A DNA stretch of 64,000 bases, taken from Cinnamomum chago. Lineage: Eukaryota; Streptophyta; Magnoliopsida; Laurales; Lauraceae. The stretch is from the NCBI GenBank assembly GCA_038049695.1, contig CP142453.1, forward strand, positions 1,257,501-1,321,500, written 5' to 3'. Shown piece after piece: positions 1 through 64,000 of this stretch; the stretch's first letter is position 1; each line of letters starts with the position of its first letter. The translations under genes and the position numbers were made by a program. The notes beneath the pieces were generated by a model, which saw nothing but the letters and a program-made list of their open reading frames with translations, ran no database searches and was not told the DNA's origin.

Positions 1-1077
1 TCTAGCCGAATGGACGTGATATGAGAGAGGATAACACAGCATCTTTTGAAAACTTTTTAGAAACTGTTTGCATATTCATTTTGGTATTGTAAGTATTAAA
101 GTGATATCCCCTGCATTGTATTTTAAATGTGCAGTGGTTGATAGTAGGAAACTACGATGATGTACAGTAACTTTACTGTTCATAGTAAAGTATATGATTC
201 GTTTTGTTAATGGTTGTCAATGTATATTATTTGTATATTCCGCACTGTACATTGACAGGTACGTATGCAAGATCCCTTGTAGATTCGTTTTAACTTCGGT
301 TATTTCGGATCTACGGGAATAAGTATGATTAACATCGCGACCCGGGGGTTAACCCTAATGACTCTGATCTCGGGTCCGGGTCGTGACATGGGTCTAACCT
401 GCTAATCCAATAAAAAGAAAACAAAACTGTTCGTTATTTTACAAAGTCAAACCATCACTCATGACCGGGCACTAAAAAAAACATAATATAGAGTGTAACC
501 TAGAGAAATTCCGAGTTCAAGAAGTGAAAACAGACACCAGAGAAAGTCAGAGTAAAAAAAAGGTAAGGAAGAATACCATGTGCCTACCAATTGAAACCTG
601 AATCATTTAAAATAAATATTTTTAAAGTATAATTCGAGTTTAGTGCTCTATGTTTGTGACGGTTCGATTTAAAAAAAAAAGGTGATCATCACAGTTGTAT
701 GCATATTCATTAAACCAACATGGAAAAAAAATTAAATCGATGTCAAATTTAAAGAAAACCCATAGACCAAAAGGACATTTATTAAATTTTAAGTTATTCG
801 GATTTTAATATGTTAACCTCACTGTGGAGATCAATTCCTTTTAACTCAGGATTTGTCTGGGTGAAAGCCTTAGAGAGGATCTAGACTCGTGAACCTGTCA
901 TTTCATAATAAAGAAGACTCACTGAACATGACATGCTCCATCAAGCCTGAGTAATTAAAACAATAACATTATGTGATCAAGGGGTGCTTGAAGACCCTCT
1001 TCATTTATTTAAGCCCCTATCCCAGACTTCTGCAGACCACACAACAGGAGCTCTGATGTAACTTTGGACACACACTG

Positions 1078-1116
<39 letters not shown>

Positions 1117-1123
1117 AGTTTCC
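1..1123. promoter_or_regulatory. Upstream region and 5' leader of the PROPEP-like gene
   Basis: No coding region is visible in the first 1.1 kb. A TATA-like stretch (ATTTATTTAAG) lies near 1005-1015, so a transcript start near 1035-1045 is plausible. A W-box-type core (AGTCAA, reverse TTGACT) is at 445-450; WRKY control is usual for PROPEP genes, but one site is weak evidence. The inferred leader holds a GA microsatellite at 1080-1114, ten bases before the ATG at 1124. Confidence 0.4.
1080..1114. repeat. (GA)n microsatellite in the 5' leader
   Basis: A pure GA run of about 35 bases in the inferred 5' UTR of the PROPEP-like gene. It is complementary to the CT run in the intron of the same gene (1297-1366). 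GA tracts of this kind are typical targets of plant BPC/GAGA-binding proteins. Confidence 0.9.
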
Positions 1124-1291
1124 ATGGAAGAAACTTCTGCAAGGAATATCTCATCCAAGACAACTGAATCTTCTGCATCTTTGCATCCATGTTATTGCCT
1201 ACAGCTCGCCATAAAAAAATTACTTGGGTGCTTGGGTTTGTATTCTACCTTCAATGATCTTCCAAACAAAGAGGGGGAAATGAAAGCCACT

Positions 1292-1370
<79 letters not shown>

Positions 1371-1514
1371 AAGATACATATATATATATATATTCATGAT
1401 CTTGCTTTTATTCAACAGGAAGATAGATCCATATCGTCGTTGGACGCGAATTTGTTATCTAGAATGCCAAAGCCACCAGTCATAGATCCTGGCAGAGGCG
1501 GGCAGACCAACTAG
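1124..1514 (+). CDS. Plant elicitor peptide precursor (PROPEP-like), two exons
   Basis: Exons 1124..1291 and 1419..1514 join in phase 0 (GCCACT|gtaagt ... caacag|GAAGAT) into an 87-residue protein ending in TAG. Family knowledge: PROPEPs are small cytosolic precursors, often tethered to membranes. On damage, metacaspases cleave them after Arg and the C-terminal Pep peptide activates PEPR receptor kinases in immunity. Seen here: an acidic/Ser-rich start; a Cys-containing amphipathic segment at residues 23-40 ending in CLGL, like the LKCLGL segment of Arabidopsis PROPEP1; and a C-terminus GRGGQTN that fits the Pep motif GRxGxxN, with the terminal Asn. Arg59 and Arg71 are candidate cleavage sites. 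Cutting at Arg71 would leave MPKPPVIDPGRGGQTN. The start is the first ATG after the GA tract. Odd points are the 35-repeat CT tract in the intron and Pro in place of the Ser usual before Gly. AATAAAAATG near 1770 could serve polyadenylation. The alternative is a chance ORF, made unlikely by the two motifs and clean splice sites. Confidence 0.8.
1297..1366. repeat. (CT)n microsatellite in the PROPEP-like intron
   Basis: About 70 bases of pure CT begin five bases inside the intron, directly after the gtaagt donor, followed by a TA run (1377-1392). The tract is long enough to be length-polymorphic. Confidence 0.95.
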
Positions 1515-4129
1515 CAAGTAAAAAAAGCTCATCGTTTACTTGCATCTAACCTCAAATCAATGATATCTGATCAATGCTATCCAGAGTAAGAAGATGATGG
1601 AGAGAGGTTCCTGTAGGACCGACGAAACCGGGCTTCGGTGCTGTCGTCAGTGCAGCAGATCAAGGGCATGTATGTACATACACGTGCTTCGACAACCAAA
1701 CCCATGTATACATTTGCATGTTACTGTGTGAACCACCCACCTACCTCTGTATGTACATTAGCTTATAATAAAAATGAAGTTTTACTTGGATTCAGGAGTT
1801 TTATGAATGTGATCATGTGTTTTCTGAAGAAAAAATGGTGGGAATGGAGCTCAGAGACGTTTTACTGATGAGCTCTTTGACGATCATTAGGGATGCAAAT
1901 GGTATCCGACTATCCGGAAGTTCCGACCCAAAAAAACCAGGTTGAAAACCTATTTTAGGTTCCAATTCATAAACGGATCCCGATTCGAAACTCAATTTAG
2001 ATTCCGATTGATAAACGGGTCCGGTTCCGAGTCCATATAGGTTCTGACCCGTGGACCCAGGACCCAGCATATGAGCCGTTGCAAATTGTACCTTAAAATT
2101 AACTTTTTTTGTTGACATTTTTATATATAATATTGAAAATAATATATTTATTGCGCTGTTATAAGCTGAATGATATGCTTATTCTAAGAAAAATAAAGAA
2201 TAAAGAGAAATTAGAATTGATTTTGTAAATAGATTCAAATCCTCTAAGTGAACCCAGTTCCCAAACCGGATCCGAATTTTCCTATCAGAACCGGTTCTAA
2301 AACTAACAAAACAGGTTTCCAGTCAAAACCGGAACGTTATTTAAAAATAGATCCAGATCCACTATGGTTCTAATTCAGAACCATCCCCTTTGCAATCCTA
2401 GGAACATGAGTTGTTTACTGTTATAGATTGTTTGTTTGGTAAATGAGAATGGTTGACTACTTATGGGGTTTTCTGATAGGAGGAAGCCCTAGGAATTAGG
2501 TAGACAGTTCATTCAAAAAATTCATCCAGGGACTGAACCAAACTGACTGTAAAAGTTACTTCCTTCCAAATTTTAATTAAAGTGAGATCATTATAATCAG
2601 TCGGGTTTAAATTTTATTAAATGGTTTTTTTTTTTTTTTTTTTTTTTTGTGTGTGCTTGTGTATGTGTATGTTGTCTGATGTAGACATCTCAGTCGTCCA
2701 ATCTGAGGTGAAATCGATTGCAAGCTATTCTTTCGGTCCCAGTCATTATTAGTGAAGTCCTGATCATCATCAACTTCATTGGTTTTCAGCAGGGAACGAA
2801 CTTACGAACCACACACTTCATCCAGTGGCCCCGACGACATAAAGACGTACTCCAGCAACAAGTCAAGCAGCAGCCCACTCTACTCTCTAGGTTTTATAAT
2901 AAAATTTTGAACCTCAGATACAGTAGGCAAATTTTTGTTTACTTGTACTTCATCAGCAGCCAAAATATTTTGTCATATAAGACTTCAGTAAAGTGGTTTT
3001 ACATTCATGGTTGGAAACTCTATGACTTAGAATCTCCCAATTTGATTGAGATTTGCCTCCCTTAGTTAGGATCATTTTAACAAAAGTCCAGGTCAAAAAT
3101 AGGGAAGACTCGGCCGAGTCATCTTATTTTAATAAGTTATTTGCATTTAATAGAGACATCTAATTTTAAACAATTAAAATTCATTTATAAGTAATTATGC
3201 ATGAAGTTTGGAGTTAGTAATTTAAAAATGATGACTAAAATATAATTTGAAACTTACATAACTGTATTTAATCTTTTACATTCGATATTTGGACTAACAA
3301 ATTATGTAATATAATCTTTTTTTCTTTTATTTTTTTTTTTCTTATTGTAGTACTTTTCTTGCACATATAAATTTATTAAATTGAATTGATTATTATGAAT
3401 GCATGTGAATAAATGTATTTGTATATTTTATATTTTATAAGTAATGGATTCATTTTTAAATATTTTTAAAAACACATGACTCTCGCTAGTCTCCGTGTTA
3501 ACTCTATCCGAGTCAATCTTTTTGCATTGGATGAATCGAGTCTGAATCACGAGTTTTCCAACCTTTGTTCCATTACCTCTCAAAAACTTCTTGTCTCGCT
3601 TCAAATTACTTTTACCTTATGAAAACAAACAAAAAATTTAGTTTACTAAAAAAGTATACTTCTCTTTTACTCAATCATACACTTTCCACTATTTTGACAT
3701 TTAATTTACACTACTTTACTTGTAAATTATTCAAACATGGTAGAGGGTAATTTCAACCTATGGAAGGGCTCCTGCGCAGCTGCAGTGTGGACTGTGGAGA
3801 TTTCGGAAGAAAAAGAGGAACTATGAATGAGGAATGAACATCATCGACACAAATGAATCCAACTGCCTTATTTTCAGAACATTTCCTTCCATTTACATCT
3901 CATATTTACAGAATAACGCCTGTCATCTTTCTCTACAAAATTCCTCCATACCCAATACTCTGCCCATTTAAATATCCCCACCCAAATATATCTACACCTC
4001 AAAATTTCTGGAATTCAATACACATTTTAGAATACATAGCATCATAAAAATATGCAGACACCCCCTCAAGCCTCTTCCAGAAAGGCCATACCATTAATAC
4101 CAAAGCAAAGCAAAAGGTACTGCTACAAC
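1515..4129. other. Convergent intergenic region, PROPEP-like gene to RKP 3' end
   Basis: No convincing gene. 1889-2401 is dense in GGATCCG/GGTTCCG-like words, with roughly inverted ends (AGGGATGCAAATGG and CCATCCCCTTTGCAATCC), so it may be an old DNA element, but no target duplication was found. A T-run sits at 2624-2648. 3090-3560 is AT-rich with ACTCGGCCGAGTC-like words at its ends; a similar word set occurs in a HIT4 intron near 46630-46780. The RKP 3' UTR probably occupies the last 200-300 bases. Confidence 0.5.
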
Positions 4130-7100
4130 TTATCCCCCCAGCAAATTTGATGCACCACATTCTTTATCATTGATCCTCACCACCTCAATGACGGTCGCAT
4201 TACAAAAGAAACATCTCCTGCTATTTAGGAGGTGCCTGGTTATGCAGCTGTAGCACGAAATATGTTGGCAAGGCTTGAATCGAGCATCTGGCTCACAAGC
4301 AAAACAGATGCAGCAGTAGCTCTCTTCTTCCTCAGTGCTGTTGCCAGACTCTCTTGCTTCTGCTGCCAGTGTTCTGCTCCTGAGGCAGCCAAGAAATTTC
4401 TCCAGCTGCCCAAGCCGCACAACAGAAGCATCCCCCACTCTCAAGACACCATTCTGAAAATATAGGAAATATCAGTGATATTTTACTTGGAAAACAATCT
4501 GAAATAGATCCTTTATATGGACAGAATTAATTGTTTGAAAATTGCCGCAAATGATCTGACATTCAATATAATAATCAGAATGTGCAAATGAGGAGTCATT
4601 TTCAATTACTTGGATAATACCGGATATACAAAGCAAAATGATAGGAATAGACACGATAAAAAGAAAATGCAAACAGGTAACATGTTGCACAAAAACCAAT
4701 TATGGTGCTCATTCATGCCCAAACTAGTGATGGGAACACAACTGTTTCGATCAACAGGAATGGGCTGATAAACTTGTTTAACCAGATACATCGAACTAGT
4801 CCTCAAGAGAAAATGGGCCAGAGCTTCTGCAACCCCACACCCCAAAAAATAAAAATTCTCCTCTCTCCCCTTCCAAATCACATATGAAAGCTACAATCAA
4901 TCTCTTGCCTCAACAAATTCTCACACATTATAGCAGAATGGCAAATAGATGTCAACAAACAAGACATGAAAATCAACAGTATGTCTTATCATTGGAAATT
5001 CCAATTCTCAATCTGAGGTCTTGGAAGCTTTTGTAAATGTGTTTGATATGTCATATCACAAGGCAGTGGTCATTCTGTAAAATGCATTTGGTTAAATTTT
5101 CAATTAATGAAATATCAAAAGAGGGGTGGAAAAGATAAGTGCAAACAATAAATGTGATCTCACACGACTTAATATATATACTCTCACAGCAGCGTGAGAG
5201 TTACTCTATGAGAAATGCTCTCACCTTACTGTGAGAGATAGGGTGAGGGCCCTCACATTTAAGTTATTGGCATTGGATATGGATGTGAGGGCCCCCACCC
5301 TATCTCTTATAATAAGGTGAGAGCATCTCCCATAGGAGCATCTCCCTATATATATATGGACCAACTCTCGTAAGCTCAAGCTTAGGATAAGGTAATCTCA
5401 AGTGTGGTGGGGCCCACCTGGGGACCCACATGGGCAATTTAGGGGGGTCATGTGTTTGATCATTTAGATGGACCAAAGGTGGGCCCCACAAGAATGAGCT
5501 TATGAAATTTTATCCTAAGCACAGGCTTAGAAGAGCCTTGCTCATATATATATTGTGTATATGTAGAATGCAATTATTAAGAAAACATATAGAATGCAGG
5601 TACTGCTTCTTTTTTTTTGTCAATAAATAAGTGGTTGAGATGACCAAAATAAGTACAGATTTCACAAACTCAATCCTTAGACCTGTCCTAGTGGGACAAT
5701 GCCTTGAGCAATGAGCTACTCGCATGGTTGACCATAGAATGCTGGCTTCAGATTTCAGAAGCAACAACAGATCAATTACAGAACATAACCTCTGAGTTTT
5801 CAAAGCATTATAAATTTTCCACAAGATTTTGGTTTAGTGTCCTTCCTCAAACCAAGAAGAAAATGATAATGAGAACACAAAGTTTGTGATATCTAACAAA
5901 TCAAAAGAAAGTTTATGAGATCTAACCCAGTTGTAGTCCAACAGGTACTTAAACCCACAATGGACAGTAGCAGGGCAATCCATGCTTGCAAGCACTTCCA
6001 CAAGATCATTCTGCTCCTGTTTTTTATGAGCACTAGCATCCAACAGGTTTAAGATAATTCCAACTAGAGGGGCCAAGATCATTCCCCGATTCATCTTCTC
6101 AGAAGATTGGCCTTGCCGCCTATATGACCTGCTCAAAGGGAGAAGAAACATGCAATTAAAAATAATCAGAACATGTGAAACACTTTGTTTGGGTATTCTA
6201 AGAGTAATCAAGCAAAAGAGCTTGTATAAGCAGTAGGAGAAAAATAAATGCCCATTTAGATTTAGAGAGATCACATTCAAAGTTAATTTGATGATTCACA
6301 TGTGAATATGCAGTCCAACTAGTGGGGCCCACTTGGATGCATTCCAGTCATTGTGCGAAAGATGGATAGAAAGGTCTCTTTATGGATAAGAATCATGCAA
6401 AAAAAAAAACCGGCTCCATCAGAAGATCCTAGCCCTTGATTTAATAGCATTAAGATTTGATGGTCTATTAATCATAAGATTTTTTTCATATTCAATCCAA
6501 TGGTGAGCAAAGGTTCGATAAGGGTAAGATAATAGGGCATAAGAATGTGAAGGCGCTACACAGATCAAAGGTGGGCCCAAATGGGCCCATACCGCTGCAC
6601 TGCAAAATGCAGCCCGCTTGTAGGAGAAGATGCTCCTTACATATATAAGAAGCTCTCTTTCTCCTTTTTCTAAAATTAAAGAAGCTCTCTTTCTCCTTTT
6701 TCTAAAATTTAAGAAAATTTTAGTTTTTCTCTGTTCCAAAATCCAAAACACAAGAAGAAATAAATCAAACTTCTGCAAAGCCAACTGGCTGGTATGAACA
6801 GACTTGACAAGGATTCTACCCGTCCACTGGCAATTAACTCAAATATCAGTATCTCTTCTACAAAAAGAACTACAGATTACTGTTATTATATTCATTTTGT
6901 TACAGCCTATACACTAGAAACTGAAAAGGCATGTTGTACATCTGAACTTACAAATCAAAAAACTCAGAATCTCCAGCCATCATTACATGGTTCAGAATAA
7001 AGATGATCAACTCAGTCAGCCTTTGCAGGTTTATCCCAGGTCCGGAGAGGAAAGCTTGTGGGATCTCACATGTGCAGAACTCCAGTACCCTTGCAAGATT

Positions 7101-10100
7101 GCAAGAGAGATCAAATATGACACTACATTTTCTTTGCTGCATCTCCAAGACCTGCAAAAGTATCCATAATTCTAACAAAGGTTCAGAAATATATATTAGC
7201 AAGTCAGCTGTGCAACACTTCAACTGGGCAACAGCTCTGTGGTGATCTAGCCTGGTGATTATTCAAGAGGGATGTGGGGCAGAAAGGTCAATGAATGGAT
7301 CAGGTATGGGACAAAAATCACCCATATTGAACTCCATTTAATGTAGACCTTCAGGCCACTATCCAATGATGAATATAGGAAAGGATGAGTGTCACAATGG
7401 AGTGGGTGCCAATTCAGAAAGGGATTCTTTTTGCCAGATCCAGTGAGTGGAAGGGTGGGTTGTGTGGGGGTTTCTGTGTAGTGTGTTGGTGAGGGGATGT
7501 TGGTCATGGAACTCATGCCAATAGATTTTGTGCACGCTCAAATTTCCCCTTGAGAATCATATCTCATATAACTGTTAAAAAAAAAAAAAAGAACCATATC
7601 TCATATAATGTAGTTATACTCCAGGGAAATCACCCTGATTGAATAGAAAGGCCTATGCTATGCATGGATAACATATGGAACAAAATTTCCCTGATCGAAC
7701 CCCATTTACTGCATAGACTTTTAAGGCCTCAATCCAAGTGAGTATAGGATGGATGATGGTCAAATTGGGGTGACTACCAATCTCACAAATCCCACCCCAA
7801 CATGACACAAATGAATTTGCTTGCAGCCAAATCTGATACTTACCCGATTTTTATTCATCATTGAATTGAGAGGCACTCTTTTCTACTACATAGCATCTAA
7901 TGAGGCTGAATATTGGTGTGCCCCTTTTTATCTGTGAAAAGGCATTCCCAATACCCCACTACTCCTTGATTAGTGGTGGCCAGAAGTGAGCCCCACAGAA
8001 TCTTGTGCACTTGGCGAAAGAATTTCATGTCCTCATCAATTTTTTGAAAAAAGCTGACGCATGAGGCAAGGCATTCAATTTGCCCAAAGCATGGGGCATT
8101 ACTCATAAGCCTCATGTTAAGAATATAAATGGGTCATGTACATGTTTGGGTTGGGTCCATTGTGAGGACAGGACAAAATTGAGTTTATATAAAAATAGAC
8201 CCAAACAAGACTTTGGACCCAACTGAAAGTCCAAATACATTAAAATATATCATGTAGGGCCACCTCTCCTAAGCTCAAGCTTAGGATAAGGTAAGCTCAA
8301 GTGTGTGTTGGGGCCCACCTGGGGACCCACATGGGGATGGGGGTAGGGGGGATTTCAAAGACTCCCTAGGATCTTCCTTTTTACAAAAAATTAGCCCCAA
8401 ATGCGATTTCTATCATCTTCATATGGGCCCAAAAGTTTAACGGTTACAGTCCATTTGGATTGATACATAGTCGATCCAACGGTTGAGTAAATTCGGATCT
8501 GACTGAAAGTTGGTGGACATGTTCAATTTAGGGAAGTCATGTGTTTGGTCCATTTGGATGGACCAAAGGTGGGCTCCACAAGCATGAGCTTACGAACTTT
8601 TTTCCTAAGCTTGAGCTTAGGAGAGCCTTGCTCTATCATGTAAGCTACAATTGTGCTCTAAATCTGGATACATTGTCAAATGAACCCAAATCAGAGACCA
8701 TGCCAAATTTTAAGGCTGGGTCCCTTGTTATTTGCATAAACAGGGTCCATTGTGTTCCCTAGAAGTTAGACCTACGTTTTTAGGCAATGAAACAAGAAGA
8801 AGATTGCAAAAGGCAAGTTGTTGATATATGCATACACTAAGATGTATAAAGTAACAAAAAAGGATAGAATTAAAATATATGATGCACGGATACTTCAAAA
8901 TGGGCAACGATCATGTTGTATCGTATCTGATACTTTACTTTTTATTTGTAAAATATGTGTCCCTTCCGTATCCATCCCGTGTTCCTATCGTATCCATGCC
9001 GTATCCGAGCATCATAGATTAAAATAGTGCATAAAAGGAAATCTATGAGTAGCACAAGCAAAAGAAAGGCCATGTAGTATGAGATGGTGTAGGGTTGTAT
9101 AGAACGGCACAAAGACCCCAAATAAAGATGAAGTGTTAAAAGTAATTAGAAGGGGGACACTAATGAGGACATGGAATGAAGTAGTCAAAACTATCATGTT
9201 AGACTGCAGAGTGATAGAAAAGAGTACATTGAAAAGTAGAATTTGCAAAACAACCCCTCACAAAAGGGCTTTTGTTTTGAGGATGATGATCATGATAATT
9301 TGCATACTCATAAATGTGAAAACACGTGTATGCATCTAAGAAATAAACGAATGACCCATCATCAAACAAGCATGAGGGGACCATAAAGTGCTTAAGAGGG
9401 GGACCATAAACTGTTAGGACAGACCATTATATTGGAACACACTTTTTTAGGTGATTGCAGCTGGCCCAAATATCGTGTTGGTAAGAAAGACTGTTGGATT
9501 GGGGCACTCAATAATCTTCATTTTGCCTCCACAAGACAAGGACTGGCCTTAATCTAACAGTGAATACCACAAAGGATCAAAGTGATGGTCCCTGATAACA
9601 TCTTCTGATATATAGTAAAACACAAACTTACTTTCAGTAGTCTATATTAATTAACAGAGAACAAGAAAGTAAACCAACCAGAGGAGTCATGATGTATTTG
9701 GTCCTTACACAAAATGCCAAGTTTTGATGCAACACAAAAGCAATGGGTGCATTTTCATGCAAAATAATGTTCATTACATTCCAAATATGACTGAAATATT
9801 CCACATATTCAGGCGAAAATGGTATCAAGCATTATTAACACTTTCTTCTCAGTAAGGGAGAAAAATGGTATCTAGCATTATGCAGTTCACATCTTCCATA
9901 CCGCCAAACATGTGCTACTAGAACAGGTAGTGATACTTTAGCGGAATATCTTGCCCATTCTAGATTTTTTTTCTGGTAGGGCGCCACATTGGCTAGCATG
10001 GATGTCCTCCAACATGCCAGACAGAGCTTAAACTCTAGTGTTCCCTATGGTAATGAGAGTCAATGTCTCTACCACCGGGTTATGCCTGCAGGGCCCACTC

Positions 10101-11015
10101 CAGATTTATGGCCATCAAATATTCCCTACTATCCCTAATACCAGTTGCCCTTTGCATTACTTTCAGACTGCATTTACACCTGATTTTATAACTTTCCACA
10201 TGATTATGATTGTAATAATATGTCTACATAGAAACCCACAAGATATCTAAAACTAAATATAGTAAGGAGCGAATCATTATATGTCATTCAACCATTTTAC
10301 TGGCATATCACAAGCAATCAGATCCATACCAACAGACAATAAGTAGTGAAACAGTACCGGACATTTCTCTTGCATCTCCCTGATAGAAACAGAGAACTCA
10401 GTCATTGTCCAGCTGAGAGTGTTGAACAGACGATTAAGAAAAGCTGAGAATAGACATTCATCACTGACACATGCTTCTCGTATCAAGTCCTTCGCACAGA
10501 AAGAAGACCAAACAGGATAAGAATAAGCTGAAAATCATGTTTGAAAATAATTATTTCCATACCCATACACATTCAGCCTGAAAAATCAAGTCGTTTCACC
10601 TGGAATAGTGTCGATGATGACGACTCCCCGTGCTTCGAGGAACCAAATCCAGAGCTTCTGCACAAGCGAAGAAGTATGTTTGTAACAGGGATCCAGGATC
10701 TGTTATCAAAAGCTGACAGCAACGCCCTAGGCATTCGCTGAATGGCTTCTTCATTGCTCTCAAAAGCAAGCAAGTAGTCTCTGTACTGCACTAAGACTTG
10801 AATGGATTGGAGAAGAAGATCTCTGAGAGCTGCACTTGATATCCGTGGGTCAGTGAAGTGCGTGACCACAAAGTTAACCTAGATGGAGACAAGCAGACAT
10901 CGAACTACTTCAGATTCCATAACCCATACCTTCTTTTTGTCAGTTAGTTCATACCTTAGATTACAAAAGGACCTCCTACTATTAAGTCTACTATAAGTGT
11001 TCAGTCATTAAATTA

Positions 11016-11108
<93 letters not shown>

Positions 11109-14100
11109 AAAGGCACATCGGATTCTAATAACTCATGATGAAATCAAATTTATTATCTTGTAATGTCGCTACAACAATACCAGCAATAATTTTAAGTTCT
11201 TATTTTTCTAGTAAGAGCAAGAATTTGAGTTTGGATGCTGAATCCCGGCTTCAGCCATCGGTAACATTTCATTTTATGATGTGGATAAATTCACATTAAT
11301 AAGCCATAACTTTTACCAAAAAAAAAAAAAAAACGAGAGCTCCATAATATCTCTGTAAAGCAATTTTTGCTTGAGATAAATGAAAAGGAAAAAATATCTA
11401 GGTAAGTTTCTTTTTTATGATAATATAAAAAAACCTAAGAGTGAAAAAAATCCGCACCAGGAACACAATAACAGCAATATGCAAGAGCAAGTCTATGGAT
11501 TATGTGTCGGACAGCAAAGAATTCACTGATGAAGAAGACAAATTATGGCTAAACAACAATTAAGGAAGTTACTAGATGAGTTGGATTCAACTTTGTTGCA
11601 TAGGTTGGTTTAAAATTTAAATGTTGTTTTATACCGTTTTTCTTCGGATGGGTTCGTTTCAGCAACCTTCATGTTTTTTTCATTATTTTTTTTTTTGGTA
11701 AATAACTCCTTATGTTCGAGATATTAAGGGTTACTCCTTTGTTAGATTTTGTAATCAGGTTGTTACTAGTTATCCTGGTTGGTTCCAGAATCAGAGTCAA
11801 CAGAAGTTCTTTGAAGTTCAGGTAGAAGAAGTGGTTAACTTTGTTATTAGTTGTCCTTGGTTTTTTTTTTTTTTTTAAGCCTTAGTTCAGGTTTTTAGCT
11901 AGTTGTTGAGGTTTTTAGGTTCAGGTAGCAGAAATGGGTGATTTTGTTAGTAGTAATCCTTCTCCCTCTCTCCCCCTGGACCCCCTCTACCCCTCCCTCC
12001 CTCCTCCATCCAAGCTGAAGCTTTGTCGGTCACTTTTAACTCAATGAAATAGACACATCTATTCTCTATACTAAATATAATCTCGATAATTATTATTTTC
12101 TTTCTAAAGCTTGAGATCAGTTTGCCACTTTTTCTTTAGGTTAATTCAAGGGTCTATATTAGGATTTTTTTTGTTTAAGTTCCAGATAGGGAAAGTAACT
12201 TTTAACTCAACAAGGTAGCAAGTCTATAGGCAAGTAAATATCAAATTTATGAGTCACCACCAGGTAAATAAAAGATGATCGGAGACGGAGTTGGATGCAG
12301 AATGGGTTTTGTTGAGATTGTTATTGTCTTGTCTATAGCCATCTAGACGATGTTGTTTCAGGTATGAGATTCTCTGTTCTTTGTCCCCCCATCCCCCTTC
12401 TTTCCGCTTTCTGATTATATTGGTGGAATTGCATGTGCATTTTGTACTCTCAATATGCATTGATTGTGGCTCTGGCTCTATTTGTAAACTCTTTACAGCC
12501 AATTTATAACGTATAAGCATGTCAGGCAAAGATTGTGCAAGCAAAGAGCCTGTCACAGAAGTTTTGACCAGTTTTGATTGGCCTCCATATTATTTGTATA
12601 TTTTGCTTTTAATTATGACATCAGAAAGTTGGACCCAATCAAAGCAGTGGCAGAACGAAGAAGCAGTGCTGGCTCCAAATCGGTTCCCAAAACATTATTG
12701 ATATAGAATGCTAAACTCTATCCCCTTCAGTTTATTACACCTAACTCTGATATGCCATTGCAACTGAGGACTCTCTTAACTGAAGCCAAGCATCCTATTA
12801 AACCTATCTTTCCCAACGGTAAGCCTAATCCCAAATTGAAACAGAATTTCTCACTCTTGTTTAGCTCCCACTTTGCATATACTTTTCAACAAACCTATGC
12901 CCTCTCCCCACACTCCTCATAACTATCATAATTTCCCTGATGTTGTACACAATAAGAAAAAAAAAGACTGCAAGTATGTGAAGCGGCAATTAAACAAATA
13001 ATAACTAAGAATGGAACAAAAGTCAAAAGTCAAATTGAAAAAAAAAATCACAATTAAGACTTACAAATGAATTAAGCCCATGCTTGATGAAAATGGCAGA
13101 GGATACAAAAGGAGGATCACTCTTACGCAATGCATGAAAGGAATCAACCTGAAATAATAAAAACACAGTTCAGCAAGATGAGTACTTTGTAGGGTCATAA
13201 AAAAGAAAACAAGAAGAACATGAGATTAAGTGAAAATTGATTAATTGATTACAAACAAAGGCAGAGTGCTTGTGGACTCAAAAGATAAAAACTAGATCAA
13301 TATGAAATTAGGTTGCTGAGATTAAATGAATAAAAGGATTTGTCGAGGATTTCATGGTGACAAATTTTATGTCAGCAAGGACCCATGCGATAAGCAGGTT
13401 TGGTGTTTTCTGTGCTAAGTCTTTCCTTGGGGTATATCTTTCCCAGTTTGTTTCTTATTATGTGGATTACGATGGTGCTCTTCGAAGTTGCTCGGATATG
13501 GTCTTTTTCTTTTCTTTTTTTGTGATATGGTCTTAAGTTGAGGGAGTGAACCCTCCAAGAAAGGAAAAGACAATTTATTTGTAAGTTAGTCATTGTCCAT
13601 ATTGTGGTCCATTTGGATAGAAAGTAATGGCTGCATCTTCAATATATAGGAGGAAGCTTCTCACACAATAAAAAGATGATTGGAATGATATGGGCTGTGT
13701 CAGTGTGACCAGCCATGGATGCTTTTATAGATTACAATTGTACTATATGTGAAAAACCCAAATATGGAAGGTGGACTGTCTAATCTCTAAGGATACTTAC
13801 AACAGGCTAATCTAATCTATAAGAATAATTATAATAGGCTAATCTAACATCCAGAAATTATAATGGATAATAATGCACTGAGGGTATAAAAAGAAAATAT
13901 GTTCCCTCAGCTCTTCCAAAGGAGAGGTCTTTAGAGACATTAGTCACTACAATGGCAGAAAATGGGCAATATAAGAAAGAATGCTTTGGTCTTGTGGTAA
14001 GGGCCCATTTATTTAAACCATGTTGAATTCTTAGAATTTCCAAGCATGGTTCAAAATAGCGGCCACTACGGCAGATCACTACGCTATCCTAAAAATAGGA

Positions 14101-17100
14101 GTGCTACAGTCTAAAACCTAGTAAAGCCAAACAATTCTATTTATAACATTGTTTTTTCTTATTTCTTCTCCTCAATAACCTTTCCTAAAGTTGTCTCTAC
14201 CCTTAAATGATTCCAAATCAATTGAAATAGAAAAACACAAGATGGACCGCTACGTAGCATTTTGATCACTTGCCGCCAAGCCTGCCACAACCGCTTTTTT
14301 ATCCTTTTTCTAAGCAATTCATTGCTATCAAGGGGGTTAAAAGTATAGGATTCAAGGTGGAGATCCAGAAGGGGCCATCACATAATCTATCCTCTGATTG
14401 GAAATTATTACACTCATCAACCTAATAAAATCCTATGAAAGTGATGACAACATCTAGATGTCCACCTTAGACCCTTCACTCCTCATGTCTCTAATACTCG
14501 GATAGAAATTCATTTGCTATAATGCCTATAAATGAAAATGAAAATGAAAATAAATAAAAAAAGGCAGATAGGCTCTAAATTTTTTTTATGTGGGTTGGGA
14601 AGCTTGCTTGAAGGGCTCGAAAGCCAAAGGAGAAGAAATCTAAACTTGGTATTGGTTACTGCATGAACTCTTGTCAGGCATCATTTAGCTTTATTTGCTG
14701 CATTCGGTCCTTCATTCACAAAATTTGATTATCTTCTCACTCTTCCACATAAAATTTTTTTAAAGGAATCAAAATAGTAATACTGAGATTAAAGGTAGAA
14801 ATGTTCTAAGAAAAAAAAACTAGAACTTTTAGGGAAAACAATCAAATTATTTGCATGGTGTGAACTTCTAATAAAAAATCATTATATTAATATGAAATGT
14901 CATGTCATAGGATAGGATATCCTTATCTGTGTCAATGACCTAAATTTTGAAACTTAAGATGGCCCCTTGCTCGTATCCATGTCCATGTCAATATCTCTAC
15001 ATGATTGATTGGCAACCATACATATGATACAATACAATTTCAAATATATATATGGAGATGCTCCTATGAGAGATGCTCTCACCTTACTATGAGAGATAAG
15101 GTGGGGGAGATAAGGTGGGGGCCCTCACATCCATATCTAATGCCAACAACTTAAATGTGAGGGCCCCCACTCTTATCTCTCACATAAGGTGAGAGATATC
15201 TCTCATAGGAGCATCTCCCATATATATATATATATATATATGTCTGCACTTTATGGATAATATATTGAGAGAAAGAGAGACCATAGAGCAAAACTTACAA
15301 TGCACTTTACAAATAAATAATACTCTTTTCATTTCAAAAACCCTTAGCATTGTGTAGATGGGCAAACTGCTTTGCATCTTTTGTCTAATCAATAGATTTA
15401 GTTACTGTTTCAAATATAAAAAAAATTTAGACCAGACATTTTGTTTGTGTTTAGATAGATAGATGAGAGACTATGTGTATGTGTGTGTTTAGTGAAATTA
15501 TAAACAAAGATATTAGATATTAAATGATAATTTTAATTCAAGATCAAACAAGTTTGTAGCATCAAGATATTGGTATATCAGTTTATCAAACAAGTTTGTA
15601 GCACCAATATTTATTTCTTACAATTACACATAAGAAAGAATAACTTACCAATGCTTCTATATAATATTCAGGGACATAAATAAATAGCGAATCTATTTTG
15701 CTGATAACCAATAATAATTGCACGACCCACATGCACGTTGCATACATTCCCCTTTGCTTCCAATGAGAAAAGAGAGAGACACGGTACCTACAATACAACA
15801 ATGAAACAACTCATTATTTTTAAGTAACTGAAGAAAACAAGAGACAAGTTTAAGCACTTAAAAAAGGAGCCATGTAAACTTCTTACCATATAATCAAGAC
15901 AAAAAAGATTAATCAAATGGAAGAAAGAATCATAATTTTATAAAAACAAAAGGCAAAATTCAAAACCAATTTCTGCAAATTGAATTATGATGTGTTCTAA
16001 ATCATAAACAATAAATTGTAAGATCATCTTTTATAAAAGCAAGAAAAAAAAAACCTAAAACTATATATCTAGAAATCTATAAAAAGAATATTTTTTTATA
16101 ACGATAAATTTTAGTAAAGAATATCATAAGCATCTATCTATTTCATTACCTTTGACGTACAAGCAAAAAAAAAAAAAACTGATGGAAATATTTTTGGTGG
16201 ACATCTATCTAATCCATAAACCCTTCTTTGTAAGGCCCAGCATGTAATGCAATTCATCAGTTCATGCCAGACAGTCTGGGAGAACTCTTAAGAATAATAC
16301 CTTGGCTACATAAATAAAAGGAAACAAACAATAAAATAAAAATAAAAAACCATTCAAAAAAATATAAATAAAACAGAAAAAATGAAAAGGTTCATATGCA
16401 TAGCAATTTTTAAAAAAGGTGAAATTTCACTTAGTCCTTACCATGCAGAGTGTCTGACACAATCAATTAATTCTTCTCGATAAACCAACCGAGCTTCCTT
16501 CAAACGTTTTAGTTGCTCACCACTTGATCTTTCTCTTATTTGTTTGTCAGTTTCATCCAAGAGAAAGAGAGATTGTGATTGATGAGACATGTAGTATGAT
16601 GCCTACAACCAAGAAATGACAAGTGGTGTAAAGATGTGCAAATATAAAATTACAAGGCCACACATTATGTTAATTTTAAAGCAACCAAAGCCCAAATCCA
16701 TGAAAGAATTGTGGAGAAAAAAATGCCCAGATGGTTCAAGTATTCCATGTAGAATGAACCTCGTTGTTTAGAGAAAAATAAGGAAGCTTCCTGATGCATA
16801 AAAAATGAAGTTAATCAAGAAAGGATGGAAAAAGGGGGAAATGACAAACCAAAGGAATGCCATTCCCTGAAGACATCAATGGAAGGACCAAATTGCTAGA
16901 ATCCCAACTGCACAAGATCCTGATGGGGCCCACCTAGAAGGGGGTGGGGGATAGGAAAGGCTATGTTTGGATAGGGAGCCCACCAAATCTCAGATCCAAA
17001 GCATATCAGATGGAGATAGGGTGACACACGCACATATGATCCAATTATTTTCTCCTTGGAAGGTCGATTGTTGAAGGCAGACTAATGTAACAGTAAAATG

Positions 17101-20100
17101 TACAAGTGCCAGTTGAAACAACTCTCAGTTGTTTACATGGGATTATTTCAGATGAAAAGATGTTCCTGCCGCGTATCATGGGTTAGTTGACTACCTTAGC
17201 ATTCAATCCATTGAACTCGGAATTGTGTTGATGCTCAACCATCATAAAAGGCTCACATGCTCTTATTTACAGATAGCCAGGACAAGGACACAACAAACTT
17301 CTTTTTCTATCTTTCAATTTGTGAGCTCAAGAGGAAAAAAAAAAAATTTGATTACCATTAAATGGACACCAAACAATGAAAACCCATATGCATGATATTT
17401 AGAAAAGAGAATAAACAACAGTTTGATCACTCACCTGCTTAAAATTTGGAACAAGGCCCAAATGATACAACAATAGCATAGCGTCTAGCAGCTCCTCTTC
17501 TCTCAGTGAAGCTGAAGTCGAATTACTTTCACTTGGTAGACACCTCAGAGTCTGCAGGGTATGATATCCAAAATCTGATTCTGATTGGTCGCTTGAACTA
17601 GGCTTATACTCAATCTCATCATTCAAAGTTCCCGTGCTGCATTCAGCTGCGACGTGAGTAGATCTCTCTGGAATAGGAATACAGGGACTCCTTGAACCTT
17701 TGGATACATTCCTTATGGGATTCTTTGAGATTCTGGCAAAGTCAAGATCAGAATTTGAACAACAACAAGGCTTCTGCCTTGTAGAATGTGTTACTTTTGT
17801 TTCTTCATCATCCATACAGCCTTCTTCCCACTGAACCACTTCTGCCTCCCCATCATTAACAGGATGTGACTTCAGCAGCTGATCAAATGACCCACCAAGC
17901 CTAGAAATGTCAGTACGATGAGGATCATTTCCAAGGAACAAACTTACAGGAAAACTTTGCTGTCCGCCTCTGTGAAGAAAATTTTCATCAATTCCAGATT
18001 TTGCTGCAAGTCCCTTCATCCAACCAAATGTATCTCCCATGCCAAATCCTTCAGACAGGAAATATAGGATCACCGTGTACAAAGAAACAAGAACAGAATT
18101 GCCCGAAACATTAGGGGGTGGCACGTTGCGGTCTGCACCTCTGTTTTTCAGCATGAGGTTCTGCAAAAATGTTCTGAACACCATCCCTGGTACCTGAGGT
18201 GGTGTTGTTGGAGGTATAAACTGTATAACCAAGCGGCAGAGTTCCCTATGCACCTCCTCAATCTGCATATTGAGTACATCAACATTGATTATTAATTAGC
18301 AACATATCTGTTTTCAACAAATTACAGTATCGATCTCCATAAACCAAGTGCAAAAACCTATAATATTAAGTCCATTTTGCAGAAATCAGTAGAGCATGAT
18401 GCATTCAAGTATTTATTATACACAGAAACACTTAATAAGTGCTGCTGAAAGTAAGGGGAATGTTTACCAAAAAAAAAAAACAAAGAAAGAAAGGGGAATG
18501 AATGGGTTGCCAAGTGCTGAGATTTATGATATAAACAACACTACAACCTAAGGTATTAACTTTCCAAAAGTATGATAGGAAAGGGAAGACTAAAGCTTTC
18601 AAAAGGCACAACAATACAAGTATTTAGTACCAAGTAATAAGTTTGGTTGCATCAAATTTATTCAAGCATAGGCACAAAAGTGGTTGGGAGTCCTATGTTC
18701 ATCCAATTTGCTTTGCTATTTATTTTCCTTCTGTTTGTAACTTATATAGTGTTTCTAGAAATATAATTTAGTAGTGTAGAACTACAACCACATCCAATTC
18801 CAATTTCAAGAGAGATGGCATAGTCCACTGTCTTGTGCAGCGGAATTTCAAAACAACCTGGAAAGTGAATTGTCCAAGTGACTTGAAAGCGTGGAGAAAT
18901 TGTGCAGGACTTGGCTTTAGAATGAGTGACTTAAAACAGAATATGTGGGTAGAGTAGATCTCTTCATCCTAGCATGGGTTTTTCCTAGGAGGGTTGAGGT
19001 GCAGAATTTTCATCAATTTCTTCTAGTTTGTCACTCCCTGACCAAGAAGTGGAGTATATGCATGGAAAGAAAAAATTCAAACAAATGGGAGAACTTCCCA
19101 TTCATTACAAGTCTAGTCATTTGGGAGGTACAGTCATTCACCGTCTTGGGTTTTCTCTTGCAAAATTGAATACTTGTTTGATGGGTAGTCAATTGATCCC
19201 TGAACCACGCAATCAAACTTGTAGTGCTAGTTAATGTCATATTAGAACACTAAAAGTAAAAAAAAAAAATGGTAGCCATTTGAAAACCATTTCATGAACC
19301 TCACCTCAAAAACCAACTAAAAAAATAAATATAAAAATAAACAAACCTTGCTAATTGCCTCAGATAATGCTGTCGTTGTCAGTATCATACTGCTTTCAGA
19401 GGAACTGTCCTCACATGATCCCGGCCACCAAACAAATGGCATCAAGCACTCTAAATCCTCCTTGTTTGGACCCTTCCTTGATAGAAAGCCTTCCAACAAA
19501 AAATCAAAATCAGACGAACTCCAGAACAGAACCATCAGCTCCTCATGCCTGAGAAAATGGCACGCTAATGCAAGAAAAGGGTATGACCCAGAATGCGGGC
19601 ACTCTGCCAAAACCAAAGGTGCTGTTTTGCAACTGCATGAAAGGGCATTAATAACATGCTGGAACACAGTATGAGATCCTGGAAACTCCAGAAAGATATC
19701 CACAATCCTATCCAAACTTGAATAATCATGTGGTGCCCACCTTCTGAAGACTTCCAACAAGAATGATACAAGTGGGCCCCATGCAAAATATTCAGCACAA
19801 GCCGGCTGCATGTCAATTAAAGAAAATAACTCCTTGCAGATACCGCGAGAGATCGGGTGAAAAAGTTCATCGATAGGTGAAAACCTCTTCAATTTTCTCG
19901 GTTTGTTGACAGATGTTGGATCAGTCTTGTTTATGCTTTGCACCTCCAACAGTCTCAACAAGCATTGTAGCAAGTAAGTTATGACACAGATTTGTGTAGG
20001 AGGAGCTTGAATAGGAAGAAACCCATCGACAGGGAACTTGAAGGGGCGTGCCCCAAAATTTAGATCACAACGTTCGCCTTGGGAAAGAGAAATCGCAGGA

Positions 20101-20849
20101 AAATAGCCAAGTCCAGGCCCCATCTTATGAACCCTGTCAAAAGCCACTCCAAGCAGAACACCATTTCTGTAGAAAGAGATCTCATCGCAGTCCAAATCTA
20201 TACAGCACCCAATGACATCACCAACAACCCATGACTGACCATATGGTTCATCATTTCTATTCCATTTCTTAAGTCTCTTTCCATCAAAAGCATACGAATC
20301 CTCCACATCTCCAACGCCAATACAATCAGTAAACAGGCAAGAAAGAGCGGCCCAACCAAGTTGCTGAATCCCAGCAGTCTCTAGAATCACTTCATACATC
20401 CATTTCCCTTTCCACACACAGGCATTGGATCGGGCACTGCTGAACTTGGCAAGGCTTTCTATAACCGCCGGTGGCTTGAAAATGCAAATATTTCCACAAA
20501 TGCTATCTTTGTCTATCATGACCCTGCTCGGACCGCCGCCGCCGTTATCAGTAATACATATTCCGGTTCTATTACCACAAACCGCATCCGAGTTCCCATG
20601 AAGCTTCAAAATTTCATTCTTTAGAACAGAGCGTACAAAATCAACATCGATCAGACTAGTCGACAGATCAAATGATTTGTATGGGAGACCGAGTATGTGT
20701 TCAAGGGTCCGTTCTACAGACTGGTGGCCGATGTCGTCGCAATAAGAAACTAGATGTGCTCTCTGAGAACTCACTCTCAGATTGGCCCCATCTAAAATAA
20801 GGGCCAAACCCGAAGAAGACTGGTTAGGCCTAAAACCATCTTCCGCCAT
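4130..20849 (-). CDS. RKP: E3 ubiquitin-protein ligase RKP (KPC1-related; SPRY and RING), ten coding exons
   Basis: Coding exons in transcript order: 20849..19347, 18262..17435, 16602..16442, 15787..15649, 13148..13065, 10878..10600, 10489..10358, 7151..6952, 6128..5927, 4453..4130. All have GT-AG borders and keep frame, giving 1283 residues, close to the roughly 1280 of Arabidopsis RKP. Family role: RING E3 ligase resembling the catalytic subunit KPC1 of the mammalian Kip1 ubiquitination complex; in Arabidopsis it promotes turnover of the CDK inhibitor KRP1. Seen: start MAEDGFRPNQ; SPRY domain about residues 150-275 (WAALS, GDVIGCCIDLD, FYRNG, YFPAISLS); central helical region with ASYYMSHQSQ and SWIPVTNILLRLC; near the C-terminus a C3HC4 RING starting CCIC and including HISCYSCITRHLL and CFFC. 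Only the SPRY part and the RING are recognised domains. Large introns carry MITEs (5197-5543, 8257-8633, 15054-15219), a CT run (11021-11107) and a possible SINE (9969-10105). No stop or frameshift was seen, so it looks functional. Confidence 0.95.
5197..5345. mobile_element. MITE family A, copy 1 (RKP last intron)
   Basis: A foldback element with about 65-bp inverted arms (ATGCTCTCACCTTA, GAGATAGGGTG, GGGCCCTCACAT) around a short core containing TTAAGTTATTGGCATTGG. Related to 15054-15219, but with the core in the opposite orientation. The right side runs into TA repeats, so the target duplication cannot be read. Confidence 0.75.
5358..5543. mobile_element. MITE family B, copy 1 (186 bp, internally deleted)
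   Basis: Inverted ends contain CTCGTAAGCTCAAGCTTAGG on the left and the complement of a related sequence on the right, followed by GAGCCTTGCTC. Both flanks are ATATATAT, compatible with a target duplication but not proof. It matches the ends of the 377-bp copy at 8257-8633 and lacks about 180 internal bases of it. It lies 12 bp from MITE A copy 1. Confidence 0.75.
6649..6712. repeat. 32-bp tandem duplication in an RKP intron
   Basis: The segment AGAAGCTCTCTTTCTCC...CTAAAAT occurs twice in direct tandem with almost no divergence. No function is suggested. Confidence 0.7.
8248..8642. mobile_element. MITE family B, copy 2, with 9-bp target duplication
   Basis: The element proper is 8257-8633 (377 bp). 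It is flanked by the perfect direct repeat TATCATGTA (8248-8256 and 8634-8642). Inverted ends of about 70 bp share TCTCCTAAGCTCAAGCTTAG. A 9-bp duplication and ends starting with G fit a non-autonomous Mutator-like element. No coding capacity. It sits in an RKP intron. Confidence 0.85.
9969..10105 (-). mobile_element. Possible SINE remnant in an RKP intron
   Basis: Read on the minus strand, GGTGGTAGAGACATTG resembles a pol III A box and GAGTTTAAGCTC a degenerate B box, ending in a short A-run (complement of the T-run near 9967). No flanking duplication was found. The match is loose and may be chance. Confidence 0.3.
11021..11107. repeat. (CT)n microsatellite in an RKP intron
   Basis: About 86 bases of uninterrupted CT in the 10879-13064 intron. 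On the transcribed strand of RKP this is a GA tract. Confidence 0.95.
15054..15219. mobile_element. MITE family A, copy 2 (RKP intron)
   Basis: Near-palindromic element starting GGAGATGCTCCTATGAGAGA and ending with its near complement, embedded in TATATATA on both sides. The core (CATCCATATCTAATGCCAAC) is the reverse complement of the core of copy 1. A 14-bp word (GAGATAAGGTGGGG) is tandemly doubled in the left arm only, a copy-specific change. Confidence 0.8.
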
Positions 20850-21364
20850 GAAATGAAAAATAATTGGGATGAGGCCGTCTTCCTCCCCTTATCCTCCCCT
20901 TACTACCAAGGAAGACAGAGAAGCTGGGATTTATCCGAATAATTCAAATCTATGACCACATGATTCTTCCAAAAAACCCAATACAATTTCTTCCAGAAGG
21001 CAACCCTTCAAACCCTACAAATGAAACCACCTCTCAGTCATTGAAAAAAAAATGCAAAACCTGCATCCAAATTCCATCAACTCTGGAGAAAATTCCCCAT
21101 ACACAGAAAGAAACAATCAAATTACGTAAAACAAAATGAGATATTCAATTTTGACAATCCAATCAGCCAAAATGAAAATTCATCATCTTCATCTAAGCTA
21201 ATCCGCACCTGAACGGGAATTAGAAGGAAAAAGAAGGAAACTTTCATGATTTCCGATGCAATCAGAACCAGTGAACGATGTAAAAACAACGAGATGATAA
21301 GAAAAAATCGAGAATTCATAGGAGGAGGAGGTGACGAATCTTGGGATAAAATTCGAATACCTTA

Positions 21365-21545
21365 TATGTCTCGATTCTCCTCGAATTCCATGGAATTGGG
21401 GAGAATTGCATGCGTTTATCAGCCTTTCAGCAGAAGCGGAATTTGGAAATTAGGGTTTTCAGACGCCATTGATAGCAGGGAAAGAGAGGGAGAAATGGAG
21501 GGAGAGAAGACGAAGGAGCAATAGGTATTTTTTATATCCAAATCT
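21365..21545 (-). promoter_or_regulatory. RKP core promoter and first leader exon, with two short upstream ORFs
   Basis: On the minus strand a TATA-like GGATATAAAAAATACC lies at 21539-21525, so transcription may start near 21500. The leader then contains an upstream ORF at 21469-21419 (16 codons plus stop, MASENPNFQIPLLLKG) and another at 21391-21362 (MEFEENRDI). A good donor (ATATAAG|GTATTC) at about 21361 and an acceptor near 21015 or 21075 suggest a leader intron before the true ATG at 20849. This is inference; no transcript data are available. Confidence 0.45.
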
Positions 21546-22026
21546 CTTCTCCGCCGGATCGGGAACTTCTAGTTCTAACGAGCCACGGAGTCGCACGATG
21601 CTGACTGGAACCCTAGAAGCATGTAACCGGCACGCGTCAATATCATGTGGTCGCAAGCACCGATGACATGGCCCACTGCCCCACGTGGAAATATTTCAGT
21701 GGTCGAGATCCGCCCGCCCTAAAGTTAAGATACAATCTCTCTACAAATCATTTTCATTCATACACATTATCAACACAAGATATTATATTTATGTTAAGCA
21801 TCTAGGATTTCATTAATGGGCCCAAAGACAATCCTAACAAAATGAAGGGGAAGAATCCTAATCTAATAGGTAAGTCATGAGTGTGGTCGAGTAATGAGAT
21901 TTGAACCAAAATATAGGTTAATTTACATCCATGAGATTGAGGGGTGAAATCTGATCCACGTGGATCTCTCTCTCTCTCTCGTGGATCTCTCTCTCTCTCA
22001 TAGAAGGAAAGTAAGCCTTTAGCCCT
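21546..22026. other. Intergenic, nothing recognised
   Basis: No gene, RNA or clear element. A short interrupted CT/GTGGATCTCT repeat sits at 21961-22000. Confidence 0.5.
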
Positions 22027-22259
22027 TTACTCATAGAGTCCGGATCACATATCACATTTGTTATACCTTCACCGTTAGTGGACCAATAACACTACGACAC
22101 GTCATCTAAGAATTTAGATGATTCTCTTTAATCCGATTTAAATTTTTTAAACTTCAAAATTACCTAAATTCTTGAATGACGTGTATGGGTGTTATTGTCC
22201 AATAACACTCACGATGAAGGTATAACAAATGCAATAAGTGATCTGGACTCTTACTCATA
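22027..22259. mobile_element. Mutator-like MITE with 9-bp target duplication
   Basis: The element is 22036-22250 (215 bp), flanked by the perfect direct repeat TTACTCATA (22027-22035 and 22251-22259). Ends GAGTCCGGATCAC and GAGTCCAGATCAC are inverted and the arms match for about 85-90 bp (both include TTTGTTATACCTTCA). A 9-bp duplication, ends starting with G and no coding capacity fit a non-autonomous MULE. Confidence 0.85.
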
Positions 22260-22760
22260 ATAGACAATTCGTGATTGAATTCGTTTTTTGAACAATTTTG
22301 ACTAAACAATAGTAATTTAGTAATTTTTATATAAATTTGATCAATTCGAACTTTAATAACCTTTTGAGTCTTAATGACAAAACTAAATAAGTGTCACATT
22401 ATGTCACAGTTAAAATATGGTTCTGTTGCGTATTATGTAATGGAACCGCACTGGAATCAAATGTCACGTGTCGAATGAGAAGAGTTTCATGTTCGAGAAT
22501 TGGAATAAATTTAGACCGTGTCTCTTGGTGGGTCCCTGAAGTGGATGGATTTTTTGTGCCAGATTCATTGCAGTAGGAAATTTTAGCTTTGTATGTTGAT
22601 TTTTACACACTTTTTCTTTTCTGTTCTGTTCCATGGAACTTTTTCAAGCCACGATCCTGGAAGACTGTAGCTTTGAATGATTTTTGTGTGGAAAGATCTG
22701 CCAGGGCCCACTGCATGAATGGCGTTGATTCATCAATAGTGCAACTGTGCTCCAACACCG

Positions 22761-22952
22761 CCCCCCCCCCCCCCCCCCCCCCCCCAAGCTTTTGCCACCA
22801 TGGAAAAAATGAAGATTCATTTTTGCCACCATGGAAAAAATGAAGATCCAATGACTCAAACACAAAAATGAAGATCCAATGACTCAAACCCCCCCCCCCC
22901 CCCCCCCCCAAGCTTTTGCCACCATGGAAAAATGAAGATCCAATGACTCGTT
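22761..22952. repeat. Poly(C)-linked local duplications
   Basis: A run of 25 C (22761-22785) and one of 21 C (22889-22909) each lead into AAGCTTTTGCCACCATGGAA. The word TTTTGCCACCATGG followed by an A-run and TGAAGAT occurs three times (from 22789, 22819 and 22913). ORFs here are low-complexity Gly or Pro runs and are not genes. Confidence 0.85.
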
Positions 22953-23338
22953 TGAGGAAAAAAGCGGAGTTTCGCCTTCTATGCCAAAGCTTTTCTGATG
23001 GTGGAGGTGGGAAAGGCGGAAATGCTTCGGAAAAATTTAGGTCACCAAAAACGTTCGCTGCACCAAACGGCTGATGAAGGCACCGGATTTATCGTCCCCT
23101 TTCTCCACGGCAAGTTTCATCTGCACAAATAAATCCTAAGATTGATTCAGTTTTTTCATTTGAAAAATGGTTATAATGTTACTTTCTTCATCATTTTGCA
23201 AGGGGGTAAGAGTTTACTTCCACCAGTACATGGTGGTTTGGGACCGAATTATAGATTGAATATAACAAAAAACCTTAATCCTTTTTGTTCGGTGGTATGT
23301 GTGGTGACTGCCCTTCACCCACCATTAATTTGACACTT

Positions 23339-23607
23339 AGCTGATCAGTGATCAAGTGGTCGATCAGAAGATCTAGTGGAATGGATGGTTGGATTTTGTC
23401 TGATGGCGACAGACCCTCAACTAAATTGGTTATTCCTTTGCCGTCATGCCACTGATAAGCTGATCAGTGATCAAGTGGTCGATCAGAAGATCTAGTGGAA
23501 TGGATGGTTGGATTTTGTCTGATGGCGACAGGCCCACTATACATGTTTGAAGCTAGCAGCTGTATCAGTGGCATGACGGCAAAGGAATAACCAATTTAGT
23601 TGAGGGT
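23339..23607. repeat. Perfect 74-bp direct repeat and perfect 45-bp inverted repeat, interleaved
   Basis: Unit A (23339-23412) is repeated exactly at 23458-23531. Unit B (23413-23457) lies between the copies and recurs exactly as its reverse complement at 23563-23607. The order is A-B-A-spacer-B inverted. No mismatch was seen by eye, so the rearrangement should be recent. The A unit is rich in TGATCA/GATC palindromes. No coding capacity. Confidence 0.9.
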
Positions 23608-23738
23608 CAACTTAGAGCAGTGACGACCAGAAAAAGTCAAAATTGGGTTCTTATCAAAATATCAGGAATAGTTAATCACTGCTACTCTCACCGATGGCTT
23701 TCACGTTTCAAGTACTCATGAGGTTGCAAAATCATTTA

Positions 23739-25258
23739 GGGCCTGTTTCTTTCCATGAATTTCTGACAGGAATTCCGGTTGTCTGGGAATTCCGAAATTC
23801 CTGTCAGAAATTCCACGTTTCTTTAGTGGAATTCTTGGCATCCAGGAATTCCAGCATTTACAAATGCTAAAATCCTGGTATTCCCAAATCCCAAACCTCC
23901 ATCGGGCATTCCAAAAAACCGCAGATGGTAGGAATTCCGGGGTTTCTTGCAGAATAGCTCCGACATCCAAACGGTCATCTCGTATCTTGATCATCAGGCC
24001 ACGGCAAGGAGAAAGGAAGTTAGATTCTGCATCTTCAACACCTGTAGATTATTACTGTGACGTTTTTCCTCTTTCTGTCATCTGTTTTTTGTATTTGTTT
24101 CAAGAGGGTTAGGAATTTTTTCAAGATGGAGATGGCGATGGAGAACCAGATCCTCTGATGTGAGCTTCTAAATGCCATAGTAAGGATCCTCCTCTCTCTC
24201 TCTCACTAGGCAGAAATAGAGAAGAGCAGCGGCAGCAACAAATGCATTCCTTGTCCCACCAATTCAACACCCACTGTTGTAATTTGTTTGAATATGAGAA
24301 AAGATATGAGAATTGTAACCTCAGGTGTCAGAACTGCCGGCCGGGGTTTCACGCCGTGGCGATTCCGTAGCCCACCCCCCCACCCCCCAAATCGTTCCAG
24401 GCATGGATGCCTATTACTGCTCTTGGGGTTTTTTCCCTTTGGGAAGTTTGGGCAGTCCCAATTCAAATGTTGAATTTGGGGGATCCTCTTCAATGGCATC
24501 AGATCAGAAGATTGGGGAGGATGTTGGGTTTTCTTCCTAGAAGACTTTTTTTCTCCAATGTTTGGTGCCAGTTTTCAGGAGGAGAAAGCAAGTACAGAGA
24601 AGACTGGAGCTGATGGTTTGAGTATTCAGGTCGATTCCATTGGGAATGCAGGTCCAACTATTTTTCATCAGGCTATGGGGCCCACCTTGGGTCAGTTTAT
24701 GGTAACCTTTTTTTTGTCCACATGTAGGGCCATCTTTGGTTGCTGATTGGATAAAGGGGATGCAAAGCCCTCTCCATAGATGTTTTACCTGGAAGAAATT
24801 AATTAGAAGTTTAGTAGCTTTTTTATTTCTTTTTTTTTTAATTTTATTATGTTTTATCAGTCCCATGGTGGATACAGTTTTGATAGGGTCAAGTTGGGGT
24901 TGCTAGAGTTTCATGGGTAGTGAAGGCGAGTGGGGTTTTTGATTGATCGTAGGTTGACCCTTCAAGCAATCACCAGTCATGACCCTTCAATTACTTCTTA
25001 CTGGTAAAGTGATCATATCAGCAATACTATATGGTTACTTAGTAAAGAAAACAATGTATACAGGAGTAAAATTCTAATAAAAAATCCTTTTAGTTATGAA
25101 ACACGGAATTCAGAAATTCTCAGGCAGAAATTCAGGCATAAATGAAACAGAGAATTCAGAAATGACAGAATTCAGTAGCATTTCAGAATTCCAGCATTTA
25201 AGAATTCCAGACAGCCACCAGACATGAATTCCAGAAATTCCAGAAAAGAAACAGGCCC
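23739..25258. mobile_element. PIF/Harbinger (Tourist-like) non-autonomous element 1
   Basis: Ends GGGCCTGTTTCTTTCC and GAAAAGAAACAGGCCC are inverted, flanked by TTA (23736-23738 and 25259-25261), the standard target duplication of this superfamily. Subterminal regions on both sides carry many copies of GGAATTC/GAATTCC-like words, as expected for transposase-binding repeats. The 1520-bp body shows no transposase; its ORFs are short and unrecognised. Confidence 0.85.
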
Positions 25259-25261
25259 TTA

Positions 25262-26353
25262 GGGTGTGTTTGTTTACATGCATTCCTGACAGGAATTCAG
25301 GCTGCTTGGGATTTCTGAATTCCTGTCGGTAAATGCTCTGTTTGATTGAGTTTGAAGTCAAGATAACTGATATCCTGGCATTCAGGAAGCAGCTATAGAT
25401 GGGATTTTGGAATGCTAGCATAGAGAGGAGCATTTGAGAATTCCCATCTGAGCATTCATTCCGACGAGAAGGCCTCTTTCCCAACGGTCATCTACAAGCC
25501 CAAATCCACAACCGTTTTTTTGTGATTTTCTTCCCTGGTAAGCCTTTCCTCTTTCTCCTTCATCCTCTGTTTTCTATATTTTGTCTGCTTCCTCAATCTT
25601 CCATCACCATAAGAAGGACAGTGAAGGGTCGGGGACTGTGAATAAGCTGATTGTGAGGGTTTAACGGAAGGCGGAGACTAATTACTCACTGAGTATTTTG
25701 GATAGGAAGGTCATTCTTGTGCGATCTGATCCGAATGATGAGTTTCTGGTGTATATTGTAGTACTTTACCATATGGGGTTTCAAAAGATTTGATTTCTAA
25801 ATATGGGTCTCTCTCTCCCGGCATGGGTTTTTCAGTCCTCTATCTGGGGTTTTAGTCCAGAAAGGGAGAGACAAGTAAAAGAGGGTCTCTGTAGAGAAAA
25901 ACAAAAATAAAGAAAGAAAGAAAATAAAATAAATGGAAAGCGAAACAGAGAGGGTTAATTGCATTGTCACCAGCATTGAGGTCACAGAAGTGCACAAACT
26001 GTTGTCTTCGGCATTAATAAAATAACCAGCATCTGCAAGGCATTTCACTTTGGTACCCACTGGTAAAATAATTAGATTTTTTATTTAATGTTCTCAATTT
26101 AATTTATTTAAATTAAATTTATATTTTCACCAATTTTTTTAGTATCGAATTTAACAAAAGAATCTTTAAGTTATCAAACAATGCATTTAGAGAATTCAGG
26201 GTGAATTGAATTCTCAGGCATGAAACTACAAGATGAACCAAACAGGGAATTGGAATTCAGGCAAAGTTTACCAGGATTCTGAATTCCAGCATTCCCAATT
26301 CTCCAAATTCCAGCAGATATGTATTCTCCAAATTCTTGTAACCAAACGGACCC
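25262..26353. mobile_element. PIF/Harbinger (Tourist-like) non-autonomous element 2
   Basis: Ends GGGTGTGTTTGTTTAC and GTAACCAAACGGACCC are inverted, flanked by TTA (25259-25261 and 26354-26356). The left TTA is also the right duplication of element 1, so the two abut. It has the same GAATTC-rich subterminal pattern and a 1092-bp body with no transposase. Confidence 0.85.
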
Positions 26354-26356
26354 TTA

Positions 26357-28297
26357 CTGCAAGGCCACTCATCTTTCAACGGCCCTGATCGGACAAAAAT
26401 TGGTTTCAACGTTGGAAGAATTACTGCTATCTGTTGGTCCGTGTCATTGATTTAGATGGGCAGAAGTCTCTGCAAATGTTACGTATACTATTCTAAGTTT
26501 CTAATCCAATGAGTGGAGGACGACTATTCTGTATAGTCCCCACTGCTTTAATTGGTTTCTAAGTTTTACACATATGATTCATGTGTCTCTCTGACTATGA
26601 TCATGGGCTCCTCACATTGCTTTTGATGGCCCAGTGCCAATACAGAATGTCACAGCTTGATCAGTATAAGAAGCAGTTGAATGATAGTTTCTTTTTGGTA
26701 GTTAAGATGATTACACATAAAAAACCATTGGGGGCTTTTGCAATTGAAAAGGTCACTTTTTTGGGGGCGCACTTCTCTTTTGGGGTTTTTTTTTTTTTTT
26801 TTTTTTTTTTCCTGTGAGTGTTGATGAGGTGAAGAAGAACAGATACTGATGCTGGATAAAGTGAAATGGTGAGATGATTACAGTGAGAGTGAGGTAATGG
26901 GATCTCTCCTGTGATATGATGGACCTTCCACCCAAAACGTGGGGGCAGCTGTTTAATGACACTGCCCACCTCTTTACCCAAAAGAAAGAAGAGCATCCAT
27001 CCAGTTGGATATTATCCTGGATTGCCTTCGCCCATTTCGGAAGTCAAGTTGTTCTCTAAAATCCTTGTCCATATTCGTTTTGTGGTCCATTCCAAGGCTG
27101 CCATGTGTGGTTAAAATAACAATTTGGGTTCAAAAAATGTGGGCACCCTTTATTGGTCCCATTGGTGGATGGTCCCAGAAGTAAGAATTTGGACTCGAAC
27201 TAAAAAGTTTAAATGCTTTTTTTCTATTTTTTGGGTTATCTAGCTATAGGGATCTGGGTTGTAAACATTGGGCAAGGTGTAACGCCAAATTACTGTCAGA
27301 GACAACAGAAGCATGGCTCGTGCTATATGACTATGAGTCTCTTGTGAGGATTTAGCATAGTCTCTTGTGAGGATTTAGGGCTATATATTAGGTATTTCTC
27401 ACAACTCAAACAGATACGCATCATCTCTTACAAATAAATACGCATCATCTCTTAAGTTTTGAATTAGATATCTAATTGAGATAAATCTCCTCTAGAGATT
27501 TATTGAAGGGTTGTGTTGTGCTGATAAGTTATCTACAGAGCAAGATTCTTCTGCATCCTTTGTAGAAAATTTAATGAGTCAAGCGCAAGTTTGAATCAGT
27601 TGCAATAGACAGTATGAAGTCGTTAAAGTATAAAACGACACAAAGTAACTTCAGTCATTAAGTTGACGATATTTTTGAGATGAAATCTGAAATTTTTTGC
27701 AATTACGAGATTCATAGTACTTGATTGTTGATCAAGTTCGAATCCGTGATTTTTTATTCAATTTGGATTTTTCCCGTTAAATCTTGTGTCCATGTGGTTG
27801 TGTGTGCTTTTTAAATTTATTTTTCGACTTATTGAATGGACAAATCTAAAAATTTTGGATCCTAAACTTTCACAAAGGCAGTAGACCAGAGGGAAGCTCA
27901 TGTACGCTTCTTGGTCTCGATACCGTTGGAAGAATCACGAATTGTTTTGGCATCATCACGAGCATCACATGAGACCGATTTGGACTTTGCCACTTCTTAT
28001 GAAGTGTCCCGAGTCGCGATCCTCATAGCTCCATGCAATCTAATTGTACTTTTTTAACCTTTTTGTTAGAAAACCTAATTGTACATTGATGATGGTGATG
28101 GTTTCACTTGGAGGCCTGGAGACTTGGAGATTCTAGACTTTCTCTTATCTATCGCATGGTTTAAAAACTTGTTTTCCTTCTTACTAGTTAAAGCCAGGTT
28201 GGATTGTTGGGTCACACCTCAGCATCAAGTGAGACCTTAATTATTTAGAATCTTGCTCTTGTTCCCATATTTAGAATCTTGCTCTTGTTCCCACATA
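26357..28297. other. Intergenic; possible decayed elements only
   Basis: No gene recognised. A T-run of about 24 lies at 26787-26810. AGTCTCTTGTGAGGATTTAG is doubled around 27330-27380 and TACGCATCATCTCTTA around 27415-27455, perhaps part of a decayed LTR, but no TG...CA pair or primer-binding site was found. ATTTAGAATCTTGCTCTTG is doubled at about 28245-28293, just before the next element. Confidence 0.4.
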
Positions 28298-29323
28298 GTG
28301 CTTGTTTGGAATATTTTTACTCTATTTATGATAGATCCATACAAATTGAGCCATTAAAAGAAGAGCCATAAAAAATAAAAATAAAAAACAAGAATCAAAA
28401 GGAGTGTTTGTAATGCAAAGATATATGTTAAATATAATTTTTTATATCAATGGTTGAAAGTTTTTTACAAATTTCTCAAGATCCACAACATGTCAAGCCT
28501 TGAAAACTGACGCCATCACCATGTTTAGCCTTTCACGTTTAGCCTTCCAAAAAAATCTAACAATTTGAATCCTATGTTTGGGGTATGCATAATCCATAAA
28601 ATAATATCAAATGGTTCACGTTTTGTACTCGTATATAGAGATTAGTGATGATGGGTCCAATAGCTAAAATTTGGCCCAATATCTGGACTTTGTCTTAAGA
28701 GCAATTTTAATAGTTTGGGTCATGATTTACTATCCTATAAATTTAAAAAATAGAAAAACATACCTACTCATGGACAAATCCAAAATTGAGCATGATAGAT
28801 CAATGGTTGATATTATTTTTCAAATTTCTTGAGATCTACATGGTATTAAGTCTTGAAAATTGTTCACGTAGCTGCTTTAAGCCTTCCAAAGAGATCTAAC
28901 GGTTTGAATCTTTTGTTTGGAGTCCATATATTTCAAAAAATTGCATACAATGGCTTACTTTTTTGTACATATATTGAGATTGGTGATGATCCAACAATTG
29001 AAATTTGGTGTCATGACCGTATTTGATCTCGTTAACATTTTCAATAGTTTAGATCTTGACTGATACTCTTAGGTTTTGAAAAAAAATTAAAAAATCGGAC
29101 TAGGCATTGTTTAGCCAAATTCACTATTCACCTGCCTTTAATTTTTTCCAAATACTTTCTACATGCATTCAATGGTGGGCTTTAGGAAAAAAATGCATTA
29201 CATCTACTTCTCTACACTATTTAGAGGGTAAAACACGCTGTCAAATACCTCTATTCTCAAAATCTATACCCACTTCAAAGATTTAGAGAAATAGAGGCAA
29301 AAATATTAATGCCAAACAGAGGC
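28298..29323. mobile_element. Tourist-like element with internal tandem duplication
   Basis: Ends GTGCTTGTTTGGAATA and TAATGCCAAACAGAGGC are inverted and flanked by ATA on both sides (28295-28297, 29324-29326), not the usual TTA. Inside, about 300 bp is present twice in direct order with strong divergence (about 28435-28745 and 28790-29080; shared words include ATGGTTGA, TTTCT(C/T)(A/G)AGAT, GCCTTCCAAA). No transposase. Confidence 0.55.
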
Positions 29324-29326
29324 ATA

Positions 29327-30559
29327 GTCATCCAAAATAGAGCCATAAAAAAAAAAAAAAAAAAAGGAAAGGCTCGGCAATAGAGCCTTTCATTTTAAGA
29401 GGAGTTGCTTTTACTTCTCTAGAGTGGATTGAGGGCAAAATTTTTATTTTTCAAATATCTACTCTTTTTAGACATTTAGACAAATAAATATTGAATATAG
29501 AGATGGCAAGCTTGGGCCGAGTCAAATGAGTTTTGCAGAATGCTCTTATATCCAAATTGCCTTTGGTGTTTCAGTTTACAATACTTTAAACAGTGGAATG
29601 TGTCACCTGGCACAGACTGAAACTAAAAAATTTGTCTAGTTTTCCCATTTGTACAAGTTTTTCTCCAATTATAGTAGAAAGTTCAAGCAAATTGATCACC
29701 AGAACATGAGACGTGTGATTCAGTTCGTTCTTTTGTATATATTACATGTATATCATTCAAGTTTTTTTTTTTCTTTAAATCATGCAATCAATATGGGATT
29801 TAAGTGGCAGCCCACATTAATTTATTTATATGGTGGCATTAAGAATTTTTGGTGTATTGTCCTCGACATATCCAGATTTGATTTTAATCCAACATGTGGG
29901 CTTAGTTATAGTTGATAGGGCTGTAGAGGATACAAGAGAACTAGCTTGAGGATCAAATTGGATTTAAATGATGGGTCCCACTAGTGTTTTATGGGTTTTA
30001 ACCGATAAATCTAAATTCTTATATATGAGAGTGACTGATTTCAGTTGAGAAATCAGTTCAAATTGTTTTGCCTGAGGGTCAGTTTATTTTAACTCCTCCA
30101 AGATAGCGTTTTAACTTACGTGCTGATAAAATCTTAACTCTTATGGAATATAATAATTAAAATCTTCTTTGATTCACCCTCGTCGTCTCTCAAAAAAACA
30201 TGAAACGCTTATTCCCTCGACGTCTTTCGGTATCTTGCAAACATGAAACGCTTCTTCACAAATCAAAATTACTGAAATATTGCACCACGCATAAATCGAT
30301 CAATCTCCTTAAATCTTATTAAATACAATTAATCAAATCTCCCCCACCCATGCTCAACGCCTCTCAATCCTTTTAGAACATGGAACGATGATGATTTTGG
30401 AGATACATGCTCCTGTAGGAAGGGTGTTACAATTCCATTTACTACTTCTTTATTTACGTTTGTTTTTACAATATTAATAGTGTCCCATTAATCATCATCG
30501 TCGTTGTCATCATCATTCAGATATTTGAGGACAATGATGCAATTTGGAGCCCTAAAAGT
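29327..30559. other. Intergenic, nothing recognised
   Basis: AT-rich DNA with an A-run at 29348-29366. No gene, RNA or clear terminal repeats were seen. Confidence 0.45.
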
Positions 30560-30573
30560 ACTAAATGATACTT

Positions 30574-30607
<34 letters not shown>

Positions 30608-30708
30608 ACACCTAGAGAATAGACTAAACTCCCTGAATACAACCCAAAAGCCTAGGTAACTTTTAGGTGCTCAGTGGAGTCTCTATAAGCCACAGCACTA
30701 AATGATAC
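30560..30708 (-). mobile_element. Short retroposon with 12-bp target duplication
   Basis: The insert 30572-30696 is flanked by the perfect repeat ACTAAATGATAC (30560-30571 and 30697-30708). On the minus strand it ends in an A-run of about 20 (T-run at about 30584-30603), so it moved through a polyadenylated RNA. Only about 93 bp of unique sequence remains. No clear pol III boxes were found, so it may be a SINE 3' part or a truncated retrocopy. Confidence 0.75.
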
Positions 30709-31139
30709 CTTTTCATTCTAATGTAATTTGAGGGTGGATTGTTGCTTTTTAATTTATGAGGATTTTATCCAAAAAATCCCTTAAGACTTGTCATAAGTCA
30801 AAAGCACCATCAGCTTCTTATAAAGACCACAGTAGTCTCAAAGGCCTCGTTTGGTATTTTCTTTTTTGCTTTTAGCGCTGAGCGGGGATATCGTAGCTCA
30901 TTCTAAGTAAATGAGCGAGGATATCCCCATTCGTCGTTCATTACAACTTAAAGACCATCGAACTCCCTTTTCCCCTTTGCCTTTTCTGGTATCCGGACGA
31001 ATCTCTCTGCAACCCTTCTTCCACATTTTGTGTGATGTTTTGATATTCTAATGTAGGAAAGTAACATGTCTCAAACTGTAAAGAGAGACGACACATGTTC
31101 AGAGATGTCATAATTCACCAATGAGTAGTGTTTTGCATG

Positions 31140-33663
31140 TCCACTCCCGCAGAACATGCAAGAGACCACTCCCCATATCTCTCCTTTCCCCCTTCACCAT
31201 ACCCCCCAAACCGCCAGAACGGAGCCCGTATTGGCCGAAAACCCCGACGAATATTGCGGCAAGCGTTGTTACTCCACCTTTGTTCCCCCATACAACTCCT
31301 GGACCCACTATGGAGCCACCGTCCAATACAGGACACTCTAACATTTCTATGGAGATAGAGAAAAGTCCTGCCCCTCGCTCTTTCTGGGCAGCCCTATGCC
31401 CATCTCTGACTTCAGCTATACAAACTCTGGGGTCCAGCATCCGCTACTAGCTGGACATTTCCCAGCTCACTGTTAAGGATTCAACACCCGTCATTCTCCT
31501 ACAGGAGTCTCTCTTGGAGGAAAATCGGCGCAGCCTTCACAACACCCTTATTGGCCAATTCTTGGACCGACTGGTTCCGACCAGAATCCTTACTCAACGT
31601 CTCCCGGCCCTAGGGAAACTACAAGGTGGTCTGGAGGTTCTTGAACTCCCAAAGGGTTTCTTTCTTTTCAAGTTTACATCTGTGGAAGACCTTTGCAGGG
31701 CCCGTGAGGGCTCCCCTTGGACGGTTGTCGATTCTCCTTTGGCGGTTACAGCTTGGGTTCTGAACTTTGACCTTCAACAGGCATTCCTGGGCTCTGGACC
31801 CTTATGGATCCGGCTTCCAGGACTGCCGCTCGATTTCTGGAGCGACCAAGTTCCGAGACGAATAGCAGCTCCTCTGGCACCTTCATTCGAATGGATCAAG
31901 TTACTTCAAACTTGGGCCGCCTGGGGAAGAAGGCCACGACTGCACGAATCCTGGTTGATACTGATTTGCAAATCCCTTCGGTTAAGGAAGTCCTAATCAA
32001 AGTGGGCTCAAAGTCGAGATTATAGCCGGTTATTTACGATAACCCACCTCGGGAATGCGAAGCATGTGGACGCCTACAGCTGAACTCCCCACCTTGTATC
32101 TTCTGCAACCATGAGACTCCTCGGGCAACAACAACACTTCCTAACAATAAGGGGAAGGCAAAGGCAACCCCACCAGGCCCAGACCTAGAGTCTCAATCTG
32201 ATTATCCCATTCCTTCATCAAATGGAGAATGGCAGGAGGTTACTCGACGGAGAAGGGGAAGGAGATCACTAACGGGCCCGGACCTCCAGCGGGCCAAACC
32301 CGGAACCGATCCAGGTCCAGAGACTACCCATCAACCACTCATCCCATCAACTGACTCAACTGGTCCTGCTATTGGAGCACGTGGCAACAAACTTTTGCAC
32401 AAACCCACTCACATTTTACAACAGCGACATGCACAAGATAACAGCCATGCAGGGACCTCTTCATCTTCAGCAGCAAACCCAAGACACACATTACCAAGCC
32501 ACCCCAATCATTTTGACGTCCATTCAGACATTTCCCCCCAAGCTAGAGCGGGGCACCCAATGTTCGAAACTCAAATGATTGACACTTATCCTACAAATGA
32601 CCACTTCATATCTGACTCTAGCCTCCCACCGCACTGTCACCCCAACCAAGAGCACACTTCAGAGCCCACTTCAGATGCAGCCGCAATACACAGGTACCAA
32701 ATCCTCCAGGATCCATCACAACACTCAGACATCGCCTATCAAACCAAACCAAACATGCAACCCCCCCCCCCCCATACTAATATTCTCCCATTCCCTTAAA
32801 CCTCTCCTCTGTCCCTGCCATCCCCCTCCCCAAACCCTCAACATGTATCCCCTCCCACTTCGCCCCAGGCGAATCCTACCACGCCCACAACGTCAGACTC
32901 CAGTAAACTGGCAAAACCGACCACTGCAAACTCCTTCACCCTTCACCCTGTCAACCCAGAGCTTCTCAAACAACCCACTCCTAGCACCCTATCCATACCA
33001 CTCCCCCCCCCCCCCCCCCCCCACACACCTAGTCATTCCAACCAGACCTCACACCCTTACCTCCACACCCTCCCCACCTGGTTCTGAACGTCCCAGTCAT
33101 CAACCCATCCCACCCCTCTCCAACCCAACCCCAACTTCAACTGTCTAACTGCCCCCCTCCCATAACCAACCTCAACCAGTCCTCTTTTAGAACCAGGTGC
33201 CACACGGTCTCCATCTCAATCCTTTCAACCATTGGCAGTGGATACCAGCTTGGAAATGTCCATTGTCGGGGGCACTATGGACTCCTCTTCAACCTCTGGT
33301 TTCTGCTACCCTCTACAACCCGCCAGTCCAACCACCTTTGGTTCCTCCTGCACTTGGATTCTGGATCCCATTCCAGGCCAACTTGCTCTGTCGTCATCTC
33401 CTCCCCCCACCCTCTTTCCGGGAGGTCAGGTCGAAGGAAACATATTGGACACACTCAACTTGGCAAAGGAAGTGACCCCACAAAGTTTGGCAACTAGAAA
33501 TCAACCCACCCCAACCGGGGTCGAAGTAAATATGGAGTGGCCCCTCCTCCCGAACTTTCTCAACGAAACCATGCTGCTTGGTACTGGAATGCTACAGGAT
33601 GTTGTAAACAAGATGGCCACTCTTTCACCATGGCCAAATTCAAGGTCTCAAGACCAGATTTGA
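31140..33663 (+). pseudogene. LINE ORF1 (DUF4283 RNA-binding gag-like protein), broken
   Basis: Reading begins in the frame of 31121-31450 (SFWAALCPSLTSAIQTLGS), continues after an in-frame TAG at 31448-31450 and gives a DUF4283-like block at about 31514-31850 (GFFLFKFTS, WIRLPGLPLDFWS). It then shifts frame, with another TAG at 32023-32025, into a Cys-rich segment (ECEACGRLQ, CIFCNHETP) in the place of the usual zinc knuckle, and a Pro/Ser-rich tail. Poly(C) runs near 32760-32773 and 33002-33022 coincide with further frame changes. In active copies the product binds LINE RNA; this one cannot be made intact. Confidence 0.8.
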
Positions 33664-33777
33664 AGTTATAACTGACAATGAAGGGACTGAGCCTAGAGTC
33701 CTGGGACCTTCTCAAGCAATTCGTGAACATCCAGGAAGGTAAACAATTTATCCCTCTACCCTCTAAAATTGTTTTTT

Positions 33778-36700
33778 ATGACGACTCTGATTTGGAATGT
33801 ACGGGGGGCGAGGCGTAGACTCCTACACGGACTTCTGAACCACTTGGTGCATTCTCATAATCCTTCAATGGTGTTCCTGTTAGAAACGAAAGTTGAGCAA
33901 GTAACTAATAATCGTACCTTCAAGCTCCTCTCTCAGACTTTGCCTTCTCATATTGTTATCCCTGGTACGGGCCATAGTGGTGGTCTTTGGGCCTGCTGGG
34001 ATCCTCTGAGAGTGCATGCGGATCTGGTCCAATCTTCTTCTCAACACATAACACTTTATAGATCAGACCCCTTTAATAGGGGGACGTGTGTCATATTCAT
34101 AGCCATATATGCCTCCCCCAACTGGCTTACTTGTCGTAACTTGTGGGCGACTCTGACCCACTTCAAAACTAACCATTGTAACAATCACACCCAATCACAC
34201 CCCCTGGGTGTTTCTAAGTGATTTTAACTGCATCCTCAGCCCTCATGAACAGAGTGGGGGAGTGCCTATGGAACCATCCATGGTTGTCAGAGATTTTCAA
34301 CATTTTATCACTGATGCCGATTTGCATGATTTGGGATACGTTGGAAATCCCTACACCTGGTCTAACCTCCGTTCAGGATCTGCTAGAATCCTGGAACGCC
34401 TTGATCGTGGTCTGGCTAACTCGGCTTGGCTTCAAGCTTATGATGACTGGTTTATTCACCATCTTCCCTGGGTGGGTTCTGACCACAGTCATCTTCTTTT
34501 ATTTAAAGGCACTCCTCTGAATCACCCTAGAAGACCCTTCAGGTACGAGAACATGTGGCACTCTCACCCTCTATTTGACACATGGGTTAGGAGTCCTTGG
34601 CCAAGCCATGGCATCCCACTTTCGGAAAAACTGCATTATATGTCGTCGGCTCTATCGGTTTGGAACAAGTAGTCATTCGGAAATATTTTCCGAGAGTTGG
34701 ACAAACTTAAACGTTGCATTGCGGGCATCCAGAGGGTGGCAAACTACCATCACTCTTCCTTTCTGTATAATCTGGAGAAGGAACTCCAATCCAACTACGC
34801 TCTCAAAATCATTCCGATTGAGGACTTCTGGGCCCAGAGATCCAGAATCAACTGGTTGAGTCAGGGCGACTCCAACTCTCGTTTCTTCCATCTGGCGGCC
34901 AAAATATTTCACAGGAAAACTAAAATCTTCACCCTGCAAACTTACCTAGGCCACACCATCTCGAATAAAAAAGATCTGCTTACTCACTCTTTCCAAACCT
35001 TCTCTTCTTGGTTTACTACTCCTTCTCAAGTCCAGACCCCTGTCAACTTCACTATCCCTCAAAGCCTGGCCAAGTCCATCACCCATGCTAAGAACCTGAG
35101 TCTTATCAGTATCCATTCGCTCCATGAGATCCGCATGGCCGTTTTTTCTATTAATCCAAATAAAGCTCCCGGGCCGGATGGATTCAATGCTAAATTCTAT
35201 CAGTCATTCTAGGACTCCTTACAGCCAGACCTCCACCTCATGGTCTCAGACTTCTTCTCTCATGGAACCTTAGATCCCAAGTTGAATGAATCCACCCTCA
35301 TTCCAAAAAAAGATGGCCTTCTATCTCTTAAAGACTACAGACCTATCAGTCTGTGTAATGTGGCCTATAAATTTATCTCCAAAATTTTGGTTCACAGACC
35401 GAGACCCATCATTTCCCGAATCATCTTTGCCAATCAAGGGGCCTTTATCCAAGGTCGTCGCGCCTTGAACCATATAGTGGTGGCTAAAGAGATCGTTCAT
35501 GGGATGTCTAGACGCAAAGGGTCCAGAGCCTTGGTGGCGGTCAAGCTTGATGTTCAAAAGGCTTATGATACTATCAGTTGGTCATTCCTGGAAGCTTGTC
35601 TCAATAATCTGGGATTTCACCCAACCTTTGTAGCCAGGATTATGACATGTATTTCCTCCGTCCAATATAAAGTGAGGGTGAATGGGGAGTTCACTGGCCT
35701 CTTTACTCCTTCTCGCGGCCTTCGGCAGGGAAAACCCCTCTCGCCTTACCTTTACATTCTCTGCGCCGAGGCTCTAACTCGCTACACTTCTCAATTGAGC
35801 AACAACAACAGATTGTTGTACCCTAAAATTGCTCCAGGTGGCCAAAGAGTGGGTCTTCTTCAATTCGCGGATGATCTTCTCTTATTCCTGCACATTAACG
35901 AAAGATCCTCGAGTAACTTAAACCAAGCTTTACATCTCTTTGAAGAAGAAGCAGGCCAACGCATAAACAAAGATAAAAGCCAGCTCTTGTTCTTAACGAA
36001 CACCTTCCCATCCTTGGTTCGTCTAACAAGGGAGACTTTGCAGATTTTCATATCAGTCTCCTCCTTCGACTACCTTGGCACTCCTCTCACCCTGGGCAGA
36101 ACTCAACATACTACCTGGCAAAATACGCTAAAACGTGTTCGGAAGCGCATTGCAGGATGAAGAGGGTCTGCTGTCCCCAGCGGGCCGACGCATTCTTATC
36201 CAATCTGTCATCTCTGCTATCCCTATCTACTGGCTTGGTCACCTTTCTATTCCTAGCCAAGTTTTAAAGGAGCTGAACCGCACAAATGATGCTTTTCTTT
36301 GGTCTGGTACCCATTCTAGACAGGGGCTCCATCCTGTCGCCTGGGACAAAGTTACCAGACCCATCCATACTGGCGGCCTGGGCATCCGGGATGTGGCTAC
36401 CCAATCCGAAGCCCTACTCTCCCATTTAGTTTGGCGTTTTATTACCGAACCCAATTCCTACTGGTGCTCAGTTCTGTCCTAGAAATATCTTCGATTCAGC
36501 AACTTTAGAGATTGTAATCGCACTCCAAAAGACTCTTCCCTATGGAGGAGAATGCTCACTCTCAAGCACCATATATATGATCACTTTAGCTGGTCGGTTG
36601 GCAATGGAACTCAAATTAATGTTATTCATGACCGCTGGATCCCTGGACCGTTGTCTGATGGGCCCTTGTTTCTCAAGAAGCCTGATAACATACCTTCCCA

Positions 36701-37919
36701 CATTAGACATGTTTGTGACCTGATCATCCGAGATCAAAACAACAGTCTGTGCTGGGATAAACAACTCATAACTCATTGGTGCAACAGTGACTTGGTGGAG
36801 AATGTCTGCTCGATTCCTCTATGGCCGAAAAAAATGTCCCTTGTTGGAAGAATGAAAATGCCAGAAGATGCTCTATAAAAGCCCTTTATAATCACCTTAG
36901 ACCCCTTCAATTTGGGCCGAACCTCCCATGGCAGATCTTGTGGTCCCTTCCAATTCCCTCCAAGCACAAAATGTTTCTCTGGAAGTGCTTGCAGGACCGC
37001 CTTCTAACTCGGGATCGCCTGCACAAATTCTTTCCAGACATTAACCCCTTCTGTGTCCTTTGCCACCTTGAAAGGGAATCGGGCACGCACCTTTTCGCCA
37101 CTTGTGCTGCCACTGCTAATCTTCGCCAAACGCTTCATGACCGCTTGCAGTCCATATTCCTTTAGGACCAATTAATTCTTGGTTCTGGCTTCAACCTCAG
37201 GCGTCCTTGCAGATTCTAACCTGGTTCTGGTGGTATACCTGGAAAGCGAGAAATGCAATGATCTTCAAATCCGAACCGCTCCACCCCCTACCATCTTGCG
37301 GAAAATCCATCAGGCTTTGAATGGCTGGAACACGACACAAATGTTTCTTCGAGACAAGCACCTCAGTCAACTACCCCCGGAACAGTGGACACCTCCCCCT
37401 CAGGCTTTCCATAAACTTAACATTGATGGATCCTTTAACCATACCAGTGGCACTGCTGGAATTGGGGGGATTATCCAGAACCACCAGGGTATCCTCATCC
37501 AAGCTTTCGCGTCTACCACTATGGCCCGATCACCCCTGGAGGCTGAACTCCAAGCTCTTCTCAGGGGCATCCAAATGTGTGTTGAAAAGAATATCACAAA
37601 CGTCCTAATTGAAGGGGACTCGTTCATTATCTGGAATTCTTTAAATTTGGGTGAAGGGTACCCATGGACTCTCATGAAGATTTGGAGGAAAATCCAAACC
37701 ACCTTGGATAAGTTGCCTGGATGGAAGGCGACCCTTATCCGACGATCCACTAATAGGGTAGCAAACAGTCTTGCCAAGCTAGGTCCACCGATGGAAATGA
37801 CTTTCACTTCTTCCTTACCACTCCATATATGGTATACTTACTCAATGGAGATTTATGTGCAGGATATGCAAAGAGGGAGTAATGTGCATCATCTTCAGGA
37901 AGACCACATTTTGGAGTAG
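33778..37919 (+). pseudogene. LINE ORF2 (endonuclease, reverse transcriptase, RNase H), broken
   Basis: Start ATGACGACT at 33778. The endonuclease begins LIWNVRGARR; its DFN motif and SDHSHLLL follow after a frameshift near 34200. Reverse transcriptase spans about 34700-36100, with NKAPGPDGFN, DYRPISLCN, LDVQKAYD and the catalytic LQFADD at about 35857-35874. The usual GLRQGDPLSP box reads GLRQGKPLSP. Then come zf-RVT (PSKHKMFLWKCLQDRLLTRD, CVLCHLERESGTHLF) and RNase H at about 37410-37850 (NIDGS, EAELQAL, IEGDSF). In-frame TAG codons at 34670, 35210 and 36480 and frameshifts near 34200, 36130, 36850 and 37170 break it. Confidence 0.9.
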
Positions 37920-38082
37920 CAGTAAGAACAATGACTCCCCTCTTTCCTTTTGTCTTATGTTTTCTCTATTTTGGACCCAATGGTTGGGATATTTTGTAAC
38001 TCCAGGTTGTCCCTTGGTTTCAAGTCTCTTTTAATATAAAGTTCCAGTTCTAGCAAAAAAAAAAAAAAAAGTAGTGTTTTGC

Positions 38083-39117
38083 TACCCAAACAACCTAGCA
38101 TGTGTCTTTGTTTTGTGTGATGGTTTGATGTTTTTGAAAAACTTGTGATTTGCATACACAATTGTTAATGTAACTTAACATATATTTTGGTGTTGATGGA
38201 TGTTTTAGAGAATGTCAAATTTGGTGTTGATTGATGTTTCTGATATTATACATTGATGTAGTACCTAATGTGTCTGCTATAACATTGTCCCCGTCCAGCT
38301 GGTTGTGTCTATACTTATGGCACTCTATTTGGTGTAGTAATATCTCACCCATAAGTATCAGGTGAGAGGGGATATTCCCATAAACAATACTCTAGTGTGT
38401 GGGGATATCCCTGGTTACATCACTAATAGAGGCAGGGATAATCCTGTTCACAACACTAAATTGCAGGGATATTCCTTTTAATGCGAACTTTGCCCATTAT
38501 TCCGGGTATGTGACGATGAATAAGGACTTTGGAATAGGCACTCTTCTACTGGTTCTTTGAGGCAGTTGGGGACCCTTCTTCAAAACCTCTGGTTCTTTGG
38601 ATTAATGGAGGTCAGGAATCTTGAACATAAACCCTCAGTCTACTTTTTCTGATGATTACAATTTACATGGTTAAATGAGTGTTTTGTTTTGTGGCTATGT
38701 ATTGGGAAGAAGAAACAACTGAATAGACTATAGAGGGACAGAGAGAATCAGAGAAAGAGAGAATCAGAGAGAACATATTCTTCTCAATCATCATTTTCTC
38801 ATCTTTAATAGAATAGACTATAGAGGGCACTGAAACCATCACTTCAAAAGAAAAGGGAAAACTAAAACATAAACCCTAATGTGCACAAACCCTAACAAGA
38901 GGGAGAGGAAGAAAGAAGCTACAGAGAGAGGGAGAGTGACAATGTCAGTCCGCCTCAGCATTTGCCATAGGTCATGACAACGTCGGTCTGCCTCTGCAGT
39001 GCTGTCGGTGCTGACTGATTGGGAGAGAAGGGGAGAAAGATGGAGGGAGAGTGAAGATGTCGAATAGGGGAAAGGGGAAAGGGGAAAAAGGGTTTTGGGG
39101 TTTATTTCAGGCAAAGG
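38083..39117. other. MULE interior right of the LINE
   Basis: No gene. It carries GGGGATAT(T/C)CC-like words at 38366-38379, 38401-38411, 38432-38446 and 38464-38475, and a purine-rich GAGAGAAT tract around 38735-38775. ORFs here are short and unrecognised. Confidence 0.5.
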
Positions 39118-39256
39118 AGCAGGGATATCCCTGCTGAGAGAAAAAAAATACCAAATAGGGCCTTTGAGACTACTGTGATCTTTTTAAGATGTTGATGGTG
39201 CTTTTGGCAATTAATAAGTCTTAAGAGATTTTTTTGGTAAAATCTTCTTAATTTAT

Positions 39257-40979
39257 TAGATTTAAAATGTTTTAGAGCTAGTCATGGACCTGCACCAATA
39301 ATTACCACAAGTTGGTAGTGGGGGTGTTTTCTTTTCTTTTTCTTTTTTTTTTTTTTTACCTTTTTGGGGTTTATAGTACACTCAAACTCACGCATTCACA
39401 CTAACTTACAAATCTTTACAAATATTATGTTTTAAATTTATTTAAATAATAGTTTAAACAATCATCATCATCATTCTCTCTTTATATAATTCTTTTATAC
39501 CAATTTCAAAGCTAGATAAGTGTTTCAATTTAAGTTTTATAAAAAAATTAGTTTAGTTTTGTGCCAATCGTATCCTGTACCTTTTTTTCTCTAAATTATT
39601 TATTTTAATTTGTCATTTATCAATCATTTTCAAAGAAAATACAAATTATTAATATATTGTTATTATTTCTTACTAGTATACTATGATGAGAAAATCTAGA
39701 TTGGATTCAACCCGATATGTGCAAAATCATTTCCGGTCGAACCAGTACTTGGCCTAAAAATTTCACTCTAACCATAAAAAGGTAATGAGTTCCATATTCA
39801 CCAACAAATAGTGGCTAGCCTAGAATTTTTGTTTGAGAGAGGTGGATGATGTCCATCTAGCCCATAATCCATTTCAGTCTTTTTATAGGTTCGACGAGGG
39901 GGACTACCCTCAATACCCAATGTTTGGATTCTACACTTGGCAACAAAATGATCAAATAACAATCTATTGCCGTGAGAACTAATTTCTTACAATAGTATTT
40001 ATGGCCACCCTATGGACTTTTGGATGAAATCCTAGAAGTTAGCTTTTACATGTGAATCATATAACACATGTCTGGAACTCTATTGTGGGGGCATGTATAA
40101 TAGCTACAACAGATAATCGTTTGTCCTCATTACCACCATACTCCAAATTAAAATTGGTGAACAGATTATATTCTAAAGTAGGGAGATAATATAGCAAAAT
40201 CTCATGAAATATCTCATTTCCAAACACCTATGGTTATCTTCTCTCCCCTCTTACTCTCACTCATATCATCAACATTCATGATTATCACATGTGGGCCCCA
40301 CGTGCACATGACGAAACCTCAAATCCACCTCCTGCTTTTCTAGATCCCCGGGTTTTTATTTTCTTTATTTTTTTTCCTTCTCCTCCTTTCATATTCGCTT
40401 TCCTTATTTCTTTCTTCCTCCCTCTCTTTCCTTTGGGGCTTCCAATTTCTAATTTCTCTCTCTCTAGGTGAATTCATTTTTGAAGGTGGGGGCATTGGCC
40501 ATACCCTACCATGGGAGTTTCCAAAATATGACCAGTGGGACCACATCCACATGCTATAATGTGAGTCTGCCCCTGCCCATTGCTAGCCCCACCAAATAGA
40601 ATCATCAAAAAATTACACACCATTCAATTGATCAAGGAAGTTACCTCACCTAACACGAATAAAACTTCAACTCCCTTAAAAGACAGGGCTAAAATAATTT
40701 CATGATCCATTTTCCACACATGATTACAAGCAATAAGCCTTATCACACATGAAGATTCAATCCAGTTATGTCTCAATAATTTAGATCCATTGGATTATAC
40801 TATATTAAAAATTGATTATTTAGTATGAATGATTCTATTAGAAAAAAAGAAAAAACCTACCATATTATAAAAGATGCACTGGCAAAATTTTGTTATAAAA
40901 GTAAAAATAGTACATACAAACTTATCATTTGTACGGGCTTTCTAGCAATTATTTGGACAAGAATAGAACCAAAATTAGA
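39257..40979. other. Intergenic, nothing recognised
   Basis: AT-rich DNA with a T-run near 39340-39357 and pyrimidine-rich stretches at 40350-40465. No gene or clear element boundaries. Confidence 0.45.
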
Positions 40980-41293
40980 AGCACTCATTATTCATGCCGA
41001 GCCGAGCTAAACATCGGGTTTTCTATCACTCGGTCCAAGTCTGGCCCAAATATTAAATAGGCCCAAAATTACAAATCCGAATCCGGCCCAAAGAGGGATT
41101 GCACAAGATTGGGCCCATTCTAGCCCTGCCCATGAGCACTCCTGCGCACTAATTATTCATGTCGAGCCAGACATTGGGCTTTCTGTCACTCGATCCAAGT
41201 CTGGCCCAAAATTACACATCCGAATCCTGCCCAAAGAGGGATTGCACACAGATTGGGCCCAATCAGGCCGGCCCATGAGCACTCCTACGTGCC
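40980..41293. repeat. Diverged tandem duplication of about 150 bp upstream of HIT4
   Basis: Two adjacent copies (about 40980-41147 and 41148-41293) both run from CACT(A/C)ATTATTCATG through AAGTCTGGCCCAAA and CCAAAGAGGGATTGCACA to CCCATGAGCACTCCT. Both are rich in GGCCCA/TGGGCC words. The right end is about 520 bp before the HIT4 start codon. Confidence 0.8.
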
Positions 41294-41639
41294 TGCCCTA
41301 ATTATATTGGGCTGGGCCACAAAGAGCCCACATGTCATGTTTCAGCAACCTCATCCACATAGGCCCATGACACCTTCATGTTGAATCTAGAATTTTCTTC
41401 TCCAACCCCATTTTCTCCTCACACATATGACACTCGAGTCAAAACACGCGTCTATACCAACACTTTGATGGCCCACTGAAAAACTTAATCATCCGACCAT
41501 CCATCAACAAGTGGACGGTCCATATTTCGTCCCGAAACCCCAGACATCTTCCCTTAGCCGCTTCATCTCAACCTTCAAAAATTCAAAATCCAAAATCCTC
41601 AGCCGCAACGCACACACCCCCAATTTACCCGCTTACCAT

Positions 41640-41816
41640 CCACGCCATCTTCCCATAAATACCCAAAATACCCTTTTCTCTCCCTCATTCTTCTTCATCT
41701 CTCTCTCTCTCTCTGTCCCTGTCCTTCCAGAATCAACCAACAAAAACCCTATCTTTCTCATCTTCTGATTGATTTCTTCTTCTTCTTCTTTTTCTTTTTG
41801 ATTCGATTCTTCGATC
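41640..41816 (+). promoter_or_regulatory. HIT4 core promoter and 5' leader
   Basis: A TATA-like CATAAATACC lies at 41654-41663, so transcription may start near 41685-41695. The leader is CT-rich (41698-41714) and TTC-rich (41776-41799), with no ATG before the start codon at 41817 in the inferred transcript. Confidence 0.5.
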
Positions 41817-44800
41817 ATGAGGAGACCAAAGGCATCAAAGAAGACAGCATCAGCAGAGAAGAAGAAGAAAGGCGCAAATGGCACGTCTCCTGAGGAACTC
41901 CCCAAAGAATCGACCAAGGCATCCAGCAGCGGAAAACGAGTCAAAGCCCCAGCAGCTCCCAAACCTAAGGAGGATGAAATCCTCCCCGATAAGCGGAATA
42001 TGGTGAGATTTCTGGCCTTGATTGTATTATTTCTAATCGACTACTTCAGATCTATTGAATGAGGGGAAAAAAGTATCATTTTTTAGGGTTTTGTTTTATG
42101 GATATTATGGTTTCTTTCTGTTTTAGCGTTAAGGCGTTTAGTGTGATGGTTGAGATATTGTTTTTTTTTTTTGTTTGGGAGTTGATTGAATTGCAATGGG
42201 GGTAAGGATTGTTTGTGGATTGGTATCTGTTCTACTTAGGGTTTTGGAGGCAATGTGAAAATGGGGAATCATGTGAATTGGGTCTCCCCTTTTTTTGTAT
42301 GCTATAGCTTCAACTCATATTAATGTTGGTTATCAGTACCGACAATATGGTTCTTACCGGTACCTGATGTTGTTTTTGATTTTAAGGGTTCCCAGAATGA
42401 AAAAAAAAGAAAAAGAAAACATTCTTTTTTGCTTCATGGAGTATGAATGCATCTTGGGTTTTTGTCTCGGTTTAGAAATTTGTTTGGTTTTTGAATAATT
42501 TGGAGATGTAGGGATATATGTTTCATTTTGTATATTTTTGCCTTGTAAAGGTTTCTGCTTAACTTTTTTTTTTTTTTTTTTTGTTCTTTTAAAGACGTTT
42601 TATGAGGTTTTTTTGAGGATATATTTATATATTTTATGGGTTTGTCTTTTGAATGTGATATGGTTTTGACATGTATGTAAAATTGTAATCTGTGGAGGAG
42701 GATAGCTTGTAGCACAGTTCGAGAAGGTGCTCATCATTGCAACCCTGAGGTTGTGCGTTCCACTCATGTTACCATTCAGAAAGAGAAAAAGAACTTGTAA
42801 TCTCAGGAGCTTTTCGGAATTATGGCTGTCTAGAAGCTGTAGCTATCTGTATGTATTTGGAGCAACTCTGAAACTGGAAAAACACATTGGGCGTGGGATC
42901 TCCTTTTCCTTTTTCCCATCCAAAATCCAGATTTTTGACATTTATCTGATGCAGATAATTCTGAAAAGCAGTATTCTGCCCCGTGCAATCTCTTATTTCC
43001 ATGTGACTGGATGTTCAGAAACACAAAGTGGAATGGATGGGACCATTCATTTGTCAAAATGCTGTCCAACTGAGAGTTGGACTGTTGGAATACATGTAAA
43101 TCTACCTTAAGCCCGTGTTTTCTACTGGTAATAATCACAGTGATTTCTGTTCTGTTTTGTAGGAAGATTTATGGAAGACTGTATTCCCAGTTGGTACTGA
43201 GGTTTGTTTCTATTCTGTGCTACTTCAAGTTCCCATGTCTGTCTGACCGAAATTAAGTTTGGTTTAAACATATTATGTTTATGTATGGAGAAAGAAATGG
43301 GTATCCACTTGTATTGTGGTATCTGCTTGCAAATACCAAAGAGAAAGTTAATGGATGCATATGCATACATTCATGTTTAAAGAGAATATCGTTTCTGTTA
43401 AACATAAGGATTACCCCTTTCTCGTGGTCCTCTCTTTTTGAGTACTCTACTCGTTTCTCGGTATTTTAAAAAAAAAATTCTAAAAGACTAGGAAAAAGGG
43501 AGATCACATTCACTAATTAGACCATTTGAATGCTTTATTTTATTCTTTCCCGTATTAAGCATGATTTATTGATGGCAGTGGGACCAATTGGATGCGGTTT
43601 ATAAAATCAAGTGGGATTTTTCAAACCTCGAGGTTTGTTACATGTCTTCACTGTTTCATGTCGTCATTCTTGGAAAACTTTATTTCGTGGATGTTCCCTT
43701 TTAAATGTTTACTAGAGAAAATTTGATTTATGTGATACATTGGGCATTCAAGAAAGCTAATTTTATTTTTTTATTGGTTGCTAGAGTGCCCTCGAGGAGG
43801 GTGGCGAGCTTTACCAGAAAAGGGTCTATCTTTTTGGTTGTACCGAGCGTAAGCATATCCTGCAACTTATGAGCTTTCTTTGTCGTGCAGTATAAGAATT
43901 ATGATGATTGATTTTGTAGTAAATAGCAACTATGACGATGTTTACATTAATGGTTACATTAAATGCAGCCATATCGTGGATGATCTTTGTTCGTCATGCA
44001 TTAAGACTTAAGACTATCACTGTGACGGTTGATTACATGGCAAATGAACAACTGTTATGGCAACAACAATTTGCAAACGTATCATGTTTCCCTTTATTTC
44101 ATTTTTCAGACCTTGCACTCTGGGGCCCACTTGTCAAGTGAAACTGCTTTATTTCACATCCCTTTACATGATAGCCACATGTCTTGAATATCACCATGAT
44201 TTGAGTGATACTCTGGTGGATTGAGCTATATCATGAGGTGTGGTTATTTCCCACGGGGATCATCGATCACTACATGATTCAATCCATAGGAGTATTAGTT
44301 TTTGGTTAGAGTAATATTTAATGATGCATTGTGGCAGGGTCAAATAGAAGTTTAATTTGATTGTGGCAAACCATCGGGGGGCCGATGATTACATTTCTTC
44401 TTCGATCTTCTTGCCTCGAAATTGTGGTGTATCAATCTCTTGCTCCCAAATGTTTGGTAATTTACTAGTATAAGAAAGTTAAGCATGCAAGTACATTCAA
44501 TGGTTGCATTTTTCACTTTACCTTGTCTGGCAGACATTACTAGCATTAGTGCCGCCTGCCATATGTACTTCTCCACCGAAAACTCTTACTGTGCATGCAA
44601 GCGAACTTATTTTTGGGAGAGTCCGGATCCCCTGTCGCACTATTACACTGGAACTGTGTAGCACTTGCCCAGGACTCCATCGTTGGGGCCACAGAGATAA
44701 TCCGGACCGTTCAAGATGAAGCCCAGCCCATACCCTTCATGAATATGTTCTAAAATTTCAGATCATTAGGAGTAAGGCCCAATGTTTGATTGAGCACATG

Positions 44801-47019
44801 ATTGGATAAATGACTAGGTACTGATGTGGCCCGAAATTGCATTTTCTTTTCTAAAAAACTGAAGAATGACCTTTTTCTAAAAAAAAACTCATTGCTGATG
44901 GGGCTGATGTGCATATGAGGATTTGTTAATTAAAAAAGTTACATGATTTTTTTAAAGTACAAAACATTCATTTATTATCAATTAATTTTAATGATCTCTC
45001 TATTGATGAACCATGGATTACAACCATCCAAAGTGGGGCCTATGATCAAACCGGCTATTTACAATATCGTGATTAATGTCTATGATACGTACTCTTGGTT
45101 AAAAAAAAAACAATTGGTACATATCTGTTTCAACTTTCAACTGCATCTTTAGGCTCTGAAAATTAAAAGATTTGTATTATTAGTTTCTCCTATTAATTTT
45201 TTATGTTATTCTTTCTGTTTTTGCAGCTCAATTGGTTTTCTTTAAAGGTCAAGGGAAAGTAATATGTATTCCTGCCGTTGTGGCGGTAAATGACTTAACT
45301 TTCTTGCTTTTTCATTGATGTTGACTTCTTACAATTGTATTTTCCTGTGTGTAGTGTGTACATGCTTAAGTAATCACGCTTTTGACAGTTAGGATCTGTG
45401 AATTTAATAATTACTTGTGCATCACGTTTATGCTGGATTTCAAGCACTTGTTCTATTTCAATTACATCTTTTGCTAACCAAATCTGTATGCTGGAATGAA
45501 GTGGTTTGATGTTGCTAATTCACCATCTGTATGCATATTTAATATTTCAGTTACCTGTGTTATTAAGCAGGTTGTTAGCTCTCGTCCCCCTTCTGGTAAA
45601 ATTGGTGTAAAATCGGTTCAAAGGGAGACTGAAGAAATAATACCAATGAAGGAAATGAAGATGGCCTGGTTTCCATACATTCCATTAGAAGATAGGTATC
45701 TTCTATTCACTCCCATGCTTCAAATGTTTTAGATTCTCAGCATAGTTTGTTATTCTAGGAAATTTTTCTGTAAGTGCATTGTTTAATGCCATGTGTACTG
45801 ATTCACAGGCAAAGTCAAGTAGATAGATTGAAGACACAGATTTTTTATTTGAGCTGCACCCAAAGAAGGTATTGAGGAGCTATTTTTGTAGAGTTTTGCA
45901 TCCTTCACATTATACCTGGTAAAGTTAATTTATTGGATGGATAAAGACCTGGTTTTTTTGGTAAGCAAGACGTGTTGTTGAGAGGGACTAATGGAATTTG
46001 TTTAAAACCATAAATTATATTTATGAATGAATAAACTTTGATTAAGCGGCTTATTTTGTTTTTGAATTTTGGAAAATGCTGTTTTATTGATTTTTTTTTT
46101 TTTTTTTTGCTTGATGGATGAGTGGTACTGGTACAGAACCCTTGTGAAGAACTGCCTGCCCAAGGATCCCTGGGAAGCTGTGTGAGATGAGACACCCTTA
46201 ACCACTGGGGTTTCTCGTGTTTCTCCTGTTTTATTAAAGCTTAAATGAGTAATATTGTATTCTTTCAGGGTCAATTCAACTGAAATTTTACTAGGACTTA
46301 GATTGGATTTTTTAGTCCATTGGTTTTGGCAATTTCATGATGATTTGGTGGTTTTCTTTTCTTCCCATGGTTAATATTTGTCTATTCCGTTCAAGTCACA
46401 ATGCCTTGTTTTTTGAGCTTGGCACTTGGCTTGCCATGTCATTATTGCTGTTCACTTTTTGATAATTGGTGATCTTTTGATCATACTATTGATAATTAAA
46501 ACCATGTAATTCGTACGAGTCATGTTAAGGTATGTAATCAATGGGGGGAGAGAGAGAGACAGCTTTTCCATTTAGAATAATTTAGGAGGGTCATCCGAAT
46601 CATGTAATAATTTTTCTTACTTGGTGGGGCACTTAGGAACTCGGCTGAGTTGTCTCATTTGGTCTCATACTATCTGATTAAGTTGAACCTGGTTTGGACG
46701 AGTTGAGTTGAAACCTGAACGAGCCATCTGCTCGATTCACAACTTTACTCGACTCGGAATTGATGGCTTACGCCGACTGAGTTGATGGCAATTATATCCA
46801 TAGATTTGTTAAAAAAAAAAACAACAACACAAATCATATTCAAGCCTTACATTTTGTCCAATGCTAAAAGTTTAATTTACTTAAATTATATTTGAAATCA
46901 GAATTAATTTACATGAAATTTATGCAATTTTTCAAAGAGAATTTTGTTCTTCTAGTATTGATCATATTTTATATACTTATAAAAAATACATTTAATTTTT
47001 AAATTTAATTTAAAGCTAT

Positions 47020-47067
<48 letters not shown>

Positions 47068-50000
47068 AATTTACGACCATTTTTAATCTTGTAAAGCTGA
47101 TACCTTGATGCAGGGCTGGTCTGAGACATTTGAAGTTAGAACGGATCAAGAAATATGAATATTGTTTACCTTGTGAGTTCTCTTTTAACTTTCTATCTAT
47201 TTTTGTTTTTGTTTTTTCTACCTCATGTTATTGATGCACTCTCCTTGATCTCAGTGAAGAAAGTCCTGTAGCTCTCTCATGTCCACCCAATGGGTGGATT
47301 TGGTCAATGGTAGAAATTATCTTCTTATATACAAAGTTAGACAGTGTTTTGAGCTTTTATCCTCTTCATTCTGAAATCACCACAAAATTCAACTTGTATC
47401 ATTGTCTCCATAATCTTCCAAGTTGTTCTTCTATCATTGTAAGCACTAAGCACTAAGCAGGCACTCGATCTTCATATGAAATCTTGACAAGAGCCTGTTG
47501 CACAATTGGAAGGTGCTTACTATGGCAACCATGAGGTCGCAGGTTCGAGTATATTACCGTTCAAAAGATAAAAAGGGCACTTTATGTGAAATCTTACAGT
47601 AAATAATTAAATATTTGGCGTTCCACAAATGTTGCACTCCTTTGGGCTGTGTTGTGGTCTACTTGATCCCCTAGTTGTCAATTCCGTTCTGGTCCCCATT
47701 CTGGTTGGACCTTGTAATGGAATGTTTCAGCATTGTGGTTAATTATGGTGTTCCGTTCCGGAAAAGATGATATTGAAAAATTGGGAAAAAAAATTAAAAG
47801 AATGGCTAAAATTGAAAAAAATAGTTGAATGCTAAAGCAATACTAAAAATGCATACTCATATCACTTAAATTAAACTACACTTTGTAGTGATCATTTTCT
47901 AGTTTTCACTATATGTGAATGGAAGTATCAAACATGGGATGGAATTGTGTCACGCCCTCATATTGGATTACCTTAATGGTCCCAATTCTGAGACGTAACT
48001 TGTGTGGGGTTTTGAGTCATTTTGACTCTAATGATATTTTACCCTCGTATGATACCCACATAATATCACATGTGAGGATACATGCATTTTCCATCACGTT
48101 TTTTAAATTCTTCTTGCGGAAGCTTGTATCAACAGTAATAAACATATAACTATGTGCATCAACATATACTGTGCATATACAGTCCCAAAATATGTCCAAT
48201 ATAGGAGTGTCTAAGTTCACAACATTAAGAAAAGTGTTTTATATACAATCCCAAAACTAGAAGTCTATCACAGTCAACCACAAAAAACTCTCCCAAGTAC
48301 TGACCAATAAATGTCAAAACAACCATCCAACCAAAACCATCCCCTGTGATGAAGCTCATGTAGCTGGATGTCAATACAACATCATCAGGAATCCGCTAAG
48401 CTAACTCCTGTGGGGTCTCCTCAACCGCCTCAGTCTCTTGGGTAGGGGTGAGGCCGTGAGGGTGAGGTTACATCATCAAACAACTAAGCAAGTATGCAAC
48501 TATAATAAACGTATCAAATGTGAATAAAGACAAGTGATCATAAGATAACAGATAAGTCTACAACTAAGCATGCATGAATGTATGAAACATATAAGAATCA
48601 GATAAAGACATCTAATAGTGAAACCTATAAAATTGGCCCAATCCACATAAGTTATATTCTCCCAGAATGGTTGTAATTGTGACAAGAACACGCAGATATA
48701 ATTTTAAACAGATCACTGGTTCCCAGGATTCTACAAGGGAATTTAATATCATAGTGTGGCCACTATACAGATTACAGATAACAGGGTGATACCTGGAGGA
48801 CAGAGTCACTCCTACGCAGGGGCTATGCTGCAGCTAGCCATACAGATAAATACAATCCATATGTCGCCGCGTCCGACTACAGAACGGAATTGACAACTAT
48901 GACTTGATCCCAGGTTTCCATCTTTTTAGATGTCGATCATTAGAGAAGTCCTTCCAACAATTGTCACCCTCCATTATATAATCATTTGACAGCAACGTTT
49001 TAGTTAGTCTGATCTACCTAATCCATGAGCGTTGGACTACTATTCTTGCCTGTTGGTTCTATTCTATTTTCATTCTGACAAGTTTCAGAATATGTTTTAT
49101 TTGTTCCATTGGGTATCTGTGCCATTGTTGCCTATTTCTGTTTAAAGTGGAATTCTTGACCACCATTTGTAGTCATCTGTGTAATGAAAACTTTCTAATA
49201 AATATATATTCTAGTAGCTAAGTTTCATTGTTATGGCAGATTTTGAAAACCCTCTGAAGGAGGATGATGTAGAGCAGGATACAGTTGTTCAACTCATGTA
49301 TCCTTCAGAACCTCCGGTTAGTATGCAAAATTTCTATGTAGTTAATTTGCCATGTTGTCTAGTATTACTTTCTCATCCATACTCACAGTGAACTTCTCAT
49401 ATTTTTTAGTGATCGAACCATATTGCTCATATCTGCTTTGGCAGACATTTGATTTTTCTGCTGGAGCCGATTGTGGGTGTGGAGTTCTGTTTCAGGAAGA
49501 GACATTGAAGGGGCAGTGAAACTCAGATCTAAATCCTTGATCACATGTGGATGGAGTTGATCTAGCCAATCTCTAAGTAAAATACCAAGATAAACTCCCA
49601 ACCTCAGAGAATGAGAGAGATGATCACTCAAAAAAATCTTTCCAGAGCTAAGATTCGACCAGCTCCTTGCTCTTAATTGTATTCAGATTGGGAAAAACAT
49701 TCCTGGGTTGTGTTTTCTCCAACCCCTTGTTCACAATTGTATTCAGATTGAAAAAACACTCCTCAATTGTGCTTGATTCTTGCTCAGAATAATATATACA
49801 CAATGTAAATTGAAAAACTGACAAAACTGTAGATATCCCTATTGATCACCAATGACCAGCCTATTTCTATACGATTAGACAGGACAGAGTACCCAGTCCA
49901 GCTCGGATTCCCACCTTGCAACACAAACAACTATGGAAAAAAAAGGAAGAAGGAAAGTTTCTTCAAACCAAACTTAAAACTAATTGGAAGCTAGGAATTT

Positions 50001-53000
50001 GGAAAGCCACCATGCTAATTTAAGGTTCCACATGCCTGTTCATTGGAGCCCCAGATTTGTCTAATGTCAACAAGTTGAAAATTTAAAAGGAAATGAGGGA
50101 AATAGGAAAAAAAAAAAAAACACCCACACACCCACCCACCCACACACGGTTATTCTTTTAAACTGCCTTTCTAGCATCAACAATTAAAAAAAAAAAACAG
50201 AGCTTCCTAGCATTACTGATCGAAACATCCAGTAGTTGAGAAAGTTAATTATTCACCAATTGCTTAATTCATTCAATGGAAGAGGGCAAGCTGGGATTCT
50301 TCTCACATCAAGACGCTTTATAATAGAACCTGTTTATTCTCTCTCTCTAAGAAACTAATTTTTGTAATTGTGCTTACAGTGGATCATATTCTTTTAACAT
50401 TCTGATCATTTGCTACCTCCTCTCTGTTGTGCAGATTGTATGTGATTTTGACTGGGAGCTCGATGACATTGAGGTAATACCCATTGATCTACTTGTCTCT
50501 TTGACTTTTAATGTGGCCTGCAAATGCAATCACGTTTTACAAAACTTGATCATTCTTTTGGTTAGTTCTGGTATTCTGTGGCATGAAAAATTATGTGGTG
50601 TCTGTGCTTCTAATGCATGGACAGGTTGAGTTGAACATTTGTCAACCTTGAGAGCAAAAAGACATGACTCTCTAGACCTGTCACTGGATTGTATTCAAAC
50701 TGGACCTGTTCAGCCTAAAGCTGTTTCTTCTTTTTCAGTCTGATATTTAAGTATATGGATTGATGTGATGCTGGAGTCTGGCTACCTGATAGCCATATAT
50801 GGATGTAAGATGGGCTAATGTAGAAAATGCTGTCATAATTGGGAGGGTTTCAACCTTTTTGGTTATTCGCGTGAGAATTAATTCTAGGCGCACCTTTTAG
50901 GTTTTGTTAATGTCAACTCTCAGCTATGGCAGGCTAGGTCCAAAACTTTGTTGGGCAAGTCCAAACCTTGTTTGTTGAAGGCTCTATTGAAATTTCTACT
51001 GCGTGTTAGGATAGTTCAATGATGGAGTGCCTCAATTATTCACATTCAATCTACATGATTGGGGAGTGTCCTTAGGGAGAACAGATGCTTTAAAATGGTT
51101 TGATCTGGTTAATATTTTTCATTGATAGCTTCCCAACAGGTGCTTGGTGACTTGGATTTGGTTTAATTTTTCCTGATATACTCTTTCCTAATTTAGGAGG
51201 GTTGTAAACCCTTTCATCCCCACATGTAGCAGCACAAATTTTCACCAAGGACCAGACCACATACTGTTCATATGCTGTCCGCCTTTACTTGATCCACTTG
51301 TGCCTCACCTTTAATCGGTCTAGCCCTTTCACACTCCGTTAATCTAAAAAAAAATGTATAGTTAAAAAGACCATTAAACTTTGAGGCCTATAATTATGAA
51401 ACAAGGATTAGGATAATCTGACGGGTCTTATTTTCTGCCTAACCTGATCTATGATCATACCTTTCATTACTACCCCCTGGTAGGCATGCATGCAGTGATA
51501 ATTTGAGAGAGCTGAAGGTGTAGGAAAAAGTTTGAACTTTACATAATGATCCCCGGCTATACACAATTACTTATATACCCCCTTTAAAGCTAACAAAAAG
51601 ATATGTGCAATCATTGTTATAAAAAAAGGATATGTGCAATCACAAATCAGGAAAAAAAAAAAAATGCAACGGACCTTACATAATGATCCTCAATTAAAAA
51701 TATATGTACAAGCACAAATTAGGAAAACAAATAATATATAGCTTTGTTAGCGTGTCTGAGGTGGTATGCTCTTCACATGTTGTTGTGCCTCAAAATTTTG
51801 CAGTCTGGTGGTAAGAGACATTTTCCCTTGAATGTGTATGAAAAGCTATCAAACACTAAAATGGATGCTTGCCAATGGGGTGAAAGTTGACCGTAAAGAT
51901 GGTTTCTTTTGGATATAATGAGAGGAGGATAAATGAGATGAAAATGCTGCTAGTGCTTTTAACCTTCCTCTGTTGAGAAGAATAAGAAAAATATGGCAAT
52001 AGTGACACGAGGAGGAAAACATAGTTTAGAGCTAGAATTTATTATTGGAACAAATAGGAGGATGAGAGTGGAAATTCTCATGCAAGAACATGAAAGTAAA
52101 GCTTGCCTTGATCGTGTAGCGAGGACATTGTCTGTAGAAATAGTCCTGAATAGTAAAAAAAAAAAACTTATAATTATTTCAAGAATGATAGTAGAGTGGT
52201 GTAAGGTCAAAAATCAACAATCGTTTGGATGAGGAGAAATGGGGAAGTGTGGATTCCCTACTAGGTGGAGATATTAGGAAATTTTTTAGCTGGAGAATCT
52301 TTTAGGATGTGTTTGTACAATGCTGGAATTCAGTGATTTCCTTTTTTTCGCCGTCGTGGAGAAGCGATTCCTACCCCCTCCCATAGGAAATGTTTTTCCT
52401 CATAGGCGAGGAAAAATATTTCAATTTTTTCCTCTTTCTGTGTGGAAAGCGCTACACCAAACAACGGGAAAATGGTAATCATGAAAGATTGGAGGCTTTT
52501 CTGTGCTATTGAGGAATCCTTTGCATTGTACAAACGTGGCCGTAGGGGAGAAAGTTGAACATCAGTTAGAGAAGCGATTCCTTTTCCTCAGACATGTACA
52601 CAAAATAACCAAATAGAAAAAATGTATTTCCTTTTCCCCCTGAGAAATTCCTTCTTTTCTCTAAAAGAACGGGCGATTTTCATAATTCATTTCTCTTGAC
52701 CCAAATGGCCTTTTAATGGTTTGGGTTAAGGGTTGGGAAGGGATGAAGTGGATGCTGGTGTTGTGTATCTTGAGTGTTACAAAGATGGGCTTTGATGAAT
52801 GTTTCAGACTTCAAGGTCCCTACTGCGTGAGAAAAAAGGTCGTTGTTCGACTACTGAAAACTAGTGCAATGTAACTTTGAATGGCTAGTCAGTCGAAAAT
52901 CAGGATTTGTTTGGATGAGGAGAAAATAGAAAGTGGGGACTCCCTACTAGGTGGAGAAAGTATGAGAAACCTTAAGGTGAATGATTTCCTAGGTGGAGAA

Positions 53001-56000
53001 TCCCCACTTTATACTTTTGGGGTCATTTTGATGAGAAATGGCAGGGAGGCCCCTTTTTTCTTAGGAAAAGGCATACTTCTGCTTGGATATCTTTTAGAGG
53101 AGAAAAGTAGGCATTGCTTGAAAAACTATTCACTTTTTTTTTTGTTTTTTGATCAGTAACCGTAAATTTTATTTCGAAAGGAAAGAAGTAAAAACATTAC
53201 ACTTCATGGGGGAGATTTATGTTTCTTCTCTAAACCCAAGGGTTTATTTGTATAAGGCAATAAATTGTGAACACTCTTTTTTTTCTTCAAAAAGGCGTTG
53301 CGTTGTTTTTGGTCTTATGTTAGGAATTGAAAAGGCAAAAGTTGATTGCTGATGTGGTGCTTTTCCTTCCAAGAAAAGTAATAGAAAAGTGAGTTTCAAG
53401 GTGTGAGTTGAACTGAGATTCCATGGACTCTAGCAACATCAGTAAATGTTGATATCGTGCTTTTCTCTTTTCTCAGTTTGCATAAGTGCTCAAATGAGCC
53501 CTAAAGAACACATTAAGTTTGTATTCTCCCCATTTACTTTTCTGTAGTTACACTAAACATGGCTCCACTTGAAGGATTCACTTTATCCAACTAGTAGGGA
53601 ATCTCCACTACTTATTAGTATCTTCTCATCCAAAAAGCCCATTACTTTTGTTTGGTGTGATTTAAAAAAAAAAGAAAAGAAAGTAAAGGTGGAGAATAGG
53701 CTTTTTTAATAGAAATTAGAGGCGGGGATTCAAGGTTTCCTCATTTGAAGAATCCCTACTATATATAGATGAACTGAAATGAAGGAGAAATGTTTTTTTT
53801 TTTTTTTTTAGAGGAAGGATAATATTCCCGTTTGGATCTTTTGAAGGAGAAAAGTTGGTGTCACTTGAGAAGCTTTTCACCTCAAAGAGGAGATTTATGC
53901 TTCCGTTGTTCAACGGCGAGGATTCCTTGATAGCATGGAAAAACCTTTGATTTTTTTCACTTGTCATTCTTTCGCAGTTTGGCGTAGCACTGTCCACAAA
54001 AAGATGAAAAAATTGAACTATTTTTCTTCTACTACTCGGAATCCCATTTCCTATGGGAGGAGGGTAGGGATCACTTTTTGCGGTATACGAAAAAGGTAAT
54101 TTGCATGCTGCAGAATTCTAGTGTAGCACAAAAGCGTCCTAAATAAAACATTTTCTTTTTTACTTCCCTTGGTTTTAAAAGAGAAAGTTGCCGCTTTCTT
54201 TACTTTTCTCTTGTTATGCCTTATAACATGAGTAAAGATGGAATGCCTCCTTTATGCAAACAAGCCCTAAAGGATTCATGTGCTTTTGCAGCTAGTGGAA
54301 AGTGCCACATAAATGTTTTCTACATTTTTAGAGTGCATGTAATTCTCAGTTTGATCTCCCTTGAAGCTTTTCAACTACTTTTGGTGGAAGTGGAAGTGCC
54401 ATATCAATGATTAGCTTTTGCCTTTTCAATTTCTCACGTAACACCACACACATTGTAACACCATTTTTTGGAAAAAAGGAAACCTTTCTATGGTTTATCT
54501 GAACAAACCTTTGAGTAGAAAGTCCCTATTTTCCACTTCAAGGATTCTTCATCTTAATTTCTCCTCATGGGCGGAATAGGAGAAATTTTATATGCTAGTT
54601 TGGTTGGGGGTTAGAGAGTAAGAAGTTTTGTCTATTTGGAAAGCATTAATTTTTTTTAAAAGGCTTTTATTCGGGTCAGTCAATGTTAGAAGACGACTCT
54701 TCTAATTCTATTAGTTGTTTCAATGGGTGCTAAAGGTCCTTGGAAAATGAACTTTATCCTGAAAGAGAATAGAATATCTTTGTGCATTTACTTTTGTTTG
54801 TTTTTTGTGGGTGGGTTTATTGGTTGTGCACCTGGGGAGCCTAGGAGTGTGCCCTAGGACTCGGATGAGGCCGTGCGTTTTGGGGCCCTGTGATTGGCTA
54901 TTACCATCGACCATTGTTGTCTCATTTGTTGCCCCCCTCCTCCGCTCTCTTCTTTCCTCATTTTGTTATACTCTATAGACACAATGGCTTCTATTTAATT
55001 AATAATGGTGTGGCATGTACATATAATATGTATATAGGTTTATATCCTTTTTTGTTGTTTTCTCCCCCTTTTCCTTCTCTTTTCTCCCTCCAATCGCTTG
55101 ATCTGTCATCTCAAATCTTTCTTCGTATCAATTATATCACATATAAAGATTGTTGCAAGTCAATGGAGGTAGTTTTTTGACATATCTCAAAGGGTGATGA
55201 TGAGTCTGTGGGCTCATTACCTAAATGTGGATTCAATAGAAACTGACCTATATATTTCTCCCAGCTTTATTACTTCTTTGTAGCTTTTTTCTTTTTCCAG
55301 TATATTTCTTCTGTTTGGATAGATCCTTTTGTTCTTTTTTCTTATCATTTAAGTGAATTTTATCTAAAGTGATACAAAATGAATGGTTCAGTAATGGCTC
55401 CTAGTCCTATCCTTTTTTTTCCCTGGTTTTTGGCATATGGAATCAATTAATCAATCTAAAATCCGTTGACAATATAAATTAAATTAATTAAATTGATTGA
55501 TATTATAATGAGTTATAATTGAATAGCCAAGATGCATTAAAATTTGCAAGTTCTATTTTGAGGGTCTATTGAATATGATTTTTGTTACCTCTAGGATTTC
55601 ACAAATGATCGAATTAATGATGAAGTGTTGCCTGAACAAGAGAAGGACGCCTTCAAGGTATTTTTATATGAATTTGGAAGCATGACTTTTGTGTTTGGGA
55701 AATTTATTCTATCGTCATTTCCTCTTGGACTAATTATCTAGGGGTCCCTGTAGTATTAGAGATTAATTTTTGGTCCCTAATGTTTTGTTTAAAGTACAAT
55801 CTCCTGCATCAAAATCTATTTAACAAATGACACAAATGCCCTTCTTTTGTGAAAAAGTTGTTCTTTATTATTATTATTATTATTATTCTGGTGGTATCCA
55901 AGCATGGGAATTGATGTAATTGTTTGGTGACCCAACACTTGACCCAAGTCCCTCACCATCAATGGTGCCGCCAGGGATCCCTTGTTGTTTGTGTGGAATA

Positions 56001-57693
56001 GTGGAAGGGAGGTGCCTCATTACTTAGCTGCCAATGGATTGGCAATTCAGGGTTCTGATCATCCCTTTTTATTTTTGGATAGGGTTTGCATTGACATTTC
56101 AATTCAATCCACCATCCCTGCCCAACCCAACTATTGGTGCCAAGACATGCCAGCCAAACCCAAATCCAGCCTGTTTACTGAGGGTTCAGGTTGACCTCTG
56201 TAATTTCTGGTTTTTGACATGATTATAAATGGGTTGGGTTAGGTTGAGAACCATTTAACATGTATTGGCTCAAGATGAACTTGACCCATATAATAATCTG
56301 AATGAAAATGTCAATCTGAAGTGAATCTAAAATTTAGAAGGATCAACCTGAACCCTTACAGGTCTTTGGAGCAATTGGTTGGGTTGGGCAAAGTTAATGT
56401 GTTTGACTGCCTAAAACCTACCCATTTATTAATTGGGTCAAAATGTCAACTTGAGCCTGGGTAGCCGTAATTGGCCCACCAAAGCCGTAACACCCACACT
56501 AGTAACCATGCTTTTAAGTGAATGAATCAAAAGGTGACAACTTTTTCCACTAGAGAGGGGGTTTTTGTGTCATTTATTTAACGGGCTATACTTTTAACAA
56601 CATATAGAAGTTTAGGATAAAAGATGATTTTCAACACTACAGCCTGCAGGGACTTTTGGATTATTCAGCCAGAAGGCAGGGACTGGAATAATTATTCCCT
56701 TGTTTCATCCATTCCTGACGTATCTAAAAAATGAACAATTTGTTTCTTCAGGACTATGTAAAAGAAAAGGTCAGGGAAGCCAAGGGAGAACAGCGTCAGG
56801 TAGTTAATCTAAGGCGCAAAGCCTCTGCCCCTTGTTAGATTGAAATATTACAGTGATTTCCTCATCTCAAGTAGTTGCTACGTGCCCCTTTTTATTAAAT
56901 CTTGTAGGCAAGGGAAGCACGAAAAAAGAAGATTGAAGACATGACTGAGGCAGACAAGCTGGAATATGAGAACATGCGGTTTTACAAGTTCTATCCTGTG
57001 CAGACACCTGAAACACCCGACATATCACAAGTGAAGGTGTCTCTTTTACTAGTGCTGTATTTGATTATTCAGCTGGTTGTTGTATCCCTAGGTTGTGAGG
57101 TGTTTGAATATGTTTGGCAGAATTTATGGTTATTCATTCCTCTCATCATTTGGACTTTTGTATGAATATTAGAAATCATGATGGGCCTATATGTTAAAAG
57201 AAAAAGAGAGGACACATAAATCACATCAGAGGGCGGCTCCTTCCTGCCCAATACCATAATCAGTGATTGCACAGATACTGATTTGGGCTGAAACATAATT
57301 TTTTTTATAAGAATTTTGAATTCTAAGATGTGCACAGTGAAGAGGATACCTACTGATCTGCCATTACATTCAAACTACTTGTTATTTGGGGTATACATGT
57401 ATGTGCACAAAATGTTTAATTTGATGACTTGAAAAGTGTTCATTTGGTCATACACTTTACTGTAACACAAAAATGTATTTCAAGTCCACTATCCATCTTT
57501 TGTTTTGGGCAACAACTGTGTACGTTGACTCTTTCTGGTAAAAACAAGGTCTTTGCTCACCTTTATTTGGAGAAATTTTCTTAATTAGATATTATTTTGT
57601 GAGTTTCATTCTAATTTATTTTGTATCTGGTGATTTGGCAAGCAGGTTGCATTCATAAATAGGTACTACGGCAAGGCTCACAAAGTTTTGTAG
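41817..57693 (+). CDS. HIT4: HEAT INTOLERANT 4 (HIT4)-type chromatin protein, fourteen exons
   Basis: Exons: 41817..42002, 43163..43201, 43579..43632, 43785..43848, 45227..45285, 45571..45695, 45809..45868, 47114..47172, 49240..49316, 50435..50473, 55595..55657, 56752..56799, 56908..57036, 57646..57693. All have GT-AG borders and stay in frame, giving 349 residues plus TAG. Family knowledge: Arabidopsis HIT4 is a plant-specific nuclear protein needed for heat-induced chromocentre decondensation and release of transcriptional silencing. Seen: a Lys/Ala/Ser-rich basic N-terminus (residues 1-60); the conserved core with FPVGTEWDQLDAVYKIKWDF, YLFGCTEPQLV, QRETEEIIPMKEMKMAWFPY, KKYEYCLPYF and VCDFDWELDDIE; a charged helical segment rich in Lys/Glu/Arg (residues about 276-312); and the C-terminus INRYYGKAHKVL. 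The N-terminal tail seems shorter than in Arabidopsis. Introns hold SINE-like copies, a short-TIR element and Tourist-like MITEs. No defect was seen. Confidence 0.93.
42692..42797 (+). mobile_element. SINE-like copy in HIT4 intron 1
   Basis: An A-box-like TAGCACAGTTCGAG (about 42710) and a B-box-like GGTTGTGCGTTCCACTC (about 42749) are spaced as in a tRNA-derived promoter, followed by an A-rich end. It aligns over about 85 bp with 47491-47577 (shared GAAGGTGCT, TGCAACC(C)TGAGGT-like words, TTACC(A/G)TTCA). No target duplication was resolved. Confidence 0.55.
47025..47064. repeat. (CT)n microsatellite in a HIT4 intron
   Basis: About 40 bases of pure CT lie 50 bases upstream of exon 8 (47114), where they may extend the pyrimidine-rich tract before the acceptor. 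Confidence 0.9.
47491..47577 (+). mobile_element. SINE-like copy in HIT4 intron 8
   Basis: TGTTGCACAATTGG (A-box-like) and AGGTCGCAGGTTCGAGT (strong B-box match) in tRNA-like spacing, with an A-rich end. It is related to 42692-42797 and the B box is better preserved here. No target duplication was resolved. Confidence 0.6.
47661..48911. mobile_element. 1.2-kb non-autonomous DNA element with short TIRs and 10-bp target duplication
   Basis: The element is about 47671-48901, flanked by the perfect repeat ACTTGATCCC (47661-47670 and 48902-48911). Just inside both ends is TAGTTGTCAATTCCGTTCTG, perfectly inverted. Duplication length (9-10 bp) suggests a Mutator-like class despite the short TIRs. 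The body has no recognisable transposase. It lies in HIT4 intron 8. Confidence 0.8.
52305..52541. mobile_element. Tourist-like MITE, copy 1 (HIT4 intron 10)
   Basis: Ends GGATGTGTTTGTACAATG and CATTGTACAAACGTGGCC are inverted. Flanks TTA and GTA would be a target duplication with one change. A related copy in opposite orientation lies at 53898-54139 (shared CTCCCATAGGAAATG and the CAATTTTTTC(A/C)TCTTT stretch). Confidence 0.65.
52903..53640. mobile_element. Tourist-like element in HIT4 intron 10
   Basis: Ends GGATTTGTTTGGATGAGGAG and CTTCTCATCCAAAAAGCCC are inverted, and both arms continue with CCCTACTAG(G/T)TGGA-like sequence. The flanks do not form a clean TTA duplication, so the boundaries are provisional. 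Another arm of the same kind (TTTGGATGAGGAGAAATGG, CCCTACTAGGTGGAG) is at about 52215-52270. Confidence 0.55.
53898..54139. mobile_element. Tourist-like MITE, copy 2, inverted (HIT4 intron 10)
   Basis: Reverse-complement relative of 52305-52541, diverged but aligned over its length. The right end ...AAAGCGTCC is followed by TAA. The pair could form a long imperfect hairpin in HIT4 pre-mRNA. Confidence 0.6.
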
Positions 57694-60116
57694 AAAAAAT
57701 TGATGGCAGGGATTCTAAGACTACTGTACTTTATTTGCTTGGGAAATGCTTCCAGCTTCTGACTAGAAGCAAAGTTTTGATATCCGAGAGATTGAAATGT
57801 GGGGGCAGCTCTCTCCTCTGCTTGAAGAAACTACCAGTGCCTGGTTTTGTTTCAGTTCATTCTAAAACGTGGGAAAAGCTATGCCTACTGTTATATCACA
57901 GGAAGCATTTCTTTGAGGTTTGTAACCTAGGAGCAGAAATTTTGTGATTCATCATAATAGATGGTTTGAGGTCGGCTTAAGATGCTTCTTAATTTTCAAG
58001 GGTAGGCTTGATTTTTGCTAGTTCACTTTTGTTGTCCTGTATGAAACTTCACAGAGATGAGGCAGAAAATACATTCTTTATATTTTGTTTTTACTTATTT
58101 AGGATTTGTAGGGAACCTTGAGATTTCTCTTGGTCATGCTTATCGTAATAAATAGAAAGAGGCCTAGTGGCCTTTTAACTTGCCTGATGGTTGCGTTTTT
58201 TTTTTTGGTGAATCAGATCTTATTATATGATAAAAAAAAAAAAAAAAAAAAAAAACTCAAGCATATCTATGGTCATATGAGTAGGTGGCACAGTGATCCA
58301 TGTAACTCTATTGGGTAATGAGCTGATGATGTTCACATAGCAGAATCCTACTCCATCAGATTATATGTAGGCTTGCAAATGCAGGATCACCAATTATAGG
58401 TTGCCAGTGATCATGATCTCCCCTCCAACCTGTTCTTTTTATTCATTGTTGTTTTATTTATTTATTTATTTTTCTGGAAAAAAACAGAGCTTTAGATGAC
58501 TAAACACTTGGATTATTTGGTAGAAAAGAGATTTTGCCATCAATTCTCAATAAAATGAAGATGCGATGCACTTTGAATGAGAGCAAAATTCCCTTTGCTT
58601 TGTTATATATATGTAAGAAAGTATCCCCATGAGCTTTTCTATTTTTCCACATACCATTGTGGTTTTTAATCATTGGAAGTGGTTTGTTGAAAAAAAGAGG
58701 CAGGTGGTATTTTGTAATTGTGAAAGATAACTGGTGCTTGTCCAAAATTTCAAACAGATTGCTCAAAATTTATGATCACTTAAAGTGACATGACTTCAGG
58801 CTATCAGTGTTGGCCAAGTTAGATGATAACATTTGAGGTGAAAATTAAAGGTAATTTAGTTAAAAAGTGTCAAAAAGCTTAGACGGTCTTATGTAAGATT
58901 CCCACTCAAATGCTTGGGGAAAATAGTAGTCAACACTTCAGCTAGTTTCTATTATGGTCCTATATTTTAATACTTATTATTTCTCTGAATCAAACCCTCA
59001 CCGGGGTCACACAGAATAAATCCCTCCACCTCTAATGAAATGGCTCCACATTTATATTTTTAAATTTCTGAAAGATCAAACGAACATTCTTTACAGTACA
59101 TTTTTTTTTCCTTTTTTAATCTTAAAAATACCCTCCTTTTATGAAGCTCGCCTGGATGCATGAAAAATCCAAGAGAGGGATGGGGACGGATGAGTTTTGG
59201 TGAGATTAAGGTACGAATATTATTAGGCCGATGAATAATCCTGGTTTTTGGTTATACGTCCTCAAAGCCTAATGATTATAAATTATATTGACTTATTTTG
59301 ATAAAAACCAATGTTGATTAATGTCCTGATCGGTGTCAAATTAAGACAACTGTCAATTCAAGGTGGGTAATATATATATATATATATATATATTTCCAGA
59401 GGGGATTGAATTGATCATTGGCCTGTGTATGCATACTGGTAGAAAAGTTTCCTCCCATTTGACCCCTTTAATAAGCCCTTTAAGCCTATTGCTTATGCAA
59501 ATATCTCAGCAAGTGCGACTCTACCAACAACTAAAAAGAATAAAATAGGTGGGCCAAAAAAAGAAAAAAAAAACAAAACGAAAGTAAAATATACTAGGAA
59601 AGTGGAAATAAAATGAACTTCTTCTTGCAGATCACGTGAAGCCATTTTTATTAGAGGTGGATCTGAGAGGATCCGGACTCCTCAACCAGATTGGAGGCAT
59701 CAGTACACCAGAAGCACGAGGGAATTTCCACTGATGAAGCTTACATTAATGGCCTGTTTGTATAACTGCTCTTTCTGTGGAAGGAAAACGAAAAGCGGGA
59801 TCATTTGGTGTCAATGCTTTTCCACGAGAAAAAGCCTTTCATATGGAGGATGAAAAAAAGCATTCAATGAAAAAGTAGACCTTATTTTTCTTAGTAAGGT
59901 GAGAGATTTTCTCATACGAACATCCCCATATATTAAAATTGGAATTACATGATAATGATCTGCAATTAGATTACAACTATTTTCATCAATCATAAAGCAT
60001 TCTAGTTAGAACAACATGACTACTCTCCCGAGCAGAGAATCTTCAAGTACTAGTCAAATAATATAAAGTCAAAACAACATATGATAATTCTAAGGAAGGA
60101 GAGGTTTAACTCTCAA
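57694..60116. other. HIT4 3' region and intergenic DNA to NF-YB
   Basis: The HIT4 3' UTR probably covers the first 250-400 bases. The rest shows no gene. It holds an A-run (58230-58254), a TA run (59370-59392), a Tourist-like end GGCCTGTTTGTATAAC at about 59750, a GGATCCGGACTC word near 59668 resembling the MULE end at 22036, and a half copy of MITE family A at about 59888-59931. Confidence 0.5.
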
Positions 60117-60770
60117 CTACCACCTAATTCCAAGGTGATGACTAGCTCTGTTCCTAACACCATTCCCATCAGTCTTTCCAGCATGAAAATCATTCATTTT
60201 CGACTTCTCGCCGTAGCCCAAGACCCTTCCTCCCTCTCCCAAACTCGTCGAAATCTCCGAATAAAACCCACCATGAAAACCAGATAAATCTCTGTTACTT
60301 GCAGTGGGGTTACCATCATGATTATTAGTCCTAAAGTTGCTTTCCTCCTTGGGTGACTGATCTCCTCCTTGTCTAACCATAGAAGTCTTCTCTCCTTCAA
60401 TCTCTCTATACTTGTCAAGATAGATCTTTAGAGGCCCTACATAGTCCTCGAACCCGAGAGTCTTCATGGCCCATAAGAGATCGTCGCCATTGATTGTCTT
60501 CCTCTTCTCTCTCTGGCATTTGTCGGATGCTTCGCTGGTGATGAAGCTGATGAACTCCGACACACACTCTTGGACAGTCTCCTTGGCCCCTTTGGAGATC
60601 TTGGCGTTGGCGGGAAGTGATTTCTTCATGATGCGGCTCACATTGGCGACAGGGAGGAACCGTTCCTGCTCTCTGGTGGGGCCTCTGGAGACTGCACAGT
60701 CTGCACCTGTCTCGCTTTCGGAAGGCGGGCTCGATACCGGGCTAAAGCTACATCGACGTCTTCGATCCAT
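60117..60770 (-). CDS. NF-YB (HAP3) CCAAT-box transcription factor subunit, non-LEC1 type
   Basis: A coding region without introns, 217 residues. NF-YB pairs with NF-YC through histone folds; the dimer recruits NF-YA and binds CCAAT promoters in the nucleus. Seen: a Ser/Pro-rich start ([10 protein letters not shown]); the histone-fold domain at about residues 33-126, beginning [18 protein letters not shown] and including [34 protein letters not shown] and YREIEGEK; then a 90-residue Gly/Asn/Ser-rich tail ending HHLGIRW. Lys at the ISK position (residue 60), where LEC1-type proteins have Asp, places it in the non-LEC1 class. Within that class the exact orthologue cannot be named. The ATG at 60770 was chosen because the upstream in-frame extension is only leader translated as Pro/Ser repeats. 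No defect seen. Confidence 0.96.
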
Positions 60771-61130
60771 GGAGGGAAGTCCTAGTTGGTAGGAGTCTAG
60801 GAGATGATGAAGAAAGCAAACAGGATGGATGACTGCAAGAGGTGTAAGTTGGTGGAGGGGTTTTATGGTTGAAAAGAGAGAGGAGAGGAGAGGAGAGGGT
60901 TTTATGGTTGAAAAGAGAGAGGAGAGGGGGGGGGGGGGGGGGGGGCGGGGGTAGGAAAAAGCAAAGGAAGTGGTCAGACGGTTTGATGAAGACAGGAAAC
61001 AAAAGAAAATCACTTGCTGATAAATAACAGCTGTTGCTACTTGCTAATGTGGGATCAAGATGGTTGAAATGAAGTAATTTGAACAGCCACATATTGGTTC
61101 TGTCACTAGTAGATAACCCTTACCACGAAA
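60771..61130 (-). promoter_or_regulatory. NF-YB leader and proximal promoter, with tandem repeat and poly(G) tract
   Basis: A 40-bp unit, GGTTTTATGGTTGAAAAGAG followed by a GGAGAG-type run, is doubled at about 60857-60927. It leads into 18 or more G at about 60928-60946 (poly-C in the mRNA sense). A weak TATA-like TTATTTATC lies near 61020-61030 on the minus strand. Only about 350 bp separates the start codon from LINE-like sequence. Confidence 0.5.
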
Positions 61131-61725
61131 TCTTGCAATGCCCCTCCATCTGCCATCAGCAACCCAGCCCCCACCTCCTCCGGCCCCCCAGCTACCTCCT
61201 CCAGCATTGCCACCTCCCCTACCAGCTCCCCTGCCACCCCCAGTAGCTCTTCTGCCTCCCTCAGTAGCTCCCCAGCCACCCCCACCAGCTCCCCTGCCAC
61301 CCCCTCCAGTTTCCCAGCAACCCCCCCTTCTAGCTCCCCAGACACCCCAAACCCCCTCCTCCCTCGCTCTCAGATTCCATCACATTCCTGCCTCCCAACC
61401 CCAAACTCATTTCTCCCTCCCCAGTATTGCTCCCATCCCTCTTTCTTCTTCTCTCCATTTTCCCCCCCTCCCAAATCAGGTCTCACCCCCCCCCCCCCCC
61501 CCCCCCCAACCCTAACCAGTCCCTAGTTCCCCTTCCAGCCCCAGCCCCCCATTTCCCTTTAACTCAGTCAGCAAGCTTTCGTCCAGGCCTTTCTTCTTCA
61601 ACCCTTCCATCATTTGCCAACCTCTTCTCTCCTCCATCCCACTCCCCTTTCCCTTCTTCAATCCTTCTATCCTTCCCTCAACCTCTTGGAAGAATGGCAA
61701 ACCAGCCCTCCAAATCCCCCAAGCC
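61131..61725 (+). other. Pro-coding, C-rich 5' region of the second LINE
   Basis: Imperfect 15-20-bp repeats of CTCCCCTGCCACCCCC type run from about 61150 to 61340. A run of at least 20 C lies at about 61487-61507. A Pro-rich ORF at 61138-61515 is in the same frame as ORF1 but ends at TAA (61513-61515). This is probably the LINE 5' UTR; its exact left end cannot be set because the 3' end and target duplication are outside the window. Confidence 0.5.
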
Positions 61726-63186
61726 ATGCTCTCCTCCAGCAAAGAGTCTTTCTCCTTTGCTGCCTTAGGCAGATTTGCAGGCAAGCGTCCTTCTCTAGAA
61801 TGGGTAGAGGAGCACACAAAATCTTGGGACATCTCCAGGCCTTGCATGGTTTCCCTAACCATTAAAGGACACTTCATTTTCAGATTCAACTCATTAGCAG
61901 ACAAATCCCACATCCTTAGCATCTCCCCTCTTCGAATGGAAAGGAAGAAGATCTACCTTCAATCCTGGTCTCCTGGACAAGAAGAATCTGTCTGGCCCTC
62001 CCTTGTCCCAGTCTGGATCAGAATCAAAGGTCTCCCCTACCACTGCTGGAGCCAGAATATCATCTTCTCCTTGGCAAGTTCAATAGGCCAACCAATCCAA
62101 CTAGACTCCATCACAATGGTTCAAAGAATCCTCACATTCGCAAGGATCCAAGTCCTCCTAGACATCTCCAAACCCAAACACTCTTCTATCCTAGTAGACC
62201 TTCAAGGAGAGCAAGAGATTGAACTGGAGGTGGAGTATGAATCCATTCCTTGCCCTTTCTGCCACTCGTCCAGACACCACAACCAGTCTTGCCCCTCCAA
62301 CCCCAACACAGCTACCTCTCACCCCTCCAACCCCAAACCTGCAACCACCCAGCCACCTTCTACCCCCATCCTAGCAATCCCCTCTATCCAGCCCAACACC
62401 TCACCAAATCCCTCCTCAGGCAACCCTCCCCTGCTACCTCTCCCAGTTTCAACCCAACCCAGCTCTCCCACTCTAAGCAATCCTATCAGTCACCAACCAG
62501 CCTCCAACCAAAACCTCCACAAAGCCTCTCTTCCTCAATCCCCAACTACCACAGAAAAAGATAAAAATAAGCCATCATACCTCTCCATCAATGACCTTCC
62601 TTATGATGTCGTCTCGGAAATTCTAGTCAAGATTCCAGCACCAGCAGTAGACACTTCCAACCCATTCTCCATTTTAGAAAACTACTCCTTCAAAGACCCA
62701 GTCCTCAATCCCAGTCTGTATGGTAGGAACCTCCAATCTTACCATGAGGGCACTTCCTCCTCTTCCAACCAAGACAAGAGCTCCCCGGAACACCCCCCAG
62801 GCACCCCAAAATCAAAGGCTCCCAACCCAGACGCTTCTCTCTCAAATCAGTCCCAACTCCCTCCTCATATCACTCGCCACTCCCAGCAGCCTCCACTCAA
62901 TCCCCCTCTGTCTCCAATCTCTCAGCCTCCTCCCCTTGCAGACCCAGCTCTTCTAGCACCTCAGCATAAGTCTCCTCTCTCTCAGCCTCCCCTCCCTGTA
63001 GATTCAGCTCACCAAGCTCCTCTGCATAAGTCTCCACTTCTCCTCCAGGAGAAAGACAGCTCAGTATCCATCTCTACCACAGCAGCTGCAAAGCTCCCTA
63101 ACAAAGAGGCCAAACACCCCAAGGCCTCAAGCTCTGGTCCCATCACAAGAAGGTCTAGAAATAGAAACTCCAAATCTTCCCAATGA
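61726..63186 (+). CDS. LINE ORF1: DUF4283 and CCHC zinc-knuckle gag-like protein
   Basis: 486 residues. ORF1 proteins of plant L1 elements bind the element RNA. Seen: a DUF4283-type block at about residues 10-170 (FAALGRFAGKRPSLEWVEEH, WIRIKGLPYHCW, FARIQVLLDIS); a CX2CX4HX4C zinc knuckle exactly at C176, C179, H184 and C189 (CPFCHSSRHHNQSC); then a long Pro/Ser/Gln-rich tail ending in basic residues (RRSRNRNSKSSQ). The start is the first ATG in frame after the upstream stop at 61513. The frame is open upstream to that stop, so a non-ATG or longer start cannot be excluded. It overlaps ORF2 by an ATGA. Confidence 0.85.
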   Translation: MLSSSKESFSFAALGRFAGKRPSLEWVEEHTKSWDISRPCMVSLTIKGHFIFRFNSLADKSHILSISPLRMERKKIYLQSWSPGQEESVWPSLVPVWIRIKGLPYHCWSQNIIFSLASSIGQPIQLDSITMVQRILTFARIQVLLDISKPKHSSILVDLQGEQEIELEVEYESIPCPFCHSSRHHNQSCPSNPNTATSHPSNPKPATTQPPSTPILAIPSIQPNTSPNPSSGNPPLLPLPVSTQPSSPTLSNPISHQPASNQNLHKASLPQSPTTTEKDKNKPSYLSINDLPYDVVSEILVKIPAPAVDTSNPFSILENYSFKDPVLNPSLYGRNLQSYHEGTSSSSNQDKSSPEHPPGTPKSKAPNPDASLSNQSQLPPHITRHSQQPPLNPPLSPISQPPPLADPALLAPQHKSPLSQPPLPVDSAHQAPLHKSPLLLQEKDSSVSISTTAAAKLPNKEAKHPKASSSGPITRRSRNRNSKSSQ

Positions 63187-64000
63187 TTAAAGCCCTCTAC
63201 TGGAACTGCAGGGGAATAGCCAACTCCCCAACAATTCGTGTGTTGGCAAATCTGGTTCATGTCCACTCTCCTGACATAATCTTCCTCTCAGAACCCATGA
63301 CCCCCTTTCCCTCTTTTCATTCCCTTCAGCTAAGCCAGTTTGGTTTTGACATCTTCTTCTCAAATTCCTCTCCAACAGGTATCCCCAGCCTCTGGTGCTT
63401 CTTCAAATCAACTCACCACCTCTCTATCTCCTTTTCAGACTCCTCTACCCAGCACCTTACCTTACTTTTATCTAACCCAGCTTCTGGCCCCAGCTCCCTC
63501 ATCACTGGCGTTTATGGGTCCACCAACCACACCCAAAGGAGACATCTCTGGAAAGTGCTGACTGATACTTCTTCAACAACCCTTCCCTGGTGCGTCCTTG
63601 GAGACTTCAATGCCACCCTCACCCATGAAGAAAAGCTAAGTATCCGCCAAACCAGCACCTCCTCTCTTAATGACTTCCAATCCACTCTAATGCTAGCAGG
63701 CCTGCAAGATATCAATTATTCAGGTAATAAGTATACCTGGTCCAACAATAGAAAGGGCCTCTCCTATGTGGCAGCAAGACTAGACAGAGTCCTTGTCAAT
63801 CAAACCTGGCTGGCCTCCTTCTCTGATCCTTCAGTCCTCCACCTAGCCAGAATATCCTCTGATCATAGCCCAATTCTCTTGCGCCATCACAACCCAATTC
63901 TAACTCCCCAAGCCCCCTTCAAATTTGAAATCAAATGGCTTCTTCATCCTACCTTCCAAGAAGTGGTCAAACTCAGCTGGGAAGCCCACCCTCAACCAAT
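63183..64000 (+). CDS. LINE ORF2, N-terminal part: apurinic-type endonuclease domain
   Basis: Starts at ATG 63183, overlapping the ORF1 stop as ATGA, and stays open for 272 codons to the window end. Residues match the endonuclease/exonuclease/phosphatase domain: IKALYWNCRGIAN at the start, FLSEP, GVYGSTN, WCVLGDFNATL, NKYTWSNNR, RLDRVLVN and SSDHSPILL. These carry the expected N, E, D-x-N and S-D-H catalytic residues. The enzyme nicks target DNA to prime reverse transcription, whose domain should follow beyond 64000. Confidence 0.9.
   Translation, partial: MIKALYWNCRGIANSPTIRVLANLVHVHSPDIIFLSEPMTPFPSFHSLQLSQFGFDIFFSNSSPTGIPSLWCFFKSTHHLSISFSDSSTQHLTLLLSNPASGPSSLITGVYGSTNHTQRRHLWKVLTDTSSTTLPWCVLGDFNATLTHEEKLSIRQTSTSSLNDFQSTLMLAGLQDINYSGNKYTWSNNRKGLSYVAARLDRVLVNQTWLASFSDPSVLHLARISSDHSPILLRHHNPILTPQAPFKFEIKWLLHPTFQEVVKLSWEAHPQP

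Follow-up and report, generated by a model that had tools for sequence, protein, structure and literature searches.

Close to the start of a 64,000-nucleotide stretch of the Cinnamomum chago genome (referred to here as the window), a small two-exon gene was identified that is very probably a PROPEP, the precursor gene of a plant elicitor peptide (Pep), in a species of the Lauraceae and thus a magnoliid. The PROPEP identity proposed in the initial annotation is supported because the spliced product matches the Pfam Pep1_7 family, a duplicate elsewhere in the genome passes the cut-off of that family, conservation between the two copies is focused on the last ten residues, and a PEPR-like receptor gene is encoded in the same genome. 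The gene extends a known family by one member that has a core motif of its own; it does not constitute a new kind of system.

Structure of the PROPEP locus

The locus was modeled as a spliced open reading frame on the + strand, in which exons at 1124–1291 (168 nt) and 1419–1514 (96 nt including the stop codon) are joined to give an 87-aa product, MEETSARNISSKTTESSASLHPCYCLQLAIKKLLGCLGLYSTFNDLPNKEGEMKATEDRSISSLDANLLSRMPKPPVIDPGRGGQTN; in contig coordinates the gene spans contig 3 1258624–1259014. The claim that two exons splice cleanly into 87 residues proved exact: the intron is of the GT–AG type and in phase 0, with a GTAAGT donor at 1292 and an acceptor, TTCAACAG, ending at 1418. The frame starts with the ATG at 1124 and is preceded by an in-frame stop at 1010. 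If left unspliced, it enters a CT repeat and reaches a stop codon in front of the C-terminal motif, so that intron removal is required for this motif to be encoded. The gene had been described as split by a microsatellite, and this CT repeat (about 1298–1366) indeed lies within the 127-nt intron. It is one of three long CT microsatellites in the window, the others being at 10983–11138 and 46983–47094. The intron of the duplicate contains a corresponding repeat. A pattern scan upstream of the ATG, carried out with no control, returned one W-box-like element (445), one TGACG/CGTCA element (657), and one TATA-like element (1006). The C. chago genome annotation removed models of less than 50 aa, as stated in an excerpt of its description (PMC11068913), so an 87-aa model was not barred by length. 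The features of the locus, all on the + strand, are as follows.

1006..1013, +, TATA-like TATTTAAG, 118 bp upstream of the ATG; a consensus match only
1080..1114, +, GA microsatellite directly 5' of the ATG, likely in the 5' UTR
1124..1291, +, PROPEP exon 1, 56 codons with a phase 0 end; the Pep1_7 match starts here
1190..1243, +, hydrophobic Cys-containing segment CYCLQLAIKKLLGCLGLY, residues 23–40; counterpart of AtPROPEP1 LQCLDQTLRAILKCLGLF
1292..1418, +, PROPEP intron, 127 nt, GTAAGT...TTCAACAG, with the CT microsatellite inside
1419..1514, +, PROPEP exon 2, 31 codons and stop codon TAG
1458..1463, +, Ser-Arg, residues 70–71, kept in the duplicate; putative metacaspase cut after Arg71
1464..1511, +, predicted mature peptide MPKPPVIDPGRGGQTN, 16 aa; length predicted from the conserved Ser-Arg and the sufficiency of AtPep1 residues 9–23
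1482..1511, +, IDPGRGGQTN, identical in the window copy and the contig 9 duplicate
1767..1772, +, AATAAA, a poly(A)-signal-like hexamer, within 3' flank that is still partly alignable with the duplicate

Elsewhere in the window, a LINE-like element was present in pieces at 31514–37919 (+), comprising DUF4283, a weak endonuclease match below its cut-off, and reverse transcriptase and RVT_3 frames; a further DUF4283 frame with a proline-rich tail, at 61726–63186 (+), possibly stems from another retroelement.

Assignment to the Pep1_7 family

A family-profile search, the check named in advance by the initial annotation, matched the 87-aa protein to Pfam PF17232 (Pep1_7, "Elicitor peptide 1-7") with 27.3 bits and an E value of 5.3e-6, about one bit higher than the curated cut-off of 26.2 bits. 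Residues 16–83 of the protein were matched to positions 12–82 of the 82-position profile. Pep1_7 was the sole Pfam family listed for the protein at E values up to 10, and none of nine shuffled versions of the protein matched any Pfam family. As a control, AtPROPEP1 scored 62.6 bits, with a match likewise stopping four residues short of the C-terminus. Because the Pep1_7 match to the window protein ends before the last four residues, the terminal Gln-Thr-Asn represents evidence separate from the profile. Exon 2 nevertheless adds to the match, since the score fell to 25.5 bits when the last six residues were removed, and exon 1 translated with its unspliced continuation scored 20.2 bits, below the cut-off; the spliced product thus fits Pep1_7 better than its parts do.

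Pairwise comparison by BLASTP with the AtPROPEP1 sequence aligned both ends of the protein, i.e. the CLGL segment and the C-terminus, with 23/89 identical residues and an E value of 6e-6, which applies to that single comparison. An amphipathic, Cys-containing segment ending in CLGL had been claimed for the window protein; the Cys-containing segment and its CLGL ending are present and align with the CL...CLGL segment of AtPROPEP1, whereas the amphipathic character found no support. The Eisenberg moment for residues 23–40 was 0.235 in the window protein and 0.149 in the duplicate, compared with 0.545 in the amphipathic AtPROPEP1 counterpart, and the segment is hydrophobic, not clearly amphipathic.

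The Pep of a PROPEP lies at the extreme C-terminus, with Gly at position 17 and, outside the grasses, a terminal Asn as conserved positions (PMC4526913; also an excerpt of PMC5782389). Both C. chago copies end in ...DPGRGGQTN-stop, in agreement with the GRGGQTN terminus and final Asn that had been read at the outset. The N-terminus is polar by inspection, and hydrophobicity peaks only in the 18-mer that begins at residue 26; as judged by inspection and hydrophobicity, an N-terminal hydrophobic stretch is absent and a secretion signal appears to be lacking. Lack of a secretion signal is a described feature of pro-PEP1 (PMC11371470, in excerpt).

A duplicate copy on contig 9 and conservation between the copies

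A second copy was located on the minus strand of contig 9, with exons at 71825945–71825790 and 71825668–71825555 encoding 89 aa. This duplicate passes the Pep1_7 cut-off alone (30.3 bits). Two unrelated families were also matched weakly, at E 0.02 and 0.34, without reaching their cut-offs. The intron position is shared by both copies, in phase 0 and with a CT microsatellite in each intron. Neither intron length (127 nt in the window copy and 121 nt in the duplicate) is a multiple of three, yet both spliced frames are open. Divergence between the copies is seen at synonymous sites and in the middle of the protein, while the C-terminal IDPGRGGQTN is unchanged in the duplicate.

The 82 codons that could be aligned gave a dN of 0.27 and a dS of 0.56 between the copies. 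The last ten codons showed no nonsynonymous and three synonymous differences (dN 0, dS 0.59), and amino acid differences numbered 0/10 in this stretch versus 29/72 elsewhere (Fisher P 0.012, for a ten-codon boundary chosen post hoc from the alignment of a single gene pair). Conservation of the C-terminus as such was expected beforehand. For the last 18 codons dN was 0.19, and for the Cys segment 0.16. The Ser-Arg immediately preceding the 16-residue tail is also kept in both copies. A fixed C-terminus combined with a variable body is the pattern that a peptide precursor should show.

The surroundings of the two copies are inversely collinear, with nine matching stretches from 43 to 58 kb of the window found in reversed order on contig 9. 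Also within this order is an NF-YB-like histone-fold transcription factor gene at 60 kb (60117–61013, –), whose collinear contig 9 copy differs, over 77 codons, with a dN of 0.04 and a dS of 0.92. Matches that break the order, i.e. one from window position 6313 and several joining window 5–15 kb with a single piece located past the gene, are probably repeats. We infer that the PROPEP pair sits in a block derived from an old genome duplication. The dS values of both the PROPEP pair and its neighboring NF-YB-like pair argue against recent copying, both pairs being too short for dating. At 19317–20849 (–), the window contains an intact exon for an RKP-type E3 ubiquitin ligase with RKP_N and SPRY domains; no blastn match to this gene was seen in the five contig 9 pieces compared (49,901 bases).

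Three other explanations for the locus were weighed against these data. A former PROPEP that has lost expression or activity, i.e. a pseudogene in progress, would be in keeping with the high dN over the 82 codons and with the length of the microsatellites in the intron and 5' flank, but is improbable: at a dS of about 0.56, both copies retain an intact frame, splice sites, and final ten residues, and PROPEPs of different plant families are known to differ greatly (PMC4526913). Still less probable is a chance open frame with a chance splice ending in a Pep-like string. The margin over the Pfam cut-off is small. The loose pattern G[RK]xGxx[NH]-stop occurs twice in the six frames of the window, against an average of 0.25 occurrences across 20 mononucleotide shuffles, and such a short C-terminal pattern is by itself weak evidence for a PROPEP. 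The locus is placed above chance by the profile match, which extends over most of the protein and is shared by none of the nine shuffled proteins, and by an independent duplicate that has the intron and C-terminus in common with it and exceeds the cut-off unaided. Several plant signaling peptide families carry short Gly/Pro/Asn-rich C-terminal motifs, and a merely PROPEP-like precursor of another such family (PIP, CEP, IDA, or similar) could share this property; it is the least probable of the three, given that no family other than Pep1_7 was listed at E values up to 10, that PIP, CEP, and IDA-type precursors are secreted whereas an N-terminal hydrophobic stretch is lacking here, and that the CL...CLGL segment is held in common with AtPROPEP1.

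Search for further copies

The genome (14 contigs, 1,061,006,199 bases) was scanned with PF17232. Because exons are scored one at a time, the scan could overlook additional PROPEPs that have diverged. Four exon matches were obtained, none above the cut-off, among which the two PROPEP copies ranked first and third (E 0.065 and 1.25). The two other matches, at contig 6 27171705 and contig 1 40357258, and a separate candidate at contig 11 474327 were rejected as PROPEPs: all had translations unlike a PROPEP by eye and no G[RK]xGxx[NH]-stop nearby (the surroundings scanned were 3,135 and 3,195 bases for two of the loci), those on contigs 6 and 11 contained internal stops, and the contig 11 candidate gave a weak protein match (E 5.95).

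A candidate PEPR receptor

The genome was also searched with the AtPEPR1 ectodomain. Of 1617 first-look candidates, 63 were scored and 189 matches counted, and the best among the matches listed was at contig 2 5152730–5154838 (705 bits, 52% identity), well ahead of the runner-up (427 bits, 41%). The contig 2 match covers residues 2–708 of the 709-aa query, with 366/704 aligned residues identical, and the solved structure that it matches best is that of PEPR1, 5gr8. The frame spans 997 codons and, by inspection, continues into a hydrophobic membrane-type stretch followed by a kinase domain, the latter 61% identical over the matched part to the AtPEPR1 kinase region. On contig 4, at about 80.7–84.4 Mb and apart from this candidate, LRR receptor-like matches to the same ectodomain query are densely clustered.

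Tyr395, Asp441, and Arg487 of AtPEPR1, the last of which we take to be its LRR-18 arginine, are conserved in the contig 2 candidate, and Arg491 is replaced by Ser. In AtPep1, Gln21 and Asn23 are the residues that Tyr395 and Asp441 reportedly bind (excerpt of PMC6668560), and an LRR-18 arginine of PEPR1, unnumbered in the passage concerned, is described as holding the C-terminal Asn (PMC6749341). The C. chago peptide retains the Gln and Asn that match these conserved PEPR contacts. On sequence grounds, the contig 2 gene is a candidate PEPR orthologue and the putative receptor for the Lauraceae peptide.

Proposed processing and perception

Expression, cleavage, release, and activity of the C. 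chago PROPEP would be expected by analogy with characterized family members. The precursor would stay intracellular, retained at a membrane through the hydrophobic segment that contains Cys, until damage allowed a calcium-activated type II metacaspase to cleave it after Arg71. Enzymes of this type reportedly cleave after Arg or Lys. Once freed, a C-terminal peptide of some 16 residues (MPKPPVIDPGRGGQTN) would exit the damaged cell. A PEPR ectodomain, together with a BAK1-type co-receptor, would bind it via its terminal Gln-x-Asn, and immune signaling in neighboring cells would be amplified. For AtPROPEP1, the passages available from PMC11371470 describe a tonoplast-retained precursor that is freed by calcium-dependent type II metacaspases and perceived by PEPR1/2 with BAK1.

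The Ser-Arg at residues 70–71 was paired by BLASTP with the Ser-Arg preceding AtPep1 and was unpaired in a three-way alignment; because the two methods disagree on this pairing, the Arg71 cut site is tentative. A 16-mer is a plausible length, since residues 9–23 of AtPep1 suffice for activity (PMC4526913).

Core motif and place among described Peps

PROPEPs are reported from most sequenced angiosperms (Lori et al., in excerpt), and the Pep motifs described, for Brassicaceae, Solanaceae, Poaceae, and Rosaceae, vary by family (PMC4526913; PMC5782389, the latter in excerpt). No magnoliid PROPEP was found in the open-licence papers searched, supplements being outside the scope of that search; one of these papers names both Amborella and PROPEPs, though in passages that have nothing to do with each other. 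The strings GRGGQTN and IDPGRGG and three similar ones were likewise not found in open-licence text, where only GRPGQHN of AtPep1 appeared; such a search is insensitive, peptides often being given in figures or supplements. The Lauraceae PROPEP, its duplicate, and the candidate receptor together form a putative ligand–receptor pair from a magnoliid, outside both eudicots and monocots. Such a pair can help to separate ancestral parts of the Pep code (the terminal Gln-x-Asn and Gly17) from position 15, which drifts between families. No known principle is overturned by it.

In AtPep1, Ser15, Gly17, and Asn23 are critical, and the motif SxGxxxxxN is present in all eight AtPeps (PMC4526913). Ser15-Ser16 of AtPep1 is replaced by Asp-Pro in both C. 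chago copies, and Gly17 and Asn23 are retained. The initial annotation had pointed to Pro in place of the usual Ser before the motif, which is right as to the sequence (position 16), and had linked it to a receptor preference of its own, which the C. chago Pep might have. Asp at the position of the critical Ser15 is the more notable substitution. Asp15 bars the peptide only from the Brassicaceae motif class, because the motif was defined on AtPeps and SlPep6 has Gly at this position (PMC4526913). It is possible, though we regard it as rather less than an even chance, that the Lauraceae and perhaps other magnoliids use a Pep code of their own, with an Asp-Pro-Gly-Arg-Gly-Gly-Gln-Thr-Asn core that is acidic at the Ser15 position, read by a PEPR that keeps the Gln-x-Asn pocket and has co-evolved at the Ser15 contact, the pair being orthogonal to those of eudicots and grasses. 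How strict Pep incompatibility between families is continues to be debated, according to an excerpt of PMC13148170.

Compared with AtPROPEP1 and AtPep1, the C. chago precursor is alike in being small and without an N-terminal hydrophobic signal, in its Cys-containing hydrophobic segment ending in CLGL, and in its terminal G-R-x-G-Q-x-N. It is unlike them in its low overall identity, in the Asp-Pro core, in a Cys segment that is hydrophobic and not clearly amphipathic, and in a less basic peptide (net charge of the last 16 residues +1, versus +3 for AtPep1). The putative receptor resembles AtPEPR1 (PDB 5gr8) across the ectodomain and at the three conserved contact residues, and differs from it by Ser at the Arg491 position. 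With the Peps of Solanaceae and Rosaceae, the C. chago peptide shares a C-terminal Gly, a terminal Asn, and a family-specific core motif (PMC4526913; excerpts of PMC5782389 and PMC11289955); ZmPep1, in contrast to a terminal Asn, ends in His (PMC4526913). Among Rosaceae Peps, Gly and Asn do not vary, and substitutions of Ser are very rare (excerpt of PMC5782389). Position 15 sets these peptides apart: Gly in SlPep6, Ser or, rarely, a similar hydroxyl residue in the Rosaceae, and Asp in C. chago.
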